A DNA stretch of 64,000 nucleotides, from NCBI RefSeq assembly GCF_013410405.1, contig NZ_JACCFK010000001.1, positions 2,170,001 to 2,234,000 on the forward strand, written 5' to 3'. The translations under genes and the position numbers were made by a program. Position 1 is the first letter of the stretch; each line of letters starts with the position of its first letter. Shown piece after piece: positions 1-64,000 of the stretch. Under the pieces are notes generated by a model. The model saw only the letters and a program-made list of their open reading frames with translations, was not told where the DNA came from and ran no database searches. Source of the DNA: Amycolatopsis endophytica. Lineage in GTDB: Bacteria > Actinomycetota > Actinomycetes > Mycobacteriales > Pseudonocardiaceae.

Positions 1-271
1 GCTTCGCGGTGTAGAGGGGGTCGCGCTGCGCCACCAGGGTCACGCCCGTTGCCAGACCCAGGGTCGTCGTCGCGGCCGCCGCGGCCGCGAGCGCGACGAA
101 CGGGTCGTAGAGCCGCGCGTAGAAGCCGTCCGGGTCCGCGTCCGGCCCGGCGGGCAGGTGCGAGTGCTCGGGCAGCCACAGCGACTCGAACCCGCGTTCC
201 TCGACCTCCCGCGCCAGATCCATCGCGCTCAGCGACGTGTCCGTGACGAAGGCGCTGACCCCGTGCTTCAT
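1..271 (-). CDS. Luciferase-like (LLM class, F420-dependent type) oxidoreductase, N-terminal part
   Basis: Only the first 90 codons are inside the window; the gene runs off the left edge. The N-terminus (MKHGVSAFVTD, then ERGFESLWLPEHSHLP and LATGVTLVAQRDPLYTAK) is the first part of a TIM-barrel luciferase-like monooxygenase/F420-dependent oxidoreductase. It is a close paralogue of the complete gene at 20269-21111, sharing almost every conserved stretch over these residues. The ATG overlaps the stop of the upstream amidohydrolase (ATGA), so the two are probably translationally coupled in one operon with the aldehyde dehydrogenase. The family uses FMN or F420; which cofactor applies here cannot be told from this piece. 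Confidence 0.85.
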   Translation of the reverse strand, partial: MKHGVSAFVTDTSLSAMDLAREVEERGFESLWLPEHSHLPAGPDADPDGFYARLYDPFVALAAAAAATTTLGLATGVTLVAQRDPLYTAK

Positions 272-1266
272 GACGACGAACCGACTCTCACCGTGACACC
301 GGCCCGGCGGGCGGCCTCGGGAAAGATCTCGAACCCGCGCCGCCCGATCGCCTCGGCAGCGCCCGCGCTCAGGACCGTGGACCCGCGCAGCTCCGCGATG
401 CCGGCCTCGACGTTCGGCTCACTCGTGCACGGAGTGCCGTTGTCCGACCCGTACACCATGTGGTCCTCACCCACGAGACGCACCGCGGGCCAGAGCAGGC
501 TGTCCGCGCTCGACGCGGCGGTGTCGACGTAGAGCCGAGCGGTCTGCTCCCGCAGCTCCTCCTGGGTGAGGCCGTTCGGGTTCGGCACCCAGACCTCGGT
601 GCCGAGCCGGGTGAGCCTGCCGGACAGCGCGGGGAACGCACCTCCGCAGTGCCCGAGCACCACGAGCAGGTCCGGGTGTCGCCGGAAGACGCCCGCGTAG
701 AGCATGTCGATGACGCTACGGGCGGTGTCGAAGGCGACCTCGACCAGCGGGCTCGGCCTGCCCTGCGAGGCGGGGGCGTGCGCGTCCGGGTGGATCAGAA
801 CCGGGTTCCCCCGCCGCTCCAGCTCCCCCCACAGCGGCTCCAGCTCGGGCACACCGAGATGCACACCGGCGAACGGCGCGAGGAGCAGGTAGCCGTCCGC
901 GCCGAGGTCGTCGGCCCGCCGCAGCTCGGCCACCGCGGCTTCGACGTCGTCAGTCGGCAGGGCCGCCAGCAGACCGAACCGGTCCGGGTGCTCGGCTACG
1001 AGCGAGGCGCCGTACCGGTTCGACGCGGTGATGCCGGACCGGACCTGCTCGGCGCTCGACGCACCGTGCACCCGCGGGACCTGGCTCAGCATCTGCATGG
1101 CGACACCGATCCGGTCCATGTGCCACAGGGTCCGGTCCTTGTCCCAGACGTAGGGCTCGGGCATCGTGAAGCACTCGTCGTACATCGCCTGCCAGACGGC
1201 CCGGACCTGCTCCGGGGTGCCCGGCGGGCTGAAGTGCGCGTGGATGTCCAACCAGCCTGATGACAT
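268..1266 (-). CDS. Amidohydrolase family protein (ACMSD/amidohydrolase-2 type)
   Basis: A 332-residue metal-dependent hydrolase or decarboxylase of the ACMSD-like amidohydrolase branch. The metal-binding HxH is visible near residues 8-10 (LDIHAH), a second histidine block at PVLIHPDAHAP, the HCGG segment after the barrel strand, and the late aspartate in VYGSDNG. Members decarboxylate or hydrolyse ring-cleavage products and aromatic acids in the cytoplasm. The start is well supported by GGAAGGAGGATC just before the ATG. It lies 27 bases downstream of an aldehyde dehydrogenase and overlaps the start of the luciferase-like gene by 4 bases. The ACMSD-type enzyme plus semialdehyde-type dehydrogenase combination recalls aromatic meta-cleavage routes, but the substrate is not deducible. 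Confidence 0.85.
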   Translation of the reverse strand: MSSGWLDIHAHFSPPGTPEQVRAVWQAMYDECFTMPEPYVWDKDRTLWHMDRIGVAMQMLSQVPRVHGASSAEQVRSGITASNRYGASLVAEHPDRFGLLAALPTDDVEAAVAELRRADDLGADGYLLLAPFAGVHLGVPELEPLWGELERRGNPVLIHPDAHAPASQGRPSPLVEVAFDTARSVIDMLYAGVFRRHPDLLVVLGHCGGAFPALSGRLTRLGTEVWVPNPNGLTQEELREQTARLYVDTAASSADSLLWPAVRLVGEDHMVYGSDNGTPCTSEPNVEAGIAELRGSTVLSAGAAEAIGRRGFEIFPEAARRAGVTVRVGSSS

Positions 1267-1293
1267 CTGATCCTCCTTCCCCGTCCGGATCGC

Positions 1294-2658
1294 CTAGGCG
1301 ATCCGGACGAGCTTCCAGTTGACGAACTCGGTGATCCCGAAATCGGAGAGACCGCGGCCGTACCCCGAGTTCTTCACTCCGCCCCACGGGAGGGTCGGAC
1401 CGGCTTCACCGCCCCGGTTGATGAAGACCATCCCGACCTCCAGCTGCGCCGCGATCCGCTCGGCCCGTGCCACGTCGGCGGAGACCACCGTGCTGCCGAG
1501 CCCGAAGTCGGAGTCGTTCGCCAGCGCGACGGCCTCCTCGTCGCTGTCCACCCGGAACACCATCGCGACTTGCGCGAAGATCTCCTGCCGGAAGACGGGG
1601 TTCTCCGGCGTGACGCCGGTGAGCACGGTCGGCTCCAGGAAGTAGCCCGTGCGGTCGATCCGCTTGCCACCCACGGCCACGGTCGCCCCGTGTTCGCGGG
1701 CGAGCTCGATCTGATCGAGGACGCGATCGAGCGCGTTCTCTCCCACCAACGGCCCGAAGTCGGTGGCCTCGTCCATGGGGTCGCCCGGCTCCATCGCGGC
1801 GAAGGCGGCGGTGAACCTCTGGAGGAAGGCGTCGTAGAGGCTGCTGTGGACGATGAACCGCTTGGCCGCGGCGCACGCCTGACCGGTGTTCATGGTCCGC
1901 GCGGCCACGGCGAGCGGCACCGCGAGGTCGAGGTCGGCGTCGTCCAGCACGAGGAACGGGTCGCTGCCACCGAGCTCGAGGGTGGCCCGCTTCAGCGACC
2001 GCCCGGCGGCCGCGGCCACCGCGGACCCGGCGCGCTCGCTGCCGGTGAGGGCGACGCCCGTGATCCGGCGGTCCGCGATGACCCGGGCCGACTGCTCGTC
2101 GGTGAGGAAGACGTTCGTGTAGAGACCCTGCGGGGCGCCTGCGTCGAGGAAGACCTTCTCGACGGCCAGCGCGCACCCGGGCACGCTCGGCGCGTGCTTC
2201 ATCACGACGGTGTTGCCCGCCATCATCACCGGCGCGGCGATGCGCAGGAGCTGGAAGTACGGGAAGTTCCACGGCTCGATGCCGAAGATCACCCCGAGCG
2301 GGGCGGCGTCGACGCGGGCCGTGCCGTCGGGCACCTCGATGGTCTTCGGCGCCAGGATCCGTTCGGCCTCGGTCGCGTAGTAACGCAGGATCGGCACGCA
2401 CAGGTCGATCTCCCACAGGAGCTCGATGTAGCGCTTGCCCATCTCGGTCGTCGCGAGTCGAGCGAGCTCCTCGCGGCGCTCGTGGAGGAGGTCGGCCGCG
2501 GCGGACAACACCTTGCCGCGCTCGGCGAACGAGGCGCGGCTCCACTCCCGGTAGGTGGCGTCCGCGCGGATCAGCACCTCCTCCAGCTGCGCGTCGGTGT
2601 GTTCGGCGTATTCGGCGACCACGTCCTCGGTGTACGGGTTGACGGACCGGTAGGTCAT
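1294..2658 (-). CDS. NAD(P)-dependent aldehyde dehydrogenase (succinate-semialdehyde dehydrogenase-like)
   Basis: 454 residues, normal for the compact SSADH-like ALDH branch. Visible signatures are the Rossmann/substrate region [14 protein letters not shown], the general-base glutamate in [18 protein letters not shown], and the catalytic cysteine in [12 protein letters not shown]. The C-terminus ends in the usual [16 protein letters not shown] region. It oxidises an aldehyde to an acid with NAD(P)+ in the cytosol. A GGAGG eight bases before the ATG supports the start. It is the first gene of a minus-strand operon (ALDH, amidohydrolase, luciferase-like enzyme) and diverges from the XRE-type regulator at 2799, which is the likeliest controller. 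Confidence 0.9.
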
Positions 2659-2798
2659 GCCTGTTCCTCCTGTGTCGGTTCGCGGGCCGGAACCCTGTCG
2701 ACCACGCTGGCAGCGGGCGGTCGAGGCATCCAGGTGGGCGTTATCCGCGTTCCCGCAGAGCCACCTCGGTACCGCCGCCCCGGCGTAGGCTCGGGATC

Positions 2799-3677
2799 AT
2801 GTCCGGCAACGAGTTCGGGGCGTTCCTGCGGGCGCGGCGCGACAGGCTTCGGCCCACCGAGGTCGACCTGCCGACCGCGGGCCGCAGACGGGTGCCCGGC
2901 CTGCGCCGCGAGGAGGTGGCGATCCTCGCCGGGGTGAGCGTCGACTACTACAGCAAGCTGGAGCAGGGGCACGTTGCCGGCGCCTCCGCGGAGATCCTCG
3001 ATGCCGTGGCCGACGCGCTGCGCCTCGACCCCACCGAGCGCGCGCACCTGCACCGCCTCGCCCGGCCGGTCGCGCCGCACCGGCGGACGCGGACGTCGTC
3101 GTCCGTCACGGCGCGGCCGGGCCTGCGCCGCCTGCTCGACCTGATGGCGGATGTCCCCGCCGTGATCGTCGGCCCGTCCTTCAGCCAGCTGGCATGGAAC
3201 CACCTGGCCGACGCGCTGTTCGGCCTCTCCGCGCTCGAGCGGGCGGGCCGAACCTTCCCGCAGCATCTCTTTCTCGACCCGGCAGCCCGCACGCTGTACC
3301 CGGACTGGCCGGACGTCGCCACCGAGGCTGTGGACTACATTCGGTTCAGCGCCGGTCTCGACCCGGACGACCCGGAGATCCGGGCGGTGGTCGGCGAGCT
3401 GTCCGTGAAGAGCCCGGAGTTCCGGACACTGTGGAACAGGCAGACGGTGCGGGACAAGACGTTCGGTCGCAAGCGGCTGCAGCACGGGCTCGTTGGCCCA
3501 CTGGAGCTGAGCTTCGAGACGTTCAGCCTGCCAGGCGAGAGCCGGCGCGCCCTGATCACCTACACGACCGAGCCGGGGTCGCCGTCGGAGGAGCGGCTGC
3601 GGCTGCTGGCCAGCTGGACGGCTGAGCAGGCGACGGGGCCGGGAGCGCACGCGGAGCCCGAGACCTCCACCGACTGA
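2799..3677 (+). CDS. Helix-turn-helix regulator, XRE family with MmyB-like ligand domain
   Basis: 292 residues. The N-terminal 80 residues form an XRE-type HTH: RVPGLRREEVAILAGVSVDYYSKLEQGH is the classic actinobacterial signature of MmyB-like regulators, followed by a helix ending DPTERAHLHRLA. Residues ~105-275 match the PAS-like MmyB ligand-binding domain (for example PAVIVGPSFSQLAWNHLADALFG). These proteins commonly regulate a divergently transcribed dehydrogenase; here the 140-base gap to the ALDH operon at 2658 fits that arrangement. The family may bind a fatty-acid-like ligand, but nothing here identifies it. The gene ends 23 bases from the end of the convergent GMC oxidoreductase. Confidence 0.87.
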   Translation: MSGNEFGAFLRARRDRLRPTEVDLPTAGRRRVPGLRREEVAILAGVSVDYYSKLEQGHVAGASAEILDAVADALRLDPTERAHLHRLARPVAPHRRTRTSSSVTARPGLRRLLDLMADVPAVIVGPSFSQLAWNHLADALFGLSALERAGRTFPQHLFLDPAARTLYPDWPDVATEAVDYIRFSAGLDPDDPEIRAVVGELSVKSPEFRTLWNRQTVRDKTFGRKRLQHGLVGPLELSFETFSLPGESRRALITYTTEPGSPSEERLRLLASWTAEQATGPGAHAEPETSTD

Positions 3678-3700
3678 CCGCGCGCCCCGCGGTGTCGGCA

Positions 3701-5221
3701 TCAGCCCCGCATCCATTCGGCGGCCCGCTCGGCGATCGCGAGCACTGTCGCATTCGTGTTGGCCGACACGATCGTCGGCATCACCGAGGCGTCCGCCACC
3801 CGGAGGTTCTCGATTCCGTTCACCCGCAGCTCGGTGTCGACGACGGCGCCGGGGTCGTTGCCGAGCCTGCAGGTCCCCACCGGGTGGAAGTAGGTCGTCG
3901 CGGCGCGCTGGACGTAGGCTGCGAGCGCCCGCTCGTCGTCGACCTCGGGACCGGGCAGCACCTCCTCGTCGCGCAAGTGCGCCAACGCGGCGCTCTCGCC
4001 GATCCGGCGGGCCAGTCGCAGCCCGGCGACCATCGTGTCGAGGTCCCGCGGGTCTTCGAAGTAGCGAGGGTCCACGCACGGCGGGGCGGCCGGGTCCGCC
4101 GAGGACAGGGAGACCGTGCCGCGGCTGTGCGGCTGGAGCTGGCTGACGAGCAGGGTGAACCCGTGCGCGGGGCCCTCGGACACCGCGGGGTGGAAGGGGA
4201 TGTCGCCGAACAGGATCTGCACGTCCGGCTGGGCGAGATCCGCGCGGGTGCGCAGGGCCGCGAGCGCGTCACAGTACACGTTGGGCGAGCGCGGGAGCTG
4301 CTCCCTGGTGGCGTAGACGACCCCCGCGAGCACGTGGTCCTGCAGGTTGCGGCCGACCTCGGGAGCGTGCGCGCGGACCGTGATCCCGTGCCGTTCGAGC
4401 TCGGCGGCGGGTCCCACCCCGGACAGCATGAGCAGCTGCGGCGAGCCGATCGCGCCCGCACTGAGCACCACCTGCCCGGCGTGGACCGTCCGGAGCTCGC
4501 CGTCGACCACGTACTCCGCACCGGTGCAGCGTCCGTCCTCGATGAGCAGGGACCGCACCGCGCCACCGCACACGACACGCAGGTTCGGCCGATGCCCCCA
4601 CGGCCGGAGGTATGCCTCATAGGCGGACTGCCGGGCGCCGCCGGTGATCGTGAAGTCCAGCCACGCGCCGCCCTCCTGGTCGCGGCCGTTGAGGTCCTCC
4701 GACAGCGGGAGCCCCAGCTCGGCCAGCGCCGCCAGGCAACCCTGCGAAACCGGGTGGCGCACCTCGACCGGGCCGACCCGCATCGGGCCGCCCAGGCCGC
4801 GGAGCCGCTCGTCACGCCCGGTGGTGTGCTCGGTCCGCCGGAAATACGGCAGGAGCTCGTCGTAGCTCCAACCGTGCGCGCCGCCGGCCGCCCATCCGTC
4901 GTAGTCCAGCCGGTGTCCGCGCAGGTGGACCATCACGTTGATGCTGCTGCACCCGCCGAGGACCTTGCCCCGCGGGTAGGGCACCATCCGGCCTCCCAAC
5001 AGGGGCTGCCGGGCGGTGGTGAGTCCCCAGTCGATCTCGCTCCCGAGCAGCTCGGGCCACCGGGAGGGGATCATCATCGCCTCCGGACCGGAGCCGTACC
5101 CTGCTTCGAGGACCGTGACCGTGCGGTCCGGATTCTCGGACAGCCTGGAGGCGATCACGCTCCCGGCGCTCCCGCCTCCCACCACGACGACGTCGGACCG
5201 CTCGTCGGTACTGATCATCAT
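3701..5221 (-). CDS. GMC family FAD-dependent alcohol/choline dehydrogenase-like oxidoreductase
   Basis: 506 residues, typical for glucose-methanol-choline oxidoreductases. The N-terminal FAD-binding motif VVVVGGGSAGSVIASRLSE is complete. GGCSSINVMVHLRGH (GMC signature 1) and SAGAIGSPQLLMLSGVGP (signature 2) are present, and the catalytic histidine is in TYFHPVGTCRLG. The C-terminus has the second FAD segment ANTNATVLAIAERAA. It would oxidise an alcohol to an aldehyde with FAD. Two adjacent ATGs sit 5 bases after CAGGAGAT, so the start could be either. Directly upstream is the stump of a CoA-transferase gene, implying that the original operon had another member before GMC. Confidence 0.9.
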   Translation of the reverse strand: MMISTDERSDVVVVGGGSAGSVIASRLSENPDRTVTVLEAGYGSGPEAMMIPSRWPELLGSEIDWGLTTARQPLLGGRMVPYPRGKVLGGCSSINVMVHLRGHRLDYDGWAAGGAHGWSYDELLPYFRRTEHTTGRDERLRGLGGPMRVGPVEVRHPVSQGCLAALAELGLPLSEDLNGRDQEGGAWLDFTITGGARQSAYEAYLRPWGHRPNLRVVCGGAVRSLLIEDGRCTGAEYVVDGELRTVHAGQVVLSAGAIGSPQLLMLSGVGPAAELERHGITVRAHAPEVGRNLQDHVLAGVVYATREQLPRSPNVYCDALAALRTRADLAQPDVQILFGDIPFHPAVSEGPAHGFTLLVSQLQPHSRGTVSLSSADPAAPPCVDPRYFEDPRDLDTMVAGLRLARRIGESAALAHLRDEEVLPGPEVDDERALAAYVQRAATTYFHPVGTCRLGNDPGAVVDTELRVNGIENLRVADASVMPTIVSANTNATVLAIAERAAEWMRG

Positions 5222-5243
5222 TGATCTCCTGAGTGGTTGTCGA

Positions 5244-5477
5244 TCACGACTCGGCCGTGCGGGCTTCCGCTTCCTCGACCGCCTCGCGGGTGTGCTCGCC
5301 GATCAGCGGCGCGTGTCGGCGGATGGCGACAGGGGGGCGACCGAACCGCGTCATGCCCGGGATCGCCCGGTAGGCCCCGGCCACCGGGTGAGTGGTCAGC
5401 GGCGGATCATCGACCGGATCCGGCAGGGTGGCCACGAGTCGCCGATCAGTGACATGCCCTTGACGTCGAGGATGCAC
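5244..5477 (-). pseudogene. Remnant of a class III CoA-transferase gene (C-terminal ~65 codons only)
   Basis: This reading frame encodes only the C-terminal tail of a CaiB/BaiF CoA-transferase. LVATLPDPVDDPPLTTHPVAGAY, RAIPGMTRF and IRRHAPLIGEHTREAVEEAE align residue for residue with the last ~65 residues of the intact gene at 6454-7653 (RVATLQDLLDDLPLATHPV...RRHAPLIGEHTRETFEEAE). Nothing corresponding to the preceding ~330 residues exists upstream, where only about 60 bases separate it from a promoter-like sequence. I infer an internal deletion that fused the promoter region to the 3' end. It lies 22 bases upstream of the GMC gene, in the same orientation. Confidence 0.72.
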
Positions 5478-5524
5478 GCCTTGCGCCGGCCAACCTCTTC
5501 GTCGGCCAATGCCACCGTATCTGC

Positions 5525-5566
5525 ACGCAAATACGTATACTAAAAGGCGTGCACGGTCAAGACGGG
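5525..5566 (-). promoter_or_regulatory. Promoter/operator-like sequence upstream of the CoA-transferase stump and GMC gene
   Basis: Read on the minus strand there is TTGACC, 15 bases, then TATACG, followed by GTATTTGCG. The stretch contains the palindromic core ATACGTAT and resembles, with different spacing, the TGCATAC-N7-TATA elements at 6393, 10627 and 19147. It is a candidate promoter with a diverged copy of the same operator. Confidence 0.4.
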
Positions 5567-5600
5567 GCGAGGTGTCTCGAACTGGCCGGGAGAGCGGCGG

Positions 5601-6269
5601 TCAGGCCGGCCGGCGGCGGTGCCCGAGGCGGCGCACCACGATCTTCTCGGTCCCGGCGCGGTGCGCGTCGAGCTCCTTGAGCAGGCGCTTCGAGTCCTGT
5701 GCTCTCACCACGTCGATGATGGCCTTGTGCTCGGCGACGAGGCGCTGGGTGGTTTCCAGCTCGTACAGGTAGAGCGAGCGGTAGAAGTCGGACATGTACC
5801 ACAACCGTTGCAGCTCCTGACGCACGAGCGTCAGCGGAGAAGCGTCGAAGATCGCGAAGTGGAACTGCCGGTTCAGGCGCTGGAACTCATCAGGGTCCTG
5901 CGCCCTGGCGGCCGCCACCATCTCGGTGTGCAGCTTTCCCATGGCGGCCACGTCGATCCGGGAGAGATCGGCCGTCTTCACCAGCTCGGTCTCCAGCAGG
6001 CGGCGCATGAGATAGAGCTCGGCGAGGTCTTCGCTGTTGAACCGCGACACGGTGTAGCCGGTGTTCGACTTGTGCTCGACGATCCCTTCGGACTGCAGCC
6101 GCGACAGCGCCTCACGGACGGGGATACGGCTCACCCCCAACGCCTCCGCCAGGGCGGCCTGCTGCACCTTCTGGCCCGGCAGCAGTTCGCCGCTCAACAC
6201 CATCGAGCGGATCGCGGCAAGACACTTGTCGACCCCGGAGCCCGTCACGGGGTCGGTGCTCTTGCCCAT
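5601..6269 (-). CDS. GntR family transcriptional regulator, FadR subfamily with FCD domain
   Basis: 222 residues. A winged HTH occupies residues ~15-80 (LPGQKVQQAALAEALGVSRI, PVREALSRLQSEGIVEH, NTGYTVSRF). The C-terminal all-helical FCD domain follows, with likely metal/ligand residues in the RQFHFAIF and AEHKAIIDV segments. FCD-type GntR proteins usually repress catabolic operons and are released by an organic acid or acyl-CoA. The gene sits between the GMC gene and operon A and is divergent from the CoA-transferase at 6454. It is the obvious candidate to bind the repeated TGCATAC-N7-TATA(C/G) element at the heads of the neighbouring operons. A degenerate copy at 6317 upstream of its own start suggests autoregulation. 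Confidence 0.9.
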   Translation of the reverse strand: MGKSTDPVTGSGVDKCLAAIRSMVLSGELLPGQKVQQAALAEALGVSRIPVREALSRLQSEGIVEHKSNTGYTVSRFNSEDLAELYLMRRLLETELVKTADLSRIDVAAMGKLHTEMVAAARAQDPDEFQRLNRQFHFAIFDASPLTLVRQELQRLWYMSDFYRSLYLYELETTQRLVAEHKAIIDVVRAQDSKRLLKELDAHRAGTEKIVVRRLGHRRRPA

Positions 6270-6316
6270 GCGAACTCCTCACGAGACGGACCGTCGGCCG
6301 AAAGTGGATAAAACTT

Positions 6317-6335
6317 TGCATCCACATGTTACAGG
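6317..6335. promoter_or_regulatory. Weak copy of the putative GntR operator (autoregulation?)
   Basis: TGCATCC, 7 bases, ACAGG: the left arm differs by one base from the TGCATAC arm at the three strong sites and the right arm is poor. It lies about 50 bases upstream of the GntR start, where an autoregulatory site would be expected. Confidence 0.35.
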
Positions 6336-6382
6336 CACACCCACACGCGGCCACGTCCAGTCGGGGCGCGGCGGGGCGACTA

Positions 6383-6412
6383 TGGACAGGAATGCATACA
6401 AAACTGTATAGT
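6383..6412 (+). promoter_or_regulatory. Promoter of operon A with embedded putative GntR operator
   Basis: TGGACA (6383-6388) and TATAGT (6407-6412), 18 bases apart, form a plausible promoter for the CoA-transferase operon. Between and overlapping them is TGCATAC (6393-6399), 7 bases, TATAG (6407-6411). It also contains ATACA-N4-TGTAT as an inverted repeat. The same element recurs at 10627 and 19147 with identical spacing. Confidence 0.6.
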
Positions 6413-6453
6413 TTCGTTCGAAGACCGGTGCGGAACCAGCAGTGGAGGCGAAT

Positions 6454-7653
6454 GTGCTCAGTGATGACCCCCAGGCCGGCCCCCGGGGATCTGCCGCCGG
6501 ACCGTTGCGCGGCATCCGGGTCCTGGACCTGACCCGGGTGATCATGGGTCCGCTCGCGACCCAGATCCTCGGCGACCAGGGCGCGGACGTCCTCATGGTC
6601 GAGGCGAACGACGGCGACACGAACCGGGTGATGGGGCCGGGTCCCCACCCGGAACTTTCCGGTATCGCGCTGAACCTGCTGCGCAACAAGCGCTCCGTCG
6701 GCCTCGACCTGAAGACGCCCGAAGGTGTGCTCGCGGTGCAGCGGCTTGCCGCGACCTGCGACGTCGTCGTCGCCACGATGCGGCCGGCCGCGCTCGAACG
6801 CCTGCACCTGGACTATTCGACGCTCTCGGCGCTGAAGCCCGACCTGATCTACTGCCAGGCACAGGGTTTCCCGCTGGACACCGCACGCGCGAACGATCCC
6901 GCCTACGACGACATCATCCAGGCCGCCAGCGGTGTCTCGGACATGATGGAACGAGTGTGGGGACAGCCCGCGCTGCTGCCGACGATCTTCACCGACAAGG
7001 TGTGCGGACTGGTCATCGCCCAGGCGGTCACCGCCGCGCTCGTACACCGCGAACGGACCGGCGAAGGTCAGCACGTCGAGGTTTCGATGCAGGAGGCGAC
7101 TGCCGCCTTCATGCTCGCCGAACACGGCAGTGGCGGGATCGCCGAACCACCGATCGCCTACCCCGGGACACCGGCCGCGGGCTATCCGCGCGTGCTGTCG
7201 GCGGAACGCCGTCCCCATCAGACGAAGGACGGCCAGATTCACCTGTTTCCCTACCTGCCGAAGCACTACGCCGCGATGTTCGCCGCCGCAGGGGTCCCTG
7301 ACGCCGATCGCGATCCGCGCTACGCCGACCGACGCGCGGCGCTGCGCAACTCCGACTCCCTCTACCGCGACATCCGCGCGATCGCTCCCGCTCGCACGAC
7401 CGACGAATGGCTGGAGTTCTGCGCGGCGACCGGTATCCCCGCGACCCGCGTCGCCACCCTCCAGGACCTGCTCGACGACCTGCCGCTCGCGACGCATCCG
7501 GTGTCCGGCTCCTACCGGGTGATCCCGCAGATGGCGCGCTTCTCCCGCACCCCCGGCACGCTCCGCCGTCATGCCCCGTTGATCGGCGAACACACCCGCG
7601 AAACCTTCGAAGAAGCCGAAGTTCCGACCGTGCGACCGGAGGCGCGCGGATGA
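6454..7653 (+). CDS. CaiB/BaiF class III CoA-transferase
   Basis: About 399 residues, full length for the family. The N-terminal LRGIRVLDLTRVIMGPLATQ and GDQGADVLMVE segments, the NLLRNKRSVGLDLKTPEG motif and GEGQHVEVSMQEA are diagnostic. The position of the catalytic Asp of formyl-CoA transferase (SMQD) is Glu here, as in some other branches. It would move CoA between a donor thioester and the free acid (or act as a racemase/hydrolase-type relative). I place the start at GTG 6454 because GGAGG (6444-6448) lies five bases before it; an in-frame GTG at 6442 is the alternative. It is the first gene of operon A and overlaps the next gene by 4 bases (ATGA). Confidence 0.88.
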   Translation: MLSDDPQAGPRGSAAGPLRGIRVLDLTRVIMGPLATQILGDQGADVLMVEANDGDTNRVMGPGPHPELSGIALNLLRNKRSVGLDLKTPEGVLAVQRLAATCDVVVATMRPAALERLHLDYSTLSALKPDLIYCQAQGFPLDTARANDPAYDDIIQAASGVSDMMERVWGQPALLPTIFTDKVCGLVIAQAVTAALVHRERTGEGQHVEVSMQEATAAFMLAEHGSGGIAEPPIAYPGTPAAGYPRVLSAERRPHQTKDGQIHLFPYLPKHYAAMFAAAGVPDADRDPRYADRRAALRNSDSLYRDIRAIAPARTTDEWLEFCAATGIPATRVATLQDLLDDLPLATHPVSGSYRVIPQMARFSRTPGTLRRHAPLIGEHTRETFEEAEVPTVRPEARG

Positions 7654-8774
7654 ACCTCGCCCCGACCGAACTGACCGGGGACGAACTGCGGTTGCAGTCG
7701 GAGGTCCGGTCCTTCCTCGACGAGCGCCTGCCCGCCGGCAGCTACCCGGTACAGCTCGGCATCGGCGGGTGCGACCCCGCCTTCTCCCGCGACCTGGCCC
7801 GGCGGGGCTGGGTCGGCATGGCCATCTCCCGGCAGTACGGCGGACACGGCCGTAGCGCCGTCGACCGCCTCGTCGTCGTCGAGCAGTTGCTGGCCCGCGG
7901 CGCTCCGGTCGCCTACCACTGGATCGCCGACCGGCAGAGCGGGCCGATGATCGAACGCCACGGATCCGAAGCGCAGAAACGGGAACTGCTGCCCGGCATC
8001 GCCCGTGGTGAGCTGTCGTTTTCCATCGGCATGAGTGAGCCCGACTCCGGATCGGACCTGGCTTCCCTGCGCTCGCGCGCGCAGTGGCGCAGCGACCGCT
8101 GGGTGCTGAACGGCACGAAGATCTGGACCACCGGCGCCGCACAGGCCACGCACATCCTCGGCCTGTTCCGGACCTCCGAAGACCGCTACGGCGGGCTCAC
8201 CCAGTTCATCGTCGGGTGCGACACCCCCGGCGTCACCATTTCCCCCATCGTCTTCATCGACGGGTCCAGCGAGTTCTGCGAGGTATCGTTCGAGGACGTC
8301 GAACTCGGTGACGAGCACCGGCTCGGTGAACCCGGCGCGGGCTGGGCCCAGAACACCGGTGAGCTCGTGCTCGAACGCGGCGGGGTGGATCGCTGGATGT
8401 CGATGTTCCCGGTCATCGAGCACTGGGCGAGCGAACTCGCCCCCGAGGACAGCGCGGCGCAGGCCGACCTCGGGACGATCACAGCACGGATGTGGGCCCT
8501 GCGCGGGCTGTCGCTGTCCATCGCCCGGCTCGTCGACGAGGGTGGGTCGCCCGTGACCGAGGCGGCCATGGTGAAGGAACTCGCCACCCGCTGGGAGGCC
8601 GATTGCGTCCGCCTCGTGGCGCGGCACCTCGGCCGGGCCCCGGACCCCACGTCACCCGATCCGTGGGAAGCACTGCTCGCCCGCGCCGTGCTCGTTTCGC
8701 CCTCATGGACCATCCGCGGCGGCACCAACGAGATCCTGCGTTCCGTCGTCGCGAAAGGTCTGGCCCGCCGATGA
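7650..8774 (+). CDS. Acyl-CoA dehydrogenase, large subunit of a two-gene enzyme (pair 1)
   Basis: 374 residues with the complete acyl-CoA dehydrogenase fold: FAD-contacting FSIGMSEPDSGSDLASL and KIWTTGAAQATHI, a probable catalytic-base glutamate in ELVLERGGVDRW, and the C-terminal TIRGGTNEILRSVVAKGLARR. It overlaps the CoA-transferase and the next gene by ATGA junctions. A full-length dehydrogenase immediately followed by a shorter divergent homologue is the pattern of heterotetrameric (alpha2beta2) enzymes such as FadE28-FadE29 of steroid degradation, which handle bulky or branched acyl-CoAs. The heteromer is inferred from this gene order. Confidence 0.9.
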   Translation: MNLAPTELTGDELRLQSEVRSFLDERLPAGSYPVQLGIGGCDPAFSRDLARRGWVGMAISRQYGGHGRSAVDRLVVVEQLLARGAPVAYHWIADRQSGPMIERHGSEAQKRELLPGIARGELSFSIGMSEPDSGSDLASLRSRAQWRSDRWVLNGTKIWTTGAAQATHILGLFRTSEDRYGGLTQFIVGCDTPGVTISPIVFIDGSSEFCEVSFEDVELGDEHRLGEPGAGWAQNTGELVLERGGVDRWMSMFPVIEHWASELAPEDSAAQADLGTITARMWALRGLSLSIARLVDEGGSPVTEAAMVKELATRWEADCVRLVARHLGRAPDPTSPDPWEALLARAVLVSPSWTIRGGTNEILRSVVAKGLARR

Positions 8775-9817
8775 CCGCAAGCCCTGATCCCGACCTCGCC
8801 GCCGGTGTGCGCGAGTTCTTCGCCGACCGCGCGGCCGAAGCGGCCGCCGACTTCGACCGGAGCGGCCGGTTCCCCCGCGAGCTGTGGGACGCTGCCGAAG
8901 ACCTCGGACTGACCCTGGTCGCGGTCGACGAGGCCCGAGGGGGCTCCGGCGGCTCGCTCACCGACCAGCTGACGGTCCTGGTGACGGCGGCGAGGTATGC
9001 CGCACCCCTGCCGCTCGCCGAAACGGCGCTCGCCGCGTACCTCCTCGCCACCGCCGGCGTCCCGGTGCCGAAGGGTCCGCTGACCGTCGTGCCGGGAAAC
9101 GCCCTCCGGCTGAGTGGCGGCACTCTGCACGGCGCGGCCCGTGACGTCGCGTGGGCGAGGACTGCCGGCTTGGTGGTCGCGCTGACGAACGACGACGAGG
9201 GCCGGGCCCGGGTCGTCGCCTTCGACCCTTCCGGGTGCGAACGCGAAAACGGCAGCGATGTGGCCGGCCTTCCCCGGGATCACCTCCGGGTCGAGGCCGA
9301 CGCGGTGGTCGACGCAGGCACCGAACTCACCCGGGCCGACCTGCGGGCCCGCGGTGCGCTCCTGCGGGCAGGCCAGATGGCCGGCGCGCTCGCCGCCACA
9401 CACTCGCTCACCAGCCGTTACGTCGAGGAACGAGTCCAGTTCGGCCGTCCGATCGGCCGATTCCAGGCCGTGCAGGCGCACACTGTGGCCATCGTCCAGG
9501 CCGCCGAGATCACCGCGATGAGCACGTGGCGGGCGGCCGCCGTCGCCGCCCGCCGCCCGGCCCGGTTCGAGGCGTTCGCGGCCAAGCTCGTCGCGAACGA
9601 AGCCGCGCGCACCGCGGTCCGAGCGGCCCACCAGGCGCACGGCGCGATCGGCATGACCCGCGAATACCCCCTGCACCTGCACACCCGGCGCCTCAACGCC
9701 TGGCAGCACGAATTCGGCACCGAGGGGGAGCTCGCCACCGCGATCGGCGCGGCTGTGGCGCCCGGTTCGTTTTCCCGCACGGTCTCCGACCACGACCCCG
9801 ACATCGAGGTGCCATGA
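8771..9817 (+). CDS. Acyl-CoA dehydrogenase, small subunit of a two-gene enzyme (pair 1)
   Basis: 348 residues, shorter and more divergent than its neighbour. The C-terminal helical domain is clear (RAGQMAGALAATHSLTSRYV, ERVQFGRPIGRFQAVQ, HQAHGAIGMTREYPLHLHTR). The middle beta domain is short and lacks the SEPDxGSD flavin motif of the large subunit. This matches the partner subunits of heteromeric actinobacterial acyl-CoA dehydrogenases, where FAD and substrate sites form between unlike chains. Start and stop overlap both neighbours by 4 bases. Alone it is probably inactive. Confidence 0.87.
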   Translation: MTASPDPDLAAGVREFFADRAAEAAADFDRSGRFPRELWDAAEDLGLTLVAVDEARGGSGGSLTDQLTVLVTAARYAAPLPLAETALAAYLLATAGVPVPKGPLTVVPGNALRLSGGTLHGAARDVAWARTAGLVVALTNDDEGRARVVAFDPSGCERENGSDVAGLPRDHLRVEADAVVDAGTELTRADLRARGALLRAGQMAGALAATHSLTSRYVEERVQFGRPIGRFQAVQAHTVAIVQAAEITAMSTWRAAAVAARRPARFEAFAAKLVANEAARTAVRAAHQAHGAIGMTREYPLHLHTRRLNAWQHEFGTEGELATAIGAAVAPGSFSRTVSDHDPDIEVP

Positions 9818-10581
9818 CTGACGACGTGACCATGGAGCGCACCGGCTTCGTCGCCGACATCGTGATCCACCGCGGTCCGGCGAACTTCTTCGACGCGGAC
9901 GTTCTCCGCCGGGTGGCCGATCTCGGCGAGCGCGTGTCCACCGAGGACGACATCCGCGTCATCGTGCTGAGCTCGGCCGGGAAGCACTTCTGCGCGGGCG
10001 CGGACTTCGGCTCCGGTTCGCTGGCGGACGACCGCGACCGCGCCGCCGCCGAGATCTACGAACACGGTGCGCGGTTGTTCGACCTGCCACTGCCCATCGT
10101 GGCCGCGGTCCAGGGCGCGGCCGTTGGCGGCGGGCTGGGTCTCGCATGCGCCGCCGATTTCCGGGTCGCATCCCCCGCCACCCGCTTCACCGCCAACTTC
10201 ACCGCGCTCGGCTTCCACCACGGCTTCGGCCTGTCGGTGACGCTGCCACGCATCGTCGGCCCGCAGCGCGCGCTCGACATGCTGCTCACCGGACGGCGCG
10301 TCGACGGAACGGAAGCCCTGCGGACGGGGCTGGCCGACCGCCTCGTCGAGCCGGGCGACGAGCGCACCGGAGCCCTGGCTCTGGCCGAGGACATCGCGGC
10401 CCTGGCACCGCTCGCCGTGCGGTCGTGCAGGCGGACGCTCCGTGCGGAACTTGCCGCTGAGGTACGCGCCGCACTCGCGCACGAACTCGAGGAGCAGCGC
10501 CGGTTGTGGCGCACCGAAGACAGCCGCATCGGCATCGCCGCGGCCCGCGCCCGGACGGAACCGGTGTTCACCGGTCGGTGA
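9814..10581 (+). CDS. Enoyl-CoA hydratase/isomerase family (crotonase) protein with atypical active site
   Basis: 255 residues. The CoA-binding and oxyanion-hole elements are intact: GKHFCAGADF near 57-65 and GAAVGGGLGLA near 101-111. The two acid-base glutamates of classical hydratases are not: the position in GGGCE is Gly109, and the position in FGQPE is Phe129 (RFTANFTALGF). It is therefore unlikely to be an ordinary enoyl-CoA hydratase; crotonase relatives lacking these residues act as isomerases, hydrolases, or C-C bond forming or breaking enzymes. It ends operon A and overlaps the small dehydrogenase subunit by ATGA. The MaoC protein at 19805 may supply the hydration step instead. Confidence 0.85.
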   Translation: MTDDVTMERTGFVADIVIHRGPANFFDADVLRRVADLGERVSTEDDIRVIVLSSAGKHFCAGADFGSGSLADDRDRAAAEIYEHGARLFDLPLPIVAAVQGAAVGGGLGLACAADFRVASPATRFTANFTALGFHHGFGLSVTLPRIVGPQRALDMLLTGRRVDGTEALRTGLADRLVEPGDERTGALALAEDIAALAPLAVRSCRRTLRAELAAEVRAALAHELEEQRRLWRTEDSRIGIAAARARTEPVFTGR

Positions 10582-10626
10582 ACCCTCGCGGCGGGCGCGG
10601 TGGAGGCGGACCTGTCGCCTAGATTT

Positions 10627-10646
10627 TGCATACGTCTTGATATACA
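10627..10646 (+). promoter_or_regulatory. Putative GntR operator overlapping the promoter of operon B
   Basis: TGCATAC (10627-10633), 7 bases, TATAC (10641-10645). TATACA at 10641-10646 is a plausible -10 box, about 45 bases before the GTG of the acyl-CoA dehydrogenase at 10691. It is identical in arm sequence and spacing to the elements at 6393 and 19147. Confidence 0.6.
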
Positions 10647-10690
10647 GTCGGCCCGAGCCCGGGACGACGTGAGCTAAGGGGCTGATCGAC

Positions 10691-11854
10691 GTGGATCTGG
10701 AGTTCGACACCCGGAACGAGCAGTTCCGCCGGGAGGTGTCGGCCTGGCTCGACGAAAACGCCCCGGCCGGGCGACTTTCTCCACCGGCCACCGCGGAAGG
10801 GCTGAGGCAACACCTGGCGTGGGAGCGTCGCCTGTTCGAGGCCGGCTACGCCGCACCGGGTTGGCCGCGGCGGTTCGGCGGCCTCGGGCTGGACCTGTGG
10901 GGCGAGACCGTTTTCGACGAGGAGTACGTCCGCCGGCGACTGCCCGAGCGGCTGAACAAGATGGCGCTCATTCACGGCGCACGCACCGTGCTGGTGCACG
11001 GAACCGAGGAGCAGCAACGGAACTGGCTGCCCGGCGTGCTCGACTGCTCGGACATCTGGTGCCAGGGCTTCTCCGAACCCGACGCGGGCAGTGACCTGGC
11101 GAGCCTGCGTACCACGGGCCGTCTCGACGGAGACGAAATCGTCCTCAACGGACAGAAGACGTGGACGTCCAACGGAGCCATCGCCACGCACATGTACGCG
11201 CTCGTGCGCACCGACCCCGCCGCACCGAAACATCACGGGATCAGCTTCCTCGTTTTCGACCTGCGAACGCCAGGCGTCGAGATCCGGCCGATGCGCCAGC
11301 TTCACGGCCACTCGGGATTCGCCGAGGTGTTCTTCACCGACGTCCGCGTCCCGCTGACGAGCGTGGTCGGTGAGCTCAACGACGGGTGGCGCGTGGCGCA
11401 GACGGCGCTGCGGCTCGAACGGGGGTCTGCCCGAGGCAGCCATACGCGACTCGTGGCGGCCCTGGACGCCCTGACCGAGGCCGCCGCGAGAGCCGGAGCC
11501 GATCGGGGACTGCGAGAGCGTGTCGGCTCCCTGCGCGCCTGGGTGTTCGCCTACGTCCGGGCCACTTACGCGCTGATCGACACGGTCGACCGCGGCGGCG
11601 ACGACGGAGTGGTCGCCAGCGTGAACAAACTCGGCCTGTCCGAGATCCAGACCGCGATCCACGATCTGTGGCTCGAAGTGCTCGGCGACGAGGCCGAGCT
11701 GGTCGACGAGCTCGGCCCGGACGGTGAGCTGCTCGGCCTGCGCCGAGACTACTGGCACTCACGCGCCCAGGAGATCTTCGCCGGCAGCAGCGAAATCCAG
11801 CGCAACATCATCGCCGAACGAGGTCTCGGCCTTCCCCGTGAGGTGTCCCGATGA
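10691..11854 (+). CDS. Acyl-CoA dehydrogenase, large subunit of a two-gene enzyme (pair 2)
   Basis: 387 residues. FAD/substrate motifs are complete: WCQGFSEPDAGSDLASLRTT, QKTWTSNGAIATHMYALVRT, a glutamate in ALRLERGSARGSH, and the C-terminal EIFAGSSEIQRNIIAERGLGLP. It oxidises an acyl-CoA to the 2,3-enoyl-CoA, passing electrons to ETF. It opens operon B just downstream of a GntR-type element. It overlaps the next dehydrogenase gene by ATGA, repeating the large/small subunit order of operon A, so the island holds two heteromeric dehydrogenases, presumably for successive cycles or different intermediates. GTG start; AAGGGG lies upstream. Confidence 0.9.
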   Translation: MDLEFDTRNEQFRREVSAWLDENAPAGRLSPPATAEGLRQHLAWERRLFEAGYAAPGWPRRFGGLGLDLWGETVFDEEYVRRRLPERLNKMALIHGARTVLVHGTEEQQRNWLPGVLDCSDIWCQGFSEPDAGSDLASLRTTGRLDGDEIVLNGQKTWTSNGAIATHMYALVRTDPAAPKHHGISFLVFDLRTPGVEIRPMRQLHGHSGFAEVFFTDVRVPLTSVVGELNDGWRVAQTALRLERGSARGSHTRLVAALDALTEAAARAGADRGLRERVGSLRAWVFAYVRATYALIDTVDRGGDDGVVASVNKLGLSEIQTAIHDLWLEVLGDEAELVDELGPDGELLGLRRDYWHSRAQEIFAGSSEIQRNIIAERGLGLPREVSR

Positions 11855-12879
11855 ACACCGCGTTCTCCCCTGAACAAGACGAACTGCGCACCAGTGTCCG
11901 GCGGCTGTTCGAGAACGTGGTGCCGGCCGCGGTACTGCGTCAGCTGTGGGAAACCGAGACCGGGCGGAGCCCGCAGGTGTGGAAGGGGCTCGCCGAGATC
12001 GGCGTACCCGCGCTGCTCGTGCCCGAGGAGTACGAGGGGCTCGGTGCCGACGAGCTCGACCTGTTTTTCGTACTGGAGGAGGCCGGCCGAGCCGCCTTGC
12101 CCGACGCGATCCTCGAATCGTGCGTGCTCGCTCCCATCCTGCTCGCGGGGTCCACCGCCGATGGGCTCAAGCGGCGGTGGCTGCCCGCGCTGGCCACCGG
12201 TGAGGCTCGGGCGACCGTCGCGTTCGACGGCGCGCGAGCGGTGCCGGACGCGCACCTGAGCGATCTCGTCCTCGTCGTCGACGGAGACCAGGTCGTCGCC
12301 TACGAGCGTGGAGAGGTCACCGTGCGGCCGGTCCCGTCGATGGATCCCTCGCGCCGGCCCGCCTCCGTCACGGCGCGGGCCGGGAGCGGTGTCAGGGTCG
12401 ACGGTGCCCCGGTGGCCCGGGCACGAGCAGCCCGGCTGGCCGGCTCGGCGGTCCTGCTGGGCGGTGTGGGATCCCGGCTGGTCGAGTTCGCGGTCGCCTA
12501 CGCGAAAGTCCGGGAGCAGTTCGGCCGGCCGATCGGGTCGTTCCAGGCGATCAAGCACCAGCTCGCCACCGCGCACAGCCGCAACGAGCTCGCCCGGCAC
12601 GCCGCGGTGGGCGCGATGTACGACCTGGCGCACCGGGCCGGTTCGAGCTCCGACACCGCCGTGCTCGCGCACGTGTGCGCGCTCGAAGCCGAGCGCGAAA
12701 GCAACCGGGTCAGCCTCCAAGTACACGGCGGCATCGGTTTCACCTGGGAACACGACCTGCAGATCTGGCTCAAGCACGGCAAATCACTGGAACTCGGGTA
12801 CGGCACCTGGCGCGAGACGGCCTACGCCGCCGGTGCCGGCACCGTCCTCTCCGGACGAAGTGAAGGAGGAACACGATGA
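11851..12879 (+). CDS. Acyl-CoA dehydrogenase, small subunit of a two-gene enzyme (pair 2)
   Basis: 342 residues. The N-terminal helical domain (SPEQDELRTSVRRLFENVVP), IGVPALLVPEEYEGLG and the C-terminal domain (KVREQFGRPIGSFQAIKHQL, VSLQVHGGIGFTWEHDLQIW) are acyl-CoA dehydrogenase signatures. The central flavin-binding beta domain is reduced and lacks a SEPDxGSD motif. It is the expected partner of the preceding gene in an alpha2beta2 enzyme; heteromerisation is inferred from gene order and the 4-base overlaps on both sides. Confidence 0.87.
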   Translation: MNTAFSPEQDELRTSVRRLFENVVPAAVLRQLWETETGRSPQVWKGLAEIGVPALLVPEEYEGLGADELDLFFVLEEAGRAALPDAILESCVLAPILLAGSTADGLKRRWLPALATGEARATVAFDGARAVPDAHLSDLVLVVDGDQVVAYERGEVTVRPVPSMDPSRRPASVTARAGSGVRVDGAPVARARAARLAGSAVLLGGVGSRLVEFAVAYAKVREQFGRPIGSFQAIKHQLATAHSRNELARHAAVGAMYDLAHRAGSSSDTAVLAHVCALEAERESNRVSLQVHGGIGFTWEHDLQIWLKHGKSLELGYGTWRETAYAAGAGTVLSGRSEGGTR

Positions 12880-13637
12880 ACGGCAATGGCAGGCTGACCG
12901 GCCGCCGCGCCGTCGTGACCGGGGCGGGCCAGGGCATCGGCCGCGCCGTCGCGGAGCGGTTCGCCCGGGAGGGCGCGAAGGTCACCGTCGTCGACGTCAA
13001 CGAGACGGGCCTCAAGGAGGTCGTGTCCGGTATCGCGGCCGAAGGCGGCGAAGCGCTGGCTGTCACCTGTGACGTGACCCGGCGGGCCGAGGTCTTCGAG
13101 GCCGCAGCGCAGGCCGCGGCGGCGTTCGGTCCCGTCGACGTCCTGGCCTGCATCGCGGGAATCACCCGGCCGGCGATGCTCGGGAAGATGACCGAAGAGG
13201 ATTGGGACGCGGTGCTCGACACGCATCTGAAGGGGAGCCTGTTCTGGGTACAGGCGGTGCTCGACCCGATGCGCGAAGCGGCCGCCGGGAAGATCATCCT
13301 CACCACTTCGGCAGCCGGGCTGATCGGCTCGATCGGCCAGGTCAACTACGCGGTCGCCAAAGCGGGGATGCTCGGCATGACGCGGTCTGCCGCCCGCGAG
13401 CTGGCCCGGTACGGGATCACCGTCAACGCGGTGGCGCCGGCGGCATCGACGCCGATGACTCACACCATCCGCACCGACGAGCGCTTCGCGGACAAGTTCC
13501 TCGACGAGGTTCCCCTGCGTCGCTGGGCCGAACCCGAAGAGGTCGCCGGTACTTACGTCCACCTCGCCAGCCCGGACGCCGACTACGTGACCGGCCAGGT
13601 CCTCTCGGTGGACGGCGGCCGCGCGATGGTGCGCTGA
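12876..13637 (+). CDS. SDR family NAD(P)-dependent oxidoreductase (3-hydroxyacyl-CoA dehydrogenase/FabG-like)
   Basis: 253 residues, classical short-chain dehydrogenase. The cofactor motif TGAGQGIG is at 15-22 with an acidic residue after strand 2 (VVDVNE), suggesting NAD preference. The catalytic triad is Ser145 (TTSAAG), Tyr158 and Lys162 (NYAVAKAG). It likely oxidises the hydroxyl formed by hydration of an enoyl-CoA, or another ring hydroxyl. It overlaps the dehydrogenase subunit by ATGA. GGAGG lies just before the ATG (GAAGGAGGAACACG). Confidence 0.9.
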   Translation: MNGNGRLTGRRAVVTGAGQGIGRAVAERFAREGAKVTVVDVNETGLKEVVSGIAAEGGEALAVTCDVTRRAEVFEAAAQAAAAFGPVDVLACIAGITRPAMLGKMTEEDWDAVLDTHLKGSLFWVQAVLDPMREAAAGKIILTTSAAGLIGSIGQVNYAVAKAGMLGMTRSAARELARYGITVNAVAPAASTPMTHTIRTDERFADKFLDEVPLRRWAEPEEVAGTYVHLASPDADYVTGQVLSVDGGRAMVR

Positions 13638-13677
13638 CCGCACTCGCGATACCCGAATACGGAGGTCAACGACGACC

Positions 13678-16128
13678 ATGAGCGCACCAGTCTCCCCGCT
13701 CCGCCCGGACGACCGAGCCGAGCACATCCCCCGCCGCCGGCTGTCGCGAGTGGACGGACCGCTGCGGCGGGACGGCGACGCGGTCGCATCCGGGCAGGCG
13801 CACTACCTCGACGACGTGGTGCTGCCGGGCATGCTGCACGCGGCGATCCTCCGCAGCCCGCACCCGCACGCGCGGATCCGGTCCGTGGACACCTCGGCAG
13901 CCGAGCGCTGCGCCGGTGTGCGGGTCGCCGTCTCCGGCGAAGACTTGCGCGGCCAGTCCGATCCGGTCCCCCACTACTTCGACCCGGGACTGTTCGGGTT
14001 CAACACCGCGGACTTCTTCGCGTTGGCGGTGGACAAGGTGAGGTGGGTGGGCGAGCCGGTCGCCGCGGTGGTCGCCGACTCGCTCGCCAACGCCGAAGCC
14101 GCCCTCGCCGCCATCGTCGTGGACTACGACGTCCTGCCGTCGGTCATCGAGGCCGAAGACGCGCTGGCGGACGACGCGGTCCGCGTGTTCGACCACTGGG
14201 ACCGCAACCTGCTCGGTGTCCTGCCCTTCGCGCACGGCGACGCGGCAGGACGACTTGCGGGCGCACCGCACCGGGTCCGGGAACGCATCACCATCGGCCG
14301 TCACCAGGGGGTGCCGCTCGAGCCGCGGGGGTACATCGGCTCGTGGGAGCGGCGGGGACGCGGACGTCTGGAGCTGTGGGCCTCGACGCAGAGTCCCCAC
14401 CTGGTGCGCACGGGCTTGGCCCGCATCCTGCACCTTCCGGAAGAGCGGATCCGGGTCATCGCCCCGCGGATGGGCGGCGGGTTCGGGCACAAGTTCAACG
14501 GCTACTCCGAGGAACTGCTGGTCTGCCTGCTGAGCAGGCTCGTCGGCGCGCCGGTCAAGTGGGTCGAGACCCGGGCGGACTCGCTCCTGGTCGGCGCCCG
14601 CGAGTTCGCCCACGACATCGAGGCCGGATTCGACGACGACGGCCTGCTGGTGGCGTTCACCGTCAGGATGATCGCCAACATCGGCTGCCTGGCTTCGTGG
14701 GGCGGCTGGGGAATGGCGTTCATGGCCGGACTGACCTTCCCCGGCCCGTACGTGTGCGAGAACTACTCGATCGAGACCCTGCCCGTGATCACCAACAAAG
14801 CGCCGTGGAACGGCTACCGCGGGTACGGGAAGGAACAGGCGGCGGTCGTCCTGGAACGCGTGATGGACGTCATCGCCGCGCGGCTGGACCTCGATCCGGC
14901 CGAGGTCCGGCGCCGGAACATGCGGCCCGCCGACAGTTTTCCGCTGTGGGCGGCGGGCAAGCACCTCGACTCGGGGGACCACCGGGGCGCATTGGACAAG
15001 GTCGTGCGTCTCTCGCGGTATCACGAACTGCGCCGGCAGCGTGACGAAGACACGGGCGCCGCCCGGCTTCGCGGGGTCGGCATCGGGTTCGAGCTGACTC
15101 CGGAAGGCGGGGAGCTGCTCGGCACGTCGGTGCGCGGGCACGACACGTCCACGGTGCGCGTGCACCCCGGCGGGACCGTCACGGTCCTCACCGGCGTGAC
15201 GAGCCCGGGCACCGGCAACGAGACGTCCATCGCCTACCTCGTGGCCCGCGAACTCGGCATCGGCCTCGACCAGGTCGAGGTCGTGCAAGGCGACACGGAC
15301 CGGTGCCCCTTCGGCTACGGGAACTTTTCCAGCCGGTCGTTGAACAGCGGTGGTGCCGCCGCGGTGCTCGCCGCACGGGAGATCCGCGGGCGCCTGGTCG
15401 CGGTGGCCGCCGGGGAGTTCGGCTGCGACGCGAGCGACGTGGCCGCACGCGACGGCCGGCTGGTCAACGTGCGCGACGAGGACCAGTCCGTGCCCTTCGC
15501 CGAGCTCGTGCTGCGGGTGTACCAGACCGGTTCCAGCGACCCCGGCGTCGGCCAGGCCCTGCTCGAAGCCACCAGGGTCGAAGGGCCGCACAACTACCAC
15601 CACGATCCGGGCGAAAGCGGCCTCACCAACGCTTACCCGATGTACTCGTCCACGTCCGCCGTCGCGGTCGTCGAGGTGGACCCCGAAACCGGGGTCGTGA
15701 CGCTTGCCGACCTGTTCGCGGTCGGCGACTGCGGGACGATCGTCAACCACAATTTCGTCAACAGCCAGCTGTACGGGGCGCTCGCCCAGGGCGTCGGCGG
15801 CGCGCTGTGGGAGCACAGCCCCTACGACGACGGCACCGGCGAACCGCTGGCGCGGACGTTCAAGCACTACCTGCTGCCCCGGGCACCCGACCTCCCGGCC
15901 ATGGTCGTGGACCACCAGGAGACCCCTTCTCCGTTCACGCTCATGGGCACCAAGGGGGCCGGTGAGAGCGGGGTCGGCGCGGCGATGGCCGCGGTGGTCA
16001 ACGCCGTCAACGACGCCTTGCGGCCGGTCGGTGCGTCCGTCACGGATCTCCCCCTCGATCCGCCGCGCGTCCTTCGCGCGATCGGCGAAGCGAGGACCCG
16101 GCAATCAGCTGAGAGGCGGGACGCGTGA
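13678..16128 (+). CDS. Molybdenum hydroxylase (xanthine dehydrogenase family), molybdopterin-binding large subunit
   Basis: 816 residues, normal for the large subunit. The N-terminal aldehyde-oxidase a/b hammerhead domain (YLDDVVLPGMLHAAILRSPHPHARI, VRWVGEPVAAVVADS) is followed by the Mo-cofactor domain with APRMGGGFGHKF, APWNGYRGYGKEQ and the active-site Glu763 in MGTKGAGESG. Such enzymes hydroxylate aromatic, heterocyclic or aldehyde carbons with water, or reductively dehydroxylate aryl-CoA. The substrate class cannot be fixed from motifs. FAD and 2Fe-2S subunits follow with 4-base overlaps, so the whole CoxL/M/S-type enzyme is encoded. No cofactor-maturation gene is nearby. Confidence 0.9.
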   Translation: MSAPVSPLRPDDRAEHIPRRRLSRVDGPLRRDGDAVASGQAHYLDDVVLPGMLHAAILRSPHPHARIRSVDTSAAERCAGVRVAVSGEDLRGQSDPVPHYFDPGLFGFNTADFFALAVDKVRWVGEPVAAVVADSLANAEAALAAIVVDYDVLPSVIEAEDALADDAVRVFDHWDRNLLGVLPFAHGDAAGRLAGAPHRVRERITIGRHQGVPLEPRGYIGSWERRGRGRLELWASTQSPHLVRTGLARILHLPEERIRVIAPRMGGGFGHKFNGYSEELLVCLLSRLVGAPVKWVETRADSLLVGAREFAHDIEAGFDDDGLLVAFTVRMIANIGCLASWGGWGMAFMAGLTFPGPYVCENYSIETLPVITNKAPWNGYRGYGKEQAAVVLERVMDVIAARLDLDPAEVRRRNMRPADSFPLWAAGKHLDSGDHRGALDKVVRLSRYHELRRQRDEDTGAARLRGVGIGFELTPEGGELLGTSVRGHDTSTVRVHPGGTVTVLTGVTSPGTGNETSIAYLVARELGIGLDQVEVVQGDTDRCPFGYGNFSSRSLNSGGAAAVLAAREIRGRLVAVAAGEFGCDASDVAARDGRLVNVRDEDQSVPFAELVLRVYQTGSSDPGVGQALLEATRVEGPHNYHHDPGESGLTNAYPMYSSTSAVAVVEVDPETGVVTLADLFAVGDCGTIVNHNFVNSQLYGALAQGVGGALWEHSPYDDGTGEPLARTFKHYLLPRAPDLPAMVVDHQETPSPFTLMGTKGAGESGVGAAMAAVVNAVNDALRPVGASVTDLPLDPPRVLRAIGEARTRQSAERRDA

Positions 16129-16940
16129 TTCCCGAGACCCTGCGGTACCACCGGCCGGGCTCCCTGCCGGAAGCGACCGCGATCCTCGCCGAGCATGCCG
16201 GTGACATCCGGGTGCTCGGCGGGGGCACGGCGCTCATCCCCTGCCTGATCCGCGGCGAGGTCACCGTCGGCCACGTCCTCGACCTGCGCGCTCTCGGCCT
16301 CGGCGTGATCCGCGAGGTGCCCGGCGGCGTCGAGATCGGCGCGATGGTCACCTACGCGGACGTCCTCGGCTCGGCGGTCGTCGCCGAGCGGGTGCCGCTG
16401 GTCGCGCGGGTCGCCCGTGGCATCACCGGCGGCAGGCAGATCACCCAGCAGGGCACGCTGGTCGGTTCGGCCTGCTTCAGCTTCCCCACCAGCGACGCGC
16501 CGGGCATGTTCGCCGCGCTGCGGGCCCGTTTCCGGATCGCGGGTCCGTCCGGAACGCGCGAAGTGCCCGCCGCCGACTTCTTCGTCGACGCCCACCGAGT
16601 CGACCTCGGCGAAGCGGAACTGGTCACCGGCGTGGTGCTTCCGTCGACGGCGCGCGGCGGCTACTGCAAGATCAAGCACGCGAGCGGCTCGTGGCCGATC
16701 GCGACCGCCGCCGCGGTCTTCGACGACGCGTCGCCCGGGCGGCTACGGGTCGCGCTGGGCGCGATCCAGGCGGTGCCGCTGGTCGTGAGCGTCGACGATC
16801 CGGGACAGCTGGCCGAGCGGGTGCGCGAGGCCGTCGACGCACCGTGGAGCGACGTCCTGGCCCCCGCGGACTACCGGACCCGGGTCGCGCCGGTCGTGGC
16901 GCGCCGCGCGGTCGACGAACTGCTGGAGGTTTTGCCATGA
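16125..16940 (+). CDS. Molybdenum hydroxylase, FAD-binding medium subunit
   Basis: 271 residues. The FAD motif IRVLGGGTALIPCLIRGEV near residues 27-45 and the second motif TGGRQITQQGTLVGSACFSFPTSD (equivalent to the usual IRN-xGTxGG) identify a CoxM-type subunit. It transfers electrons between the 2Fe-2S subunit and its acceptor. ATGA-type overlaps with the large subunit upstream and the iron-sulfur subunit downstream indicate stoichiometric co-translation. Confidence 0.9.
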   Translation: MIPETLRYHRPGSLPEATAILAEHAGDIRVLGGGTALIPCLIRGEVTVGHVLDLRALGLGVIREVPGGVEIGAMVTYADVLGSAVVAERVPLVARVARGITGGRQITQQGTLVGSACFSFPTSDAPGMFAALRARFRIAGPSGTREVPAADFFVDAHRVDLGEAELVTGVVLPSTARGGYCKIKHASGSWPIATAAAVFDDASPGRLRVALGAIQAVPLVVSVDDPGQLAERVREAVDAPWSDVLAPADYRTRVAPVVARRAVDELLEVLP

Positions 16941-17455
16941 CCACGTCGAACGACTCCGCGCCGCACCGGCGCCGGATCACGCTCACCGTCAACGGGCGGC
17001 CGGAAGACGTCGAGATCACCGACGGCGAACTGCTCGTCGACGTGCTTCGGCACCGGTTGCGGCTGACCGGGACACACGCCGGCTGTTACAACGGCGACTG
17101 CGGAGCCTGCACGGTCCGGGTCGGCGGGACGATCGCCAAGTCGTGCCTCCTGCTGGCGGCCAGCGTGGACGGCGCCGCGATCACCACGCTCGAGGGGTTC
17201 TCCGGCACCGAAGGACTCAGTGAGCTGCAGCAGGCATTGTGGGAACGCGACGCGTTCCAGTGCGGATTCTGCATCGCCGGTCACGTGTTCGCGCTCGACG
17301 ACATGCTGACGCGCACGCCCGACCCGACGGAATCGGACGTCCGCGACGCGTTGATCGGAAATCTCTGCCGGTGCACCGGCTACGTCAACCTCGTCGAAGC
17401 GGTCCTGGACATCGCGGAGCGCCGACGCGAGCTCGGCGCCGCGGAAGCTGGGTGA
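16937..17455 (+). CDS. Molybdenum hydroxylase, 2Fe-2S small subunit
   Basis: 172 residues, CoxS type. Cys50, Cys55, Cys58 and Cys70 (CYNGDCGACT...C) form the plant-ferredoxin-type cluster site. Cys109, Cys112, Cys144 and Cys146 (CGFC...CRC) form the second cluster site next to the molybdopterin. All eight ligands are present. It is the last gene of operon B and converges on the thiolase-like gene. Confidence 0.93.
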   Translation: MTTSNDSAPHRRRITLTVNGRPEDVEITDGELLVDVLRHRLRLTGTHAGCYNGDCGACTVRVGGTIAKSCLLLAASVDGAAITTLEGFSGTEGLSELQQALWERDAFQCGFCIAGHVFALDDMLTRTPDPTESDVRDALIGNLCRCTGYVNLVEAVLDIAERRRELGAAEAG

Positions 17456-17564
17456 CGGGGGCGGCTACGCCAGGTCGAAGGGCGCGGGTCAGGCCGAAGA
17501 GGTAGGACGTGCCGCCGGCCGCGTGATTCGCCTCGGCCAGCTGTACCGGGGCCGGCCAGGCACG

Positions 17565-18722
17565 TCACTGCGTCGTTTCGTCCCCCAGGAGCGCGGTGAC
17601 CTGGGTGGACAGCACACCGCCGTTTCCGTGCGCGAGGGCGACGTGCGCATCGGGAACCTGGCGTTCGCCGCACTCGCCGCGCAGCTGCCGTGCGGCCTCG
17701 ATGACCAGGAAGATCCCGAACATCCCGGGGTGGCCGTAGGACAGCCCGCCGCCGGAGGTGTTGACCGCCAGCCGGCCACCCGGGGCTATCGCGCCGTCGG
17801 CCACGAAGGCGCCGCCCTCACCCTTCGCGCAGAAACCGAGATCTTCGAGGAACAAGATCGTGTTGATGGTGAACGCGTCGTAGAGTTCGGCAACGTCCAC
17901 ATCGGAGGGCTGCAGACCGGCCGCGGCGAACGCGCGCTCGCCGGACGCCCTGGCGGCGGTGGTCGTCAGGTCCGGCATCTGCGAGATATGCCGGTGCGCG
18001 TGGCCTTCGGCGCAGCCGAGAACGTACACCGGTGGCTTGCGCAGTGTCTTCGCGCGTGCCTTCGACGTGACCAGCACCGCGCCACCGCCGTCGGTCACCA
18101 GGCAGCAGTCTCGCACGGTGAGCGGGCTCGAGATCATCGGTGAGGCGAGGACGTCCGCCACGGTGAGCGGACCACGTTTGAAGGCCGCCGGGTTGAGTTG
18201 CGCCCACTTCCGGGCGGCGACGGCGACCTCTGCCAGCTGCTCGCGGGTCGTGCCGAACTCGTGCATGTGGCGGGCCGCCGCGAGCGCGTACGCGGTCACG
18301 GGCATCCGGGGGCTGAACGGTGCTTCATAGGACTTCACCAGAGCCGAGCCCGACGTGACGAGGCCCGATGACGACGATCGCTGGGTGCTTCCGTAGGTGA
18401 TCAGGGCGACTTCGCAGAGTCCTGCCTCGATCGCGAGTGCGGCGTGTCGCAGGTAGCCGACGAACGAAGCGCCACCGATCGCGGTGGAGTCGGTGTACGT
18501 CGGCCGGATGCCCAGGTATTCGGCGACGGCCGAGGGCGGGAAGTCGAAGAAGGCCGAATGGCACAGGACGCCGTCGATATCGCTTTTGTCCAGGCCCGCG
18601 TCGGCGAGCGCCCGGGTGGTGGCCTGTCCGATCAGATCCAGGGCCGACAGGCCGGGGCCGACTTCACCGAGGTCGGACTCGGCGACACCGACGATCGCGG
18701 CGGGTTCGCGGGTATCCGTCAT
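17565..18722 (-). CDS. Thiolase-fold aldolase (Ltp2-like), lacking the thiolase cysteine
   Basis: 385 residues of SCP2-thiolase type. The nucleophilic cysteine expected around residue 84 is missing (STAIGGASFVGY). The later thiolase histidine region reads GGGLSYGHPGMFG, placing Tyr329 before GHP, and Tyr281 occurs in AELYDAF. From established work on Ltp2-ChsH2 of steroid side-chain degradation, a thiolase-fold protein without the cysteine and with two active-site tyrosines acts as a retro-aldolase and needs a DUF35 partner; exactly such a partner gene precedes this one. I therefore predict cleavage of a beta-hydroxyacyl-CoA into an aldehyde or ketone plus a shorter acyl-CoA, not thiolysis. 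The ATG directly abuts the stop of the DUF35 gene. Confidence 0.83.
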   Translation of the reverse strand: MTDTREPAAIVGVAESDLGEVGPGLSALDLIGQATTRALADAGLDKSDIDGVLCHSAFFDFPPSAVAEYLGIRPTYTDSTAIGGASFVGYLRHAALAIEAGLCEVALITYGSTQRSSSSGLVTSGSALVKSYEAPFSPRMPVTAYALAAARHMHEFGTTREQLAEVAVAARKWAQLNPAAFKRGPLTVADVLASPMISSPLTVRDCCLVTDGGGAVLVTSKARAKTLRKPPVYVLGCAEGHAHRHISQMPDLTTTAARASGERAFAAAGLQPSDVDVAELYDAFTINTILFLEDLGFCAKGEGGAFVADGAIAPGGRLAVNTSGGGLSYGHPGMFGIFLVIEAARQLRGECGERQVPDAHVALAHGNGGVLSTQVTALLGDETTQ

Positions 18723-19151
18723 TCAGGCCTCCGGGGTGAACAGGGCGAGCGGCGTTTCGTCGCGGGTTTCCACCTGGACGCGCACCCGCATCCCGATCGC
18801 GAAGGCGTCCGCGGGCGCGCCGACGAGGTTGGTCATGATTCGCGGCCCGTCGTCGAGGTCGATCAGTGCGACGACACGGGGCTCTGCATTCCTCAGGTGC
18901 ACCACCGAGAGGGAGTACACGACTCCGCCGGGAGCCGCACGCAGCCACGAGATCCCGGTCGCGCCGCAGTGCGGGCACAGCACCCGCGGCGGAAATGAGG
19001 TCCTCCGGCAGGCGCGGCACCACGGGAGGGCGAACACGCCGAGGCCGAGCAGAGCTTCATAGGCGGTCTCCGGAGGGACGTCGCCGACCAGCTGCTTCAC
19101 ATCGAGCAGCCGCGCATCGCCGATCTCCTCGGGCAGCCGTTGACTATGCAT
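18723..19151 (-). CDS. OB-fold/DUF35 zinc-ribbon protein, partner of the thiolase-fold aldolase
   Basis: 142 residues. A rubredoxin-like zinc ribbon (CRACRR...VLCPHCG) at about 52-70 precedes an OB-fold (GGVVYSLSVVHLRN, VVALIDLDDGPRIMTNLVG). This is the ChsH2 C-terminal/DUF35 architecture that binds thiolase-fold aldolases. The ATG lies inside the TGCATAC-N7-TATAC element, 11 bases after a TATAAT, so the transcript may be leaderless; a start further inside is the alternative. Transcribed divergently from operon C. Confidence 0.82.
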   Translation of the reverse strand: MHSQRLPEEIGDARLLDVKQLVGDVPPETAYEALLGLGVFALPWCRACRRTSFPPRVLCPHCGATGISWLRAAPGGVVYSLSVVHLRNAEPRVVALIDLDDGPRIMTNLVGAPADAFAIGMRVRVQVETRDETPLALFTPEA

Positions 19152-19168
19152 ACATTTGATTATACCTT
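19140..19168. promoter_or_regulatory. Bidirectional promoter with putative GntR operator
   Basis: Plus strand: TTGACT (19140-19145), 15 bases, TATACC (19161-19166). Minus strand: TATAAT reading toward the DUF35 gene. Embedded is TGCATAC (19147-19153), 7 bases, TATAC (19161-19165), identical in spacing to 6393 and 10627. One site would control both the aldolase pair and operon C. Confidence 0.6.
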
Positions 19169-19229
19169 CACTGTGTTGGCCGAAAATCGGCCCGGCGTAC
19201 CGGAACCCAACGAAGGGACCACGCGGGAC

Positions 19230-19805
19230 ATGACCGAACACCAGCCGTCCGAACGCCGCCTCGCTCCGATCCGGAGGATCGTCACGGGGGTCACGAGCGA
19301 GGGCCGCTCCACTGTGGTCAGTGACGGTCCGTCCGCGTTCACGTTCGCCTTCCCCGGGATTCCGGACTACGGAGCCACCGATCTGTGGCGTACCGCGGTC
19401 CCCGCCGATGCGGACGACCCCGAGGAGCCCTGCTTCACACCCATCCGGATGGGGCCGCCGAGCGGAGGAGTCGTCTTCCGGATCACCCACTTCCCGCCGG
19501 ATGAGCTCTTCCTCGACGGCTTCGACAGGTCCGCGGCCTTCTCCGCCGTCCGCGGCGGGGAGCACGTCACCGCGGAATCCGACGTCCGCAACCCCACCAT
19601 GCACCGCACCGACACCGTCGACTTCGCGATCGTCATCAGCGGGGAGATCTACGCGCTGCTGGACGAGACCGAAGTGAAGATGGGGCCGGGTGACACGCTG
19701 ATCCAGCGGGGCACCGTGCACGGCTGGAGCAACCGGTCCACCGAAGACTGCCTCGTGGCGTTCGTTCTGGTCGATGCGGCGACGTCCGGCGACGAGGTCG
19801 GCTGA
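19230..19805 (+). CDS. Cupin domain protein (paralogue 1)
   Basis: 191 residues. The C-terminal half is a small cupin barrel (MHRTDTVDFAIVISGEIYAL, MGPGDTLIQRGTVHGWSNRS) with His/Glu residues suited to bind a metal. The N-terminal half is a conserved arm (LAPIRRIVTG, SDGPSAFTFAFPGIPDYGATDLWRT). A second copy at 21098-21682 shares both halves. Function is unknown; related small cupins in catabolic clusters are isomerases, dioxygenases or ligand-binding proteins. Start chosen at 19230 to match the second copy, although the frame is open further upstream into the promoter. First gene of operon C. Confidence 0.8.
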   Translation: MTEHQPSERRLAPIRRIVTGVTSEGRSTVVSDGPSAFTFAFPGIPDYGATDLWRTAVPADADDPEEPCFTPIRMGPPSGGVVFRITHFPPDELFLDGFDRSAAFSAVRGGEHVTAESDVRNPTMHRTDTVDFAIVISGEIYALLDETEVKMGPGDTLIQRGTVHGWSNRSTEDCLVAFVLVDAATSGDEVG

Positions 19806-20272
19806 TGGTCGTCGTCTCAGGGTTGCAGGGACTGCTCGACCGGGCAGGCCAGGACCTCGGCGCCAGCGGATGGCACGAACTCCCGCAGCACGACGTCGAC
19901 GCTTTCGCCGACGTCACCCGTGACCACCAGTGGATCCACGTCGATCCCGCGCGGGCCGCAGCGAGCCCGTTCGGCGGCACGATCGTGCACGGTTACTTCA
20001 CGCTGGCGCTGCTGCCGATGCTGCACGCGGAGGTCTTCACGGTCGCCGACGTCGCACACGGGCTGAACTACGGCCTCGACCGCGTCCGTTTTCCCGCTCC
20101 CGCGCCGGTCGGCAGCAAGATCCGCGCGCACGTCACGCTGGCGAGCGCGAAGGAGGCCGGCCACGGCGTGCAGGTGAAACTCGAGACCACCGTCGAAACT
20201 GACGCCGGCAGCAAGCCGGTGTGCGTCGCCGAGTCGCTCGTCCGCTACTACGACAAGAAGGCCGCATCGTGA
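19805..20272 (+). CDS. MaoC-like hot-dog enoyl-CoA hydratase
   Basis: 155 residues, single hot-dog domain. The hydratase motif with catalytic Asp and His is FADVTRDHQWIHVDPARA (residues ~38-55), followed by FGGTIVHGYFTLALLPML. It would hydrate a 2-enoyl-CoA in the (R) configuration, the step the atypical crotonase at 9814 probably cannot do. The start ATG shares one base with the cupin stop (TGATG). Confidence 0.88.
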   Translation: MVVVSGLQGLLDRAGQDLGASGWHELPQHDVDAFADVTRDHQWIHVDPARAAASPFGGTIVHGYFTLALLPMLHAEVFTVADVAHGLNYGLDRVRFPAPAPVGSKIRAHVTLASAKEAGHGVQVKLETTVETDAGSKPVCVAESLVRYYDKKAAS

Positions 20273-21111
20273 AACACGGGATCGCCGCCTTCGTCACCGA
20301 CGCGTCCACGAGTCCGGTGGTGCTGGCGAAGGAAGTCGAAGACCGCGGCTTCGAGTCGTTGTGGCTGCCCGAACACTCCCACCTGCCGCGCGCCGGCGGC
20401 GCGGACTCACCGGAGGTCTACGCCCACCTGTACGACCAGTTCATCGCGCTCGCCGCCGCCGCCACGGTCACGACCCGCCTGAACCTGGCGACCGGGGTGA
20501 GCCTGATCGCCCAGCGCGATCCGATCTACACCGCCAAACAGGTCGCCTCACTCGACCACCTGTCCCGAGGACGTGTGCTCCTCGGTGTCGGCGCGGGGTC
20601 GAACCGGACCGAAATGGTCCATCACGGCGTCGATCCGGTGACCCGCATGGCACGGCTGGCCGAGCACGTGAAGGCCATGAAGGCTTTGTGGGACGACACG
20701 CCGGCCGGGTTCACGGGGAAGTTCACGGGCTTCGCCGAGTCGATCTCCTACCCCAAACCCGCGCGCAAGCCGCATCCGCCGGTGCTGGTGGGCGGAATGG
20801 GACCGGGCGTGGAAGACCGCGTGCTCGACTTCGGCGACGCCTGGCTGCCCATCCGGGTTCCGCGACAGGAGGCGGGTCGGTTCAAGGTCCGTGTGGCGGC
20901 GCTGCAGCGGAAGGCGGCCGAGTGCGGGCGGGCACCGATCCCCGTCACCTTGATGGAAGCCGAATCCGGCCCCGCTGCGATCGAGGCTTACCGGGACGCC
21001 GGGATCGAGCGCGTCGTCCACCTCATCCGCGACACCCACCAGAGCGCGCTGCTGAAACGACTTGACGCGTTGGCCGCAGCCACGGAAGGAGGCGCCAGTG
21101 ACGACGCCTGA
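20269..21111 (+). CDS. Luciferase-like (LLM class, F420-dependent type) oxidoreductase
   Basis: 280 residues, TIM-barrel luciferase-like fold. Key stretches are VEDRGFESLWLPEHSHLP, LATGVSLIAQRDPIYTAKQ, LSRGRVLLGVGAGSNR and HPPVLVGGMGPGVEDRVL. The gene starts with GTG overlapping the MaoC stop (GTGA). Actinobacterial members are mostly F420-dependent hydride-transfer enzymes that reduce ring systems or oxidise alcohols; FMN dependence remains possible. It is the full-length paralogue of the gene cut at the left edge. Confidence 0.88.
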   Translation: MKHGIAAFVTDASTSPVVLAKEVEDRGFESLWLPEHSHLPRAGGADSPEVYAHLYDQFIALAAAATVTTRLNLATGVSLIAQRDPIYTAKQVASLDHLSRGRVLLGVGAGSNRTEMVHHGVDPVTRMARLAEHVKAMKALWDDTPAGFTGKFTGFAESISYPKPARKPHPPVLVGGMGPGVEDRVLDFGDAWLPIRVPRQEAGRFKVRVAALQRKAAECGRAPIPVTLMEAESGPAAIEAYRDAGIERVVHLIRDTHQSALLKRLDALAAATEGGASDDA

Positions 21112-21682
21112 ACGAAATTCCGACCGGACACTGGCGCCGGTGCGCCGGGTCGTGACGGGCCACGACGAATCAGGCCGGTCGGTTGTGCTCAGTGACGGCT
21201 TTTCCCCGTACACCATGACCTTTCCGGGCGTGCCCGACTACGGCCAGACCGATTTGTGGCGGACCGGGGTGCCTGCCGACAACGCGACATTCGGGGAATC
21301 CTGTGAAAATCCGACGATGGCCCCGCCGGATGGCGGGGTGGTGTTCCGGGTGGTGCAGATCCCGCCCGACCACCTGTTCCTCGCGGACTTCGACCGCGAC
21401 GCCATGTTCGCCGGACTTCCGGACGGCGAGCACGCCGTCGGCGACGGCGACGTGCACAACGCGACCATGCACCGGACCAGGAGCGTGGACTTCGCGGTGG
21501 TGATCGACGGTGAAGTGCACGCGGTACTCGAAGACGGCGAGGTGCTGTTGCGCCAGGGTGACACGCTGATCCAGCGCGGCACCCTGCACGGCTGGAGCAA
21601 CCGCACGGACGCGAACTGCCAGGTCGCGTTCGTCCTGGTGGATGCCAAGCCGGCGGACGCCGGTGAGGAGGGGCAGCCGTGA
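21098..21682 (+). CDS. Cupin domain protein (paralogue 2)
   Basis: 194 residues, homologous along its length to the cupin at 19230: LAPVRRVVTGHDESGRSVVLSDGF, FPGVPDYGQTDLWRTGVPAD, HRTRSVDFAVVIDGEVHAVL and GDTLIQRGTLHGWSNR. The GTG start is preceded by GGAAGGAGG at six bases and lies 14 bases inside the luciferase-like gene. Two cupins bracketing a MaoC and an oxidoreductase suggest they act on related intermediates or form a heteromer. Confidence 0.82.
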   Translation: MTTPERNSDRTLAPVRRVVTGHDESGRSVVLSDGFSPYTMTFPGVPDYGQTDLWRTGVPADNATFGESCENPTMAPPDGGVVFRVVQIPPDHLFLADFDRDAMFAGLPDGEHAVGDGDVHNATMHRTRSVDFAVVIDGEVHAVLEDGEVLLRQGDTLIQRGTLHGWSNRTDANCQVAFVLVDAKPADAGEEGQP

Positions 21683-23247
21683 CCGGCTCGGTCGGCCCGT
21701 TCGCCGGGCTGAACGTCCCGTGGCTGCTCGACACCAGGGCCCGGGATCGGCGGAACCACCCGTTCGTCATCTGGCAGCCCGTCGAGGGACCAGCTGAAAC
21801 CTGGACGTACGGGCGGTTCGCGGACCGCGTGAACGCCCTGGCGGCCGGGTTCGAGCAGCGGGGTCTGCGGCCCGGCGACACCGTCCTCATCCACCTCGAA
21901 AACTGCGTGGAATTCCTCCTGGCCTGGTTCGCGTGCGCGAAGACAGGCGCGGTAGCGGTCACGACCAACGCTCGCGCGGCCGCGCAGGAGATGTCCTACT
22001 TCGCCGAACACTCCAGGGCAGTCGCGGCGATCACGCAGCCGTCACTCGCCGGCATGGTCGCCTCGGCCTGCCCGAACCTGCGCTGGATCGCCGTCACCGC
22101 ACACGATTCCGGTGCCGTCCCGGCGCAGGCGGACCGCCCCGACGGCGCCGATTCGTTCGACGCCCTCTTCGGGGACGCCTCGCTCGCGGCCCGGCGGGCC
22201 CAGGATCCCGCCGAAACCTGCAGCGTCCAGTTCACCTCGGGCACCACGGCCCGCCCCAAGGGGGTCGTCTGGTCACACGGGAACGCCTTGTGGGGCGCCC
22301 GGGTCAACGCGCAGCACGAAGCCCTGCGCCCGGACGACATCCATCTGGTCTACTCGCCGCTGTTTCACACCAACGCCCTCTCCTACTCGCTGCTGGCCAC
22401 GTTGTGGGTCGGGGCCACCGCGGTCGTGGTACCGCGCTTCTCCGCCAGCCGTTTCTGGGACGTCGCGGTGCGTCATCGCTGTACCTGGGGCTCGATGAAC
22501 TCGTTCACGACACGCGCGCTGCTCGAGCAGGACGTGCCACCTGATCATTCCTTTCGGCTGTGGGGTACTCCGCTGTCCGACTCGCCCGCCCTCGAAAAGT
22601 TCGGTATCAAGACGATCGGCTGGTGGGGCATGACCGAGACGATCTCCCATGGGATCGTCGGCGACCCCTACACCGTCGTACGGCCGGTGGGGGTGGGCCG
22701 CGCGGCTCCGGAGTACGCGGTCCGGGTCATCGGGGAGGACGGCCGCGCGACTCCGGTCGGCGGGACCGGCAGCCTCCTGATCGGCGGAGTGCGCGGTTTG
22801 TCGCTGTTCAAGGAGTACCTCCACGACGAGAGCGCGACCAGGGCGGGCTTCGACGAATCGGGCTACTTCGTCACCGGCGACCGCGTACAGGTACTCGACA
22901 ACGGTGTACTGGCCTTCGCCGGCCGCGCCAAGGATCTGCTTCGGGTGGGCGGTGAGAACGTCGCCGCGCTGGAGATCGAGCGAGTGGCTCTCGGGGTGGC
23001 CGGTGTGCGTGAGGCCGCCGTCGTGGCGAAGCCGCATCCGATGCTGGACGAGGTACCCGTGATGTTCGTCATTCCCGTCGGCGGCGTCGACAACGCCGGC
23101 GAGCACCTGGTCGACGACATCCTGGCCGCGTGCCGTCGCGATCTCGCGGCGTTCAAGGTGCCTCGTGAAGTCAGGCTGCTGGACGAGTTTCCCCGAGCGG
23201 CCTTGGACAAAGTGGCGAAGAGTGAACTCGCCAAGACGGTGGATTGA
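21679..23247 (+). CDS. AMP-dependent acyl-CoA synthetase/ligase
   Basis: 522 residues, ANL superfamily. The P-loop FTSGTTARPKGVVWSH (about 184-199), GWWGMTET for adenine binding, the ESGYFVTGD motif, the hinge GRAKDLLRVGGENVAALEIE and the C-terminal catalytic lysine in ALDKVAKSEL are all present. It activates a carboxylic acid to acyl-AMP then acyl-CoA, probably the entry step of the island. GTG start overlapping the preceding stop (GTGA). Confidence 0.9.
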   Translation: MTGSVGPFAGLNVPWLLDTRARDRRNHPFVIWQPVEGPAETWTYGRFADRVNALAAGFEQRGLRPGDTVLIHLENCVEFLLAWFACAKTGAVAVTTNARAAAQEMSYFAEHSRAVAAITQPSLAGMVASACPNLRWIAVTAHDSGAVPAQADRPDGADSFDALFGDASLAARRAQDPAETCSVQFTSGTTARPKGVVWSHGNALWGARVNAQHEALRPDDIHLVYSPLFHTNALSYSLLATLWVGATAVVVPRFSASRFWDVAVRHRCTWGSMNSFTTRALLEQDVPPDHSFRLWGTPLSDSPALEKFGIKTIGWWGMTETISHGIVGDPYTVVRPVGVGRAAPEYAVRVIGEDGRATPVGGTGSLLIGGVRGLSLFKEYLHDESATRAGFDESGYFVTGDRVQVLDNGVLAFAGRAKDLLRVGGENVAALEIERVALGVAGVREAAVVAKPHPMLDEVPVMFVIPVGGVDNAGEHLVDDILAACRRDLAAFKVPREVRLLDEFPRAALDKVAKSELAKTVD

Positions 23248-23258
23248 GGAGACAACCG

Positions 23259-24212
23259 ATGCGATGGATCAACTACCGGACGGCGGATGCCCCGGACACC
23301 GACAAGCTCGGGCTCGTGGACGGTGACCGGGTGTACGGCCTCCGCTCCGCCACCGGCCTGGTCGAGCTGCTCGGCGACGACGGCAGCAGGCTGCGTGACG
23401 CGGCCGGGGAGGCGACCCGCTCCCCGCTGGAGGTGGTCGCGCTCGACGACGTGCGGCTCCGCCCGCTGCTCGCGCAGCCGCCGTCGATCCGGGACTTCTC
23501 GTCCTTTCTCCAGCACTACCGGACCAGCATCATCAACCTCGGGCAGAAGTTCGACGAGAAGCTGCTCCAGCTGCCGATCTTCTACTACACGAACAACACC
23601 AACATGGTCGGGGACGGCGACGACGTCAGCATCCCCGGACAGGCGACGAACATGGACTACGAACTCGAGATCGCCTGCGTCGTCGGCAAGGCCGGGATCG
23701 ACCTCACGCCCGACGAGGCGGAGCAGCACATCGCGGGCTACTGCATCCTCAACGACTGGAGCGTGCGCGACGTGCTCGCGGAGGAGCTCGGCCGCGCCCC
23801 CATGCCGGCCAAGGGCAAGGACGCCGGCATCGGCCTCGGTCCGTTCCTGGTGACGCCCGACGAAATCGAGGACCGGCGTTCGGGTCACGGGTTCGACCTC
23901 GAGATGACCGCATCGGTGAACGGGGAGGTGTACACGCGGGGGAACTGGTCGTCGATCAACTGGAGCTTCGCCGAGATGCTGTCCTACGCCTCCCGCAACG
24001 TCTGGCTCAGGCCTGGCGACGTCATCGGCGGCGGCACCGTCGGCGGCGGCTGCATCCTCGAGCTGGGCGGCACCCACGGCCGCGACAAGTACCCGTGGCT
24101 CCGCGAGGGCGACGAGGTGACCGTCGAGATCGAACGGCTCGGCACGATGACCAATCGCCTGCACCGCGGCAAAGCCCCGGTGCCGCTCACTCCTCGGACG
24201 ATGGACTTCTGA
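23259..24212 (+). CDS. Fumarylacetoacetate hydrolase family protein
   Basis: 317 residues. The FAH C-terminal domain carries the metal ligands in MDYELEIACVVG (two Glu) and the aspartate in ILNDWSVRDV, plus the GFDLEMTASVNGEVYTRGNW and GDVIGGGTVGGGCILELGG segments. Family members hydrolyse or decarboxylate beta-dicarbonyl or 2-oxo acids with Mg/Mn. It ends operon C, presumably handling the cleavage product. The ATG at 23259 has GAGGAGA at six bases; a strong hairpin follows the stop. Confidence 0.88.
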   Translation: MRWINYRTADAPDTDKLGLVDGDRVYGLRSATGLVELLGDDGSRLRDAAGEATRSPLEVVALDDVRLRPLLAQPPSIRDFSSFLQHYRTSIINLGQKFDEKLLQLPIFYYTNNTNMVGDGDDVSIPGQATNMDYELEIACVVGKAGIDLTPDEAEQHIAGYCILNDWSVRDVLAEELGRAPMPAKGKDAGIGLGPFLVTPDEIEDRRSGHGFDLEMTASVNGEVYTRGNWSSINWSFAEMLSYASRNVWLRPGDVIGGGTVGGGCILELGGTHGRDKYPWLREGDEVTVEIERLGTMTNRLHRGKAPVPLTPRTMDF

Positions 24213-24234
24213 CCACGTCTTCCGCTCAACCCTG

Positions 24235-24269
24235 CTGAGCGGCGTCACCGGGCCGGTGGCGCCGCTCAG
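24235..24269 (+). terminator. Hairpin terminator after operon C
   Basis: CTGAGCGGCG at 24235 pairs with CGCCGCTCAG ending at 24269, and the intervening CACCGG/CCGGTG also pairs. There is no U-tract, as often in actinomycetes. Confidence 0.6.
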
Positions 24270-24278
24270 TTCGTCCAC

Positions 24279-24407
24279 TCAGGACACCGGCTGCCCCGCC
24301 ACAACGACGCCACTCGCCGCGCGGTGGTTGTGCCAGGTCATCCGCAGCATGGACGCCAGCGCGCCGCGGATGAGGGCCTGGTCGTCGGCGAGGAGGAGCC
24401 GGATCAT
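24279..24407 (-). pseudogene. Response regulator fragment (receiver-domain N-terminus)
   Basis: The frame starting at 24407 begins MIRLLLADDQALIRGAL, the start of a NarL/FixJ-type receiver domain with the acidic DD pair, but after about 20 residues it loses similarity and stops at 24279. No DNA-binding domain follows. I read it as the decayed 5' end of a two-component regulator gene. Confidence 0.55.
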
Positions 24408-24713
24408 GCTTCGGTCGGGGTGGCCGGTGCTGCCGAGGCAGCTGGTGCGGCCGAAGCAGGTGCGACAGGAGTAGCTGAAGCGGCAGGCGCAGCCGAGCGG
24501 GCGGTCCGCGACCTCGATGATCCGCACGATCAGGAACAGCGCGGACAGCCCGGTGAGCACGATGACGGGACCCCGGCCCCTGGACGGTGTCCGGCCGGTT
24601 CTTCCGGAAGCTCCAGTCCGGCCACTGCCGGGTGGAGAACTCGCCGGGTTCGCATTTTCCCACGTCGGTCATGGTTACGGCCCGAATTCGCCGGCTCGTC
24701 ACTCGTTGGGCTG

Positions 24714-24760
24714 TGACAGATGGCAGGGGTGCGCCCCGGTTCGTGGTGGTGTCCTGTGGT
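24714..24760 (+). promoter_or_regulatory. Repeated promoter element (copy 1): TGACA-N2-TGGCAGGGGT
   Basis: TGACA (24714-24718), 2 bases, TGGCAGGGGT, then after a spacer TGGTGTCCTG. The same order occurs at 26242-26287. Both copies lie just before a gene start (24793 and 26290). The TGACA/TGGCA pair is an imperfect inverted repeat, typical of a NarL/DesR-type binding site. Confidence 0.45.
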
Positions 24761-24792
24761 CAAGCCGTTTCATCCGAGGAGGAGAAAGCCCG

Positions 24793-26232
24793 ATGCGCAG
24801 GATCTTGACCACGGCGCTCGCCGTGCTGGCCGTGGCGGGAGCGGCCGCCGCGCCGGCCGGTGCCGCCGAGCCCGCACCCTTGCAGTGGGGCGCCTGCCCC
24901 AGCCCCCAAGAAGCCGCTCTGCAGTGCGCGAAGGTGCCGGTCCCGCTGGACTACCGGAATCCGGACGGACCGAGAATCGAGATCGGGATTTCCCGGCTGG
25001 CCAGCAAAAACCCGGCGAAACGACGGGGTGTGCTGCTGATCAACCCGGGCGGACCGGGCTTGCCCGGAACGCCGATCCCGGCGCTGTTGCCCTACCCGCA
25101 GGAGTTGCGCGACAGCTACGACCTGATCGGCATCGACCCCCGCGGTGTCGGCCAGAGCGCGCCGGTGACCTGCAACCTGACCCCCGAAGAGGGCGCGGTG
25201 GCCGCGAATCCGCCGTATCCGCACAGCTCGGCCGACGTGGCGAAGCAGGCCGAAGTCGCGAAGACCATCGCGAATCAGTGCCACGGCTCGAAAACCGCGG
25301 CCACTCTGCCGTTCATGACCACGGCGAACACGGCCAGGGACATGGACCGGATCCGTGCCGCGTTGGGTGAGAAGAAGGCGTCTTACTACGGCACGTCCTA
25401 CGGTACGTATCTGGGCGCGGTCTACACCACGCTGTTCCCGGACACCACCGACCGGGTCGTGCTCGACAGCAGCCTGCCCCCGGAGGGCTACACCGTGGAC
25501 GCGCTGCGTGACCAGGCGCTCGGCTTCCAGATCCGGTTCCCGGACTTCGCCGGATTGGCCGCCGCCAATCCGGCGAAGTACCAGCTGGGCAGCACACCCG
25601 CGCAGGTGACCGCGAAGTACTTCGACCTTGCCGCACGGCTGGACAAGACCCCCGTGCAGGGCTACGACGGCACGGCCTTCCGGGCTGTCACCGCGGGGTA
25701 CATCCGGACCGAAAGCACCCTGGGCATGCTGGCCGAACTCTGGCACAACCTGGACACGAACCAGCCGACCGGGGATCCGGAAGGCACCGGCGCGCCGTAC
25801 AGCGACAACTTCCCGGCGGCCTACCTTGCCGTGGCGTGCGGTGACTCCCGCTGGCCCACGTCGGTGCGTACCTACCAGCGCAACGTCGCGGCCGACCGAC
25901 TCCGCTACCCGATGTATGGCGCGTTCACGGCCAACATCCGCCCGTGCGCGTTCTGGCCGGCCCCGGCGGAACCGAAGGTGCGGATCACCGGCCGCGGACC
26001 AGCCAACGTGCTGATCGTGCAGAACCTGCGGGATCCGGCGACGCCGCTGCCGGGCGCGCTGCGGATGCGGGCCGCTCTCGGCGGCCGGGCCGAGATGGTG
26101 ACCATCGACCAGGGCGGGCACACCGCGTACCTCGAAGGCCCGAACAAGTGCGGGAACGATACGGTGACCGATTACCTGGTCACCGGCGACCGGACCGCGC
26201 ACGGCGCGTTCTGCCCGGCGGAGCCCGCCTGA
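24793..26232 (+). CDS. Secreted alpha/beta hydrolase, tripeptidyl aminopeptidase family
   Basis: 479 residues. A Sec signal peptide (MRRILTTALAVLAVAG, then a run of alanines) ends near residue 28. The hydrolase core shows the oxyanion segment LLINPGGPG, DPRGVGQSAPV, nucleophile Ser202 in YYGTSYGTYLG, the acid in VQNLRDPATPLPGA and the histidine in QGGHTAYLEG. The C-terminal TAP-like domain with paired cysteines is typical of Streptomyces SlpD/E and tripeptidyl aminopeptidases. It would cleave peptides from the N-terminus outside the cell. GAGGAG lies upstream of the ATG. Confidence 0.9.
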   Translation: MRRILTTALAVLAVAGAAAAPAGAAEPAPLQWGACPSPQEAALQCAKVPVPLDYRNPDGPRIEIGISRLASKNPAKRRGVLLINPGGPGLPGTPIPALLPYPQELRDSYDLIGIDPRGVGQSAPVTCNLTPEEGAVAANPPYPHSSADVAKQAEVAKTIANQCHGSKTAATLPFMTTANTARDMDRIRAALGEKKASYYGTSYGTYLGAVYTTLFPDTTDRVVLDSSLPPEGYTVDALRDQALGFQIRFPDFAGLAAANPAKYQLGSTPAQVTAKYFDLAARLDKTPVQGYDGTAFRAVTAGYIRTESTLGMLAELWHNLDTNQPTGDPEGTGAPYSDNFPAAYLAVACGDSRWPTSVRTYQRNVAADRLRYPMYGAFTANIRPCAFWPAPAEPKVRITGRGPANVLIVQNLRDPATPLPGALRMRAALGGRAEMVTIDQGGHTAYLEGPNKCGNDTVTDYLVTGDRTAHGAFCPAEPA

Positions 26233-26241
26233 TCGGGGCTA

Positions 26242-26287
26242 TGACAAATGGCAGGGGTACGGCCGGCCCGCCGATGGTGTTCTGAGC
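26242..26287 (+). promoter_or_regulatory. Repeated promoter element (copy 2): TGACA-N2-TGGCAGGGGT
   Basis: TGACA (26242-26246), 2 bases, TGGCAGGGGT, then TGGTGTTCTG. It matches the element at 24714-24760 and immediately precedes the gene at 26290. Confidence 0.45.
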
Positions 26288-26289
26288 GC

Positions 26290-26760
26290 ATGTTGATCGC
26301 GAAGAGGACCAGCCGGCTGGGCCGGCAGTACACGCTCATCCGCGACGGTCGGGTACTGCCCGAGTTCGTCCTGAAACGGCGGAGCGCGCAGTTCACTGTG
26401 GACGATTCTGGCTACAGCGTCCGGTTGCATCGTTTCAGCAGGCTGTGCGAGCTGTTCGGCGCGGACGGCGCGGTGCTGGCGAGCACCGACCGGGTGGGCT
26501 GGCGGTGGAACCTGCACGCCTCGGGACAGGACTACGAATTCCGGCAGACCGCGATGCCCGGCCGGGAGTACACGATGGCCGGCGAGGACGACCCGGCAGC
26601 AGGAACGATTCAACGGAACGGTCCGGCCGATTCGACCGTGACGGCCGATCTGCCGCTGCTGAAACCGGAGCTGGAGGCATTCGTGCTCGTGGCGGTGCTG
26701 CTCAACCGGCGCCGCAAGCGGGTCGCGGCCGGGATCAGGGGCGGCGTGTCGGCAGGCTGA
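26290..26760 (+). CDS. Hypothetical protein
   Basis: 156 residues, soluble, rich in beta-strand patterns (QYTLIRDGRVLPEFVLKR, QFTVDDSGYSVRLHR, ADGAVLASTDRVGWRWNLHASG) with a C-terminal helix ELEAFVLVAVLLNRRRKR. The layout vaguely recalls LURP-one/tubby-like scramblase folds, but I do not recognise it securely. The ATG lies just after the second copy of the TGACA-N2-TGGCAGGGGT element shared with the aminopeptidase gene, so the two are probably co-regulated. Confidence 0.6.
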   Translation: MLIAKRTSRLGRQYTLIRDGRVLPEFVLKRRSAQFTVDDSGYSVRLHRFSRLCELFGADGAVLASTDRVGWRWNLHASGQDYEFRQTAMPGREYTMAGEDDPAAGTIQRNGPADSTVTADLPLLKPELEAFVLVAVLLNRRRKRVAAGIRGGVSAG

Positions 26761-27060
26761 GTACGGTCTCCAGGCCGGTGACGGCGGCCGCAGCCGGTGC
26801 GTGATCTCGGCTGCCCGGCTGATCCGTACGCAAGTTGGTGAGGAATTGCCGCCACCAGGTTTGCCATGGCAGGTCTTCGTCGGGGAGTCGGTATCTCGCG
26901 AGCACACGGAGACGTCGAGGGCTTTCGCGACGTCCCGGATGGTCCACTCATCCAGACCTTTGCCGCGCGTGAGCTCGACGGCGGCAGAGACGATCGCATC
27001 GCGCCCGACGGGCGCTCGGAGCCCAGCATGCTCTCGGCGCCCAACTCCGCTTCGGCGAAG
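26739..27060 (-). pseudogene. Decayed TetR family regulator gene
   Basis: On the minus strand, from about 27045, a TetR N-terminus is readable (GRDAIVSAAVELTRGKG, LDEWTIRDVAKALDVS), then the frame is lost where the recognition helix should be. In a second frame the sequence continues with ligand-domain-like residues (ARYRLPDEDLPWQTWW, RQFLTNLRTDQ) and a plausible C-terminus. The recognition helix and the start of the regulatory domain appear deleted, and no good start codon is present. Confidence 0.5.
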
Positions 27061-27113
27061 GCATCTGCAGAGGATGTGCCAGCAGAATGGCGGCGCGACC
27101 TGCGGGAATGAAG

Positions 27114-27186
27114 TGGGCCGCCTGGGGCTCGAACCCAGAACCTACGGATTAAAAGTCCGCAGCTCTACCAATTGAGCTAACGGCCC
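27114..27186 (-). tRNA. tRNA-Lys (anticodon UUU)
   Basis: 73 bases. GGGCCGT (5') pairs with GCGGCCC (3'), followed by discriminator A. The D-arm AGCTCAATTGGTAGAGC, anticodon loop CTTTTAA and TTCGAGC arm are all canonical. CCA is not encoded. Confidence 0.95.
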
Positions 27187-27254
27187 GTCACCTCAGCTTA
27201 GCGACCCGCCGTGGGTGGTCGGAGCCCTGGGGGCGCCCCGGGGACGGCGTCGGG

Positions 27255-27680
27255 CTAGTGGTGGGCCGTTCGGCGCAGCCAGAGGAGGCCGATGATCGGC
27301 AACACGAGTGGGATGAACAGGTACCCCTCGCCGTAACCCGACCATACCGTGGCGTCCGGGAAGGCTTCCTGGTCGAACACGCTCAGCGTGCCCACCACGA
27401 GCACGCCCAGCAGTTCGATCCCGACCGCGGCCACGGCCAGGCGGAACGAACCCTCGCCGCGGCGGGCCAGGGCTATCGTGGCCACTATGTAGATCACCGC
27501 GGCCAGCGCCGAGAGCGTGTAGGCCAGTGGTGCCTCGTGCCACTTCGTCGAGATCTGCACCGCCGCGCGGGACGTGGCGGCCAGTGCGAAGATCCCGTAC
27601 ACCGCGACCAGGATCCGTCCCGGTCCGGTCGCGGTGTTGCGCCGCGTGCCCTGCTCGGAAGGCTCAGCCATGTCCGGCAC
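27255..27680 (-). CDS. Small integral membrane protein
   Basis: 141 residues with four hydrophobic segments: ILVAVYGIFALAATSRA, LAYTLSALAAVIYIVATIAL, LAVAAVGIELLGVLVVGTL and LFIPLVLPIIGLLWL. No enzymatic motif is visible. It overlaps the preceding membrane gene by 17 bases, so the two are probably a co-translated pair. Such paired small membrane proteins are common in actinobacteria and lack a known role. Confidence 0.7.
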   Translation of the reverse strand: MPDMAEPSEQGTRRNTATGPGRILVAVYGIFALAATSRAAVQISTKWHEAPLAYTLSALAAVIYIVATIALARRGEGSFRLAVAAVGIELLGVLVVGTLSVFDQEAFPDATVWSGYGEGYLFIPLVLPIIGLLWLRRTAHH

Positions 27681-28029
27681 CCCAAATCTGGTGGATCCGC
27701 TCGACCATCACCGGGATCGCCAGGCACGCGACGCCCAGGATGACCGTGCTCGACCGGCTGCGCTCGGCCAGCGCCCACGCCGCACCCACCGGCAGGATCA
27801 CCAGCGAGCCGACGAGGTAGGCCAGGTAGGTCACCATGCTGTGCGGCCGGTCGCCCGCGACCAGCAGCACGACCCCGACGACCAGCTGCGCGAAGATGAG
27901 GACCTCGACCACACCGAGCGCCACGAGCAGCGCGCGTCCCGGTTCGCGGCCCCGCGCGGCGGAGACGAACGCCCACACGGCGACCAGCGCCGCGCTCACC
28001 GCGACCGTCACGCCGAACCCTGTGATCAC
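27664..28029 (-). CDS. Small integral membrane protein
   Basis: 121 residues with four transmembrane segments (GVTVAVSAALVAVWAFVSA, ALLVALGVVEVLIFAQLVVG with VVLLVAG, VTYLAYLVGSLVILPVGAAW, STVILGVACLAIPVMV). Function unknown. It is upstream of and overlaps the membrane gene ending at 27255. Confidence 0.7.
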   Translation of the reverse strand: MITGFGVTVAVSAALVAVWAFVSAARGREPGRALLVALGVVEVLIFAQLVVGVVLLVAGDRPHSMVTYLAYLVGSLVILPVGAAWALAERSRSSTVILGVACLAIPVMVERIHQIWGAGHG

Positions 28030-28494
28030 CCGTTCTCACCCACCGTCGAACGTCATTGCGGTTCGCAGCTTAGCCGCGTGGCACACGCCACCCGCCGACA
28101 GGAGCAGGCCCGGCGGAAAATAACCGACCAATTATCCGTCCACCCGGATGGCCGTATCGGCGGGGAATCGCCGGTGGCGCGATGACCAGTCCGGAGGAGC
28201 CCGCCCCGGCCCGTTACTCGGCGAACGGGTGGTGGGAAGCCAACCGGGCTCACTGTCGGTGAACCCGAATCCCGTGACGCGACGCCGGTTCGGCGGTGCG
28301 GCGTGCCGGGTGACGGCGGGCACCATGAAACGCGGGCAGGGATGTCGGTATCAGGCGAGGGAGATTCGCGTGATCTTCCAAGTGAATTGGCGCGGTAATC
28401 CGGAACGCATATTCGCGACCGTGTTCTCGATGGCGACGGCGCGGTCGCCGGTGCTCCGTCCCCCGGGCCGGTGCCCGCAGCGGGCGTGCCCGTG
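28030..28494. other. Intergenic region without a recognised gene
   Basis: About 465 bases between two minus-strand units. I see no frame with recognisable protein similarity and no RNA gene. A 26-codon frame at 28182-28262 lacks a ribosome binding site. A slightly A/T-richer patch lies around 28365-28440. Confidence 0.5.
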
Positions 28495-28905
28495 TCAGGC
28501 GCCCCTGAGCGCCTCCAGCGACTCCCGCAGCTTCCCCGCCAACGGCACCGGACGGCGGGACCCGCGGTCGACGAACACGTGCACGAAGTGACCTTCGGCG
28601 ACCAGTTCGTCCCGGTTCTCCCGATACAGGCCGATTTCGTACCGCACACTGCTGCGGCCGAGGTGCCCGACGCGCAGGCCGACGGACAGCACCTCGGGAA
28701 AGGCGACCGACGCGTGGTAGTTGCAGTGCGACTCGATACACAGGCCGATCACGCCGCCGCCGTGGATGTCCAGGCCGCCGCGCTCGACGAGCCACGTGTT
28801 GATCACGGTGTCCATCAGGGCGTAGTGGACGACGTTGTTGACGTGCCCGTACACGTCGTTGTCCTTCCAGCGGGTGGGAACCTGCTGCCAGTGCGGGTAG
28901 GAGGT
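28495..28905 (-). CDS. Acyl-CoA thioesterase (4HBT hot-dog family)
   Basis: About 136 residues from GTG 28905 (an upstream in-frame GTG at 28950 would add 15). The 4-hydroxybenzoyl-CoA thioesterase signature with the active-site aspartate is clear: TRWKDNDVYGHVNNVVHYALMDTVIN. The remaining hot-dog strands (CNYHASVAFPEVLSVGLRVG, SSVRYEIGLYREN, AEGHFVHVFVDRGSRRPVPL) are intact. It hydrolyses acyl-CoA thioesters. I prefer 28905 because family members start TxYPHWQQVPTRW. Divergent from the ThDP enzyme. Confidence 0.85.
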   Translation of the reverse strand, partial: TSYPHWQQVPTRWKDNDVYGHVNNVVHYALMDTVINTWLVERGGLDIHGGGVIGLCIESHCNYHASVAFPEVLSVGLRVGHLGRSSVRYEIGLYRENRDELVAEGHFVHVFVDRGSRRPVPLAGKLRESLEALRGA

Positions 28906-28973
28906 CACGATCGGCAGCCTACGGGCAACTACCCTCGGGTGATCGTTCACTCGACCGGGAATCTCAAGATCAC

Positions 28974-30674
28974 TTGACCGGACCAGCGCGACGCTGGGAA
29001 CCTTCTCCCATCGGGTACGAAGAGGGATGGACCGTCGCCGAGATCACGGTCCGGGTGCTGGTCGACGCCGGGCTCCGGCGTGCCTACACCGTTGCCGGTG
29101 GCGCGTTCCTCGAACTCCTCGACGCCCTCCGGTTCGAACCGTTGATGGCGCTGGTCACGGCACGGCAGGACACCGGCGCCGCGTTCATGGCCGAGGCCGA
29201 GGGCAAGCTGCGCGAGGTTCCGGCGCTGCTGCTGGGCGGACCTGGCCCGGGCATCGCGAACTTCCTCGTCGCCACCCGTTCGGCGTACCAGGACGGTACG
29301 GCGATGGTCGTGCTGGTCGAGGAGCGCGCCAGCGTCCGGCTGAGCGGTCCCGGCATCCAGGACGGGCTCGCCGAACCGGACCCGCTCGCGATGTTCGGCC
29401 CGTTCGCCAAGTGGACCGGCCGCGCCGAGACGGCCGCGCAGGTGCCGGTGCTCGCCGCGCGGGCGGCGCGGGCCGCCCGCACCGGCCGCAAGGGACCCGC
29501 GGTGCTGGCGGTGCCCGCCGATTTCTGGGTGGCCCCGTTCGACGGCGAGATCCCGGAGCCCGAACCGGTGCCGGACGACACCGGCGCGGTGCTGCGCTCC
29601 GCGCACGAGGTCGCCGCGCTGCTGGCCGACGCGCGCTACCCGGTGGTGATCGCGGGTGGCATCGGCCGCGCCGCCCGCAAGGACCTGATCGTCGCCTCCG
29701 AACAGCTGGGCCTCGCGGTCTACACCGCGTTCCGCCGCCAGGACAGCTTCCCGGAGAACCACGCGCGCTACGCCGGCCACCTCGGGGTCGGCATCCCGCC
29801 GGGCCAGCTCGACGCGCTCGACCGAGCCGACGTCGTGCTGGCCGTCGGCACCCGCCTGGACGAGGTCACCACCCAGAACAACCGGTACCCGAGCTCGTCG
29901 CAGACACTCGTGGTGATCGGTCCCGGACTGCCCGCGACGCACCGGCGCGGCCTGACGTTCCGGATCGACTGCGAGATCGCCCCGTTCCTGAAGCAGCTGG
30001 TCTCCGTCGGGGTCGCCCGGTCACGCCGCAGCTCGGCGGCCAACGCCGCGACCCACACCCACATGACCCCGCCGCGCACCAGCCCGGACCACCCGCTGGT
30101 GCACCCGGCGGACGTCGTGCGGGTGCTGCGCAAAGTCGCGCCGGAGGACACGGTAGTGACCGCCGACTCCGGCAACACCGCGCGGTTCGTGCACCGCTAC
30201 TGGTGCTTCACCGAGCCGCACACCCAGATCGAACCGCCGGAGGGCGTGCGCGGTTACGCCGTGCCCGCCGCGCTCGGCGTGAAGCTGGCCGCACCCAAGC
30301 GCACGGTCGTCGCGGTCATCTCCGACGCCGCCGCGATGATGACCGGGCAGGAACTGGAGACGGCGGTGCGTCACCGCGCGCCGATCCTGATCGTGGTGTT
30401 CCAGAACGGCCTGTACGCCGACATCGCCGTGCACCAGGCGGTCAAGCACGGGCGCCTGAACGGGGTCGCCCAGACCGCCGTGGACTTCGCGGCGTGGGCG
30501 CGTTCGTTCGGCGCCGCCGGGTACACGATCGAGTCACCCGAACAGCTCGAACCGACCATCACGCGCGCGCTCCAGCACCAGCGCCCCAGCGTCGTCGACG
30601 TGCGCACGGACCCCGACGTGATCGATCCCGACACCCGCCTGTCCACGCTGTTCCAGCGGGGTCGCAAGAGGTAG
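28974..30674 (+). CDS. Thiamine-diphosphate enzyme, acetolactate synthase-like, with divergent active site
   Basis: About 566 residues with the three-domain ALS/2-oxo-acid decarboxylase architecture (N-terminal PYR domain, central domain, C-terminal PP domain). The essential PYR-domain glutamate (RHExG in relatives) is replaced: ARQDTGAAFMAEA, giving Asp66 after Gln65. The Mg/ThDP motif is also changed: VISDAAAMM replaces GDG, while FQNGLYAD keeps one N of the NN pair. It may be a slow or altered carboligase/decarboxylase or a non-catalytic relative. The start is uncertain; the TTG at 28974 is the furthest upstream possibility. Confidence 0.75.
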   Translation: MTGPARRWEPSPIGYEEGWTVAEITVRVLVDAGLRRAYTVAGGAFLELLDALRFEPLMALVTARQDTGAAFMAEAEGKLREVPALLLGGPGPGIANFLVATRSAYQDGTAMVVLVEERASVRLSGPGIQDGLAEPDPLAMFGPFAKWTGRAETAAQVPVLAARAARAARTGRKGPAVLAVPADFWVAPFDGEIPEPEPVPDDTGAVLRSAHEVAALLADARYPVVIAGGIGRAARKDLIVASEQLGLAVYTAFRRQDSFPENHARYAGHLGVGIPPGQLDALDRADVVLAVGTRLDEVTTQNNRYPSSSQTLVVIGPGLPATHRRGLTFRIDCEIAPFLKQLVSVGVARSRRSSAANAATHTHMTPPRTSPDHPLVHPADVVRVLRKVAPEDTVVTADSGNTARFVHRYWCFTEPHTQIEPPEGVRGYAVPAALGVKLAAPKRTVVAVISDAAAMMTGQELETAVRHRAPILIVVFQNGLYADIAVHQAVKHGRLNGVAQTAVDFAAWARSFGAAGYTIESPEQLEPTITRALQHQRPSVVDVRTDPDVIDPDTRLSTLFQRGRKR

Positions 30675-30857
30675 CGCTCCCGGCGGATCTGTGATCTACT
30701 GGCGTTGGTCTTCAAAGATTTTGTGTTCGTGTTCAGACACGCTCGCAAGATTTGGCGGGCGTAGTGGTTCCCCGGTCGGGGAGGCAAACCGATCCGTCAT
30801 TGACCCGGTGCACCGAAGTGGTGTGCCGTTTTGTTTGCAGTATATGGAGATTTTTTC

Positions 30858-31061
30858 ATGGCTCAGGGCACCGTGAAGTGGTTCAACTCCGAGAAGGGGT
30901 TCGGCTTCATCACTCCCGACGAGGGCGGCGGCGACGTCTTCGTCCACTACTCGGAGATCCAGGGCCGCGGCTTCCGCACCCTGGAAGAGAACCAGCGGGT
31001 TGAGTTCGAGATCGGCCAGGGCCAGAAGGGTCCGCAGGCCACCGGGGTCAGCGTCCTCTGA
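30858..31061 (+). CDS. Cold-shock domain protein
   Basis: 67 residues. Single-strand nucleic-acid binding OB fold with RNP1 KGFGFI and RNP2 DVFVHY. It probably acts as an RNA chaperone. GGAGA lies eight bases before the ATG. The preceding ~180 bases to the ThDP gene hold no other gene and probably form a long 5' leader, as is common for csp mRNAs. It is about 84% identical to the second copy at 42387. Confidence 0.95.
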
Positions 31062-31074
31062 TTCGACTTCGAAC

Positions 31075-31109
31075 GGCAGCCCCCGTCTCCTCGTGAGGCG
31101 GGGGCTGCC
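31075..31109 (+). terminator. Rho-independent-type terminator after the cold-shock gene
   Basis: GGCAGCCCCCG at 31075 pairs with CGGGGGCTGCC ending at 31109, followed by TTCGTTTC. Confidence 0.75.
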
Positions 31110-31234
31110 TTCGTTTCCGCCCTTTCCGCAACGGTGTTCGTCCGGCGCCCGCCGATCTCGCCGACCTCGGTTCGGGAGATCGTGCCGTCCGGTACCTTCA
31201 TGCCCGTGTGGTTCGAGGGCGAGGGGTGGAACCG

Positions 31235-32626
31235 ATGACTGCGACCGCGACGCGGCCTGCCGTGCCCGGTGGCCCCGGTGGTGGACCGCCGGACCCCGCA
31301 CCATCACCGAACGCCCCGCGCTCGGGCCTGGCCGGCCTGCTCGACCTGCCCGGATCCGCCGTCCGCGGTGTCATGCGGTCCGCACGCACCACGCCGGGCC
31401 GTCTGACGGTGATCGCGGTCGGGCTCGTGGTGCTGGCACTGGTCGCCGGGCTCGTCGCGACGGTCACGCTGCAGGAGCGCAAGAACACGATCAACGACCT
31501 GATCGACCACCGCGAACCGCTGGCCGCGGCGTCGCAGGAGGTCTACCGGTCGCTGTCGGACGCCGACGCGACAGCGGCGAGCGCGTTCCTCGCGATCGGC
31601 GTCGAGCCCCCTTCGCTGCGCCAGCGCTACGACACCGACATCGCCCGCGCCGGGGTCGCGCTGGCGAAGGCCGCGTCCGATTCGGCTGGTGTCGCCGAGG
31701 CGGCCACGCAGGTCGAGACCCTGTCCCGCCAGCTGCCCGTCTACACCGGTCTGGTGGAGACGGCGCGCGCGAACAAGCGGCAGGGCTTCCCCGTCGGCTC
31801 GTCCTACCTGCGCGAGGCGTCCAACCTCATGCGCACCACGATCCTGCCCGCCGCGCAGGACCTGTACCGGATCGACACCGACCGGCTGGCCGAGGAGCAG
31901 GACGACGCCACCGATTTCCCGTGGGCGGCCGCGCTGCTGGTGCTCGCGTTGCTCGCGGCGCTGATCGCGACACAGGTCTACCTGACCCGCCGCACCAACC
32001 GCGTACTCAACGTCGGGCTCGTCGTGGCCACCGCCGCGACGGTCGTCGCGCTGCTGTGGGGCGCGGTGGCGGTCACCGTGCAGAGCGTGCTGGTCGCGGG
32101 CGGCAACGAGGACGGCAGCCATCAGGTCGACGTGCTGGTCCGGGCCCGCATCGCGGCGCTGCAGGCCCGCGCCAACGAGATGCTGACGCTGGTCGCCCGC
32201 GGCGACGGCAGCACCTACGAACAGGACTTCGACGCGCTCGCCCCGCAGGTGACCGGTCTCCTCGACGAAGCACGGGGTTTCGCGACCGGTGAGATGGGCC
32301 GCGAGGTTCAGGGCGCGGCCGACAGCGCCAAGCGGTGGCTGGACACGCACCAGGAGATCCGCGCCAAGGACGTCGACGGCGCCTACTCCGACGCGGTGAA
32401 GCTCGCGGTCGACTCGTCCGTGCAGGGCGGCGCCGCGACGACGTTCGCCAATCTCGACGACGCGCTCGTCGCCGCGATCGAGCAGGGCCGCCAGTCGTTC
32501 CTGGACGACACCCGCGGCGGTGACCGGGCGCTGACGCTGCTCGCGCCCGGCCTCGCGGTGCTGGCGGTGGTCGCCGCGGGCGGCGCGACGATGGGGATTC
32601 GGGACAGGCTGAGGGAGTACCGCTGA
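31235..32626 (+). CDS. glnX: GlnX-like membrane sensor of the PknG pathway
   Basis: 463 residues with a proline-rich cytoplasmic N-terminus and four transmembrane segments: about 57-79, 228-250, 260-285 and 435-455. The two extracytoplasmic loops between TM1-TM2 and TM3-TM4 are long helical domains. Position and topology match mycobacterial GlnX, which relays the signal of extracellular amino acids sensed by GlnH to kinase PknG. I start at ATG 31235; an in-frame GTG at 31208 exists. It overlaps glnH (TGATG). Confidence 0.82.
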   Translation: MTATATRPAVPGGPGGGPPDPAPSPNAPRSGLAGLLDLPGSAVRGVMRSARTTPGRLTVIAVGLVVLALVAGLVATVTLQERKNTINDLIDHREPLAAASQEVYRSLSDADATAASAFLAIGVEPPSLRQRYDTDIARAGVALAKAASDSAGVAEAATQVETLSRQLPVYTGLVETARANKRQGFPVGSSYLREASNLMRTTILPAAQDLYRIDTDRLAEEQDDATDFPWAAALLVLALLAALIATQVYLTRRTNRVLNVGLVVATAATVVALLWGAVAVTVQSVLVAGGNEDGSHQVDVLVRARIAALQARANEMLTLVARGDGSTYEQDFDALAPQVTGLLDEARGFATGEMGREVQGAADSAKRWLDTHQEIRAKDVDGAYSDAVKLAVDSSVQGGAATTFANLDDALVAAIEQGRQSFLDDTRGGDRALTLLAPGLAVLAVVAAGGATMGIRDRLREYR

Positions 32627-33582
32627 TGGCTCGGGGGAAGCTCGCCGCTCTCGTGGCGGCCGTCGCACTGCTGGCCGCCGGGTGCGGCAGCGCCGGGACG
32701 CCCGCCGATCCGGCGCCGGTCGGCGACGTGCAGGCGCCGGTTCCGGCCGGGGTCGGCGGCGGGGACACCGGAGCGGGCAGTTCGGCCGACAACAACTGCG
32801 ATACGCGCAGCCTCTCGCCCAACGGGTCGATGCCCTCGGGTTCGACCATGGACAAGATCCGCGACCGCGGCCGCCTGATCGCCGGCGTGGACCAGACGAA
32901 CTACCTGTTCGGCTTCCTCAACCCGTCCAGCGGCAACCTCGAGGGCTTCGACATCGAGATCGTCAAGCAGATCGCGGCGTCGATCTTCGGTGACTGGGAG
33001 GGGCACATCCAGTGGGTGGCCATCCCGTCGTCGGCCCGTGAGCAGGCGCTCAAGGACCACCAGGTGGACATCGTCGTCCGCACCTACAGCATCACCTGCA
33101 GCCGGATGAAGGACGTCGCGTTCTCCGCGCCGTACTACCAGGCCGGGCAGGCGGTGCTGGCGGCGAAGAACTCCGGGGTGCGTGGCATGCAGGACCTCGG
33201 CGGCAAGCGCGTCTGCGCGGCCACGAACTCGACGTCGCTGGCCTCGATCGCCCAGGCGCCGTCGCACCCGATCCCGGTGTCGGTGAACAACTGGTCGGAC
33301 TGCCTGTTGCTGATCCAGCAGGGCCAGGTCGACGCGGTGTCCACCGACGACGTGATCCTCGCGGGGATGGCGCGCCAGGACCCCAACCTCGAGGTCGTCG
33401 GCGAGCCGTTCACCAAGGAGTTCTACGGCGTGGGCATCCCGCTCGGGCAGGACGACATGGTCCGCTTCGTCAACGCCGTGCTGGAGAACGTCCGCAACGG
33501 CAGCGCCTGGCAGAACGCGTACAAGTACTGGATCGAGCGGGACCTCGGCCCGGGTTCGCCGCCGACCGTGTCCTACCGCTGA
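32626..33582 (+). CDS. glnH: GlnH-like amino-acid-binding lipoprotein
   Basis: 318 residues. A lipoprotein signal peptide ends at LLAAGC (Cys around residue 23). The rest is a family-3 solute-binding protein: DRGRLIAGVDQTNYLFGFLN, FDIEIVKQIAASIFGDW, DVAFSAPYYQAGQAVL and the hinge CAATNSTSLASI. In mycobacteria this protein binds aspartate/glutamate and signals through GlnX to PknG rather than feeding a transporter; no permease gene is nearby, which agrees. Its ATG shares a base with the glnX stop. Confidence 0.88.
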   Translation: MARGKLAALVAAVALLAAGCGSAGTPADPAPVGDVQAPVPAGVGGGDTGAGSSADNNCDTRSLSPNGSMPSGSTMDKIRDRGRLIAGVDQTNYLFGFLNPSSGNLEGFDIEIVKQIAASIFGDWEGHIQWVAIPSSAREQALKDHQVDIVVRTYSITCSRMKDVAFSAPYYQAGQAVLAAKNSGVRGMQDLGGKRVCAATNSTSLASIAQAPSHPIPVSVNNWSDCLLLIQQGQVDAVSTDDVILAGMARQDPNLEVVGEPFTKEFYGVGIPLGQDDMVRFVNAVLENVRNGSAWQNAYKYWIERDLGPGSPPTVSYR

Positions 33583-33595
33583 GGGGGCGTCCACA

Positions 33596-36067
33596 GTGTC
33601 CGAACAGGATCGCCGTCCGCGTCACGCACGCCCGGACGACCAGCCGATCACCGGCTCGCTCGACGACGAGCCCCGCCGCACGCCGTTGAACGAGCCGGTG
33701 CCCTCGGCCGCCGAGACCCAGATCATCGAGCCGGTCCGCCCGCCGGCGCAGCCGGTGCAGCCGGACGAGGTGCAGCTCACCAGCGTGCTCGCCTCGCCCG
33801 CCCCGATGACCGAGATGATCCGCCCGCCCGCGCCGCCGCCCGAACCGAGCGGCCCCGGGGTGCTGCCCGATCCGGGCACCGACAGCGTGCTGCCCGAGCA
33901 GTCCAGCGGCCGCCACACCGGCTCGGGCAGCCAGCCCGGCACCGGCCCGGGAACCGGAACGGGGACGGGCACCGGCGCGTTCCCCGGGACTTCGCGGCGC
34001 ACCGGGAGGCGTTCCCGGCGGGGCCGTCTCGGCGCCGGCCTGGTCGAGGTGCCGCCGGTGCCCTACCGCGATCCGGCGTCGGCCGTGCTCGCCAACCCGG
34101 TGGTCTCGGAGGAGAAGCGCTACTGCGGCAACTGCTCCGCGAAGGTCGGACGCGGCTCGGCGGGCCCGGAGGGCGTGTGCGAGAAGTGCGGCGCCGCCTA
34201 CTCGTTCCTGCCGACACTCCAGGCGGGGGATCTGGTCGGCGGTCAGTACGAGGTGCTCGGCGCGATCGCCTACGGCGGGCTCGGCTGGATCTACCTCGCC
34301 AAGGACCGCAACGTCAACGATCGCTGGGTCGTCCTCAAAGGACTGATCGACACCGGCGATCCGACGGCCGTCGCGGCGGCGGTGAACGAGACCCGGTTCC
34401 TGGCCGAGGTCGAGCACCCGAACATCGTCAAGATCTACAACTTCGTGCAGCACCCGGACGCGCGGACCGGGCACGCCATCGGCTACATCGTGATGGAGTA
34501 CATCGGCGGGCAGTCACTGCGGCAGCTCGCGCTGGCCCACCAGCGCGCCGCCGGACGCCCGGAACCGCTGCCGATCGCGCAGGTCATCGCCTACGGCCTG
34601 GAAATCCTGCCCGCGCTGGGATACCTGCACGGCCAGGGCCTGCTGTACTGCGACCTCAAGCCGGACAACGTGATCCAGACCCACGAGCAGCTCAAGCTGA
34701 TCGACATGGGCGCGGTGCGGCGGACCGACGACTACACCAGCCCGCTGTTCTTCACCACCGGTTACAGCGCGCCGGAGCTGACCACGCACGGCGCGTCGAT
34801 CGCGTCCGACCTCTACACCGTGGGCCGCACCCTGGCCGTGCTGAGCTTCGAGTTCAACGGCTACACCACGAAGTACAAGGCCGGGCTGCCGACGCCGGAC
34901 GAGATCCCGCTGTTCAAGCTGTTCGGCTCCTACTACCGGTTCCTCAAGCGCTCGACGCATCCCGATCCGGACCGCCGGTTCCTCTCCGCGGAGGAGATGT
35001 CCGACCAGCTGGCCGGGGTGTTGCGCGAGATCATCGCGATGGGCACCGGAAAACCGCGGCCCGCGGTGTCCACTGTGTTCGGTCCGGAGACCAACACCTT
35101 CGGCGTGGACCTGGTCGTGCCGGAGGCGGGCTGGACGGTGCCGCTGCCGGACGCCGTCGAGGTCGTGTCCGGCCTGCCGATCCCGCAGGTCGACACGGAC
35201 GACCCGGCGGCGGGCGTGCTGGCGACGACCACGGCCGTCGATCCGCGTGCCGCGATCGACGCGCTGGCCGGTGCGCCGCCGGACTCGATCGAGGTGCGGC
35301 TGCGGATCGTCCGGGCGCGCATCGAACTGGGCGAGCTGACCGAGGCGAGCCGCCAGCTGCAGGCCGCGCAGTACCTGGCCATCCGGGCCGGGTACCCGCA
35401 CGACTGGCGCATCGACTGGCACCGCGGGCTGATCGAGCTGGCCGGCGGACGGCCGCGGGTCGCGAACGTCGCGTTCGAGACAGTGTACGACGACCTGCCC
35501 GGCGAGATCGCGCCGAAGCTCGCGCTCGCGGCGAGCGCGGAGGGCATCGGCGACTACTTCACCGCGGCGCGGTTGTACGAGCAGGTGTGGCGCACCGACC
35601 GGTCATACGTGAGCGCGGCGTTCGGGCTGGCGCGGGTGTACCTGGCGCAGGGCGCGCGGGCGGGGGCGATCGAGGTGCTGGAGTCGGTGCCGTCCGCGTC
35701 GACGCACTACGTCGCCGCGCGGGTCGCCGCGATCAAGGTCAAGACCCGCGCGGCCGGGCCGAACACGCAGGTCAGCGAGGCCGATCTGGTGGACGCGAGC
35801 ACCAAGCTGGAGCAGTTGCGCCTGGACGGCGAGCGGCACACCCGGATGTCGGCGGAGGTGCTCGAAGCGGCCTTCTCCTACGTGCAGGGCGCGCCGCCGG
35901 GATACCGCACCAGCGCGAAGGTCCTGGGCTGCGAACTGTCCGAACGCGACATCCGCTTCGGACTCGAACGCTGCTACCGCGCCCTGGCCCGCCAGGCGGG
36001 CACGGCAGGTGAGCGCATCGAACTGGTCGACCGCGCCAACTCGGTCCGCCCCCGCACCCTCACCTAG
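33596..36067 (+). CDS. pknG: Serine/threonine-protein kinase PknG
   Basis: 823 residues with the PknG order: disordered N-terminus (~1-165), rubredoxin-like zinc domain (Cys177, Cys180, Cys195, Cys198), kinase domain with Lys248 in VVLKGLID, catalytic Asp353 in LYCDLKPDN and DMGAVRR in place of DFG, then a C-terminal TPR region. In mycobacteria PknG phosphorylates GarA to shift 2-oxoglutarate flux toward glutamate catabolism in response to the GlnH/GlnX signal. GTG start with GAGGGGG upstream, 13 bases after glnH. GarA is not in the window. Confidence 0.93.
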   Translation: MSEQDRRPRHARPDDQPITGSLDDEPRRTPLNEPVPSAAETQIIEPVRPPAQPVQPDEVQLTSVLASPAPMTEMIRPPAPPPEPSGPGVLPDPGTDSVLPEQSSGRHTGSGSQPGTGPGTGTGTGTGAFPGTSRRTGRRSRRGRLGAGLVEVPPVPYRDPASAVLANPVVSEEKRYCGNCSAKVGRGSAGPEGVCEKCGAAYSFLPTLQAGDLVGGQYEVLGAIAYGGLGWIYLAKDRNVNDRWVVLKGLIDTGDPTAVAAAVNETRFLAEVEHPNIVKIYNFVQHPDARTGHAIGYIVMEYIGGQSLRQLALAHQRAAGRPEPLPIAQVIAYGLEILPALGYLHGQGLLYCDLKPDNVIQTHEQLKLIDMGAVRRTDDYTSPLFFTTGYSAPELTTHGASIASDLYTVGRTLAVLSFEFNGYTTKYKAGLPTPDEIPLFKLFGSYYRFLKRSTHPDPDRRFLSAEEMSDQLAGVLREIIAMGTGKPRPAVSTVFGPETNTFGVDLVVPEAGWTVPLPDAVEVVSGLPIPQVDTDDPAAGVLATTTAVDPRAAIDALAGAPPDSIEVRLRIVRARIELGELTEASRQLQAAQYLAIRAGYPHDWRIDWHRGLIELAGGRPRVANVAFETVYDDLPGEIAPKLALAASAEGIGDYFTAARLYEQVWRTDRSYVSAAFGLARVYLAQGARAGAIEVLESVPSASTHYVAARVAAIKVKTRAAGPNTQVSEADLVDASTKLEQLRLDGERHTRMSAEVLEAAFSYVQGAPPGYRTSAKVLGCELSERDIRFGLERCYRALARQAGTAGERIELVDRANSVRPRTLT

Positions 36068-36153
36068 AGTGCCGCGACACCATGGCGCCGTGCTGGCCGT
36101 TCTCGGGGAGCCGGTCCGGGCACGGGCCAGCGGCCACCGGATGCGGAGGGTGA

Positions 36154-36834
36154 TCAGGCGGCTTTCAGCGCGGCCTCGACCGCGGCGGTGAGCGTGTCCA
36201 GGTAGTCGTCGTCGCTGTCGCCGTGCACCATCAGGATGCGGAAAACCAACGGCGCGATGAGGAGATCGACGGCCAGTTCCCGGTCGAGCCGGTCGGAGAG
36301 TTCGCCGCGATCGATCGCCGCCTGGAGCATGGCTCGTGCCACCGCCCGCCGAGGTTGGGCGACACTGCCGTCGATCACGTCGGCGAGGACGTCGGAGTGG
36401 CGCGCTTCGGCGAGCAGCCCCGGACCGATGCTGGCGACCACGGGGTTGGCGAGCTGGGCGCGAAGGGTGCCGAGGAGTTCGCGCAGGTCGGTGCGCAGTG
36501 CGCCGGTGGCCGGTACCGGGGGAAGCGTGTTCTCCACCGCGTCGCGGAGCAGCTCGGAGAGCATCTCCTGTTTGGATGGCCAGCGCCGGTACAACGCGGC
36601 CTTGCCCACGCCCGCGCGCCGCGCGACTGCCTCCATGGACATCCGCGCGTAGCCGGCCTCGGCGAGTTCGGCGAAGGCGGCCCCGGTGATCGCGTCGGTC
36701 ACCTGCTGCCGCAGGGCCGCGCCGCCGGTGGGTTTCCTGGTAGCGATCAGTCGAGTGTAGCCGAGACGGAACGGTTGCGTTCCATCGGAGGCGGAGCTAC
36801 TCTCATCAAACGGAACGATACCGTTTCGTTCCAT
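36154..36834 (-). CDS. TetR/AcrR family transcriptional regulator
   Basis: 226 residues in the longest form. HTH at AGYARMSMEAVARRAGVGKA, ALYRRWPSKQEMLSELL; the ligand-binding domain follows. The two palindromic operators at 36768-36832 fall inside the first ~22 codons of the longest form, so the true start is probably downstream, near RLIATRKPTGGAAL (about 36750), perhaps at a non-ATG codon. It is divergent from the hydrolase gene at 36851 and almost certainly represses it and itself. Confidence 0.87.
   Translation of the reverse strand: MERNGIVPFDESSSASDGTQPFRLGYTRLIATRKPTGGAALRQQVTDAITGAAFAELAEAGYARMSMEAVARRAGVGKAALYRRWPSKQEMLSELLRDAVENTLPPVPATGALRTDLRELLGTLRAQLANPVVASIGPGLLAEARHSDVLADVIDGSVAQPRRAVARAMLQAAIDRGELSDRLDRELAVDLLIAPLVFRILMVHGDSDDDYLDTLTAAVEAALKAA
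36768..36832. promoter_or_regulatory. Two TetR operators between regulator and hydrolase
   Basis: Site 1: GGAACG-N4-CGTTCC (36768-36783). Site 2: GGAACGA-N7-TCGTTCC (36812-36832). Both are perfect inverted repeats with the same half-site in the divergent promoter region. Confidence 0.7.
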
Positions 36835-36850
36835 TGAAGGGTGGCAGACG

Positions 36851-38008
36851 ATGAAGTTCCTGTTCGAGGACGAGTCCTTCTCCTTCGAGGCGTTGCGTGC
36901 GGCGGGCTACGCGACCTATGCCGGCGCCGAACTGGGGGAAATCCTGACCACGTGCCGCCGGATCCCGGACTGCGATGAGCAGGCGTGGTCGGCCGAATGG
37001 GCCGGGACGGCCGAGCGGGTCGAGAAGATCGGCCGGAACGCGCTGGCGGGCGGACACCGGGTGAGCGCCAGGGAAGCCCTGCTGCGCGCGTCGAACTACT
37101 ACCGGACGGCCGACTTCTACCGCCGCGCCGATCCGGCGAACGACGCCGAGTCCGCCCGGCTGGCGAAGGCGTCACAGCGGACGTTCGCCGACGCCGCCGC
37201 CCTGTTCGACATTCCGCCCCGCGCCGTCCGCATCCCCTACGAGGACACGACCCTGCCCGGATACCTCTACCTCGCCGACAGTTCGGGGAAGCCTCGCCCG
37301 ACCGTCCTCTACCACGGCGGCTACGACTCGACCCTGGAAGAGGACTACCTCGCGCTGGCCGCAGGCGCGTTGCGGCGCGGCTACCACGTTCTCACCTTCG
37401 ACGGGCCCGGCCAGGGTTCCACCGTCCGTGAGCAGGGCCTGCACTTCCGCCCGGACTGGGAGGCCGTGGTCTCACCCGCCGTGGACTTCGCGCTCGCGTT
37501 GCCCGAAGTGGACGCCGACCGGCTCGTCCTCATCGGCACCAGCCTCGGCGGCTATCTCGCCGCCCGTGCTGCCGCGTTCGAGCACCGGCTCGCCGCGTGC
37601 GTCCTGCACGACGGTGTCTACGACCTGCACGAGACGCTCCAGGCGATGCTCCGGAACGTCGGCGGCCCGGATGACCTGGCGGCGCACAGCGTCTCGGTCC
37701 GCTGGTTGGTCAACAACGGTCGCTGGACCTACGGTGTGGCCGACGCCGGCGAACTCGTGGCAGCCTCAGCGGCGTACACAGTGGACGGAATCGCGGACAA
37801 GATCACCTGCCCGACCCTGGTGCTCGACGCCGAGAACGACCAGTTCTTCGCCGGCCAGCCGCGGCGTGTGCACGACGCGCTGGTCTGCGAAAAAGATCTG
37901 TTCCTCTTCGCCGAGGAAGAAGGGGGCGGCGAGCACTGCCACGAAGGCGCGATCGCGCTGTGGCACCAACGCGCCTTCGACTGGCTCGACACCGTCCTCG
38001 CCGCTTAG
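36851..38008 (+). CDS. Alpha/beta hydrolase (FrsA/acyl-peptide hydrolase-like)
   Basis: 385 residues. A helical N-terminal cap (~1-125) precedes the hydrolase fold: VLYHGGYDSTLEEDYLALA (oxyanion region), TFDGPGQGSTVREQGL, the nucleophile around Ser231 in IGTSLGGYLAARAA, an acid in LVLDAENDQFF and a histidine in GGGEHCHEGAI. No signal peptide, so cytoplasmic. The substrate is unknown; divergent TetR control suggests it is induced by a xenobiotic or ester. Confidence 0.87.
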   Translation: MKFLFEDESFSFEALRAAGYATYAGAELGEILTTCRRIPDCDEQAWSAEWAGTAERVEKIGRNALAGGHRVSAREALLRASNYYRTADFYRRADPANDAESARLAKASQRTFADAAALFDIPPRAVRIPYEDTTLPGYLYLADSSGKPRPTVLYHGGYDSTLEEDYLALAAGALRRGYHVLTFDGPGQGSTVREQGLHFRPDWEAVVSPAVDFALALPEVDADRLVLIGTSLGGYLAARAAAFEHRLAACVLHDGVYDLHETLQAMLRNVGGPDDLAAHSVSVRWLVNNGRWTYGVADAGELVAASAAYTVDGIADKITCPTLVLDAENDQFFAGQPRRVHDALVCEKDLFLFAEEEGGGEHCHEGAIALWHQRAFDWLDTVLAA

Positions 38009-38023
38009 GAGTGTTGGGGAAGT

Positions 38024-38080
38024 GGCTTGCGTGGCGGTGCCGGCGCACGGCCCACAGCAAGCGGCTCTACCGCTGAGGAA
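38024..38080 (+). repeat. Dispersed intergenic hairpin repeat, copy 1
   Basis: Contains GGCTTGCGTGGCGGTGCCGG at its start, GCGCACGGCCCACAGCAAGC in the middle and GAGGAA at the end. GCTTGC and GCAAGC are inverted ends, so it folds into a hairpin. A second copy in opposite orientation lies at 61493-61569. Located after the hydrolase stop, between convergent genes. Confidence 0.6.
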
Positions 38081-38088
38081 ACGGCCAC

Positions 38089-38679
38089 CTAGGGGTTGAT
38101 GTCCCAGTCGGCGCGGCGGGACGGGGTCTGGCTGAACTTCTTGAGCGCGTCCGGATCGCCGTTCCTGGTGAAGTGGTCGAGTCCGACCTGGACGAACAGT
38201 CCGCGGGCGCGCACGGCGACCGCGCCGTCGGCGGAGTCGAGGTGCCCGTCGGCGCTCGCGTAGATCTTGCGGCCCGCCACGCCGTCCACCTTGGCCGCGA
38301 TGAACAGCGTGGTGCCGACCGGGACCGGGCGCAGGAAGTCGGTTTCCAGCTTGCCGGTCACCGCGGGACGGCGCAGCAGGTTGCCGACCGTCGAACCGAG
38401 CGCTTCGTCGAACGCGCACGCCAGCAGTCCGCCGTGCGCGAGTCCTGGCGCGCCCTGGTGCGCCGCGGTCACCGGGAACTGGGAATACACGACGCCGGCC
38501 TCGCCGACCGTGGAATGCATGTGCAGGCCGTTGTCGACATCGCCGCACCCGAAGCACTCCACGTAGTGCATTTCGAGCTTGACGCCCGGACCAGGGGCAT
38601 CGGCGTGGACCAGCGGTGGTTCGGTCCGGACCGGAGGCCACGGAGTCACCGGCAGGCGCTTGTCGCTCACATCGGACAC
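38089..38679 (-). CDS. PaaI family thioesterase-like hot-dog protein
   Basis: 196 residues from GTG 38679; the frame is open further upstream without better start signals. The hot-dog core has VECFGCGDVDNGLHMH, AAHQGAPGLAHGGLLACAFDEALG (the PaaI-type HGG) and GKLETDFLRPVPVGTTLFIAAKV. The N-terminal CFGCG motif is typical of actinobacterial PaaI-like proteins. It probably hydrolyses an acyl- or aryl-CoA. Converges with the hydrolase across the hairpin repeat. Confidence 0.78.
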   Translation of the reverse strand: MSDVSDKRLPVTPWPPVRTEPPLVHADAPGPGVKLEMHYVECFGCGDVDNGLHMHSTVGEAGVVYSQFPVTAAHQGAPGLAHGGLLACAFDEALGSTVGNLLRRPAVTGKLETDFLRPVPVGTTLFIAAKVDGVAGRKIYASADGHLDSADGAVAVRARGLFVQVGLDHFTRNGDPDALKKFSQTPSRRADWDINP

Positions 38680-38828
38680 GGTAACCGGTTCTACCCGTAA
38701 TCGGGTCGGGTACCCCGCCTTCGAAGAGACAAAAACCACGAGACGCGAGAAAATCACTACCCGATGGCACTAAGGTCGCAACCTTGACCGCGCTGGAACG
38801 AAAAGGTTTGAGGAGGTCGGGGCGGAAC

Positions 38829-40193
38829 ATGACAGACACAGCGCAGGCACCCGAGGTCGACGAGAAGACGGTGAAGAGAGCCGTCATCGCGTCGGCCATG
38901 GGTAACGCTACAGAGTGGTACGACTACGGGGTGTTCACCTCGGGCGCGATTGCCGCCAGCATCGGCACCGTGTTCTTCCCCGGTGAGGGAAACGCGATCC
39001 TGAAATCGCTGGCGCTGGTGGCTATCGGGTTCGTGGTGCGTCCGTTCGGCGGAGCGTTCTTCGGCCCCCTGGGGGACAAGATCGGCCGCCAGAAGGTCCT
39101 CGCGATCACGATCCTGCTGATGTCCGGCTGCACCTTCCTGGTCGGATGTCTGCCCACGTACGCGGGTGACTACGCGATCGGCATCGGCGCACCGATCCTG
39201 GTGCTGCTGCTCCGGTTGATCCAGGGCTTCTCCACCGGTGGCGAGTACGGCGGTGCGGCGACGTTCATCGCCGAGTACGCGCCGACCAAGAAGCGGGGTT
39301 TCTGGGGCAGCTTCCTGGAAATGGGCACGCTCGCCGGGTACGTGCTCGGCAACCTGGTCGTGCTCGCGGTGACGCTGTCGTTCACCGCGCAGCAGGTGGA
39401 CAGCTGGGCGTGGCGCATCCCGTTCTTCGTGGCCCTGCCGCTCGGCCTGATCGGTCTCTACCTCCGGAACAAGCTGGAGGACACGCCGGAGTTCCGGCGA
39501 CTGGAGGCCGCGGGCGAGAAGGCGGAGAAGGCGCCGCTGAGGGAGACGTTGACGCGCAACTGGCGCATGATCATGAACCTGATCGGGATCGTGCTGCTGC
39601 TGAACATCGCCGACTACATGTTGCTGACGACGATGCCGACGTACTTCACGGACACGTTGAAGATCAGCGACAACACCTCGACGATCATCATCGTGATCGT
39701 GGAGGTCATCCAGATCGCGCTGATCGCACCGCTGGGCGCGTTGTCCGACCGGATCGGCCGAAAACCCATGCTGATGACCGCGGCCATCGGCTTCCTGGTG
39801 CTGAGTTACCCGTCGATCAAGCTGATGCAGAGCGGCAGCACGGTGCTGCTCTTCCTCGGGTTCCTGATCGTCGCGCTGTTGCTGGTGCTGATGCTGGCCG
39901 TGATCGGTTCGACGTTCCCGGCGATGTTCCCGACCCGGGTGCGCTACGGCGCCTTCGCGATCGGCTACAACGTCTCGACGTCGATCTTCGGTGGCACCTG
40001 CGGTGTCGTCGTGACCGCGTTGATCCACGGCACGGGCAACGAGGACTGGCCCGCCTTCTACCTGATGGTCGCCGCGGCGATCGCGCTGTACCCGATCTTC
40101 AAGATCCCGGAGACGGCGCGGGTCCCGATGGACCACATCAACGAGGAGGGTGGCCTGACCCCGCAGCCGGCCGGCGCGACCGCGAAGGACTGA
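38829..40193 (+). CDS. MFS metabolite:H+ symporter, ProP-like
   Basis: 454 residues with 12 predicted transmembrane helices. Diagnostic motifs of the MHS branch: ASAMGNATEWYDYGVF at the start, FFGPLGDKIGRQKVL between TM2 and TM3, RLIQGFSTGGEYGGAATFIAEYA, and LSDRIGRKPML in the second half. These proteins import osmolytes (proline, betaine) or carboxylates with protons. Start taken at the ATG after GAGGAGG; a strong hairpin ends the gene. Confidence 0.88.
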   Translation: MTDTAQAPEVDEKTVKRAVIASAMGNATEWYDYGVFTSGAIAASIGTVFFPGEGNAILKSLALVAIGFVVRPFGGAFFGPLGDKIGRQKVLAITILLMSGCTFLVGCLPTYAGDYAIGIGAPILVLLLRLIQGFSTGGEYGGAATFIAEYAPTKKRGFWGSFLEMGTLAGYVLGNLVVLAVTLSFTAQQVDSWAWRIPFFVALPLGLIGLYLRNKLEDTPEFRRLEAAGEKAEKAPLRETLTRNWRMIMNLIGIVLLLNIADYMLLTTMPTYFTDTLKISDNTSTIIIVIVEVIQIALIAPLGALSDRIGRKPMLMTAAIGFLVLSYPSIKLMQSGSTVLLFLGFLIVALLLVLMLAVIGSTFPAMFPTRVRYGAFAIGYNVSTSIFGGTCGVVVTALIHGTGNEDWPAFYLMVAAAIALYPIFKIPETARVPMDHINEEGGLTPQPAGATAKD

Positions 40194-40210
40194 CGACCGC
40201 GTGACACGAA

Positions 40211-40242
40211 GAGGGCCGGGTTCCGTGCGGAACCCGGCCCTC
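40211..40242. terminator. Bidirectional hairpin terminator
   Basis: GAGGGCCGGGTTCC (40211-40224), GTGC loop, GGAACCCGGCCCTC (40229-40242): a perfect 14-bp stem. It serves the transporter gene and the small minus-strand gene converging on it. Confidence 0.8.
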
Positions 40243-40254
40243 GTTCGGTTCAGC

Positions 40255-40380
40255 TCACTCGGCCTCGGCAGCAGCAGCGACCGCGGCACGAGGAGCAAAG
40301 TGCCGCCGCGCGTAGGCCGTGAGAGCCGATGCCACCGCAACCGCCACGCCGGCTTCCACCAGCAGTGCAGTGAAGACCAT
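40255..40380 (-). CDS. Small membrane protein, 41 residues
   Basis: Encodes 41 residues starting MVFTALLVEAGVAVAVASAL, a single transmembrane helix, then a basic stretch (TAYARRHFAPR) and an alanine-rich acidic tail. GAGGAGG lies six bases before the ATG, an excellent ribosome binding site, and a perfect hairpin terminator lies just beyond the stop. It looks like a genuine small membrane protein; no known family recognised. Confidence 0.62.
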   Translation of the reverse strand: MVFTALLVEAGVAVAVASALTAYARRHFAPRAAVAAAAEAE

Positions 40381-40577
40381 TGCTTCCTCCTCGTGATCTT
40401 TCGGGCACGGTTGACCATCGTGCCGTGTTACTGGGTTGTGTCGGGGATGATCCCCGTGTTACTCATCGCCGCGAAGCCGGTGAGTATTTCCCCGACAGGG
40501 TCACGTTGAGGGGTGATGTCGGCCACGGCAGAATGAACCGTGGCAGATCCGGTACAGGAGAAGAGGCGGCTGCGGTA

Positions 40578-40739
40578 ATGGGCGAGGAACACCGGCCGGG
40601 CGTTGGCGAGGCCGCGCGGCTGCTGGACGACAGGACGCAGCAGATGGTCGCGGTGCCGCCGCTGCTCGACGACGCACGCGAGGGCGAGGCTCCGCTGGCT
40701 CCCGCCGCACCACCAGCCCTGGACGGACACGCGCTGTAG
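40578..40739 (+). CDS. Possible small hypothetical protein
   Basis: 53 residues (MGEEHRPGVGEAARLLDD, then RTQQMVAVPPLLDD and a Pro/Ala-rich tail). GAGAAGAGG lies rather far upstream. It ends 6 bases before a strong hairpin terminator, which favours a real transcript end. No family recognised; it may be spurious. Confidence 0.35.
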   Translation: MGEEHRPGVGEAARLLDDRTQQMVAVPPLLDDAREGEAPLAPAAPPALDGHAL

Positions 40740-40745
40740 GAAACA

Positions 40746-40780
40746 GTGAAGGCCACCCCCGCGCGGGGAGTGGCCTTCAC
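40746..40780. terminator. Bidirectional hairpin terminator
   Basis: GTGAAGGCCAC at 40746 pairs with GTGGCCTTCAC ending at 40780, with CCCCGC/GCGGGG continuing the stem. It lies just beyond the stop of the minus-strand L,D-transpeptidase. Confidence 0.75.
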
Positions 40781-40792
40781 GTCTTACCGGAA

Positions 40793-41989
40793 TCAGCTCG
40801 CGAGTGCGGACAGCTTCGTCCAGTCCGCCCAGGAGTACGTCCAGTCGGAGTAGTCGCCGTCCTTGGCGGACAACGTCTGGGTGCTGCCGGTGATCTCGAC
40901 CGGGTCGCCGGTCAGCACGCCGTCGTAGTACTCCTTCGCCCGCGACGGCGACAGGTTCAGGCACCCGTGTGAAACGTTCTGCTTGCCCTGCGCCCACACC
41001 GACGACGCCAGGCCGTGGATGAACTCACCGTTGTTCGAGATCCGCACCGCCCATGGCACGTTCACGTCGGTGTAGCCGTAACGCGGGTTGCTCATCGAGT
41101 ACGTGGCGTGCTTGGACATCACGACGTGGACACCGCTGTGCGTCACCCGGCCCGGATCCGAGTCGAGCCCGTAGCTGACCGGGTAGTCGGCGATCTGCAC
41201 ACCGTCGCGGATGACCTGCATGTGATGCGTGGTGGTGTCGCCACGGACGATCTGCGAGCGGCCGATCGAGAACGCCGCCGACACGTCCCGCTTGCCGTAG
41301 GTACCGTCGCCGATCCGCAGGCCGTAGATGTTCGCCGACACCTTGACCTGCGTGTTCGGCTGCCAGTACTCCTTCGGCCGCCAGTGCGCGCTGGTGTCGG
41401 ACACCCAGGCCCAGGAGCCCTCGGTCTCCGGTGTCGTCTCGACGCTCAGTGCGCGCTCGGCCGCGGCCTTGTCGGTGACCTTGGAACTGAAGGTCACCGC
41501 GATCGGCATGGCGATGCCGTAGGTCTGGTCGTCACCGACGTTCAGGCTCGCCGACAGCTGCTTGCGCGGGCTGACGGTGCTGAACGAGCCGGCGACGGTG
41601 GCCTGCTTGCCGTCCTGGCCGAGCGCGGTGCCCGACCAGGTGTACGTCTTGCCGTAGCCGAGGTCCTCGGTGACCGTCCAGCTGCGCTTGTCGGCGGACA
41701 GTTCACCGGCGACCTGCTTGCCGTCCGGGTTGGTGAGGGTGACCGTCTGCAGTTCGCCGTCGGTGACCGTCACCTGGGCCGCGTCACCCGGAGCCACGTC
41801 CTTGGCGCCGTCACCGGGCTGCACGCTCACCTTGGCCGGTGAGGCGGCGGTCTCCTGCGCGTTGGCCGTCGTGGTCTGCCCGATCCCGGTGGTGCCCGGC
41901 GAATCGTTGCCGCTGCACGCGCCCAGCGTCAGCACCGCGGCCAGTCCGAGCCCGATCAGCGCCCCGCGCCGGTTGTGGAGTCGTATCAC
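40793..41989 (-). CDS. L,D-transpeptidase lipoprotein (LdtMt-like)
   Basis: 398 residues. A lipoprotein signal peptide ends at LTLGAC (Cys around 25). Two Ig-like domains (~50-240) precede the YkuD catalytic domain with the active-site cysteine near residue 343: HGLASSVWAQGKQ, NVSHGCLNLS. This is the LdtMt1/2 architecture. The enzyme makes 3-3 cross-links in peptidoglycan outside the membrane. It ends at a bidirectional terminator. Confidence 0.93.
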   Translation of the reverse strand: MIRLHNRRGALIGLGLAAVLTLGACSGNDSPGTTGIGQTTTANAQETAASPAKVSVQPGDGAKDVAPGDAAQVTVTDGELQTVTLTNPDGKQVAGELSADKRSWTVTEDLGYGKTYTWSGTALGQDGKQATVAGSFSTVSPRKQLSASLNVGDDQTYGIAMPIAVTFSSKVTDKAAAERALSVETTPETEGSWAWVSDTSAHWRPKEYWQPNTQVKVSANIYGLRIGDGTYGKRDVSAAFSIGRSQIVRGDTTTHHMQVIRDGVQIADYPVSYGLDSDPGRVTHSGVHVVMSKHATYSMSNPRYGYTDVNVPWAVRISNNGEFIHGLASSVWAQGKQNVSHGCLNLSPSRAKEYYDGVLTGDPVEITGSTQTLSAKDGDYSDWTYSWADWTKLSALAS

Positions 41990-42386
41990 CCTGAATCCCC
42001 TTTTCCCCTGTCGCCAGACAGACGCACGTCCGTGGGTGATCGTTGACGCCCAGGAGTGTGACTCCTGTCACTATCGAGGGAACTCTGGTCTCGGAACGCC
42101 ACGGTCGACCGCTAGATGATCAGCCTAACGAGTGGAGCCGACAGTGATCGGGTGACGCCTCTAGTCCATTACGGTGACTGAGTCAAAGGGGTCCGAAAAC
42201 GTGCCCGTCCGGGTAGGCTGCCGCGCAGGCCGTTGTTTTGCGTGGTCGTGGCTACACACTCGCGGAACTTTCGACGCGGGCCCTGAGCCGCACGCGCTCG
42301 TCGCTCGACAACCCGTCGGACCGTCCGGGCGGCCCCGGAGGCCGCTCGCCGGCCTTCGCTGGAGTGATTGACGAGGAGCAACAGCG
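41990..42386. other. Intergenic region between the L,D-transpeptidase and the second cold-shock gene
   Basis: About 400 bases with divergent promoters and, on the right, a long probable 5' leader of the cold-shock mRNA. It contains the inverted repeat GTGAC-N4-GTCAC at 42058-42071, about 70 bases upstream of the transpeptidase start, a candidate operator. No convincing gene. Confidence 0.5.
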
Positions 42387-42590
42387 GTGGCGCAAGGCAC
42401 TGTGAAGTGGTTCAACGCCGAGAAGGGCTTCGGCTTCATCGCCCAGGACAACGGTGAGGGCGACGTGTTCGTGCACTACTCGGAGATCGAGGGCCGGGGC
42501 TTCCGGTCGCTCGAAGAGAACCAGCGCGTGGAGTTCGAGATCGGCCAGGGGCAGAAGGGGCCGCAGGCCCAGAAGGTGCGCGTCATCTGA
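42387..42590 (+). CDS. Cold-shock domain protein
   Basis: 67 residues with RNP1 KGFGFI and RNP2 DVFVHY, about 84% identical to the copy at 30858. Same N-terminus ([10 protein letters not shown]) and C-terminal half. GTG start with GAGGAG nine bases upstream; long leader before it; a textbook terminator after it. Confidence 0.95.
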
Positions 42591-42614
42591 CGCTCACCTT
42601 CCCCGTTGTCGTCC

Positions 42615-42648
42615 CCGTCCCCGGCGTTCGCGCCGGGGACGGTTTTTT
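42615..42648 (+). terminator. Rho-independent terminator
   Basis: CCGTCCCCGGCG, TTCG tetraloop, CGCCGGGGACGG, then six T residues (42643-42648). Confidence 0.95.
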
Positions 42649-42657
42649 CGTCCTGGA

Positions 42658-43092
42658 TCAGTGGCGCGCGGCGCGCGGGCGGTCCCAGTTCTGGTCGAAG
42701 TGGTGCTGGTCGGTGTCGGCGACGCCGGTGTGGTCCGCGAACTGACGGCGTTCCTGCGAGGCTGCCTGGGCTTCCCAGGCGAGGCGTTCGAGGACCCATT
42801 CACGGGCGAGCGCCTGCGGCGAGGTGCCGCGGGCCTCGGCGACGTCCTTCAGCTGTGAGCTGGCGACGAGGTTCATGCGCAGCTGGTAGACCTGCGCCTC
42901 GCCGAAGCGCTTGCCGGTTCCGGTGCTTTCCGGGCCGGTTTCCGGCGCGAGCGCGGCCAGGTAGCTGGTCAGCTCGTGGTCCTCGACAGCGCTCTGCGCT
43001 TCCTTGTCCGGCGAGTTCCGGTGCTTGCCCGGGTTGACCGGCTTGAGGTTGGTCCGGGTGGGGTTCCGGCGTCCGAGAGAGGGAAGAGGCAC
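42658..43092 (-). CDS. Hypothetical protein with ribbon-helix-helix-like segment
   Basis: 144 residues from GTG 43092 (VPLPSLGRRNPTRTNLKPVN). The frame is open upstream with an ATG at 43131 as an alternative. The middle (FGEAQVYQLRMNLVASSQLK, DVAEARGTSPQALAREWVLE) resembles a CopG/ribbon-helix-helix DNA-binding unit. The C-terminus is His/Asp rich. It may be a small regulator; no partner gene is adjacent. Confidence 0.62.
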   Translation of the reverse strand: MPLPSLGRRNPTRTNLKPVNPGKHRNSPDKEAQSAVEDHELTSYLAALAPETGPESTGTGKRFGEAQVYQLRMNLVASSQLKDVAEARGTSPQALAREWVLERLAWEAQAASQERRQFADHTGVADTDQHHFDQNWDRPRAARH

Positions 43093-43566
43093 CCGGCCAC
43101 GATAACGGTTCGGTCTCGGGACGACCCTCATTGTGGTGCACGACACACCGCTTGTTGTGGATCTGCTGCGCCGTTCAGGGGGCGCGTACGCCCACATGTC
43201 GCAATCCGCGTCTCACGGATAGTGGTTCGGCGAGGCCGGGGTGGTCGGAGAAAACCGGGTGCGGAAATGGAGGGGCCCCCGCGCCAGGGGGAGGAACGCG
43301 GGGGCCGGAGGGGATCTCCACAGGCGCTGACCGGGGGTGTGTCAGCAAGTCGATTGTTACATGACGCGGCCGGGGGACGCGAGTGCTGGACGGGAAAAAT
43401 TGCCCCGCCTCCGTCATCCGCCGGTTGCCGCGGGTTCATCTGCGCCGATGTCGGCCGGAAACGTTGCGTGTTCACAGGTTCACTCTGCGGGGGGCTGCGT
43501 CGCTGACGTTCCGGTCGCTAGCCTCGCGGCGAAGTTGTTGCTGTCACAGTCCTTTCGGGAGGAGCT
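43093..43566. other. Intergenic region with one strong hairpin
   Basis: About 470 bases without a recognisable gene. GGCCCCCGCG (43274-43283) and CGCGGGGGCC (43297-43306) form a 10-bp stem with a 13-base loop; its role is unknown. A promoter for the small gene at 43567 presumably lies on the right side. Confidence 0.5.
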
Positions 43567-43809
43567 ATGAGCGGGTCTGTGGAAGTTCGGCAGTTCCTCC
43601 TTCGATACGAAGGCGGAGATCCGGTCGGCGCGGGCGTTCCCGCGCAGCGCACGGGTCAGGCCGACGCGCCGCGGGTTTCGGACGACCAGGTGCGGCGGGC
43701 GCGGCTCGCCGTGGCCGCGGGCGCGAGCGATGCCGGGGACTGTGCGCGGCTGCTCGACATGCTGGGTCTGGTGCCCGACGACGACGGTGTGAACCCGGTC
43801 CAGCGCTGA
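43567..43809 (+). CDS. Hypothetical small protein
   Basis: 80 residues beginning MSGSVEVRQFLLRYEGG, helical in the second half (VSDDQVRRARLAVAAGASDA, GDCARLLDMLGLVPDD). An excellent ribosome binding site (GGGAGGAGC) precedes the ATG and a stable hairpin follows the stop, so I regard it as real. Function unknown. Confidence 0.68.
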   Translation: MSGSVEVRQFLLRYEGGDPVGAGVPAQRTGQADAPRVSDDQVRRARLAVAAGASDAGDCARLLDMLGLVPDDDGVNPVQR

Positions 43810-43812
43810 CTC

Positions 43813-43848
43813 TGTTCCGGATCCGGGGTGCCCCTCGGATCCGGAACA
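43813..43848 (+). terminator. Hairpin terminator
   Basis: TGTTCCGGATCCG (43813-43825) pairs perfectly with CGGATCCGGAACA (43836-43848). No U-tract. Confidence 0.6.
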
Positions 43849-44039
43849 AGCGCGGGTGTCGATCCCTCTGATCACTCCGCGCCCGGTGTGGATCTCGCCG
43901 GTTGACGTTTTGACTGGTCAGAACGTTCATCCGGCGTTAAGGGATACCGGGTGGAAGGGCGGTTGGGGGGTGTCCTATGCTGGTAATCGCTCCCAGGGAG
44001 ACCTGAGAGCGCGGTCGATCGGTCACCCGAACCGACTGG

Positions 44040-44112
44040 GCTCCCATCGTCTAGCGGCCTAGGACTCCGCCCTTTCAAGGCGGCAACGCGGGTTCGAATC
44101 CCGTTGGGAGTA
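44040..44112 (+). tRNA. tRNA-Glu (anticodon UUC)
   Basis: 73 bases. Acceptor GCTCCCA pairs with TGGGAGT; D-arm CGTCTAGCGGCCTAGG; anticodon loop CTTTCAA; TTCGAAT loop. First of a Glu-Asp-Phe cluster. Confidence 0.95.
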
Positions 44113-44130
44113 CGCATGACAAATGCATAT

Positions 44131-44204
44131 GGCCCTGTGGCGCAGTTGGTTAGCGCGTCGCCCTGTCACGGCGAAGGTCGCGGGTTCGAGTCCCGTCAGG
44201 GTCG
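44131..44204 (+). tRNA. tRNA-Asp (anticodon GUC)
   Basis: 74 bases. Acceptor GGCCCTG pairs with CAGGGTC; anticodon loop CTGTCAC; TTCGAGT loop; discriminator G. Confidence 0.95.
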
Positions 44205-44234
44205 CAGTAGCGTTCGGCTTCCGCCGGCGTTTCC

Positions 44235-44308
44235 GGCCAGGTAGCTCAGTTGGTACGAGCGTCCGCCTGAAAAGCGGAAGGTCGCCGGTTCGACCCCGGC
44301 CCTGGCCA
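44235..44308 (+). tRNA. tRNA-Phe (anticodon GAA)
   Basis: 74 bases. Acceptor GGCCAGG pairs with CCTGGCC; D-arm AGCTCAGTTGGTACGAGC; anticodon loop CTGAAAA; TTCGACC loop; discriminator A. Confidence 0.95.
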
Positions 44309-44319
44309 CGGTCGATGAA

Positions 44320-44349
44320 CCGCTCCGATACAGATCGGGGCGGTTTTTT
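44320..44349 (+). terminator. Rho-independent terminator of the tRNA cluster
   Basis: CCGCTCCGAT (44320-44329) pairs with ATCGGGGCGG (44334-44343, one G-U), followed by six T residues. Confidence 0.88.
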
Positions 44350-44350
44350 C

Positions 44351-44500
44351 ATGCCCGCGGTCGTCGGGTTGGCACGGGTCATGGCTGATCGGTACCCGGA
44401 GTTGCGAGTCGATCGGGACGTGGTGGTGGTTCGCGGTGGCCAGGATCGTCGGGCGCGGTTGCGTGGTTGGCTGGAGCCGGAGAACTGGCTCACCGAATAG
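44351..44500 (+). CDS. Possible small hypothetical protein
   Basis: 49 residues (MPAVVGLARVMADRYPELRV, then DRDVVVVRGGQDRRARLRGW and LEPENWLTE). The ATG directly follows the T-run of the tRNA terminator, so it would need a promoter overlapping the tRNA genes. Composition looks coding, but no ribosome binding site is visible; it may be the tail of a lost gene. Confidence 0.4.
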   Translation: MPAVVGLARVMADRYPELRVDRDVVVVRGGQDRRARLRGWLEPENWLTE

Positions 44501-44512
44501 GGCGAGCCGCGC

Positions 44513-45763
44513 TCACCACCAGCCGAACGCCAGCCAGGCCACCGGTGGCGCCACCACGATCGACACCAGGCCGTAGGTCAGGAGCTGCCGGAACAGCTTG
44601 GGGCGCGCCGACGGCTCGGCCGCGCCCAGGAGCAGGCCGCCGGTGATGCCGAGCGGGTTGATGTCCACGAGGATCGACGCCAGCGCGAGCGCGAGTACGG
44701 CGCCGACCGGGCTGACGCCGTCGGCGACCAGTGGTGGCAGCAGGGGCATCGTGGTGACGAACACCGCGATGGAGCTGGCGGCGAACGACGTGACACCCGC
44801 GATGTAGCACAGCACCAGCAGGCTGAGGCCCGGCGAACCCTCGATCCGGAGCAGCTCGCTGATCTCGGTGAAAGCACCCAGCTCCTGCATCAGCCCGACG
44901 TAGGTCAGCAGCCCGCCGATCAGCAGCACCACGCCCCACGGGATCTTCGAGACGACCGCGCCCGGTTCGAGCCGCAGCACCAGCTGCAACAGGACAGCCG
45001 CGGTCAGGCCGAGATAGCCCACGTTGAGGTCGAAACCGACCGAGAGCACGACGACCGCGAGCATGCACGCCAGCGTGACTCCGCGGGCCCGGGCTCCCCC
45101 GGCGGGCCCGGTGTCCACACCGGACAGTCCTCCCTCGGGCGCTGTCACCCGGCCGCGGGGGACGGCCTTCGCGCGCGCCGCGACGAGCAGGCACACCGCG
45201 CACACGACGAGGCCGGTCAGCAGCCCGCCGAGCAGGAAAGCCACCGGGGCGGAATCGGGGAGCCCGATGCCGAGCTTGTCGCCCTGCCCGCGTGCGGACA
45301 CACCGTAGACGGCGAGCGGCGACAGCAACCCGCTGATGATGCCGGTGATGCCGAGCACGGCGGCGACGAGCGGCGAGTACCGGTAGCGGGCGGCGAGACC
45401 GAGCGCGACCGGAGCCACGATGGCCGTCGCGGCGGCCGGGAGCGTGCCGATCGCGGTCAGCACCGCACCGATGACGAACGGGACCAGCGGCACCAGCACC
45501 GCCCGCCCGCCGACCAGCCGCAACAGCAGGTCGAGCAGCCACTCCAGCGTTCCGTTGAGCTGGGCGACCGCGAACAGGGCGGTCACCCCGACGATGAGCA
45601 CGAAGAAGTCGGCGGGGAAGAACCCGGTCACCTCGTCGACCGGAACCCCGGCGGCGAGACCGAGCAGGAACGCGGCGGCCAGCGCGGCGCTACCGAGGTC
45701 GAACCTCGGCAGCAGCGTCGCCGCGAACAGGGCGACCAGTACGACGATGGACGCGATCGCCAT
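44513..45763 (-). CDS. SLC13/DASS-type permease (dicarboxylate carrier-like)
   Basis: 416 residues, almost entirely hydrophobic, about 11-12 transmembrane segments. GGLLTYVGLMQELGAF and the internal repeat FADFF/ILVDINPLGITGGLLL-type loops, with SPLAVYGVSARG, suggest a citrate/dicarboxylate carrier of the MatC/SLC13 group. The gene starts one base after the CoA-transferase stop, so import and CoA activation of the same carboxylate are probably coupled. Divergent LysR at 47062 likely controls both. Confidence 0.82.
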   Translation of the reverse strand: MAIASIVVLVALFAATLLPRFDLGSAALAAAFLLGLAAGVPVDEVTGFFPADFFVLIVGVTALFAVAQLNGTLEWLLDLLLRLVGGRAVLVPLVPFVIGAVLTAIGTLPAAATAIVAPVALGLAARYRYSPLVAAVLGITGIISGLLSPLAVYGVSARGQGDKLGIGLPDSAPVAFLLGGLLTGLVVCAVCLLVAARAKAVPRGRVTAPEGGLSGVDTGPAGGARARGVTLACMLAVVVLSVGFDLNVGYLGLTAAVLLQLVLRLEPGAVVSKIPWGVVLLIGGLLTYVGLMQELGAFTEISELLRIEGSPGLSLLVLCYIAGVTSFAASSIAVFVTTMPLLPPLVADGVSPVGAVLALALASILVDINPLGITGGLLLGAAEPSARPKLFRQLLTYGLVSIVVAPPVAWLAFGWW

Positions 45764-45764
45764 G

Positions 45765-46937
45765 TCAGACCACTCCCTTGTGGCGCAACTCGTCGATTTC
45801 CCGTTCGGACAGTCCGCCGACGTCCCGCAACACGTCGGCCGTGTGTTCGCCGAGCCCGGGGGAGGCCGCGCCGACGACACCGTCGAAACCGGAGAAGCGC
45901 CCCGCGGGTGCCTGCATGAGCCGTCCCGCCACCTCCGTCACGGAGCCCCTGGCGCGGATGTGCGGATCGGCGCACACGTCCGCGGCCGAGTTCACCGGAC
46001 CGGCGGCCACCCCGGCGGCGGTGAGGGTCGCCACCAGCGGGTCGAGGTCGTGGGCGCCGACGAACTCGGCGACACGGGTCTCGATCACGTCGCGATGTCG
46101 CAGCCGCGCGGTCATCGAGTCGTGGACGGCCAGGTCCGGCGCGTCCATCACCGCGACCAGCCGCCGCCACATCTGCTCCGTCGAGGCGGGCAGGGCCAGC
46201 CACCGGCCGTCGCGGGTTCGGTACAGGTTGTTGGGGCTGATGTGCGGGTTCTGGTTGCCCTGCCGCTCGCGGGACGAGCCGGTCGCCGCGTACTCGACGA
46301 CGAAGTCCTCCATCATCCGCAGAAGCGGCTCGTAAAGCGGGATGTCGGCGAGCTGCGCTTCGCCGGTGCGGTCGCGCTGACGCAGCGCGAGCATCGCGGC
46401 GAAGGCGGCGTACACGCCGGTGACGCCGTCGGCGACCGGATAGCCGGCGAACACCGGTGGCCCGTCGGGATCACCGGTCCGGTAGGTGAGCCCGGCGAAT
46501 GCCTCGGCGACGCGGGCGAAGCCGGGCCGGTCGGCGTACGGGCCGGTGCGGCCGAAGGCGCTGACGTGCACCATCACCAGATCGGGCCGGTAGGCGCGGA
46601 GATCGTCGAAGTCGACGCGGAACCGGCGCAGCGTGGCCGGCCGGAAGTTGGTCACCACCACGTCCGCCCCCGCCGCGAGGCGCCCGACCAGGCCGGCCGC
46701 GTCGGGATGGTGCAGGTCGACGGTGACGCTGCGCTTGCCGCGGCCGACCATCGCCCACGCCGCGGAGACCCCGTCCTCGAGCGGCGGATAGTGCCGTGCC
46801 GGGTCGCCGCTGTCCGGGTGCTCGATCTTGATCACCTCGGCGCCGAACTCGCCGAGCAGTGACGAAGCCAGCGGTCCGGCGAGGATCGTGGACAGGTCCA
46901 GCACGCGGACACCGCTGAGCGGTCCGTTGGTCGCCAC
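45765..46937 (-). CDS. CaiB/BaiF class III CoA-transferase
   Basis: 390 residues. LSGVRVLDLSTILAGPLASS, FGAEVIKIEHPDSGDPAR, GRGKRSVTVDLHHPDAAGLV and the ADIPLYEPLLRMMEDF segment place it in the class III family; the position of formyl-CoA-transferase Asp169 is Glu. GTG start with AAAGGGAA upstream. It is first in a two-gene operon with the SLC13-type permease, pointing to a di- or tricarboxylate as acceptor of CoA. Confidence 0.88.
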   Translation of the reverse strand: MATNGPLSGVRVLDLSTILAGPLASSLLGEFGAEVIKIEHPDSGDPARHYPPLEDGVSAAWAMVGRGKRSVTVDLHHPDAAGLVGRLAAGADVVVTNFRPATLRRFRVDFDDLRAYRPDLVMVHVSAFGRTGPYADRPGFARVAEAFAGLTYRTGDPDGPPVFAGYPVADGVTGVYAAFAAMLALRQRDRTGEAQLADIPLYEPLLRMMEDFVVEYAATGSSRERQGNQNPHISPNNLYRTRDGRWLALPASTEQMWRRLVAVMDAPDLAVHDSMTARLRHRDVIETRVAEFVGAHDLDPLVATLTAAGVAAGPVNSAADVCADPHIRARGSVTEVAGRLMQAPAGRFSGFDGVVGAASPGLGEHTADVLRDVGGLSEREIDELRHKGVV

Positions 46938-47061
46938 GGAGTTTCCCTTTCACGTCATCGTGAGGTTTTCGCAGGTCGCCACATCGTGCCGGGGTGAACT
47001 CCGCTCTGGGAACGCCCGTTCGCCACTCACCGGTGAAAGGTTCCGGCTCTATAGTTCCGGG

Positions 47062-47943
47062 ATGCGCGTGGAGCGGGCCCGGTACTTCCTGGCCGCGGTG
47101 GAGACCGGATCGCTGCGCTCGGCGGCGGCCCGGTGCGGGGTGAGCCAGCCGACCATCGGCCAGCAGATCGCGCTGCTCGAAGAGGAGCTCGACGTCGTCC
47201 TGATGACCCGCAGCAGGCGCGGGGTCCGCGCGACCGCGGCGGGCCAGGCGATGGTGGAGCCGCTCCGCAAGCTGGTGGCCGCCGAGGAGGCGGTGCGCGA
47301 CGCGGCCATGGCCTCCGGCGGCGCCTATGCGGGCGTGGTGCACCTCGGCGGCGTGTCGGTGGCGGCGGAGACGGTCGTCGCCCCGGTGCTGGGCCACCTC
47401 CGCGAGCACCGCCCCGGCCTGCGGTTCACCGTCCGCGAGGGCGCCTCGGGCGAGATCGAGGCGGCCGTGCTCGCCGGTGAACTCGACCTGGGCGTGATCA
47501 CCATGCCGTTGCACCCGCCGCCAGCCGGACTGGAGCGGGTCTCCCCGGTCGCGGCCCGGGTCGGTGCTCTCGTCCCGGCCGCGCACCCGCTGGCCGTCCG
47601 CGACCACCTCCACTGGCACGACCTCCGCGATCAGCCGATCGTCACCATGCGCGCGGGCACCATGCTGTGGGAGGTGCTGCACCGCCACGTACCCGAACCG
47701 GACGTGGTCGTCCAGGCCATGTCGGCGCGGACATTGAAGGTGATGGTGGCGCGGGGCGTCGGGCTCGGCGTGCTGGGCGGCTTCGACACCTCGGTGGACA
47801 TCCCCGACGTGGTCTGGTTGCCGATTCGCGACGCGGATCCGGTCCGGCTCTGCCTGACGCAGCGGCGGAACACTCAGCCGTCGCGGGCCGCCCTGACCGT
47901 CCGGCAGCTCATCCGCGCACGGTTGGCCGACCTGGCCACCTGA
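47062..47943 (+). CDS. LysR family transcriptional regulator
   Basis: 293 residues. N-terminal HTH: ARYFLAAVETGSLRSAAARC, GVSQPTIGQQIALLEEELDV. The periplasmic-binding-like effector domain follows. The 124-base gap to the divergent CoA-transferase/permease operon is the classic LysR arrangement; the inducer is probably the imported carboxylate. Confidence 0.92.
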   Translation: MRVERARYFLAAVETGSLRSAAARCGVSQPTIGQQIALLEEELDVVLMTRSRRGVRATAAGQAMVEPLRKLVAAEEAVRDAAMASGGAYAGVVHLGGVSVAAETVVAPVLGHLREHRPGLRFTVREGASGEIEAAVLAGELDLGVITMPLHPPPAGLERVSPVAARVGALVPAAHPLAVRDHLHWHDLRDQPIVTMRAGTMLWEVLHRHVPEPDVVVQAMSARTLKVMVARGVGLGVLGGFDTSVDIPDVVWLPIRDADPVRLCLTQRRNTQPSRAALTVRQLIRARLADLAT

Positions 47944-47968
47944 AGGGTCTTGCGGCGCGGTGTGGTCT

Positions 47969-48018
47969 GTGCCACTGTCTTGTGGCACTGAGGGACATCT
48001 GCGTGACATCCAGTGTCA
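47969..48018. promoter_or_regulatory. Two palindromes upstream of the MFS gene
   Basis: GTGCCAC-N6-GTGGCAC (47969-47988) and TGACA-N5-TGTCA (48004-48018), both perfect. They lie 14-64 bases before the GTG at 48032, in promoter/operator position. The TetR at 51055 is the nearest candidate regulator. Confidence 0.55.
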
Positions 48019-48031
48019 TAGGAGACTTCTG

Positions 48032-49390
48032 GTGAACCAGCAGCGACCCGTGCCGGACGACGACGTCCTGCACGCCACGGCGAGCCGCAAGGCCGCCCTC
48101 CACCTCCTGCCGATCCTGTGCTTCGTCTACTTCATGGCCTTCGTCGACCGCACCAACGTCGGACTGGCCAAAACCTCGCTGGAAGCCGACGTGGGCATCA
48201 GTGCCGCGGCGTACGGCGTCGGCGCGGGCATCTTCTTCCTGAGCTACGCCTTCCTCGAAGTGCCGAGCAACCTGGTCATGCACCGCGTGGGGCCACGCCG
48301 GTGGATCACCCGGATCGCCGTGACCTGGGGCGCGCTGTGCGCCTGCATGATGTTCGTGCAGGACGAGTTCTCGTTCTACGCGGTCCGCTTTCTGCTCGGC
48401 GCGGCGGAAGCCGGTCTCTACCCGGCGCTCATGTACGTCATCACTCTCTGGTTCTCGCAGAAGCAGCGGGTGACGATGGTCGGCATCATCTACCTGGCCG
48501 TCTGCGCCGGTCTCGCTCTCGGCGGTCCACTCGGCGGCGCGCTGATGGAACTCCACGGCGCGGGCGGGCTGTTCGGCTGGCAGTGGATGTTCGTCGTCGA
48601 GGGCGCGATCACGATCGTGACCGCGTTCTTCGTGTGGCGCATGGTTCCGGACCGGCCCGCGGACGCGCCCTGGCTGACCGAGCGGGAGGCGCGGGTACTG
48701 ACCGACCGCGCGGTCGTGCGCACGGCACCGGCGCACAGCACGTTGAAGGGCAACGTCAAGGTCGCCTTCGGCAGGCCGTTCATCCTCACGCTGTCCGCGG
48801 TCTACTTCGCCAACCAGGTCAACAGCGTCGCGATCCAGTACAACTTCCCCTCGATCGTCGAGAGTCTCGACGTCAACGGGTCCTTCCTCATCGGGCTCGT
48901 GAGCGGCAGCGTGGGCATCGGCGCGTTCGTCGGGGTGCTCGTCATCCCGTGGCTACAGCGTCGCGCGCGGAACGAGATGCGGGTCCTGATGCTCGTCACG
49001 GTCGCCACGGCGCTGGTCGCGATCGCCTACGCCTTCTCCTCCGGCGCGGTGCTGCGCATCCTGCTGATCGACGTCGCCATGTTGCTGCTCATCGGCATTC
49101 TCCCGCTCTACTGGTCGGTCGCGATGGCCAGGATGTCCGGGCTGATGGCCGCGGCGGGCCTGGCGTTCATCAACATGGTCGGTCTCCTGGGCGGGTTCGT
49201 CGGCCCGTACCTGTACGGCGTCGCGGAGAGCGCGGGAAGCGAGTCGGCCGGCTACGCCGTGCTCGTCGGCGCCTCCGTCCTCGGCGTGCTGCTGGTGCCG
49301 TTGCTGTGGCGGACGGTGCGCGCCGAGGACCGGCGATCCGGTCAGCTGTCGGAAGTGCGATCACTGTCCGGTGTGGAGGGACGGGAATGA
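48032..49390 (+). CDS. MFS transporter, anion:cation symporter (phthalate/tartrate permease-like)
   Basis: 452 residues, 12 transmembrane helices. The N-terminal signature LCFVYFMAFVDRTNVGLAK and RFLLGAAEAGLYPALMYVIT, followed by LWFSQKQR, are typical of the ACS family that imports organic acids such as tartrate, phthalate or hexuronates. GTG start with AGGAGA at six bases. It overlaps the secreted carboxylesterase by ATGA: an ester split outside could deliver the acid that is then imported. Confidence 0.88.
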   Translation: MNQQRPVPDDDVLHATASRKAALHLLPILCFVYFMAFVDRTNVGLAKTSLEADVGISAAAYGVGAGIFFLSYAFLEVPSNLVMHRVGPRRWITRIAVTWGALCACMMFVQDEFSFYAVRFLLGAAEAGLYPALMYVITLWFSQKQRVTMVGIIYLAVCAGLALGGPLGGALMELHGAGGLFGWQWMFVVEGAITIVTAFFVWRMVPDRPADAPWLTEREARVLTDRAVVRTAPAHSTLKGNVKVAFGRPFILTLSAVYFANQVNSVAIQYNFPSIVESLDVNGSFLIGLVSGSVGIGAFVGVLVIPWLQRRARNEMRVLMLVTVATALVAIAYAFSSGAVLRILLIDVAMLLLIGILPLYWSVAMARMSGLMAAAGLAFINMVGLLGGFVGPYLYGVAESAGSESAGYAVLVGASVLGVLLVPLLWRTVRAEDRRSGQLSEVRSLSGVEGRE

Positions 49391-51024
49391 CTGTGCGGAA
49401 ACGGATCCTGGCCTTGCTCCTCGGGGCGGCGGTGGCGGCCACCCTGGTCACCGCGACCACACCCGCGAGCGCGCACGACTCGTCTGTCGTCCGGCGCACC
49501 ACGCTCGGGCTCGTCCGGGGCAGCGACGAAAGCCGCGGCACCGGAACCCTGTCCTGGCGCGGCATCCCGTACGCGGAGCCGCCCGTCGGGCCGTTGCGCT
49601 GGCACTCCACGGTGACGCACCGGCCGTGGCACGGGGTGCGCGACGCACGGGAGTTCGGCGACGGCTGCATCCAGGAAGGCCGGTTGTTCAGCCCGGCGCC
49701 GAGCGGTCCGCACTACGGGCTGGACGTCCGCGACGGCCTCAAGAAGCCGGTCGGATCGGAGGACTGCCTGACGCTCAACGTGTCCCGCCCGTCGGACGGC
49801 AGGCGGAACCTCCCCGTCATCGTGTTCATCTACGGTGGCAGCAACATGGTCGGGTACTCGGCCGACCCGATGTACGACGCGCGGGCGCTCGCGCGCAAGG
49901 CGGACGCGGTCGTGGTCACGATCAACTACCGGACCGGTGTTTTCGGCTGGCTCGACCTGCCCGGGCTCGCCACCGGCGATCCGCTCGGTGATTCGGGGAA
50001 CTTCGGGACGCTGGACCAGCTCGAAGCGCTGCGCTTCGTCAACCGCAACGCGCGGACCTTCGGCGGCGACCCGGACAACGTGACGATCATGGGCGAGTCC
50101 GCGGGTGCCGTCAACGTGTGGGCGCTGATGGTTTCGCCGTTGAGCAAGGGCCTGTTCGACAAGGCGATCCCGCTCAGCGGCGGGCTGCAGGCGGGCGACC
50201 CGGCGGCGGCGCGCACCTACGCCGAGGCGTTCCTGTCCGAGGCGGTGGGTCCGGTCGGCGACCACGCCGAGGCCGTGCGACGGCTGCGGGAGGCGCCCGC
50301 CGGTGATCTCATCGCCGCGCAGGTGCGCCGGGGCGCCGCGGTCGGCGACCCGCCCAAGGTGATCGCCGACGGCACCGTGCTGCCCGCGGACTACCACGCG
50401 GCGATCGCGGCGGGCGAGTACCGCGAGGTCCCGGTCCTCGCCGGCAACACGTTCGAGGAGGGCAAGCTCTTCGGCGCGGCCATCGGCGCCTACCGCCCGT
50501 CCGACTACGACCGCTTCACCCTGCAGTACTTCTTCGACCCCGACCGGCCGTCGGGCCTGACGGTCGACGACCTCATCGCCGAGCAGTACCTGCCCGTCGA
50601 CGGACCCGGCGGGTGGAACGAGGCGGCGGACCAGCTGACCGACGCGATCTTCACCGGGATCGTGGCGGACTCCATGAATTCGTTGCGCGCCGCGGGCAAC
50701 GACCATCTCTTCTACTACCAGTTCGGCTGGAACCAGGAGCCTGCCCCGTTCGACGCGGTGTACGGCGCGGCGCACGCGATGGATCTGCCGTTCGTGTTCC
50801 ACACCTTCGACGAGGGGCTGTTCACGTTCGCGTTCAGCCACCGCAACGAACCGGGCCGTCTGCGGCTGTCGGACATGATGATCGCCAGCATCAGCGCGTT
50901 CGTGCGCACCGGGAGTCCGCAGCACGCGGGCCTGGGCGCGCGCTGGAGCCAGTGGCCGGGCAGCATCGTCTTCGACGCCGACGACACGAGGGCGACCGCC
51001 CGCCCCGGCTCGTTCAGCGGGTAG
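49387..51024 (+). CDS. Secreted type B carboxylesterase
   Basis: 545 residues. Signal peptide ILALLLGAAVAATLVTATTPASA. Core motifs: SEDCLTLNV, VIVFIYGGSN (oxyanion), nucleophile Ser238 in MGESAGAVNVW, the acid in NTFEEGKLF and the histidine in GAAHAMDLPFVF. It hydrolyses carboxylic esters outside the cell. Co-translated with the MFS importer and followed 30 bases later by a TetR regulator. Confidence 0.92.
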   Translation: MTVRKRILALLLGAAVAATLVTATTPASAHDSSVVRRTTLGLVRGSDESRGTGTLSWRGIPYAEPPVGPLRWHSTVTHRPWHGVRDAREFGDGCIQEGRLFSPAPSGPHYGLDVRDGLKKPVGSEDCLTLNVSRPSDGRRNLPVIVFIYGGSNMVGYSADPMYDARALARKADAVVVTINYRTGVFGWLDLPGLATGDPLGDSGNFGTLDQLEALRFVNRNARTFGGDPDNVTIMGESAGAVNVWALMVSPLSKGLFDKAIPLSGGLQAGDPAAARTYAEAFLSEAVGPVGDHAEAVRRLREAPAGDLIAAQVRRGAAVGDPPKVIADGTVLPADYHAAIAAGEYREVPVLAGNTFEEGKLFGAAIGAYRPSDYDRFTLQYFFDPDRPSGLTVDDLIAEQYLPVDGPGGWNEAADQLTDAIFTGIVADSMNSLRAAGNDHLFYYQFGWNQEPAPFDAVYGAAHAMDLPFVFHTFDEGLFTFAFSHRNEPGRLRLSDMMIASISAFVRTGSPQHAGLGARWSQWPGSIVFDADDTRATARPGSFSG

Positions 51025-51054
51025 CGGGGTCGTCACCGAGAGAGGGGAGACGCG

Positions 51055-51729
51055 GTGGCCCAGCAGGGGCTTGACACGAAGTACCGGATCGCGGCGACGG
51101 CGATGGCCCTGTTCCTGGAACAGGGCTACGAAACCGTCACCGTGGAGGCCGTCGCGGACGCCGCCCAGGTGTCCCGCCGGACCGTCTTCCGGCACTTCGA
51201 CGGCAAGGACGAGCTGCCCTTCCCGGACCACTCGGCGCGCCTGGAGCTGCTGGCGCGCAACCTGTCCGATCCGACGGGCAGGCGGACGCCGGTCGAGGTC
51301 GTCATCGCGGCCACCGAGGCGGTGATGCTCGATTTCCTCAGCAGGCCGGAACTGGTGCTCCCGCGTTACCGCCTCACGCGGCTGGTGCCCGAGCTGCGCA
51401 AGCGCGAAGTGCTCGAACACGAGCGTTACGTCGCGCTGACCAGGGCCTACCTGCGTGACCACCTGCCAGCGGATGGGCCGTCGTTCCTGCCGATGGCCCT
51501 CGCTGCCCTCATCGACGCCATGCACCGGTCGGCTCTGGGCAACTTCGCCCGCAGCGACGGCACGACCGACGCGTTCGCCGAGCTGGAGGAGGGGATGGAG
51601 TGGATCCGCAAGACGCTCGCGTCGGATCAGCACTCCGGCGGTCCGCTGATGCTCGCCGTCCTCCCGGACACCGCCGCCGTGCGGCAGGCGTTGTCGACTC
51701 TGCGCGCCGAGGCACAGGACCTACTCTGA
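51055..51729 (+). CDS. TetR/AcrR family transcriptional regulator
   Basis: 224 residues. HTH: YRIAATAMALFLEQGYETVT, VEAVADAAQVSRRTVFRHFD. It is the third gene of the MFS-esterase-TetR run and probably autoregulates the set through the palindromes at 47969-48018. GTG start after GAGAGGGGAGA. Confidence 0.9.
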   Translation: MAQQGLDTKYRIAATAMALFLEQGYETVTVEAVADAAQVSRRTVFRHFDGKDELPFPDHSARLELLARNLSDPTGRRTPVEVVIAATEAVMLDFLSRPELVLPRYRLTRLVPELRKREVLEHERYVALTRAYLRDHLPADGPSFLPMALAALIDAMHRSALGNFARSDGTTDAFAELEEGMEWIRKTLASDQHSGGPLMLAVLPDTAAVRQALSTLRAEAQDLL

Positions 51730-51738
51730 CGATTACAG

Positions 51739-51754
51739 TGTGATGTCTATCACT
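51739..51754. promoter_or_regulatory. CRP/FNR-type binding site
   Basis: TGTGA-N6-TCACT (51739-51754), one base short of a perfect CRP-family palindrome, about 50 bases before the gene at 51803. Confidence 0.5.
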
Positions 51755-51802
51755 TGTGCCGCACATGAATCACCGCTAACGTGCTTCTTTGGCGCGGTGG
51801 AT

Positions 51803-52231
51803 ATGGATCAGATTCGCCGGCATCTCACCTCTTTCGAAGGCTCCCGGTTCGTCGAAGCCAACGGGGATTCCTTCGCCATCTACGACCCTCGCGGGGATCT
51901 TCCGCCGGAGCGTCAGATGCCCTGGGCCACCCTCGTCACGCACGACGACCCCTACGACTCGGCTTCGCGGCTGGATCGGGACGGGGTCTTCCGGCTCAAC
52001 ATCGGTCTCCCGCGGGACCGGTTCGCCGAACTCGTCGAACCCGGGCGCGAGTACGACGTCACCGCTCTCGACGTGCTGCTGCCGCATCCGGTCTACGGCG
52101 GGCAGCACTGGGTCTGCGTGCTCAACCCGGTCCGCACCTGGCCGCGGGCGCGCGGACTGCTCGACGAGGCGTACGACTTCGCCGTGCGGAAGTTCGCCAA
52201 CGCGGATCGGCGGCGGTCGGCCCGGCCGTAA
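51803..52231 (+). CDS. DUF6194-like hypothetical protein
   Basis: 142 residues. It has DPRGDLPPERQMPWATLVTH, DRDGVFRLNIGLPRDRFAEL and VYGGQHWVCVLNP, matching a widespread actinobacterial family of unknown function (MmcQ-like fold) annotated as DUF6194. Start at ATG 51803 gives the family's usual N-terminus MDQIRRHL. A CRP-type site lies upstream. Confidence 0.78.
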   Translation: MDQIRRHLTSFEGSRFVEANGDSFAIYDPRGDLPPERQMPWATLVTHDDPYDSASRLDRDGVFRLNIGLPRDRFAELVEPGREYDVTALDVLLPHPVYGGQHWVCVLNPVRTWPRARGLLDEAYDFAVRKFANADRRRSARP

Positions 52232-52308
52232 CGGGTCACGACGGACGGGGCCGGGGAAGGTGTGGGCGCCTTCCCCGGGCCGACTCACCACCGTGCACAA
52301 TCTCCGGC

Positions 52309-53154
52309 GTGAATCTGGAGGCGGTGCGCGCGTTCGTGGCGGTGACCGAGCGGGGCCAGTTCCGGTACGCGGCCGACGAACTCGGGATCAGCCAGCAGGC
52401 GGTGTCCAAGCGGATCGCCGCGCTGGAGCGGGACCTCGGCGTCACCCTGCTGCACCGGCGGCCCACCGGCGCGACCACCACGCTCCGCGGTGCGGCTTTC
52501 CTGCCGCAGGCCAGGGAAGTGCTGCGCGTCGTGCAGCGGGCGGTCGACTCGGTGCGCCGCACGGACGAACCACTCAGGGTCGGTGTTCTCTCGCACGACC
52601 TCGCGCCCGCCGGACTGCTCCGGCGGTTCCGTCGCCGTTTCCCCGACCTGGCGGTCGAAACCCGGGTACTCGGCGGCGCGCGGCCGGTGCTCGCCGCGCT
52701 CGACGACGGCGGCGTGGACGCCGTGTTCTGCCGCGTCACCGGTACGGCACAGGGAATCGAGCACCGGGCCGTCCACCTCGAACCGCTGCAGGTGGTCGTC
52801 GGTCACCGGCATCCGCTCGCCGCGAAGGGCAGGGTGCACCCGCGCGAGTTGCAGCCCTACCCGGCGCGTGTCGCGGGCGCCGACTGGGCGTCCTTCTGCG
52901 GACAGTTCGCCAGGGACTTCGCGCTGCATCTCGACATCGCGGGCGCGGGAGAACTGCTCGACACCATCGCCGCGTCCCGCACGCTGATCACCTTCGCCGG
53001 GGCCGGAACCCGGTTGCCGGAGCGACCGGTCCGCCGCGTGCCCCTCGCCGAGCCGGCGCCGCGCTACCCGTGGTCGCTGGCCTGGCGCACCGGCGCCGGG
53101 CACCCGGATCTGCCCACACTCGTCGCGCACCTCCCGCCCGCCGCGGGAAAATGA
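52309..53154 (+). CDS. LysR family transcriptional regulator
   Basis: 281 residues. HTH: AVRAFVAVTERGQFRYAADE, LGISQQAVSKRIAALERDLG; substrate-binding domain follows (EPLRVGVLSHDLAPAGLLRR). GTG start at 52309. It precedes the CmlR/Cmx-type efflux gene on the same strand and may regulate it or a gene elsewhere. Confidence 0.9.
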   Translation: MNLEAVRAFVAVTERGQFRYAADELGISQQAVSKRIAALERDLGVTLLHRRPTGATTTLRGAAFLPQAREVLRVVQRAVDSVRRTDEPLRVGVLSHDLAPAGLLRRFRRRFPDLAVETRVLGGARPVLAALDDGGVDAVFCRVTGTAQGIEHRAVHLEPLQVVVGHRHPLAAKGRVHPRELQPYPARVAGADWASFCGQFARDFALHLDIAGAGELLDTIAASRTLITFAGAGTRLPERPVRRVPLAEPAPRYPWSLAWRTGAGHPDLPTLVAHLPPAAGK

Positions 53155-53191
53155 GTCGATCACCGCGCCGCGGCCGGATATTCTCGGCCGC

Positions 53192-53267
53192 GTGAACAGC
53201 CCCGAGTCGGACAGAAGCCAGCGGTTCGCCGCGAGCATTTCTGTTTCTCCGACTCGGGAGTTTTCTC
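53192..53267 (+). promoter_or_regulatory. Translational attenuator in the leader of the efflux gene
   Basis: A TATTCT box (53179-53184) places the mRNA start near 53192, where a leader frame opens with GTG (MNSPESDRSQRF...). Its codons 4-7 contain CCCGAGTCGGA (53201-53211), a perfect 11-base complement of TCCGACTCGGG (53248-53258). The latter overlaps GGGAG (53256-53260), the ribosome binding site seven bases before the ATG at 53268. A stalled ribosome in the leader would free that site. Confidence 0.62.
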
Positions 53268-54410
53268 ATGCCCTTTTCCGTCTACCTGCTCGGGCTCGCC
53301 GTGTTCGCCCAGAGCACCTCGGAGTTCATGCTGTCCGGGCTCGTCCCGGACATCGCCACTGATCTGCACGTCTCCATCGCCGACGCCGGTTACCTGACCT
53401 CGGCCTTCGCCGTCGGGATGATCGTCGGCGCGCCACTGCTCGCGATACTCGCCCGGCGCTGGCCACAACGCCGGGCCGTCACCGCGTTCCTCGTCGTGTT
53501 CGCCGCCGCGCACGTGCTCGGTGCCCTCACCGCGAGCTACGCCATCCTGCTCATCACCCGGATCGTGGCGGCGCTCGCCAACGCCGGGTTCTGGGCGCTG
53601 GCGACCACGGTCGCGGTCGGGCTCGTCGCGCCGGACGCCAAGGGGCGCGCGATGTCCGTCGTGATGGGCGGCGTCACGATCGCTTGTGTCGCAGGCGTTC
53701 CCGGCGGTGCGGTGCTGGGCCAGGCGTGGGGCTGGCGCTCCGCGTTCTGGGCCGTGGCCGCGCTCGCCGTCGCCGCGACGGTCGCGGTGGTGCGCACCAT
53801 CCCGGTCGGCAGGCCGGACACTCCGGCCACGGCGGTGCGTCCGCTGCTGCGACGTCCGTTGCTGCTGACCTACGCGACCAACGCGCTCGTGCAGGGCGCG
53901 ACGTTCTGCACGTTCACCTACCTCGCGCCGCTGGTCACGGACGTCGCGGGGCTGCCGGAGGCGTGGATGCCGGGCACGCTCGTGTTGTTCGGGCTCGGCG
54001 CGTGCGCCGGGATCACCTTCGGCGGCCGGATCGCCGACGCGCGGCCACGGGCCGTCCTGCTGACCGGGACCGTGGCATTGACGATCGGCTGGGTCGCGCT
54101 CGCGGTGAGCGCCGCCAGCCCGGTCGTGACGCTGGTTCTCGTGTTCTGCCAAGGGATGCTGGCCTTCGGGCTCGCACCCGCGCTGACCGCGCGCGTCTTC
54201 TACCAGGCGCCGGGCAACGCGCTGGCCGGTGGATTCACCACCGCCGCGTTCAACGTCGGCAACACGCTCGGTCCGGCGCTCGGCGGGCTCGCGCTCGACG
54301 CGGGGCTCGGGTTTCGTTCGCCCGTCGTGGTCAGCGCCGTCCTCGTGGTGGTGTCAGTCGCGCTGGTGTATGGCCAGGTCGGAGCGGCCCGGAGCGAGAT
54401 CGCGCCGTAG
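53268..54410 (+). CDS. MFS efflux transporter, CmlR/Cmx (chloramphenicol exporter) family
   Basis: 380 residues, 12 transmembrane helices. The N-terminus MPFSVYLLGLAVFAQSTSEF, MLSGLVPDIA and SAFAVGMIVGAPLLAI closely resembles the Streptomyces CmlR and corynebacterial Cmx chloramphenicol exporters. It probably exports chloramphenicol-like drugs by proton antiport. The attenuator-like leader fits an inducible ribosome-targeting-drug resistance gene. Its last 57 bases overlap the convergent reductase gene. Confidence 0.85.
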   Translation: MPFSVYLLGLAVFAQSTSEFMLSGLVPDIATDLHVSIADAGYLTSAFAVGMIVGAPLLAILARRWPQRRAVTAFLVVFAAAHVLGALTASYAILLITRIVAALANAGFWALATTVAVGLVAPDAKGRAMSVVMGGVTIACVAGVPGGAVLGQAWGWRSAFWAVAALAVAATVAVVRTIPVGRPDTPATAVRPLLRRPLLLTYATNALVQGATFCTFTYLAPLVTDVAGLPEAWMPGTLVLFGLGACAGITFGGRIADARPRAVLLTGTVALTIGWVALAVSAASPVVTLVLVFCQGMLAFGLAPALTARVFYQAPGNALAGGFTTAAFNVGNTLGPALGGLALDAGLGFRSPVVVSAVLVVVSVALVYGQVGAARSEIAP

Positions 54411-55121
54411 CACCAGGTTCTCGTCGTAGTCGCCGCGGTTCTGGTGGCGGAACGGGATCGGCTCCGCCGTCGACAGCGTGCGGAGCCGGTCCCGTAACCC
54501 GCCGACCGCCGCGGTGAACCCGGCTTCGTCCAGACGATCCGCGCCCAGCACCGCGAACGGCGGCAGCGGTTCGATCCCGGTGTACCAGAAAGTGCCGTGG
54601 TGCAAGGGAAACAGCAGATCGGTCAGCTCGCCGTGGATGCCGCGCGGGCCGATGCCGGACTCCCGGGCGCCGATCGTGGTCACCACCATCGCCCGCTTGC
54701 CGGTCAGCTTCCCGTCGCCGTAACGCAGGACCGTGCCGTCGTCCGCGGTGATCCCGTAGCCGAGACCCTTGACGAGGACCCGGTCGAACCAGCCCTTGAG
54801 GATGGCGGGCATTCCGTACCACCACATCGGGAACTGCAGCACGACCGCGTCCGCCCAGGCCAGTTTCTCCTGCTCCGCCAGCACGTCCGCGGACAGTCGC
54901 CCGCTCTCGTAGGCTTCCTGCGACGCCGTCGCGACGAGCATGCGTTTGCCCGGATCGTGGGCGAAATCGTCGTAGCCGACCACCGGGTTCCACTTCATCG
55001 CGTACAGGTCCGACATCCGGTGGGCGTGGCCGAACTCGTCCAGTGCTTTCAGTCCTTCGTCGCGCAGGGCGGCGTTGAGCGAGCGTCCCTCGGGGTGGGC
55101 GAAGATCCACAACACGTTCAT
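54354..55121 (-). CDS. Flavodoxin-fold NAD(P)H-dependent oxidoreductase
   Basis: 255 residues, NQO1/MdaB-like. N-terminal VLWIFAHPEGRSLNAALRDE, AVVLQFPMWWYGMPAILKGW, FDRVLVKGLGY and GRGIHG/LHHGTFWYTGIEPL are FMN/FAD-site segments of this family. It reduces quinones or xenobiotics by two-electron transfer. It diverges from the GlxA-type regulator at 55192 with a 70-base gap, so that protein likely controls it. Its 3' end overlaps the efflux gene by 57 bases. Confidence 0.87.
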   Translation of the reverse strand: MNVLWIFAHPEGRSLNAALRDEGLKALDEFGHAHRMSDLYAMKWNPVVGYDDFAHDPGKRMLVATASQEAYESGRLSADVLAEQEKLAWADAVVLQFPMWWYGMPAILKGWFDRVLVKGLGYGITADDGTVLRYGDGKLTGKRAMVVTTIGARESGIGPRGIHGELTDLLFPLHHGTFWYTGIEPLPPFAVLGADRLDEAGFTAAVGGLRDRLRTLSTAEPIPFRHQNRGDYDENLVLRRDLAPGRSDLAIHQRD

Positions 55122-55191
55122 GCCCCCACGTTCCGCCGCGCGGCACCCGTCGGCGAGTGGCCCGATGGCCAATGTGTGTCAGAATCGGGCC

Positions 55192-56223
55192 ATGACGGTT
55201 TTCGCCGACGACGGACGGCACCGGGTCGCCGTCCTGGTCCGCGCGGGCCTGCTGCCGATCGAGGTGGGCATCGTGCACCGCCTGTTCGGGCAGGCCAGGG
55301 CCGGTGGCAGGCCGCTCTACGAGGTCCTCACCTGTGCGCTCGAACCCGGCGTGGTGCGCACCGACGCCGACTTCAGCGTCAACGTCGAGCACGGCCTGGG
55401 CGCACTCGCCGAAGCCGGCACGGTGATCGTCGCGTCCTCCGACGAGGACTACGGACCCCAGCCCGGCGGTCCACTGCGGGGCCCGCTCGCCGACGCGTTC
55501 GACGCGCTCCCGCCCGGCACCCGCGTCGCGTCGATCTGCAGTGGCGCCTTCGTGCTCGCCGCCGCCGGGCTGCTCGACGGCCGCCCGGCCACGACGCACT
55601 GGCAGTCCGCCGACGACCTGCGCACGCTCTACCCACGCGTGCGGGTCGACCCGAACGTCCTCTACACCGAGTCCGGCAACGTGCTGACCTCGGCCGGGGT
55701 GGCGTCCGGCATCGACCTGTGCCTGCACATGATCCGCCGCGACCACGGCGCCGCGGTGGCCAACGAAGTCGCGCGCGGCACGATCGTCGCCCCGCACCGC
55801 GAAGGCGGGCAGGCCCAGTACATCGCGCGGCCGGTGCCCGAACCCGCGGTGTCCTCCACCGGCGCCGCGCGCGCCTGGGCGCTGGAGAACCTGCACCGCC
55901 CGCTGACCCTGCGCCAGCTCGCGGCCCGCGAGTCGATGAGCGTGCGCACCTTCACCCGCCGCTTCCGCGAGGAGGCCGGGATCTCACCCGGCCAGTGGCT
56001 CACCCAGCAGCGGATCGAGCGCGCCCGCCAGCTGCTCGAAGAGACCGACCTGCCGATCGACCGGGTCGCCGAGGACGCCGGGTTCGGCAGCGCCGGGTCG
56101 CTGCGCCAGCACCTGCAGGCCGCGCTCGGCGTCTCACCCAGCGGCTACCGCTACACCTTCCGCGGCAGCCGGGCCGTGGATCAGGACCACAGCTCGGCCG
56201 CGGGCGCCGGTTTGCCCAGGTAG
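55192..56223 (+). CDS. GlxA family transcriptional regulator (DJ-1/PfpI + AraC HTH)
   Basis: 343 residues. Residues ~10-190 form a DJ-1/PfpI domain with the nucleophile-elbow cysteine in VASICSGAFVLAAAGLL. Residues ~230-330 form a double AraC-type HTH (LTLRQLAARESMSVRTFTRR, RVAEDAGFGSAGSLRQHL). GlxA-type proteins sense small metabolites. The 3' end overlaps the convergent GGDEF/EAL gene by 43 bases. Confidence 0.9.
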   Translation: MTVFADDGRHRVAVLVRAGLLPIEVGIVHRLFGQARAGGRPLYEVLTCALEPGVVRTDADFSVNVEHGLGALAEAGTVIVASSDEDYGPQPGGPLRGPLADAFDALPPGTRVASICSGAFVLAAAGLLDGRPATTHWQSADDLRTLYPRVRVDPNVLYTESGNVLTSAGVASGIDLCLHMIRRDHGAAVANEVARGTIVAPHREGGQAQYIARPVPEPAVSSTGAARAWALENLHRPLTLRQLAARESMSVRTFTRRFREEAGISPGQWLTQQRIERARQLLEETDLPIDRVAEDAGFGSAGSLRQHLQAALGVSPSGYRYTFRGSRAVDQDHSSAAGAGLPR

Positions 56224-58916
56224 TAGCCCTGGGCCTGATCGCAGCCGAGCCGTTTCAGGATCTCCAGCTGGGTCTCGTTCTCCACGCCCTCCGCCACGAC
56301 GGTCAGGTGCACCGCGTGGGCCATCGCGATGATGCTCGTGACGATCACCTCGGCGTCACCGGTTTCCCCCAGCCGCGTGATGAAGGACCGGTCGATCTTC
56401 AACGTGTCGAGGGTCAGCCGCTGCAGCTGCGCGAGCGAGGAGTAACCAGTGCCGAAGTCGTCGATCGCCAGGCAGACCCCGAGTTCACGCAGCGCGGCCA
56501 GGGTCTTGCTGGTGACCGTCGAATCCCGCATCAGCGCGCTCTCGGTGATCTCCAGGCACAGCGCCGTGGCGGGCAGGCCGGTGACGGCCAGCGCCTCCTC
56601 GACGGCCAGCACCAGTGCCGGATCGTCCAGCTGCCGGGTCGACAAGTTGATCTTCAACCCGACGTTGGCGCCCGCCGCGCGACGGTCCGCCACCTCGCGG
56701 GTGGTCTCACGGAGGATGTGCGAGCCGAGCAAGTTGATCAGATCGCTCTCCTCCGCCAGCGGGATGAACTCCGCGGGCGAGATCGGCCCGTGCACCGGGT
56801 GCGTCCAGCGCAGCAGCGCCTCGACCGCGACCATCTCGTCGGTGCGCAGATCGACGACCGGCTGGTAGGCCGCCCACAACCGGCTGTGCCGGACCGCGTC
56901 GCGCAGGTCCTGCTCCAGCCGCAGCCGCCGCTGCAGGCGCATGCGCAGCTCGACGTCGAAGAACTCGAACCGGCCGCGGCCCAGCGTCTTCGCGTGGTAC
57001 ATGGCCACGTCCGCGTCACGCAGCAACTCGTCGGCCTCGCGCTGGTCGCCGGGGCCGGTCAGCACGATCCCGATGCTGGCGTCGACGTGCAGGCGCCGCC
57101 CGTCGACCGAGATCGGCGTGGTCAGCGCGTCGCGGATGTGGTTGGTCAGCGCCTGGACGCCGGACTCGTCGTGCACGCCGAACGCGATCACCACGAACTC
57201 GTCGCCGCCGAGCCTGCCCACCACGTCACCGGCGCGCACCGCGTGCCGCAGTCGCTCACCGGCGATCTGCAGCACCCTGTCCCCGACCGTGTGCCCCAGC
57301 GAGTCGTTGATGACCTTGAACTTGTCCAGGTCGATGAACAGCACCGCGGTGGCGCCGTACCCGGCCTCGTGCAGGGCCGAGTTCAGCCGCTGCAGCACGA
57401 GCGTGCGGTTGGCCAGCCCGGTCAGCGGATCGTGGGTGGCGTCGTGGGCGAGTCGTTCCCCAATCGCCTTGCGCTCGGTGATGTCGCTGAACGACAACAC
57501 GAACGCCGAGGAGGCCATGTCCTCCGGGTTCATCGCGCGGCAGGACACCGACAGCCACACGGTCCGGCCGTCGTCGCGCTTGGCCCGCATCACGCGGCCC
57601 TGCTGCGGCAGGCCACTGACACGCAGCTGGGCCGAGGGGTACTCCGACGGGTCGAGCCGCCGCCCGTCCTCGTCGTAGAGCGGCCAGGTGTCCGGTGGCG
57701 CGCCGAGCATGTCCGCCTCGCTGGCGCCGAGGATGTGCTCGGCGGCGGGGTTGGCCGACACGACCCGCCCGTTCGGGCCGATCACCAGCACACCCTCGTC
57801 GAGTGCCGCGACGACCGTGCTGAACTGGCGTTCCGCGCGGCGGCGGGCGGTCTCGTCCGCGCACACCAGCACGTAGCCCTCGTCCATCGCGGCCGCCGAC
57901 ACCCGCACCGCGAGCGCCGATCCGTCGGCCGCGCGGTGTGTCGCCTGCGCGACCCCGCCGTGGGCGACCACTTCGCCGGGGTCGAGCGGCGCCCCCACGA
58001 GCTTGCCGACCTCCCGGCCCAGCGCGTCGGCGGCGCGGCGGCCGTAGATGGTCTCGGCGGCGGTGTTCCAGCTGGTCACGCGGCCCTGACCGTCGGTGGC
58101 GACGATCGCGTCGCTGACGTGCTGCACGAGCGCGGCCTGGAACCGCAGCGCCGCTTCGGCGGCCCGCTGGGCGCTGATGTCCCGCATGATCACCTGGAAG
58201 GCCGGCTTGCCCTCCCAGGTGGTGCGCACCGACACCGATTCGACGGTAACCTGGCCGCCGTCCAGCAGGGTCAGCACCGCCTCGGACGGCTCGGACGTCG
58301 CGCCGGGCGAGCTGAGCCCGGCGATCCGGCGCAGCATCGAGGGCACCGACGGCGGCTCGACGAAATCGGTGATCGGGCGGCCGATCAGCTCGGACGCGGT
58401 GCGGGCGCCGACGAACCGGACGGCGGCCGGGTTGGCGTAGGTCAGCACGCCGTACTGGTGCACGACGATGCCGTCCGGGCTCAGCTCGACCAGCAGGCGG
58501 TAGCGGTCGGCGAGGTCGGCCAGCTCGCGGCGGTCCTCGTGACGGTCGGTGACGTCGGTGGCGATGCCGAGCAGCCCGTCGGTGAACGTGCGGGCGCGGA
58601 ACCGGATCCAGCGCGAGTCACCCGCCGGGGTTTCGTAGGGCTGCTCCAGCTCCAGGTCGTGCCAGACCGGCGCGGTGCGGGCCGCCACCATGAGCGGTTC
58701 GACCAGCCCGGCGAGCCGGGCGCGGACCTCGTCCTCCGGTGCGCCGGGCAGGGCGAGGAGCCGGTCGAGGCCCGGCCGCCAGGTGAGGACGTCGTCGGCG
58801 GAGCCGTAGGACCAGATGACCGCGCGGTCGGCGGACAGCGCCAGGTCGACGACCTGTTCGTGATCGATGGACAGGTCACCCACGCCTTCCCCGGGGTTGG
58901 CGTTTGGCTCCATCAT
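56181..58916 (-). CDS. PAS-GGDEF-EAL bifunctional cyclic-di-GMP protein
   Basis: 911 residues, no transmembrane segment. Three or four PAS-like sensor domains occupy ~1-470 (for example RYRLLVELSPDGIVVHQYG, SDAIVATDGQGRVTSWN, VLVIGPNGRVVSANPAAEHI). The diguanylate cyclase domain keeps RLGGDEF (about 565-571), and the phosphodiesterase domain keeps EALLRW (about 698), NLSTRQL, CLEITESALM and IDDFGTGYSSLAQL. Both activities should be intact. It would set c-di-GMP levels in response to an intracellular signal. Start at the double ATG 58916. Confidence 0.92.
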   Translation of the reverse strand: MMEPNANPGEGVGDLSIDHEQVVDLALSADRAVIWSYGSADDVLTWRPGLDRLLALPGAPEDEVRARLAGLVEPLMVAARTAPVWHDLELEQPYETPAGDSRWIRFRARTFTDGLLGIATDVTDRHEDRRELADLADRYRLLVELSPDGIVVHQYGVLTYANPAAVRFVGARTASELIGRPITDFVEPPSVPSMLRRIAGLSSPGATSEPSEAVLTLLDGGQVTVESVSVRTTWEGKPAFQVIMRDISAQRAAEAALRFQAALVQHVSDAIVATDGQGRVTSWNTAAETIYGRRAADALGREVGKLVGAPLDPGEVVAHGGVAQATHRAADGSALAVRVSAAAMDEGYVLVCADETARRRAERQFSTVVAALDEGVLVIGPNGRVVSANPAAEHILGASEADMLGAPPDTWPLYDEDGRRLDPSEYPSAQLRVSGLPQQGRVMRAKRDDGRTVWLSVSCRAMNPEDMASSAFVLSFSDITERKAIGERLAHDATHDPLTGLANRTLVLQRLNSALHEAGYGATAVLFIDLDKFKVINDSLGHTVGDRVLQIAGERLRHAVRAGDVVGRLGGDEFVVIAFGVHDESGVQALTNHIRDALTTPISVDGRRLHVDASIGIVLTGPGDQREADELLRDADVAMYHAKTLGRGRFEFFDVELRMRLQRRLRLEQDLRDAVRHSRLWAAYQPVVDLRTDEMVAVEALLRWTHPVHGPISPAEFIPLAEESDLINLLGSHILRETTREVADRRAAGANVGLKINLSTRQLDDPALVLAVEEALAVTGLPATALCLEITESALMRDSTVTSKTLAALRELGVCLAIDDFGTGYSSLAQLQRLTLDTLKIDRSFITRLGETGDAEVIVTSIIAMAHAVHLTVVAEGVENETQLEILKRLGCDQAQGYYLGKPAPAAELWS

Positions 58917-59108
58917 CCGTCCGATCCGCCGAGCATTCCCCTGCACTTCGATTACATCATTCGGCGGTATCGCCGTGGGTCGTCCGCACCAATCTGCGGT
59001 GACGGACCTCCGTTGATTATGGCCTTTCGCCTCTGGCGACGTTCGCTTGAGACGAGTCCGTTCCTCGGGACGGATCGTAGAGGCAAGAACGAAGGAGGGG
59101 CGAGTGCG

Positions 59109-60269
59109 ATGGACTCGCGGCAAATGGCAATCTGCGGAATCGGAGCGGTCACCGGCTACGGATGGGGCCGGGAGTTGTTGTGGGACGGGCTGACCTCGGG
59201 AAAGCCCGCGGCGGGACTGGAATCCGGTTACGGACCGCAACCGGATGAGCCCGGCTGGGTCGCGAAGGTGACCGACGGCGGTCACCCGATGGACGGACCG
59301 AGCCGGTTCGCCAGGGCGATGCGGGCCGCGGCCAGGGAGGCGATAGCCGACGCGGGGGAGCGCGGCTGGCAGCCCGGCAAGCGGGTCGGACTGCTGCATG
59401 CGGTGGTGCTCGGCGAGGTGGACCTGTGGCGGCAGTTCTACCTCGACCGGGGCGGCGACGTGCGGCCCCGCGAGTATCTGGGGCTGATGCCCTCCACCCC
59501 GATGTCGACCTTCATGCAGGAGTACGGCTTCCACGGCCCGGCGATGAACGTGTCCGCGATGTGCGCCTCCGGCAACGCCGGGCTGCTCACCGCGAAGGCG
59601 TGGCTGGACGCCGGCATCGTGGACGACGTGGTGTTCGTCGCGACCGACATCTCCGCGACACCGGAGAACGTGCGGCACTTCGTGCGACTCGGCGTGGCGG
59701 TCACCGACACCGAACCGCTCGAAGCGTGCCGTCCCTTCCAGGAGGGCAGCCTCGGGTTCCTGATGGGTGAGGCGTCGGTGGCGTTCGTGTTGTCGCGCAA
59801 CGCCGTCCGGCCCTACGCGCTCACCCTGGGCGGCGCGATGTCGCACGACGGGTACCACGTGACCTCGGTGGACCCGGACCTCGGCCAGGTCCGCGGCTGC
59901 TTCCGGGACGCGCTGGCCAACGCGGGGGTGCCCGCCTCGGCCATCCGGTACCTCAACGCGCACGGGCCGGGCACGAAGCAGTGCGACACCGCCGAAGCGG
60001 CGATCCTGGAGCAGGAGTTCGGGCCGGAGGCCGGGGTGTACTCGGTCAAACCGCTGACCGGGCACTGCCAGGGCGCGGCCTCGGCGGTCGAGGTGTCGGT
60101 CGCGGCGCTCGGCTACGACCGCGGGTTCGTTCCGGCGCCGATCCGGGTGGCGCCGGGACATCCGCAGCTGCTCACCGGCCGCGTGCCGGTCGGTGACGGC
60201 CTGACCGCCAAGTCGTCGCTCGGCATGGGCGGCCACAACTCGGTGGTCGTGCTCGCCCCGCCCGCCTGA
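59109..60269 (+). CDS. Orphan beta-ketoacyl synthase family protein
   Basis: 386 residues, single thiolase/ketosynthase-fold protein. The Cys-His-His triad is complete: Cys152 (SAMCASGNAG), His285 (LNAHGPGTKQCD) and His319 with Lys314 (VKPLTGHCQGA). MGGHNS at the C-terminus is ketosynthase II-like. No acyl carrier protein, chain-length factor or PKS gene is adjacent, so its role is unclear: fatty-acid/polyketide tailoring, or an initiation enzyme acting with a distant ACP. GGAGG precedes the ATG at about 12 bases. Confidence 0.83.
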   Translation: MDSRQMAICGIGAVTGYGWGRELLWDGLTSGKPAAGLESGYGPQPDEPGWVAKVTDGGHPMDGPSRFARAMRAAAREAIADAGERGWQPGKRVGLLHAVVLGEVDLWRQFYLDRGGDVRPREYLGLMPSTPMSTFMQEYGFHGPAMNVSAMCASGNAGLLTAKAWLDAGIVDDVVFVATDISATPENVRHFVRLGVAVTDTEPLEACRPFQEGSLGFLMGEASVAFVLSRNAVRPYALTLGGAMSHDGYHVTSVDPDLGQVRGCFRDALANAGVPASAIRYLNAHGPGTKQCDTAEAAILEQEFGPEAGVYSVKPLTGHCQGAASAVEVSVAALGYDRGFVPAPIRVAPGHPQLLTGRVPVGDGLTAKSSLGMGGHNSVVVLAPPA

Positions 60270-60276
60270 GCGGGAC

Positions 60277-60321
60277 CCTTCCGCCCCGCGGCGCGCGACC
60301 GGGTTGCCGCGGGGTGGAAGG
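60277..60321 (+). terminator. Hairpin terminator after the ketosynthase gene
   Basis: CCTTCCGCCCCGCGGC (60277-60292) pairs with GCCGCGGGGTGGAAGG (60306-60321), one G-U pair. It lies between the ketosynthase and the MetE-like gene. Confidence 0.65.
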
Positions 60322-60361
60322 CGGGGTTGTGGCGGCACCGGTGGTGCCCGAAGATCGGGGC

Positions 60362-61486
60362 ATGACTGTGCGCACGACACCGCCGTTTCGCGCCGACCAC
60401 GTGGGCAGCCTGCTGCGCCCCGCCGAACTGCACCGGGCTCGTGAGGACTTCGCCCGCGGCGCGATCGGCGCCGGGGACCTCAAGGCCGCCGAGGACTCCG
60501 CGATCCGCGACGTGGTCGCGATGCAGCGTGCGGCCGGGCTCCGTTCGGCCACCGACGGCGAGTTCCGCCGGGCCTCGTGGCACATGGACTTCATCTACCA
60601 GCTCGACGGCATCTCACGCAGCGACGAGAAGCTGCACGTCCAGTTCCACAACGCGGCCGGGGACATCGAATTCAGCCCCGCGGGCCTGAAAGTCGACGGC
60701 AAGGTCGGCCTGTCCGGCACGATCTTCGGCGACCACTTCACGTTCCTCAAGTCCATTGTGGACCAGACGCAGACGCCGAAGCAGACCATCCCCTCGCCCA
60801 GTATGATCTACTACCGGGGCGGCAGGCGAGCCGTGTCCGAGCAGGTCTACCCCGACCTGGAGGACTTCTACACCGACCTCGCCGCGGCCTACGCGAAGCA
60901 GATCGCCGGCATGGCCGAGCTGGGCTGCACCTACCTGCAGCTCGACGACACCAGCCTCGCCTACCTCAACGACCCGGCGCAGCGGCGGATGGTCGCCGAG
61001 ATGGGCGGCGACCCGGACAAGCAGCACGTGCGCAACATCAAGACGATGAACGCCGCGCTGGCCGGCCGCCCCGAGGGCCTGACCGTGACCACGCACCTGT
61101 GCCGCGGCAACTTCCGCTCGTCGTGGGTCGCCTCCGGCGGGTACGACTTCGTCGCCGACGCGCTCTTCAACGAGCTGGACGTGGACGGGTACTTCCTGGA
61201 GTTCGACGACGAGCGCTCCGGCGGGTTCGAGCCGCTGCGGTTCGTGCCGAAGGGCAAGTACGTCGTGCTCGGCCTGGTCACCACCAAGCGGGGCGAGCTG
61301 GAGACGGTCGACTCGCTGCGGCGGCGCATCGACCAGGCCGCCCGGTACGTCGATCTGGACCAGCTGTGCCTGTCCGGGCAGTGCGGGTTCTCCTCCACGG
61401 AGGAGGGCAACGACCTCACACCCGGCGAGCAGAAGGCGAAGCTGGAGCGGATCGTGGAGACCGCCGAACTCGTGTGGGGTCGTTAG
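60362..61486 (+). CDS. MetE C-terminal-like (vitamin-B12-independent methionine synthase family) protein
   Basis: 374 residues, equal to the catalytic half of MetE only. RADHVGSLLRPAELHRARED at the start, DGEFRRASWHMDF, LQLDDTS, zinc ligands in THLCRGNF and SGQCGFSS are visible. Stand-alone proteins of this type are widespread in actinobacteria and may transfer methyl groups from unusual donors; without the N-terminal half, folate-dependent methionine synthesis is doubtful. An isolated gene, bounded by a hairpin before it and a dispersed repeat after it. Confidence 0.85.
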   Translation: MTVRTTPPFRADHVGSLLRPAELHRAREDFARGAIGAGDLKAAEDSAIRDVVAMQRAAGLRSATDGEFRRASWHMDFIYQLDGISRSDEKLHVQFHNAAGDIEFSPAGLKVDGKVGLSGTIFGDHFTFLKSIVDQTQTPKQTIPSPSMIYYRGGRRAVSEQVYPDLEDFYTDLAAAYAKQIAGMAELGCTYLQLDDTSLAYLNDPAQRRMVAEMGGDPDKQHVRNIKTMNAALAGRPEGLTVTTHLCRGNFRSSWVASGGYDFVADALFNELDVDGYFLEFDDERSGGFEPLRFVPKGKYVVLGLVTTKRGELETVDSLRRRIDQAARYVDLDQLCLSGQCGFSSTEEGNDLTPGEQKAKLERIVETAELVWGR

Positions 61487-61492
61487 GTCGTG

Positions 61493-61569
61493 TTCCTGAG
61501 CGGCGGAGCCCGCTTGCTGTGGGCCGTGCGCCGGCACCGCCACCCGCACCGCCACGCAAGCCGCTGCCG
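61493..61569 (-). repeat. Dispersed intergenic hairpin repeat, copy 2
   Basis: In opposite orientation to the copy at 38024, it contains GCTTGCTGTGGGCCGTGCGC, then CGGCACCGCCAC and GCAAGC. It carries an extra internal 12-base unit (a second GTGGCGGTGC on the minus strand). It lies in the gap between two genes, directly after a stop codon, like copy 1. Confidence 0.6.
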
Positions 61570-61591
61570 AAACAGTCTCTAACCTGGTCGG

Positions 61592-62368
61592 ATGCGGCAC
61601 ACTTCGGCGCAGGCGCCTTCCGTCGTCGATCGCGTGCTCGACGTGCTGGCCGCGTTCACCCCGGACCGGCCCGCACTGACCCTGTCCGAGCTGAGCCGCC
61701 GCACCGGCCTGCCGCTGTCGACGACCCACCGGATCGTCGGCGAGCTGGCCCGGCGCGGCGCTCTGGAGCGGCAGGACGACGGGCGCTACCGGGTCGGGTT
61801 GTGGTTGTGGGAGGTCGCGTCGCTGTCGCCGCGTGGCCCGGTGCTGCGCGACGCCGCGATGCCCTTCCTGGAGGACCTCTACGAGGCCACGCACGAGAAC
61901 GTCCAGCTCGCGGTGCTGGACGTGCCCGACGTGGTCTACGTCGAGCGGATCTCCGGGCGCAACGCGGTCAGCATCGTGTCCCGCCCCGGCGGACGGCTGG
62001 CCGCGCACGCGACCGGGGTCGGGCTGGTGCTGCTCGCGCACGCTCCGGCGGAGGTCCAGGAGCAGGTGCTGGCCGCGCCGCTGCGCCGGTACACCGGCAA
62101 GACGATCACCTCGGCCGAAGAGCTGCGGCGCGTACTGGCCGACGTCCGGCGCGACGGCTACGTGATCAGCGACCGGCAGGTCGAGATGGTGTCGCTGTCG
62201 GTCGCCGCGCCGGTCCACGGCGCGGACGACACCGTGGTCGCCGCGATTTCGATCGTCATCCCCGCCTCGGGGCCGGACCCGCGGTCGATGGTGCCCGCGG
62301 TGCGGGCCGCCGCGCGGGGGATCTCGCGGACGCTGGGGGCTCCCCGCGCGCTACGACAACCCAGTTAG
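61592..62368 (+). CDS. IclR family transcriptional regulator
   Basis: 258 residues. Winged HTH LTLSELSRRTGLPLSTTHRI, VGELARRGALER; the C-terminal effector domain has NVQLAVLDVPDVVYVERISG, AHATGVGLVLLAH and ISDRQVEMVSLSVAAPV. IclR proteins usually control catabolic operons; its target is not obvious here. The stop overlaps the convergent luciferase-like gene by 4 bases. Confidence 0.9.
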   Translation: MRHTSAQAPSVVDRVLDVLAAFTPDRPALTLSELSRRTGLPLSTTHRIVGELARRGALERQDDGRYRVGLWLWEVASLSPRGPVLRDAAMPFLEDLYEATHENVQLAVLDVPDVVYVERISGRNAVSIVSRPGGRLAAHATGVGLVLLAHAPAEVQEQVLAAPLRRYTGKTITSAEELRRVLADVRRDGYVISDRQVEMVSLSVAAPVHGADDTVVAAISIVIPASGPDPRSMVPAVRAAARGISRTLGAPRALRQPS

Positions 62369-63240
62369 AGCTTCGCGATCAGCTCGTCGGCGACCCACTT
62401 CGCGACGCCCTCCGGATAGGGATCGGCGAGGCCGAGCACGACGTGGGTGAACCCGGCGCCGGTCGCTTCGCGGATCTTGGCGCGGGTCGTCTCCGGCTGG
62501 TCGTAGGACACGGGCAGGGCGATCGAGCGGGTGATCTCGCGGGGATCGCGGCCGATCTCGGCGCAGAAGCGGTCCAGGAGCTTGCTGCGCCCCACCAGAT
62601 CGTCGATGTCGCCGCCGCCCGGGATGTTCCACAGGTCGGCGTGCTCGGCGACCACCCGCAGCGTTCCCGACGCGCGGCCGCCGATCATGATGGGCGGGTG
62701 CGGGCGCTGGACGGGCTTGGGGTTGGCGAACGCGCTGGTGAGCCGCACGTGCTCGCCGTGGAAGTCGAACGGGACCTCCTCGGTCCACAGCTTCCGGATG
62801 ACCGTGCACGCCTCGCCGAGCGCGGCCACGGCGTGGTCCGCGTCGTGATAGGGCAGGCCGTGCGCGTCGTACTCGCGCCGGGCCATCGGGACGCTCTGAC
62901 GGGAGCCGGCGCCGATGCCGAAATCGAGCCGTCCGCCGGAGACGACGTCCACCGTGGTGGCGATCTTGGCGAGCATCGCGGGCGGCCGGAACCGGTTGCT
63001 GGTCACGAGCAGGCCGAGGCGCATCCGCTCGGTCTGGGCGGCCATCGCCGACAGCAGCGTCCAGCCTTCGAAGATCGGCCCGTCCGGAGGGCCCCAGATC
63101 GGCATGAGGTGGTCGAACAGCCAGGCGTGCTCGATCTCCGGGATCGCGTCGGCCTCGCGCCAGACCCGCAGCACATCGTCGTAGCCGACCTGCTGCGGGT
63201 AGGTCGCGATGCCGAAACTGGGCAGGGATGTGTGCGACAT
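62365..63240 (-). CDS. Luciferase-like (LLM class) oxidoreductase
   Basis: 291 residues. SFGIATYPQQVGYDDVLRVW, ADAIPEIEHAWLFDHLMPIW, TERMRLGLLVTSNRFRPPAM, SGGRLDFGIGAGSR and HPPIMIGGRASGTLRVVAEH are LLM-class motifs. It is not closely related to the copies at 1 and 20269. FMN- or F420-dependent oxidation/reduction of an unknown substrate. Divergent from the TetR at 63330 and controlled through the paired operators between them. Confidence 0.88.
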   Translation of the reverse strand: MSHTSLPSFGIATYPQQVGYDDVLRVWREADAIPEIEHAWLFDHLMPIWGPPDGPIFEGWTLLSAMAAQTERMRLGLLVTSNRFRPPAMLAKIATTVDVVSGGRLDFGIGAGSRQSVPMARREYDAHGLPYHDADHAVAALGEACTVIRKLWTEEVPFDFHGEHVRLTSAFANPKPVQRPHPPIMIGGRASGTLRVVAEHADLWNIPGGGDIDDLVGRSKLLDRFCAEIGRDPREITRSIALPVSYDQPETTRAKIREATGAGFTHVVLGLADPYPEGVAKWVADELIAKL

Positions 63241-63268
63241 GGACCCGGTCCTCCATACTGAGTTAAGC

Positions 63269-63305
63269 GGAACGTTGCTCCAGTAACGATACGGAGCATT
63301 GTTCC
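63269..63305. promoter_or_regulatory. Paired TetR operators
   Basis: GGAACGTTGCTCC (63269-63281) and GGAGCATTGTTCC (63293-63305), each near-palindromic and inverted copies of each other, 11 bases apart, between divergent genes. Confidence 0.7.
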
Positions 63306-63329
63306 GCTTGGCAAGGAAGGAGTCATCGC

Positions 63330-63896
63330 GTGAACAAGGACGCGGGCCGGGCCAAGCGGGCGGACGCACGGCGCAATCAGGAGGCGCTGCTCGACGCGGC
63401 CGCCGCGGCATTCGTCGAGTCCGGCGTGGAGGCGCCGGTGCGGGACATCGCGGCCAGGGCCGGTGTCGGGATGGGCACGATCTACCGCCACTTCCCGACC
63501 CGCGCCGACCTGATCATCGCCGTGTACCGGCACCAGGTCGAAGCCTGCGCCGAGGCCGGGCCCGCGCTGCTGGCCTCCAGCGAAACCCCCTACGCCGCAC
63601 TGGTGGAGTGGGTCAGCCTGTTCGTCGACTTCCTGGTCACCAAGCACGGGCTCGCCGGTGTGCTGCGCTCGGACGACGCCGGGTTCCAGGCGCTGCACGC
63701 GTGGTTCCTCGAACGCCTTCAGCCCGTGGGGGCCCAGCTGCTCGACGCCGCGAAGGAGTCCGGCGAGATCGCCTCGGACATCACGACCTACGAACTGCTG
63801 CGTGGCGTGGGAAACCTCTGCGTCGGCGCCGAACACGACCCGGCCTACGACGCGCGACGGCTGGTCGGGTTCCTCGTCGCCGGACTGCGACCGTAG
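63330..63896 (+). CDS. TetR/AcrR family transcriptional regulator
   Basis: 188 residues. HTH: ALLDAAAAAFVESGVEAPVR, DIAARAGVGMGTIYRHFPTR; C-terminal domain of the SbtR-like type (LVEWVSLFVDFLVTKHG, LLRGVGNLCVGAEHD). GTG start seven bases after AAGGAAGGAG. It probably represses itself and the divergent luciferase-like gene. Confidence 0.9.
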   Translation: MNKDAGRAKRADARRNQEALLDAAAAAFVESGVEAPVRDIAARAGVGMGTIYRHFPTRADLIIAVYRHQVEACAEAGPALLASSETPYAALVEWVSLFVDFLVTKHGLAGVLRSDDAGFQALHAWFLERLQPVGAQLLDAAKESGEIASDITTYELLRGVGNLCVGAEHDPAYDARRLVGFLVAGLRP

Positions 63897-63913
63897 CTTC
63901 CACTCAGTGGAAG
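63897..63913. promoter_or_regulatory. Perfect palindrome upstream of the gene at the right edge
   Basis: CTTCCACT-C-AGTGGAAG, 8-bp perfect arms, starting just after the TetR stop and about 70 bases before the GTG at 63981. Candidate operator of an IclR- or TetR-type regulator. Confidence 0.5.
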
Positions 63914-63980
63914 TAGTGCTGGCCCCGGCGGTGACCCGCCCGCATGCTGGGGGCCGGAACAACGAGGTTGGGAGGTCGCG

Positions 63981-64000
63981 GTGACGCGCACACAGGTCGG
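63981..64000 (+). CDS. Start of a gene cut by the window edge
   Basis: GTG followed by an open frame (MTRTQV) with GGGAGG five bases upstream. Too short to identify. Confidence 0.45.

Follow-up and report, generated by a model that had tools for sequence, protein, structure and literature searches.

The question raised by this locus is which protein reads a short DNA word that recurs at the heads of three catabolic operons, and what that protein does there. The window, by which we mean the whole stretch of 64,000 nucleotides of Amycolatopsis endophytica that was analysed, has a GC content of 70%. An earlier note on it had pointed out the word TGCATAC-N7-TATA(C/G), and exact copies are indeed found at 6393–6411, 10627–10645 and 19147–19165, all on the forward strand. 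They lie in promoter positions, as claimed, one before each of operons A, B and C (Table 1), and the third also covers the promoter of the divergent OB/thiolase pair, which is taken here to be the 'aldolase pair' of that note.

Table 1 Candidate operators and genes of the cluster, in window coordinates
Feature	Position	Strand	Remarks
GMC oxidoreductase gene	3701–5221	−	Pfam; target status from position only
CaiB remnant	5265–5435	−	57 C-terminal residues still recognisable; lies behind operator D
Operator D (candidate)	5522–5554	−	GCACGC-N6-GTATAC-N6-GCGTGC palindrome
GntR/FCD regulator gene	5601–6269	−	222 aa; presumed repressor; Pfam
Auto-operator of GntR gene (candidate)	6304–6325	+	GGATAA-N6-GCATCC; weak
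Operator A (candidate)	6392–6413	+	Exact pattern; overlaps operon A −10
Operon A	6442–10581	+	CaiB CoA-transferase 6442–7653; ACAD1 7650–8774; ACAD2 8771–9817; enoyl-CoA hydratase (ECH) 9814–10581
Operator B (candidate)	10626–10647	+	Exact pattern; near-identical copy before ACAD3 in A. pithecellobii
Operon B	10691–17455	+	Acyl-CoA dehydrogenases ACAD3 10691–11854 and ACAD4 11851–12879; SDR 12876–13637; three-subunit molybdenum hydroxylase: large 13678–16128, FAD subunit 16125–16940, FeS subunit 16937–17455
Divergent OB/thiolase pair	17565–19151	−	Pfam; thiolase-like gene 17565–18722; OB-fold/ChsH2-like gene 18723–19151, ATG inside operator C
Operator C (candidate)	19146–19167	+	Exact pattern; within OB/operon C divergon
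Operon C	19230–24212	+	Six genes, some starts picked by eye: cupin 19230–19805; MaoC 19805–20272; LLM oxidoreductase about 20269–21111; cupin about 21098–21682; acyl-CoA ligase 21679–23247; FAA hydrolase 23244–24212

Adjacent genes of operon A share four-base overlaps. The gene set says only that CoA-dependent β-oxidation of some carboxylic acid is involved, and the PDB matches for ACAD3, the thiolase and the cupin do not name the substrate. Elsewhere in the window (33596–36067), a gene for a PknG-like protein kinase with rubredoxin, kinase and TPR domains lies behind a solute-binding-protein gene.

The earlier note had proposed a scan of the genome with its 19-base pattern. The 7,197,368 bases scanned (two contigs) contain three exact matches, and these are the three operon heads themselves, so that all three copies of the exact word are in the cluster. 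Allowing one mismatch adds a single match (C1:4816004, where an argininosuccinate-synthase-like gene has its 5′ end), and freeing the spacer to 0–20 bases yields four matches, three of which have exactly 7. The exact word is present in three of 200 family genomes, this one included, with one isolated match in each of the other two; two isolated matches in 199 other genomes is about the level of the reversed-pattern control, which gave three in the 200. In the window, five matches are found with up to two mismatches, compared with a mean of 0.42 and a maximum of 3 in 100 dinucleotide shuffles, none of which had five. Three copies within 13 kb, set against the genome and family counts, are therefore far beyond chance, and the own-genome, family and free-spacer counts rule out an origin by chance or as a common genomic word. 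This applies to the stricter word. In the same genome TGCAYRC-N7-TATAS matches only the three exact sites and the palindrome at 5522–5554, whereas the looser two-box pattern GYATAC-N6-RTATRS, with up to one mismatch, has 20 matches against 31 for its reversed control. The looser pattern is thus not enriched or rare outside the cluster, and genome-wide only the stricter word is special.

Alignment of the sites shows that the word is correct but incomplete. The sites have the form GYATAC-N6-GTATRC, with two boxes separated by six bases (12 bp box to box), and TGCATAC-N7-TATA corresponds to the first box and most of the second. Each box forms a GT-N2-AC palindrome like those of the FadR subfamily. 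The two are about equally strong over 23 sites (mean 5.18 and 5.23 of 6), although these sites were hand-chosen and the two main peaks are therefore partly built in. The matrices referred to below derive from 11 sites, picked after inspection. A three-box array with 12-bp steps was rejected as a general rule: the mean box score is 2.17 at −12 and 2.08 at +24, near the background of about 1.5–2.1, so that a third box is sporadic, as at site D. The same genome has two GTATAC-N6-GTATAG-like elements 28 bp apart in the divergon that separates a TetR gene from the gene of an EamA-type transporter (G000:C1:2893581–2893626; L028 about 6582–6627). They resemble FCD boxes but probably serve that TetR protein as its operator, and the box shape is thus not exclusive to FCD proteins.

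Sites of this kind have been described. FadR-subfamily sites are reported as GT-N2/3-AC palindromes, often with an additional box 7–12 nt from the centre (PMC4494728), and the present sites have the GT-N2-AC palindrome of UxuR, GntR, HypR and PrpR as well as such an additional box (Suvorova et al., 2015, PMC4494728). In that description the additional box is a weaker half-site, whereas here the boxes are about equal. NanR-type regulators, as cited there, also have several GGTATA-like boxes under an FCD protein, but these are direct repeats TGGTATAW with short spacing rather than near-palindromic boxes at 12 bp (PMC4494728). The boxes also resemble ATGTATACAT, the 10-bp operator of Atu1419, a VanR-group FCD/GntR protein of Agrobacterium fabrum described as the repressor of a catabolic cluster, with operators that overlap −10 elements; ATGTATACAT is the operator in the Atu1419 crystal structures, in which Arg45 contacts an essential G (PMC7797058). 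On the basis of that description, Atu1419 and the GntR protein here have in common the FCD domain, the Asn/His metal site, an aligned Arg and multiple boxes per regulon. However, the Atu1419 boxes are 109–190 bp apart and bridged by looping, compared with 12 bp here (PMC7797058), and Atu1419 is a distant homologue (E 3.7e-14) from a different pathway.

The regulator encoded beside the operons has an N-terminal GntR winged helix and a C-terminal FCD domain (Pfam, 8.6e-17 and 4.8e-18). Its recognition residues Arg48 and Arg52 are the same in all 13 aligned homologues, and Arg48 aligns with Arg45 of Atu1419. Among the FCD metal ligands, His137, His181 and His203 are invariant in the same 13 and Asn133 is found in at least 90%; Asn133 and His137 align with Asn137 and His141 of Atu1419, His181 and His203 being assigned by spacing only. 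GT-N2/3-AC boxes are present and conserved at the candidate target promoters. The closest named GntR is that of A. ultiminotia (95%). Orthologues are uncommon, with nine in 100 relatives at E ≤ 1e-40 and two in 397 genomes of the order at E ≤ 1e-48, both counts including this one. Literature searches found no described regulon for the protein, and a scan of 20 ORFs from 3.7 to 24.2 kb gave no second regulator domain.

The positions of the sites are informative. At operon A the site lies within a promoter-like sequence TGGACA-N18-TATAGT (6383–6412; 10 of 12 positions match). Operator C lies between TTGACT (19140–19145) and TACCTT (19163–19168) of operon C, and on the other strand it covers both the −10 (TATAAT) and the start codon of the OB gene; both promoters were assigned by eye. 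This start codon, at 19151, is the only in-frame ATG near the 5′ end of the gene. The N-terminus MHSQ is common to A. pithecellobii, and MH to the more distant genome G062. In these three genomes TATAAT, TATATT or TATACT lies exactly 7 bases before the OB ATG, and OB start codons also fall within the operator at 18445 of L022 and 12256 of L026. These sequences suggest that the OB mRNA may be leaderless, with −10 and start codon both inside the operator. The cupin ATG of A. pithecellobii is six bases after its −10; the cupin of the window has a longer leader.

Two elements around the regulator gene extend this picture. The earlier note had overlooked two copies with two mismatches, at 5522–5540 (+) and 5535–5553 (−), which overlap as one palindrome, here called site D. 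In its minus register (5533–5554) it scores 22.5 bits with the window-free matrix, just below site A (23.3) and above 20.6, the maximum over 60 simulated 64-kb windows. Its layout is that of site C, TTGACC-GT-GCACGC-N6-GTATAC as against TTGACT-AT-GCATAC-N6-TTATAC. The CaiB remnant behind it is identical to residues 337–393 of the intact CaiB at 40 of 57 residues (70%), and the GMC oxidoreductase gene is a possible further target. The second element is the degenerate copy noted earlier at 6317, before the GntR gene. It has the two-box N6 geometry and is found in the same place in A. pithecellobii, but it is weak: the best register, GGATAAAACTTTGCATCC (6306–6323), scores 11.7 bits with the same matrix, compared with 23.3–31.2 for sites A–C. 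It may serve auto-regulation.

The comparison with relatives covered two of the same genus, A. pithecellobii (G014; L005 and L022/L011 are one contig, counted once) and Amycolatopsis sp. GM8 (G007), together with Rhodococcus and more distant genomes; an alphaproteobacterial locus (L009, 24% identity) was excluded from the site analysis. Identity of the GntR protein is 82% in A. pithecellobii, 64% and 55% for the two GM8 copies, 56–57% in three Rhodococcus loci (L006–L008) and 47% in G062. Genome-wide, TGYATMC-N7-TATAB has four matches in A. endophytica (the three sites and C1:4816004), three in A. pithecellobii, two in GM8, one in G062 and none in G006. The three in A. pithecellobii lie one each before the counterparts of operons A, B and C. 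There operon A (CaiB 83%, ACAD1 86%, ACAD2 75%, ECH 76%) is not beside the GntR gene but on the same contig at a distance of about 31 kb, and it is still headed by TGCATACAAAAAAGTATAG; the sites thus travel with the operons and not with the regulator gene. In all three Rhodococcus loci a matrix based solely on sites A, B and C of the window has its top match just before the orthologous operon, ACAD1-ACAD2-ECH-GntR, centred about 50–55 bp before ACAD1, with sequences like GGTATACATTTTTGTATACG. These copies are near-symmetric (6–7 of 9 core pairs), and box 1 of the R. erythropolis NBRC 15567 copy contains a gap of 2 bases. The single match in the 5.0 Mb of G062 lies in the cluster's OB|CaiB divergon, and is also the best matrix match. 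Conversely, a matrix built on eight sites found in relatives places C, A, B and D first in the window, in that order.

One of the seven relative-locus tests failed, at locus L024 of GM8, where the best match of the window-only matrix (19602) is not the head of the orthologous operon and the boxes at the ACAD1 head score 9.9 bits. At L025 the CaiB-head site is not among the four best matches of that matrix. GM8 is mixed overall, with pattern sites at CaiB and an aldehyde dehydrogenase gene and further candidates by matrix. Sites and regulator occur together in A. pithecellobii, G062 and the three Rhodococcus loci, and in part in GM8, with L024 as the exception; next to homologues of 38–42% identity (3.6-kb loci) the boxes are weak or different. 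Two Rhodococcus plasmid GntR matches (39–41%, in different neighbourhoods where annotated) and a Pseudonocardia plasmid ACAD match beside an IclR gene were judged not orthologous. A. pithecellobii has extra candidate sites at an SDR gene, a periplasmic-binding-protein gene and a second molybdenum hydroxylase set, so regulon content varies between species, and with the candidates at other genes in GM8 this means that the regulon need not equal one pathway. The second set (L031, 1086–6099) comprises molybdenum hydroxylase, cupin and SDR genes, and a separate two-box candidate belonging to it lies near 6209.

The proposal of a single local regulon is thus supported by comparison, in that sites follow GntR orthologues in Amycolatopsis, Rhodococcus and one further genome. 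Its left boundary at 5.5 kb is not: site D lies ahead of the CaiB remnant and the GMC gene, and the regulon therefore probably starts nearer 3.7 kb. From the sequence evidence, one nearby regulator very probably controls the neighbouring breakdown operons together. From the rarity, position and conservation of the sites, we infer (with a probability of about 0.83) that the word is the operator core of the neighbouring GntR/FCD protein, acting by ligand-released repression of operons A, B, C and OB/thiolase, and probably of the CaiB-remnant/GMC unit.

Three other explanations were considered. The sites might be bound by another protein, such as the MmyB-like XRE protein encoded at 2799–3677 or an unlinked factor, the GntR neighbour being coincidental. 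The MmyB-like gene adjoins the region, in GM8 a candidate site precedes the gene of its homologue (40%) by about 30 bp, and the TetR divergon shows that similar boxes occur elsewhere in this genome; however, tblastn found no MmyB-like homologue in the stretches searched from A. pithecellobii (L022, L023, L031), Rhodococcus (L006–L008) and G062 (L026), all of which have sites and a GntR orthologue, and we consider this explanation improbable. Slightly less probable still is that the GntR protein binds the candidate sites as an activator, or as activator and repressor alike. Some FCD proteins are reported to activate, for example CitO (PMC4746285), but the sites lie over the −10 or start codon, and not upstream of −35. 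Least probable by some way is a core-promoter type shared through one sigma factor: TATA(C/G) does overlap the likely −10 at each site, but the 14 bp between halves (start to start) is too short for a plain −35/−10 promoter, a word found three times in 7.2 Mb, and twice in the 199 other genomes, is too rare for a general one, the near-symmetric Rhodococcus copies speak against it, and no specialised ECF sigma factor was seen among the ORFs examined.

Under repression by the GntR/FCD protein, each operator would consist of two GYATAC/GTATRC boxes, one face-shifted turn (12 bp) apart, lying over the core promoter and mostly its −10. When the effector is absent the protein would sit on these boxes and deny RNA polymerase access to operons A, B and C and to the divergent OB/thiolase pair, most likely by steric block of the −10, and the CaiB-remnant/GMC unit would probably also be blocked. 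A small carboxylic acid that binds to the FCD metal site is the presumed effector; it would release the protein, and the CoA-ester β-oxidation set would be induced jointly. Much more tentatively, and rather doubtfully, a dimer of FCD dimers may read the two adjacent, nearly equal 10-bp boxes as a unit, such that one operator, lying over both opposing −10 elements, shuts both promoters of the OB/thiolase divergon and hides the leaderless start, the operator having moved with its operons as these were reshuffled among actinobacteria.

This is gene control of an ordinary kind. The analysis gives the GntR/FCD protein a candidate operator and target list, and indicates which CoA-ester degradation genes would be switched together. 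It also provides a clear example of the architecture with an extra box, which Suvorova et al. described as awaiting experimental study (PMC4494728), and one in which operators stay with their operons when the operons move.
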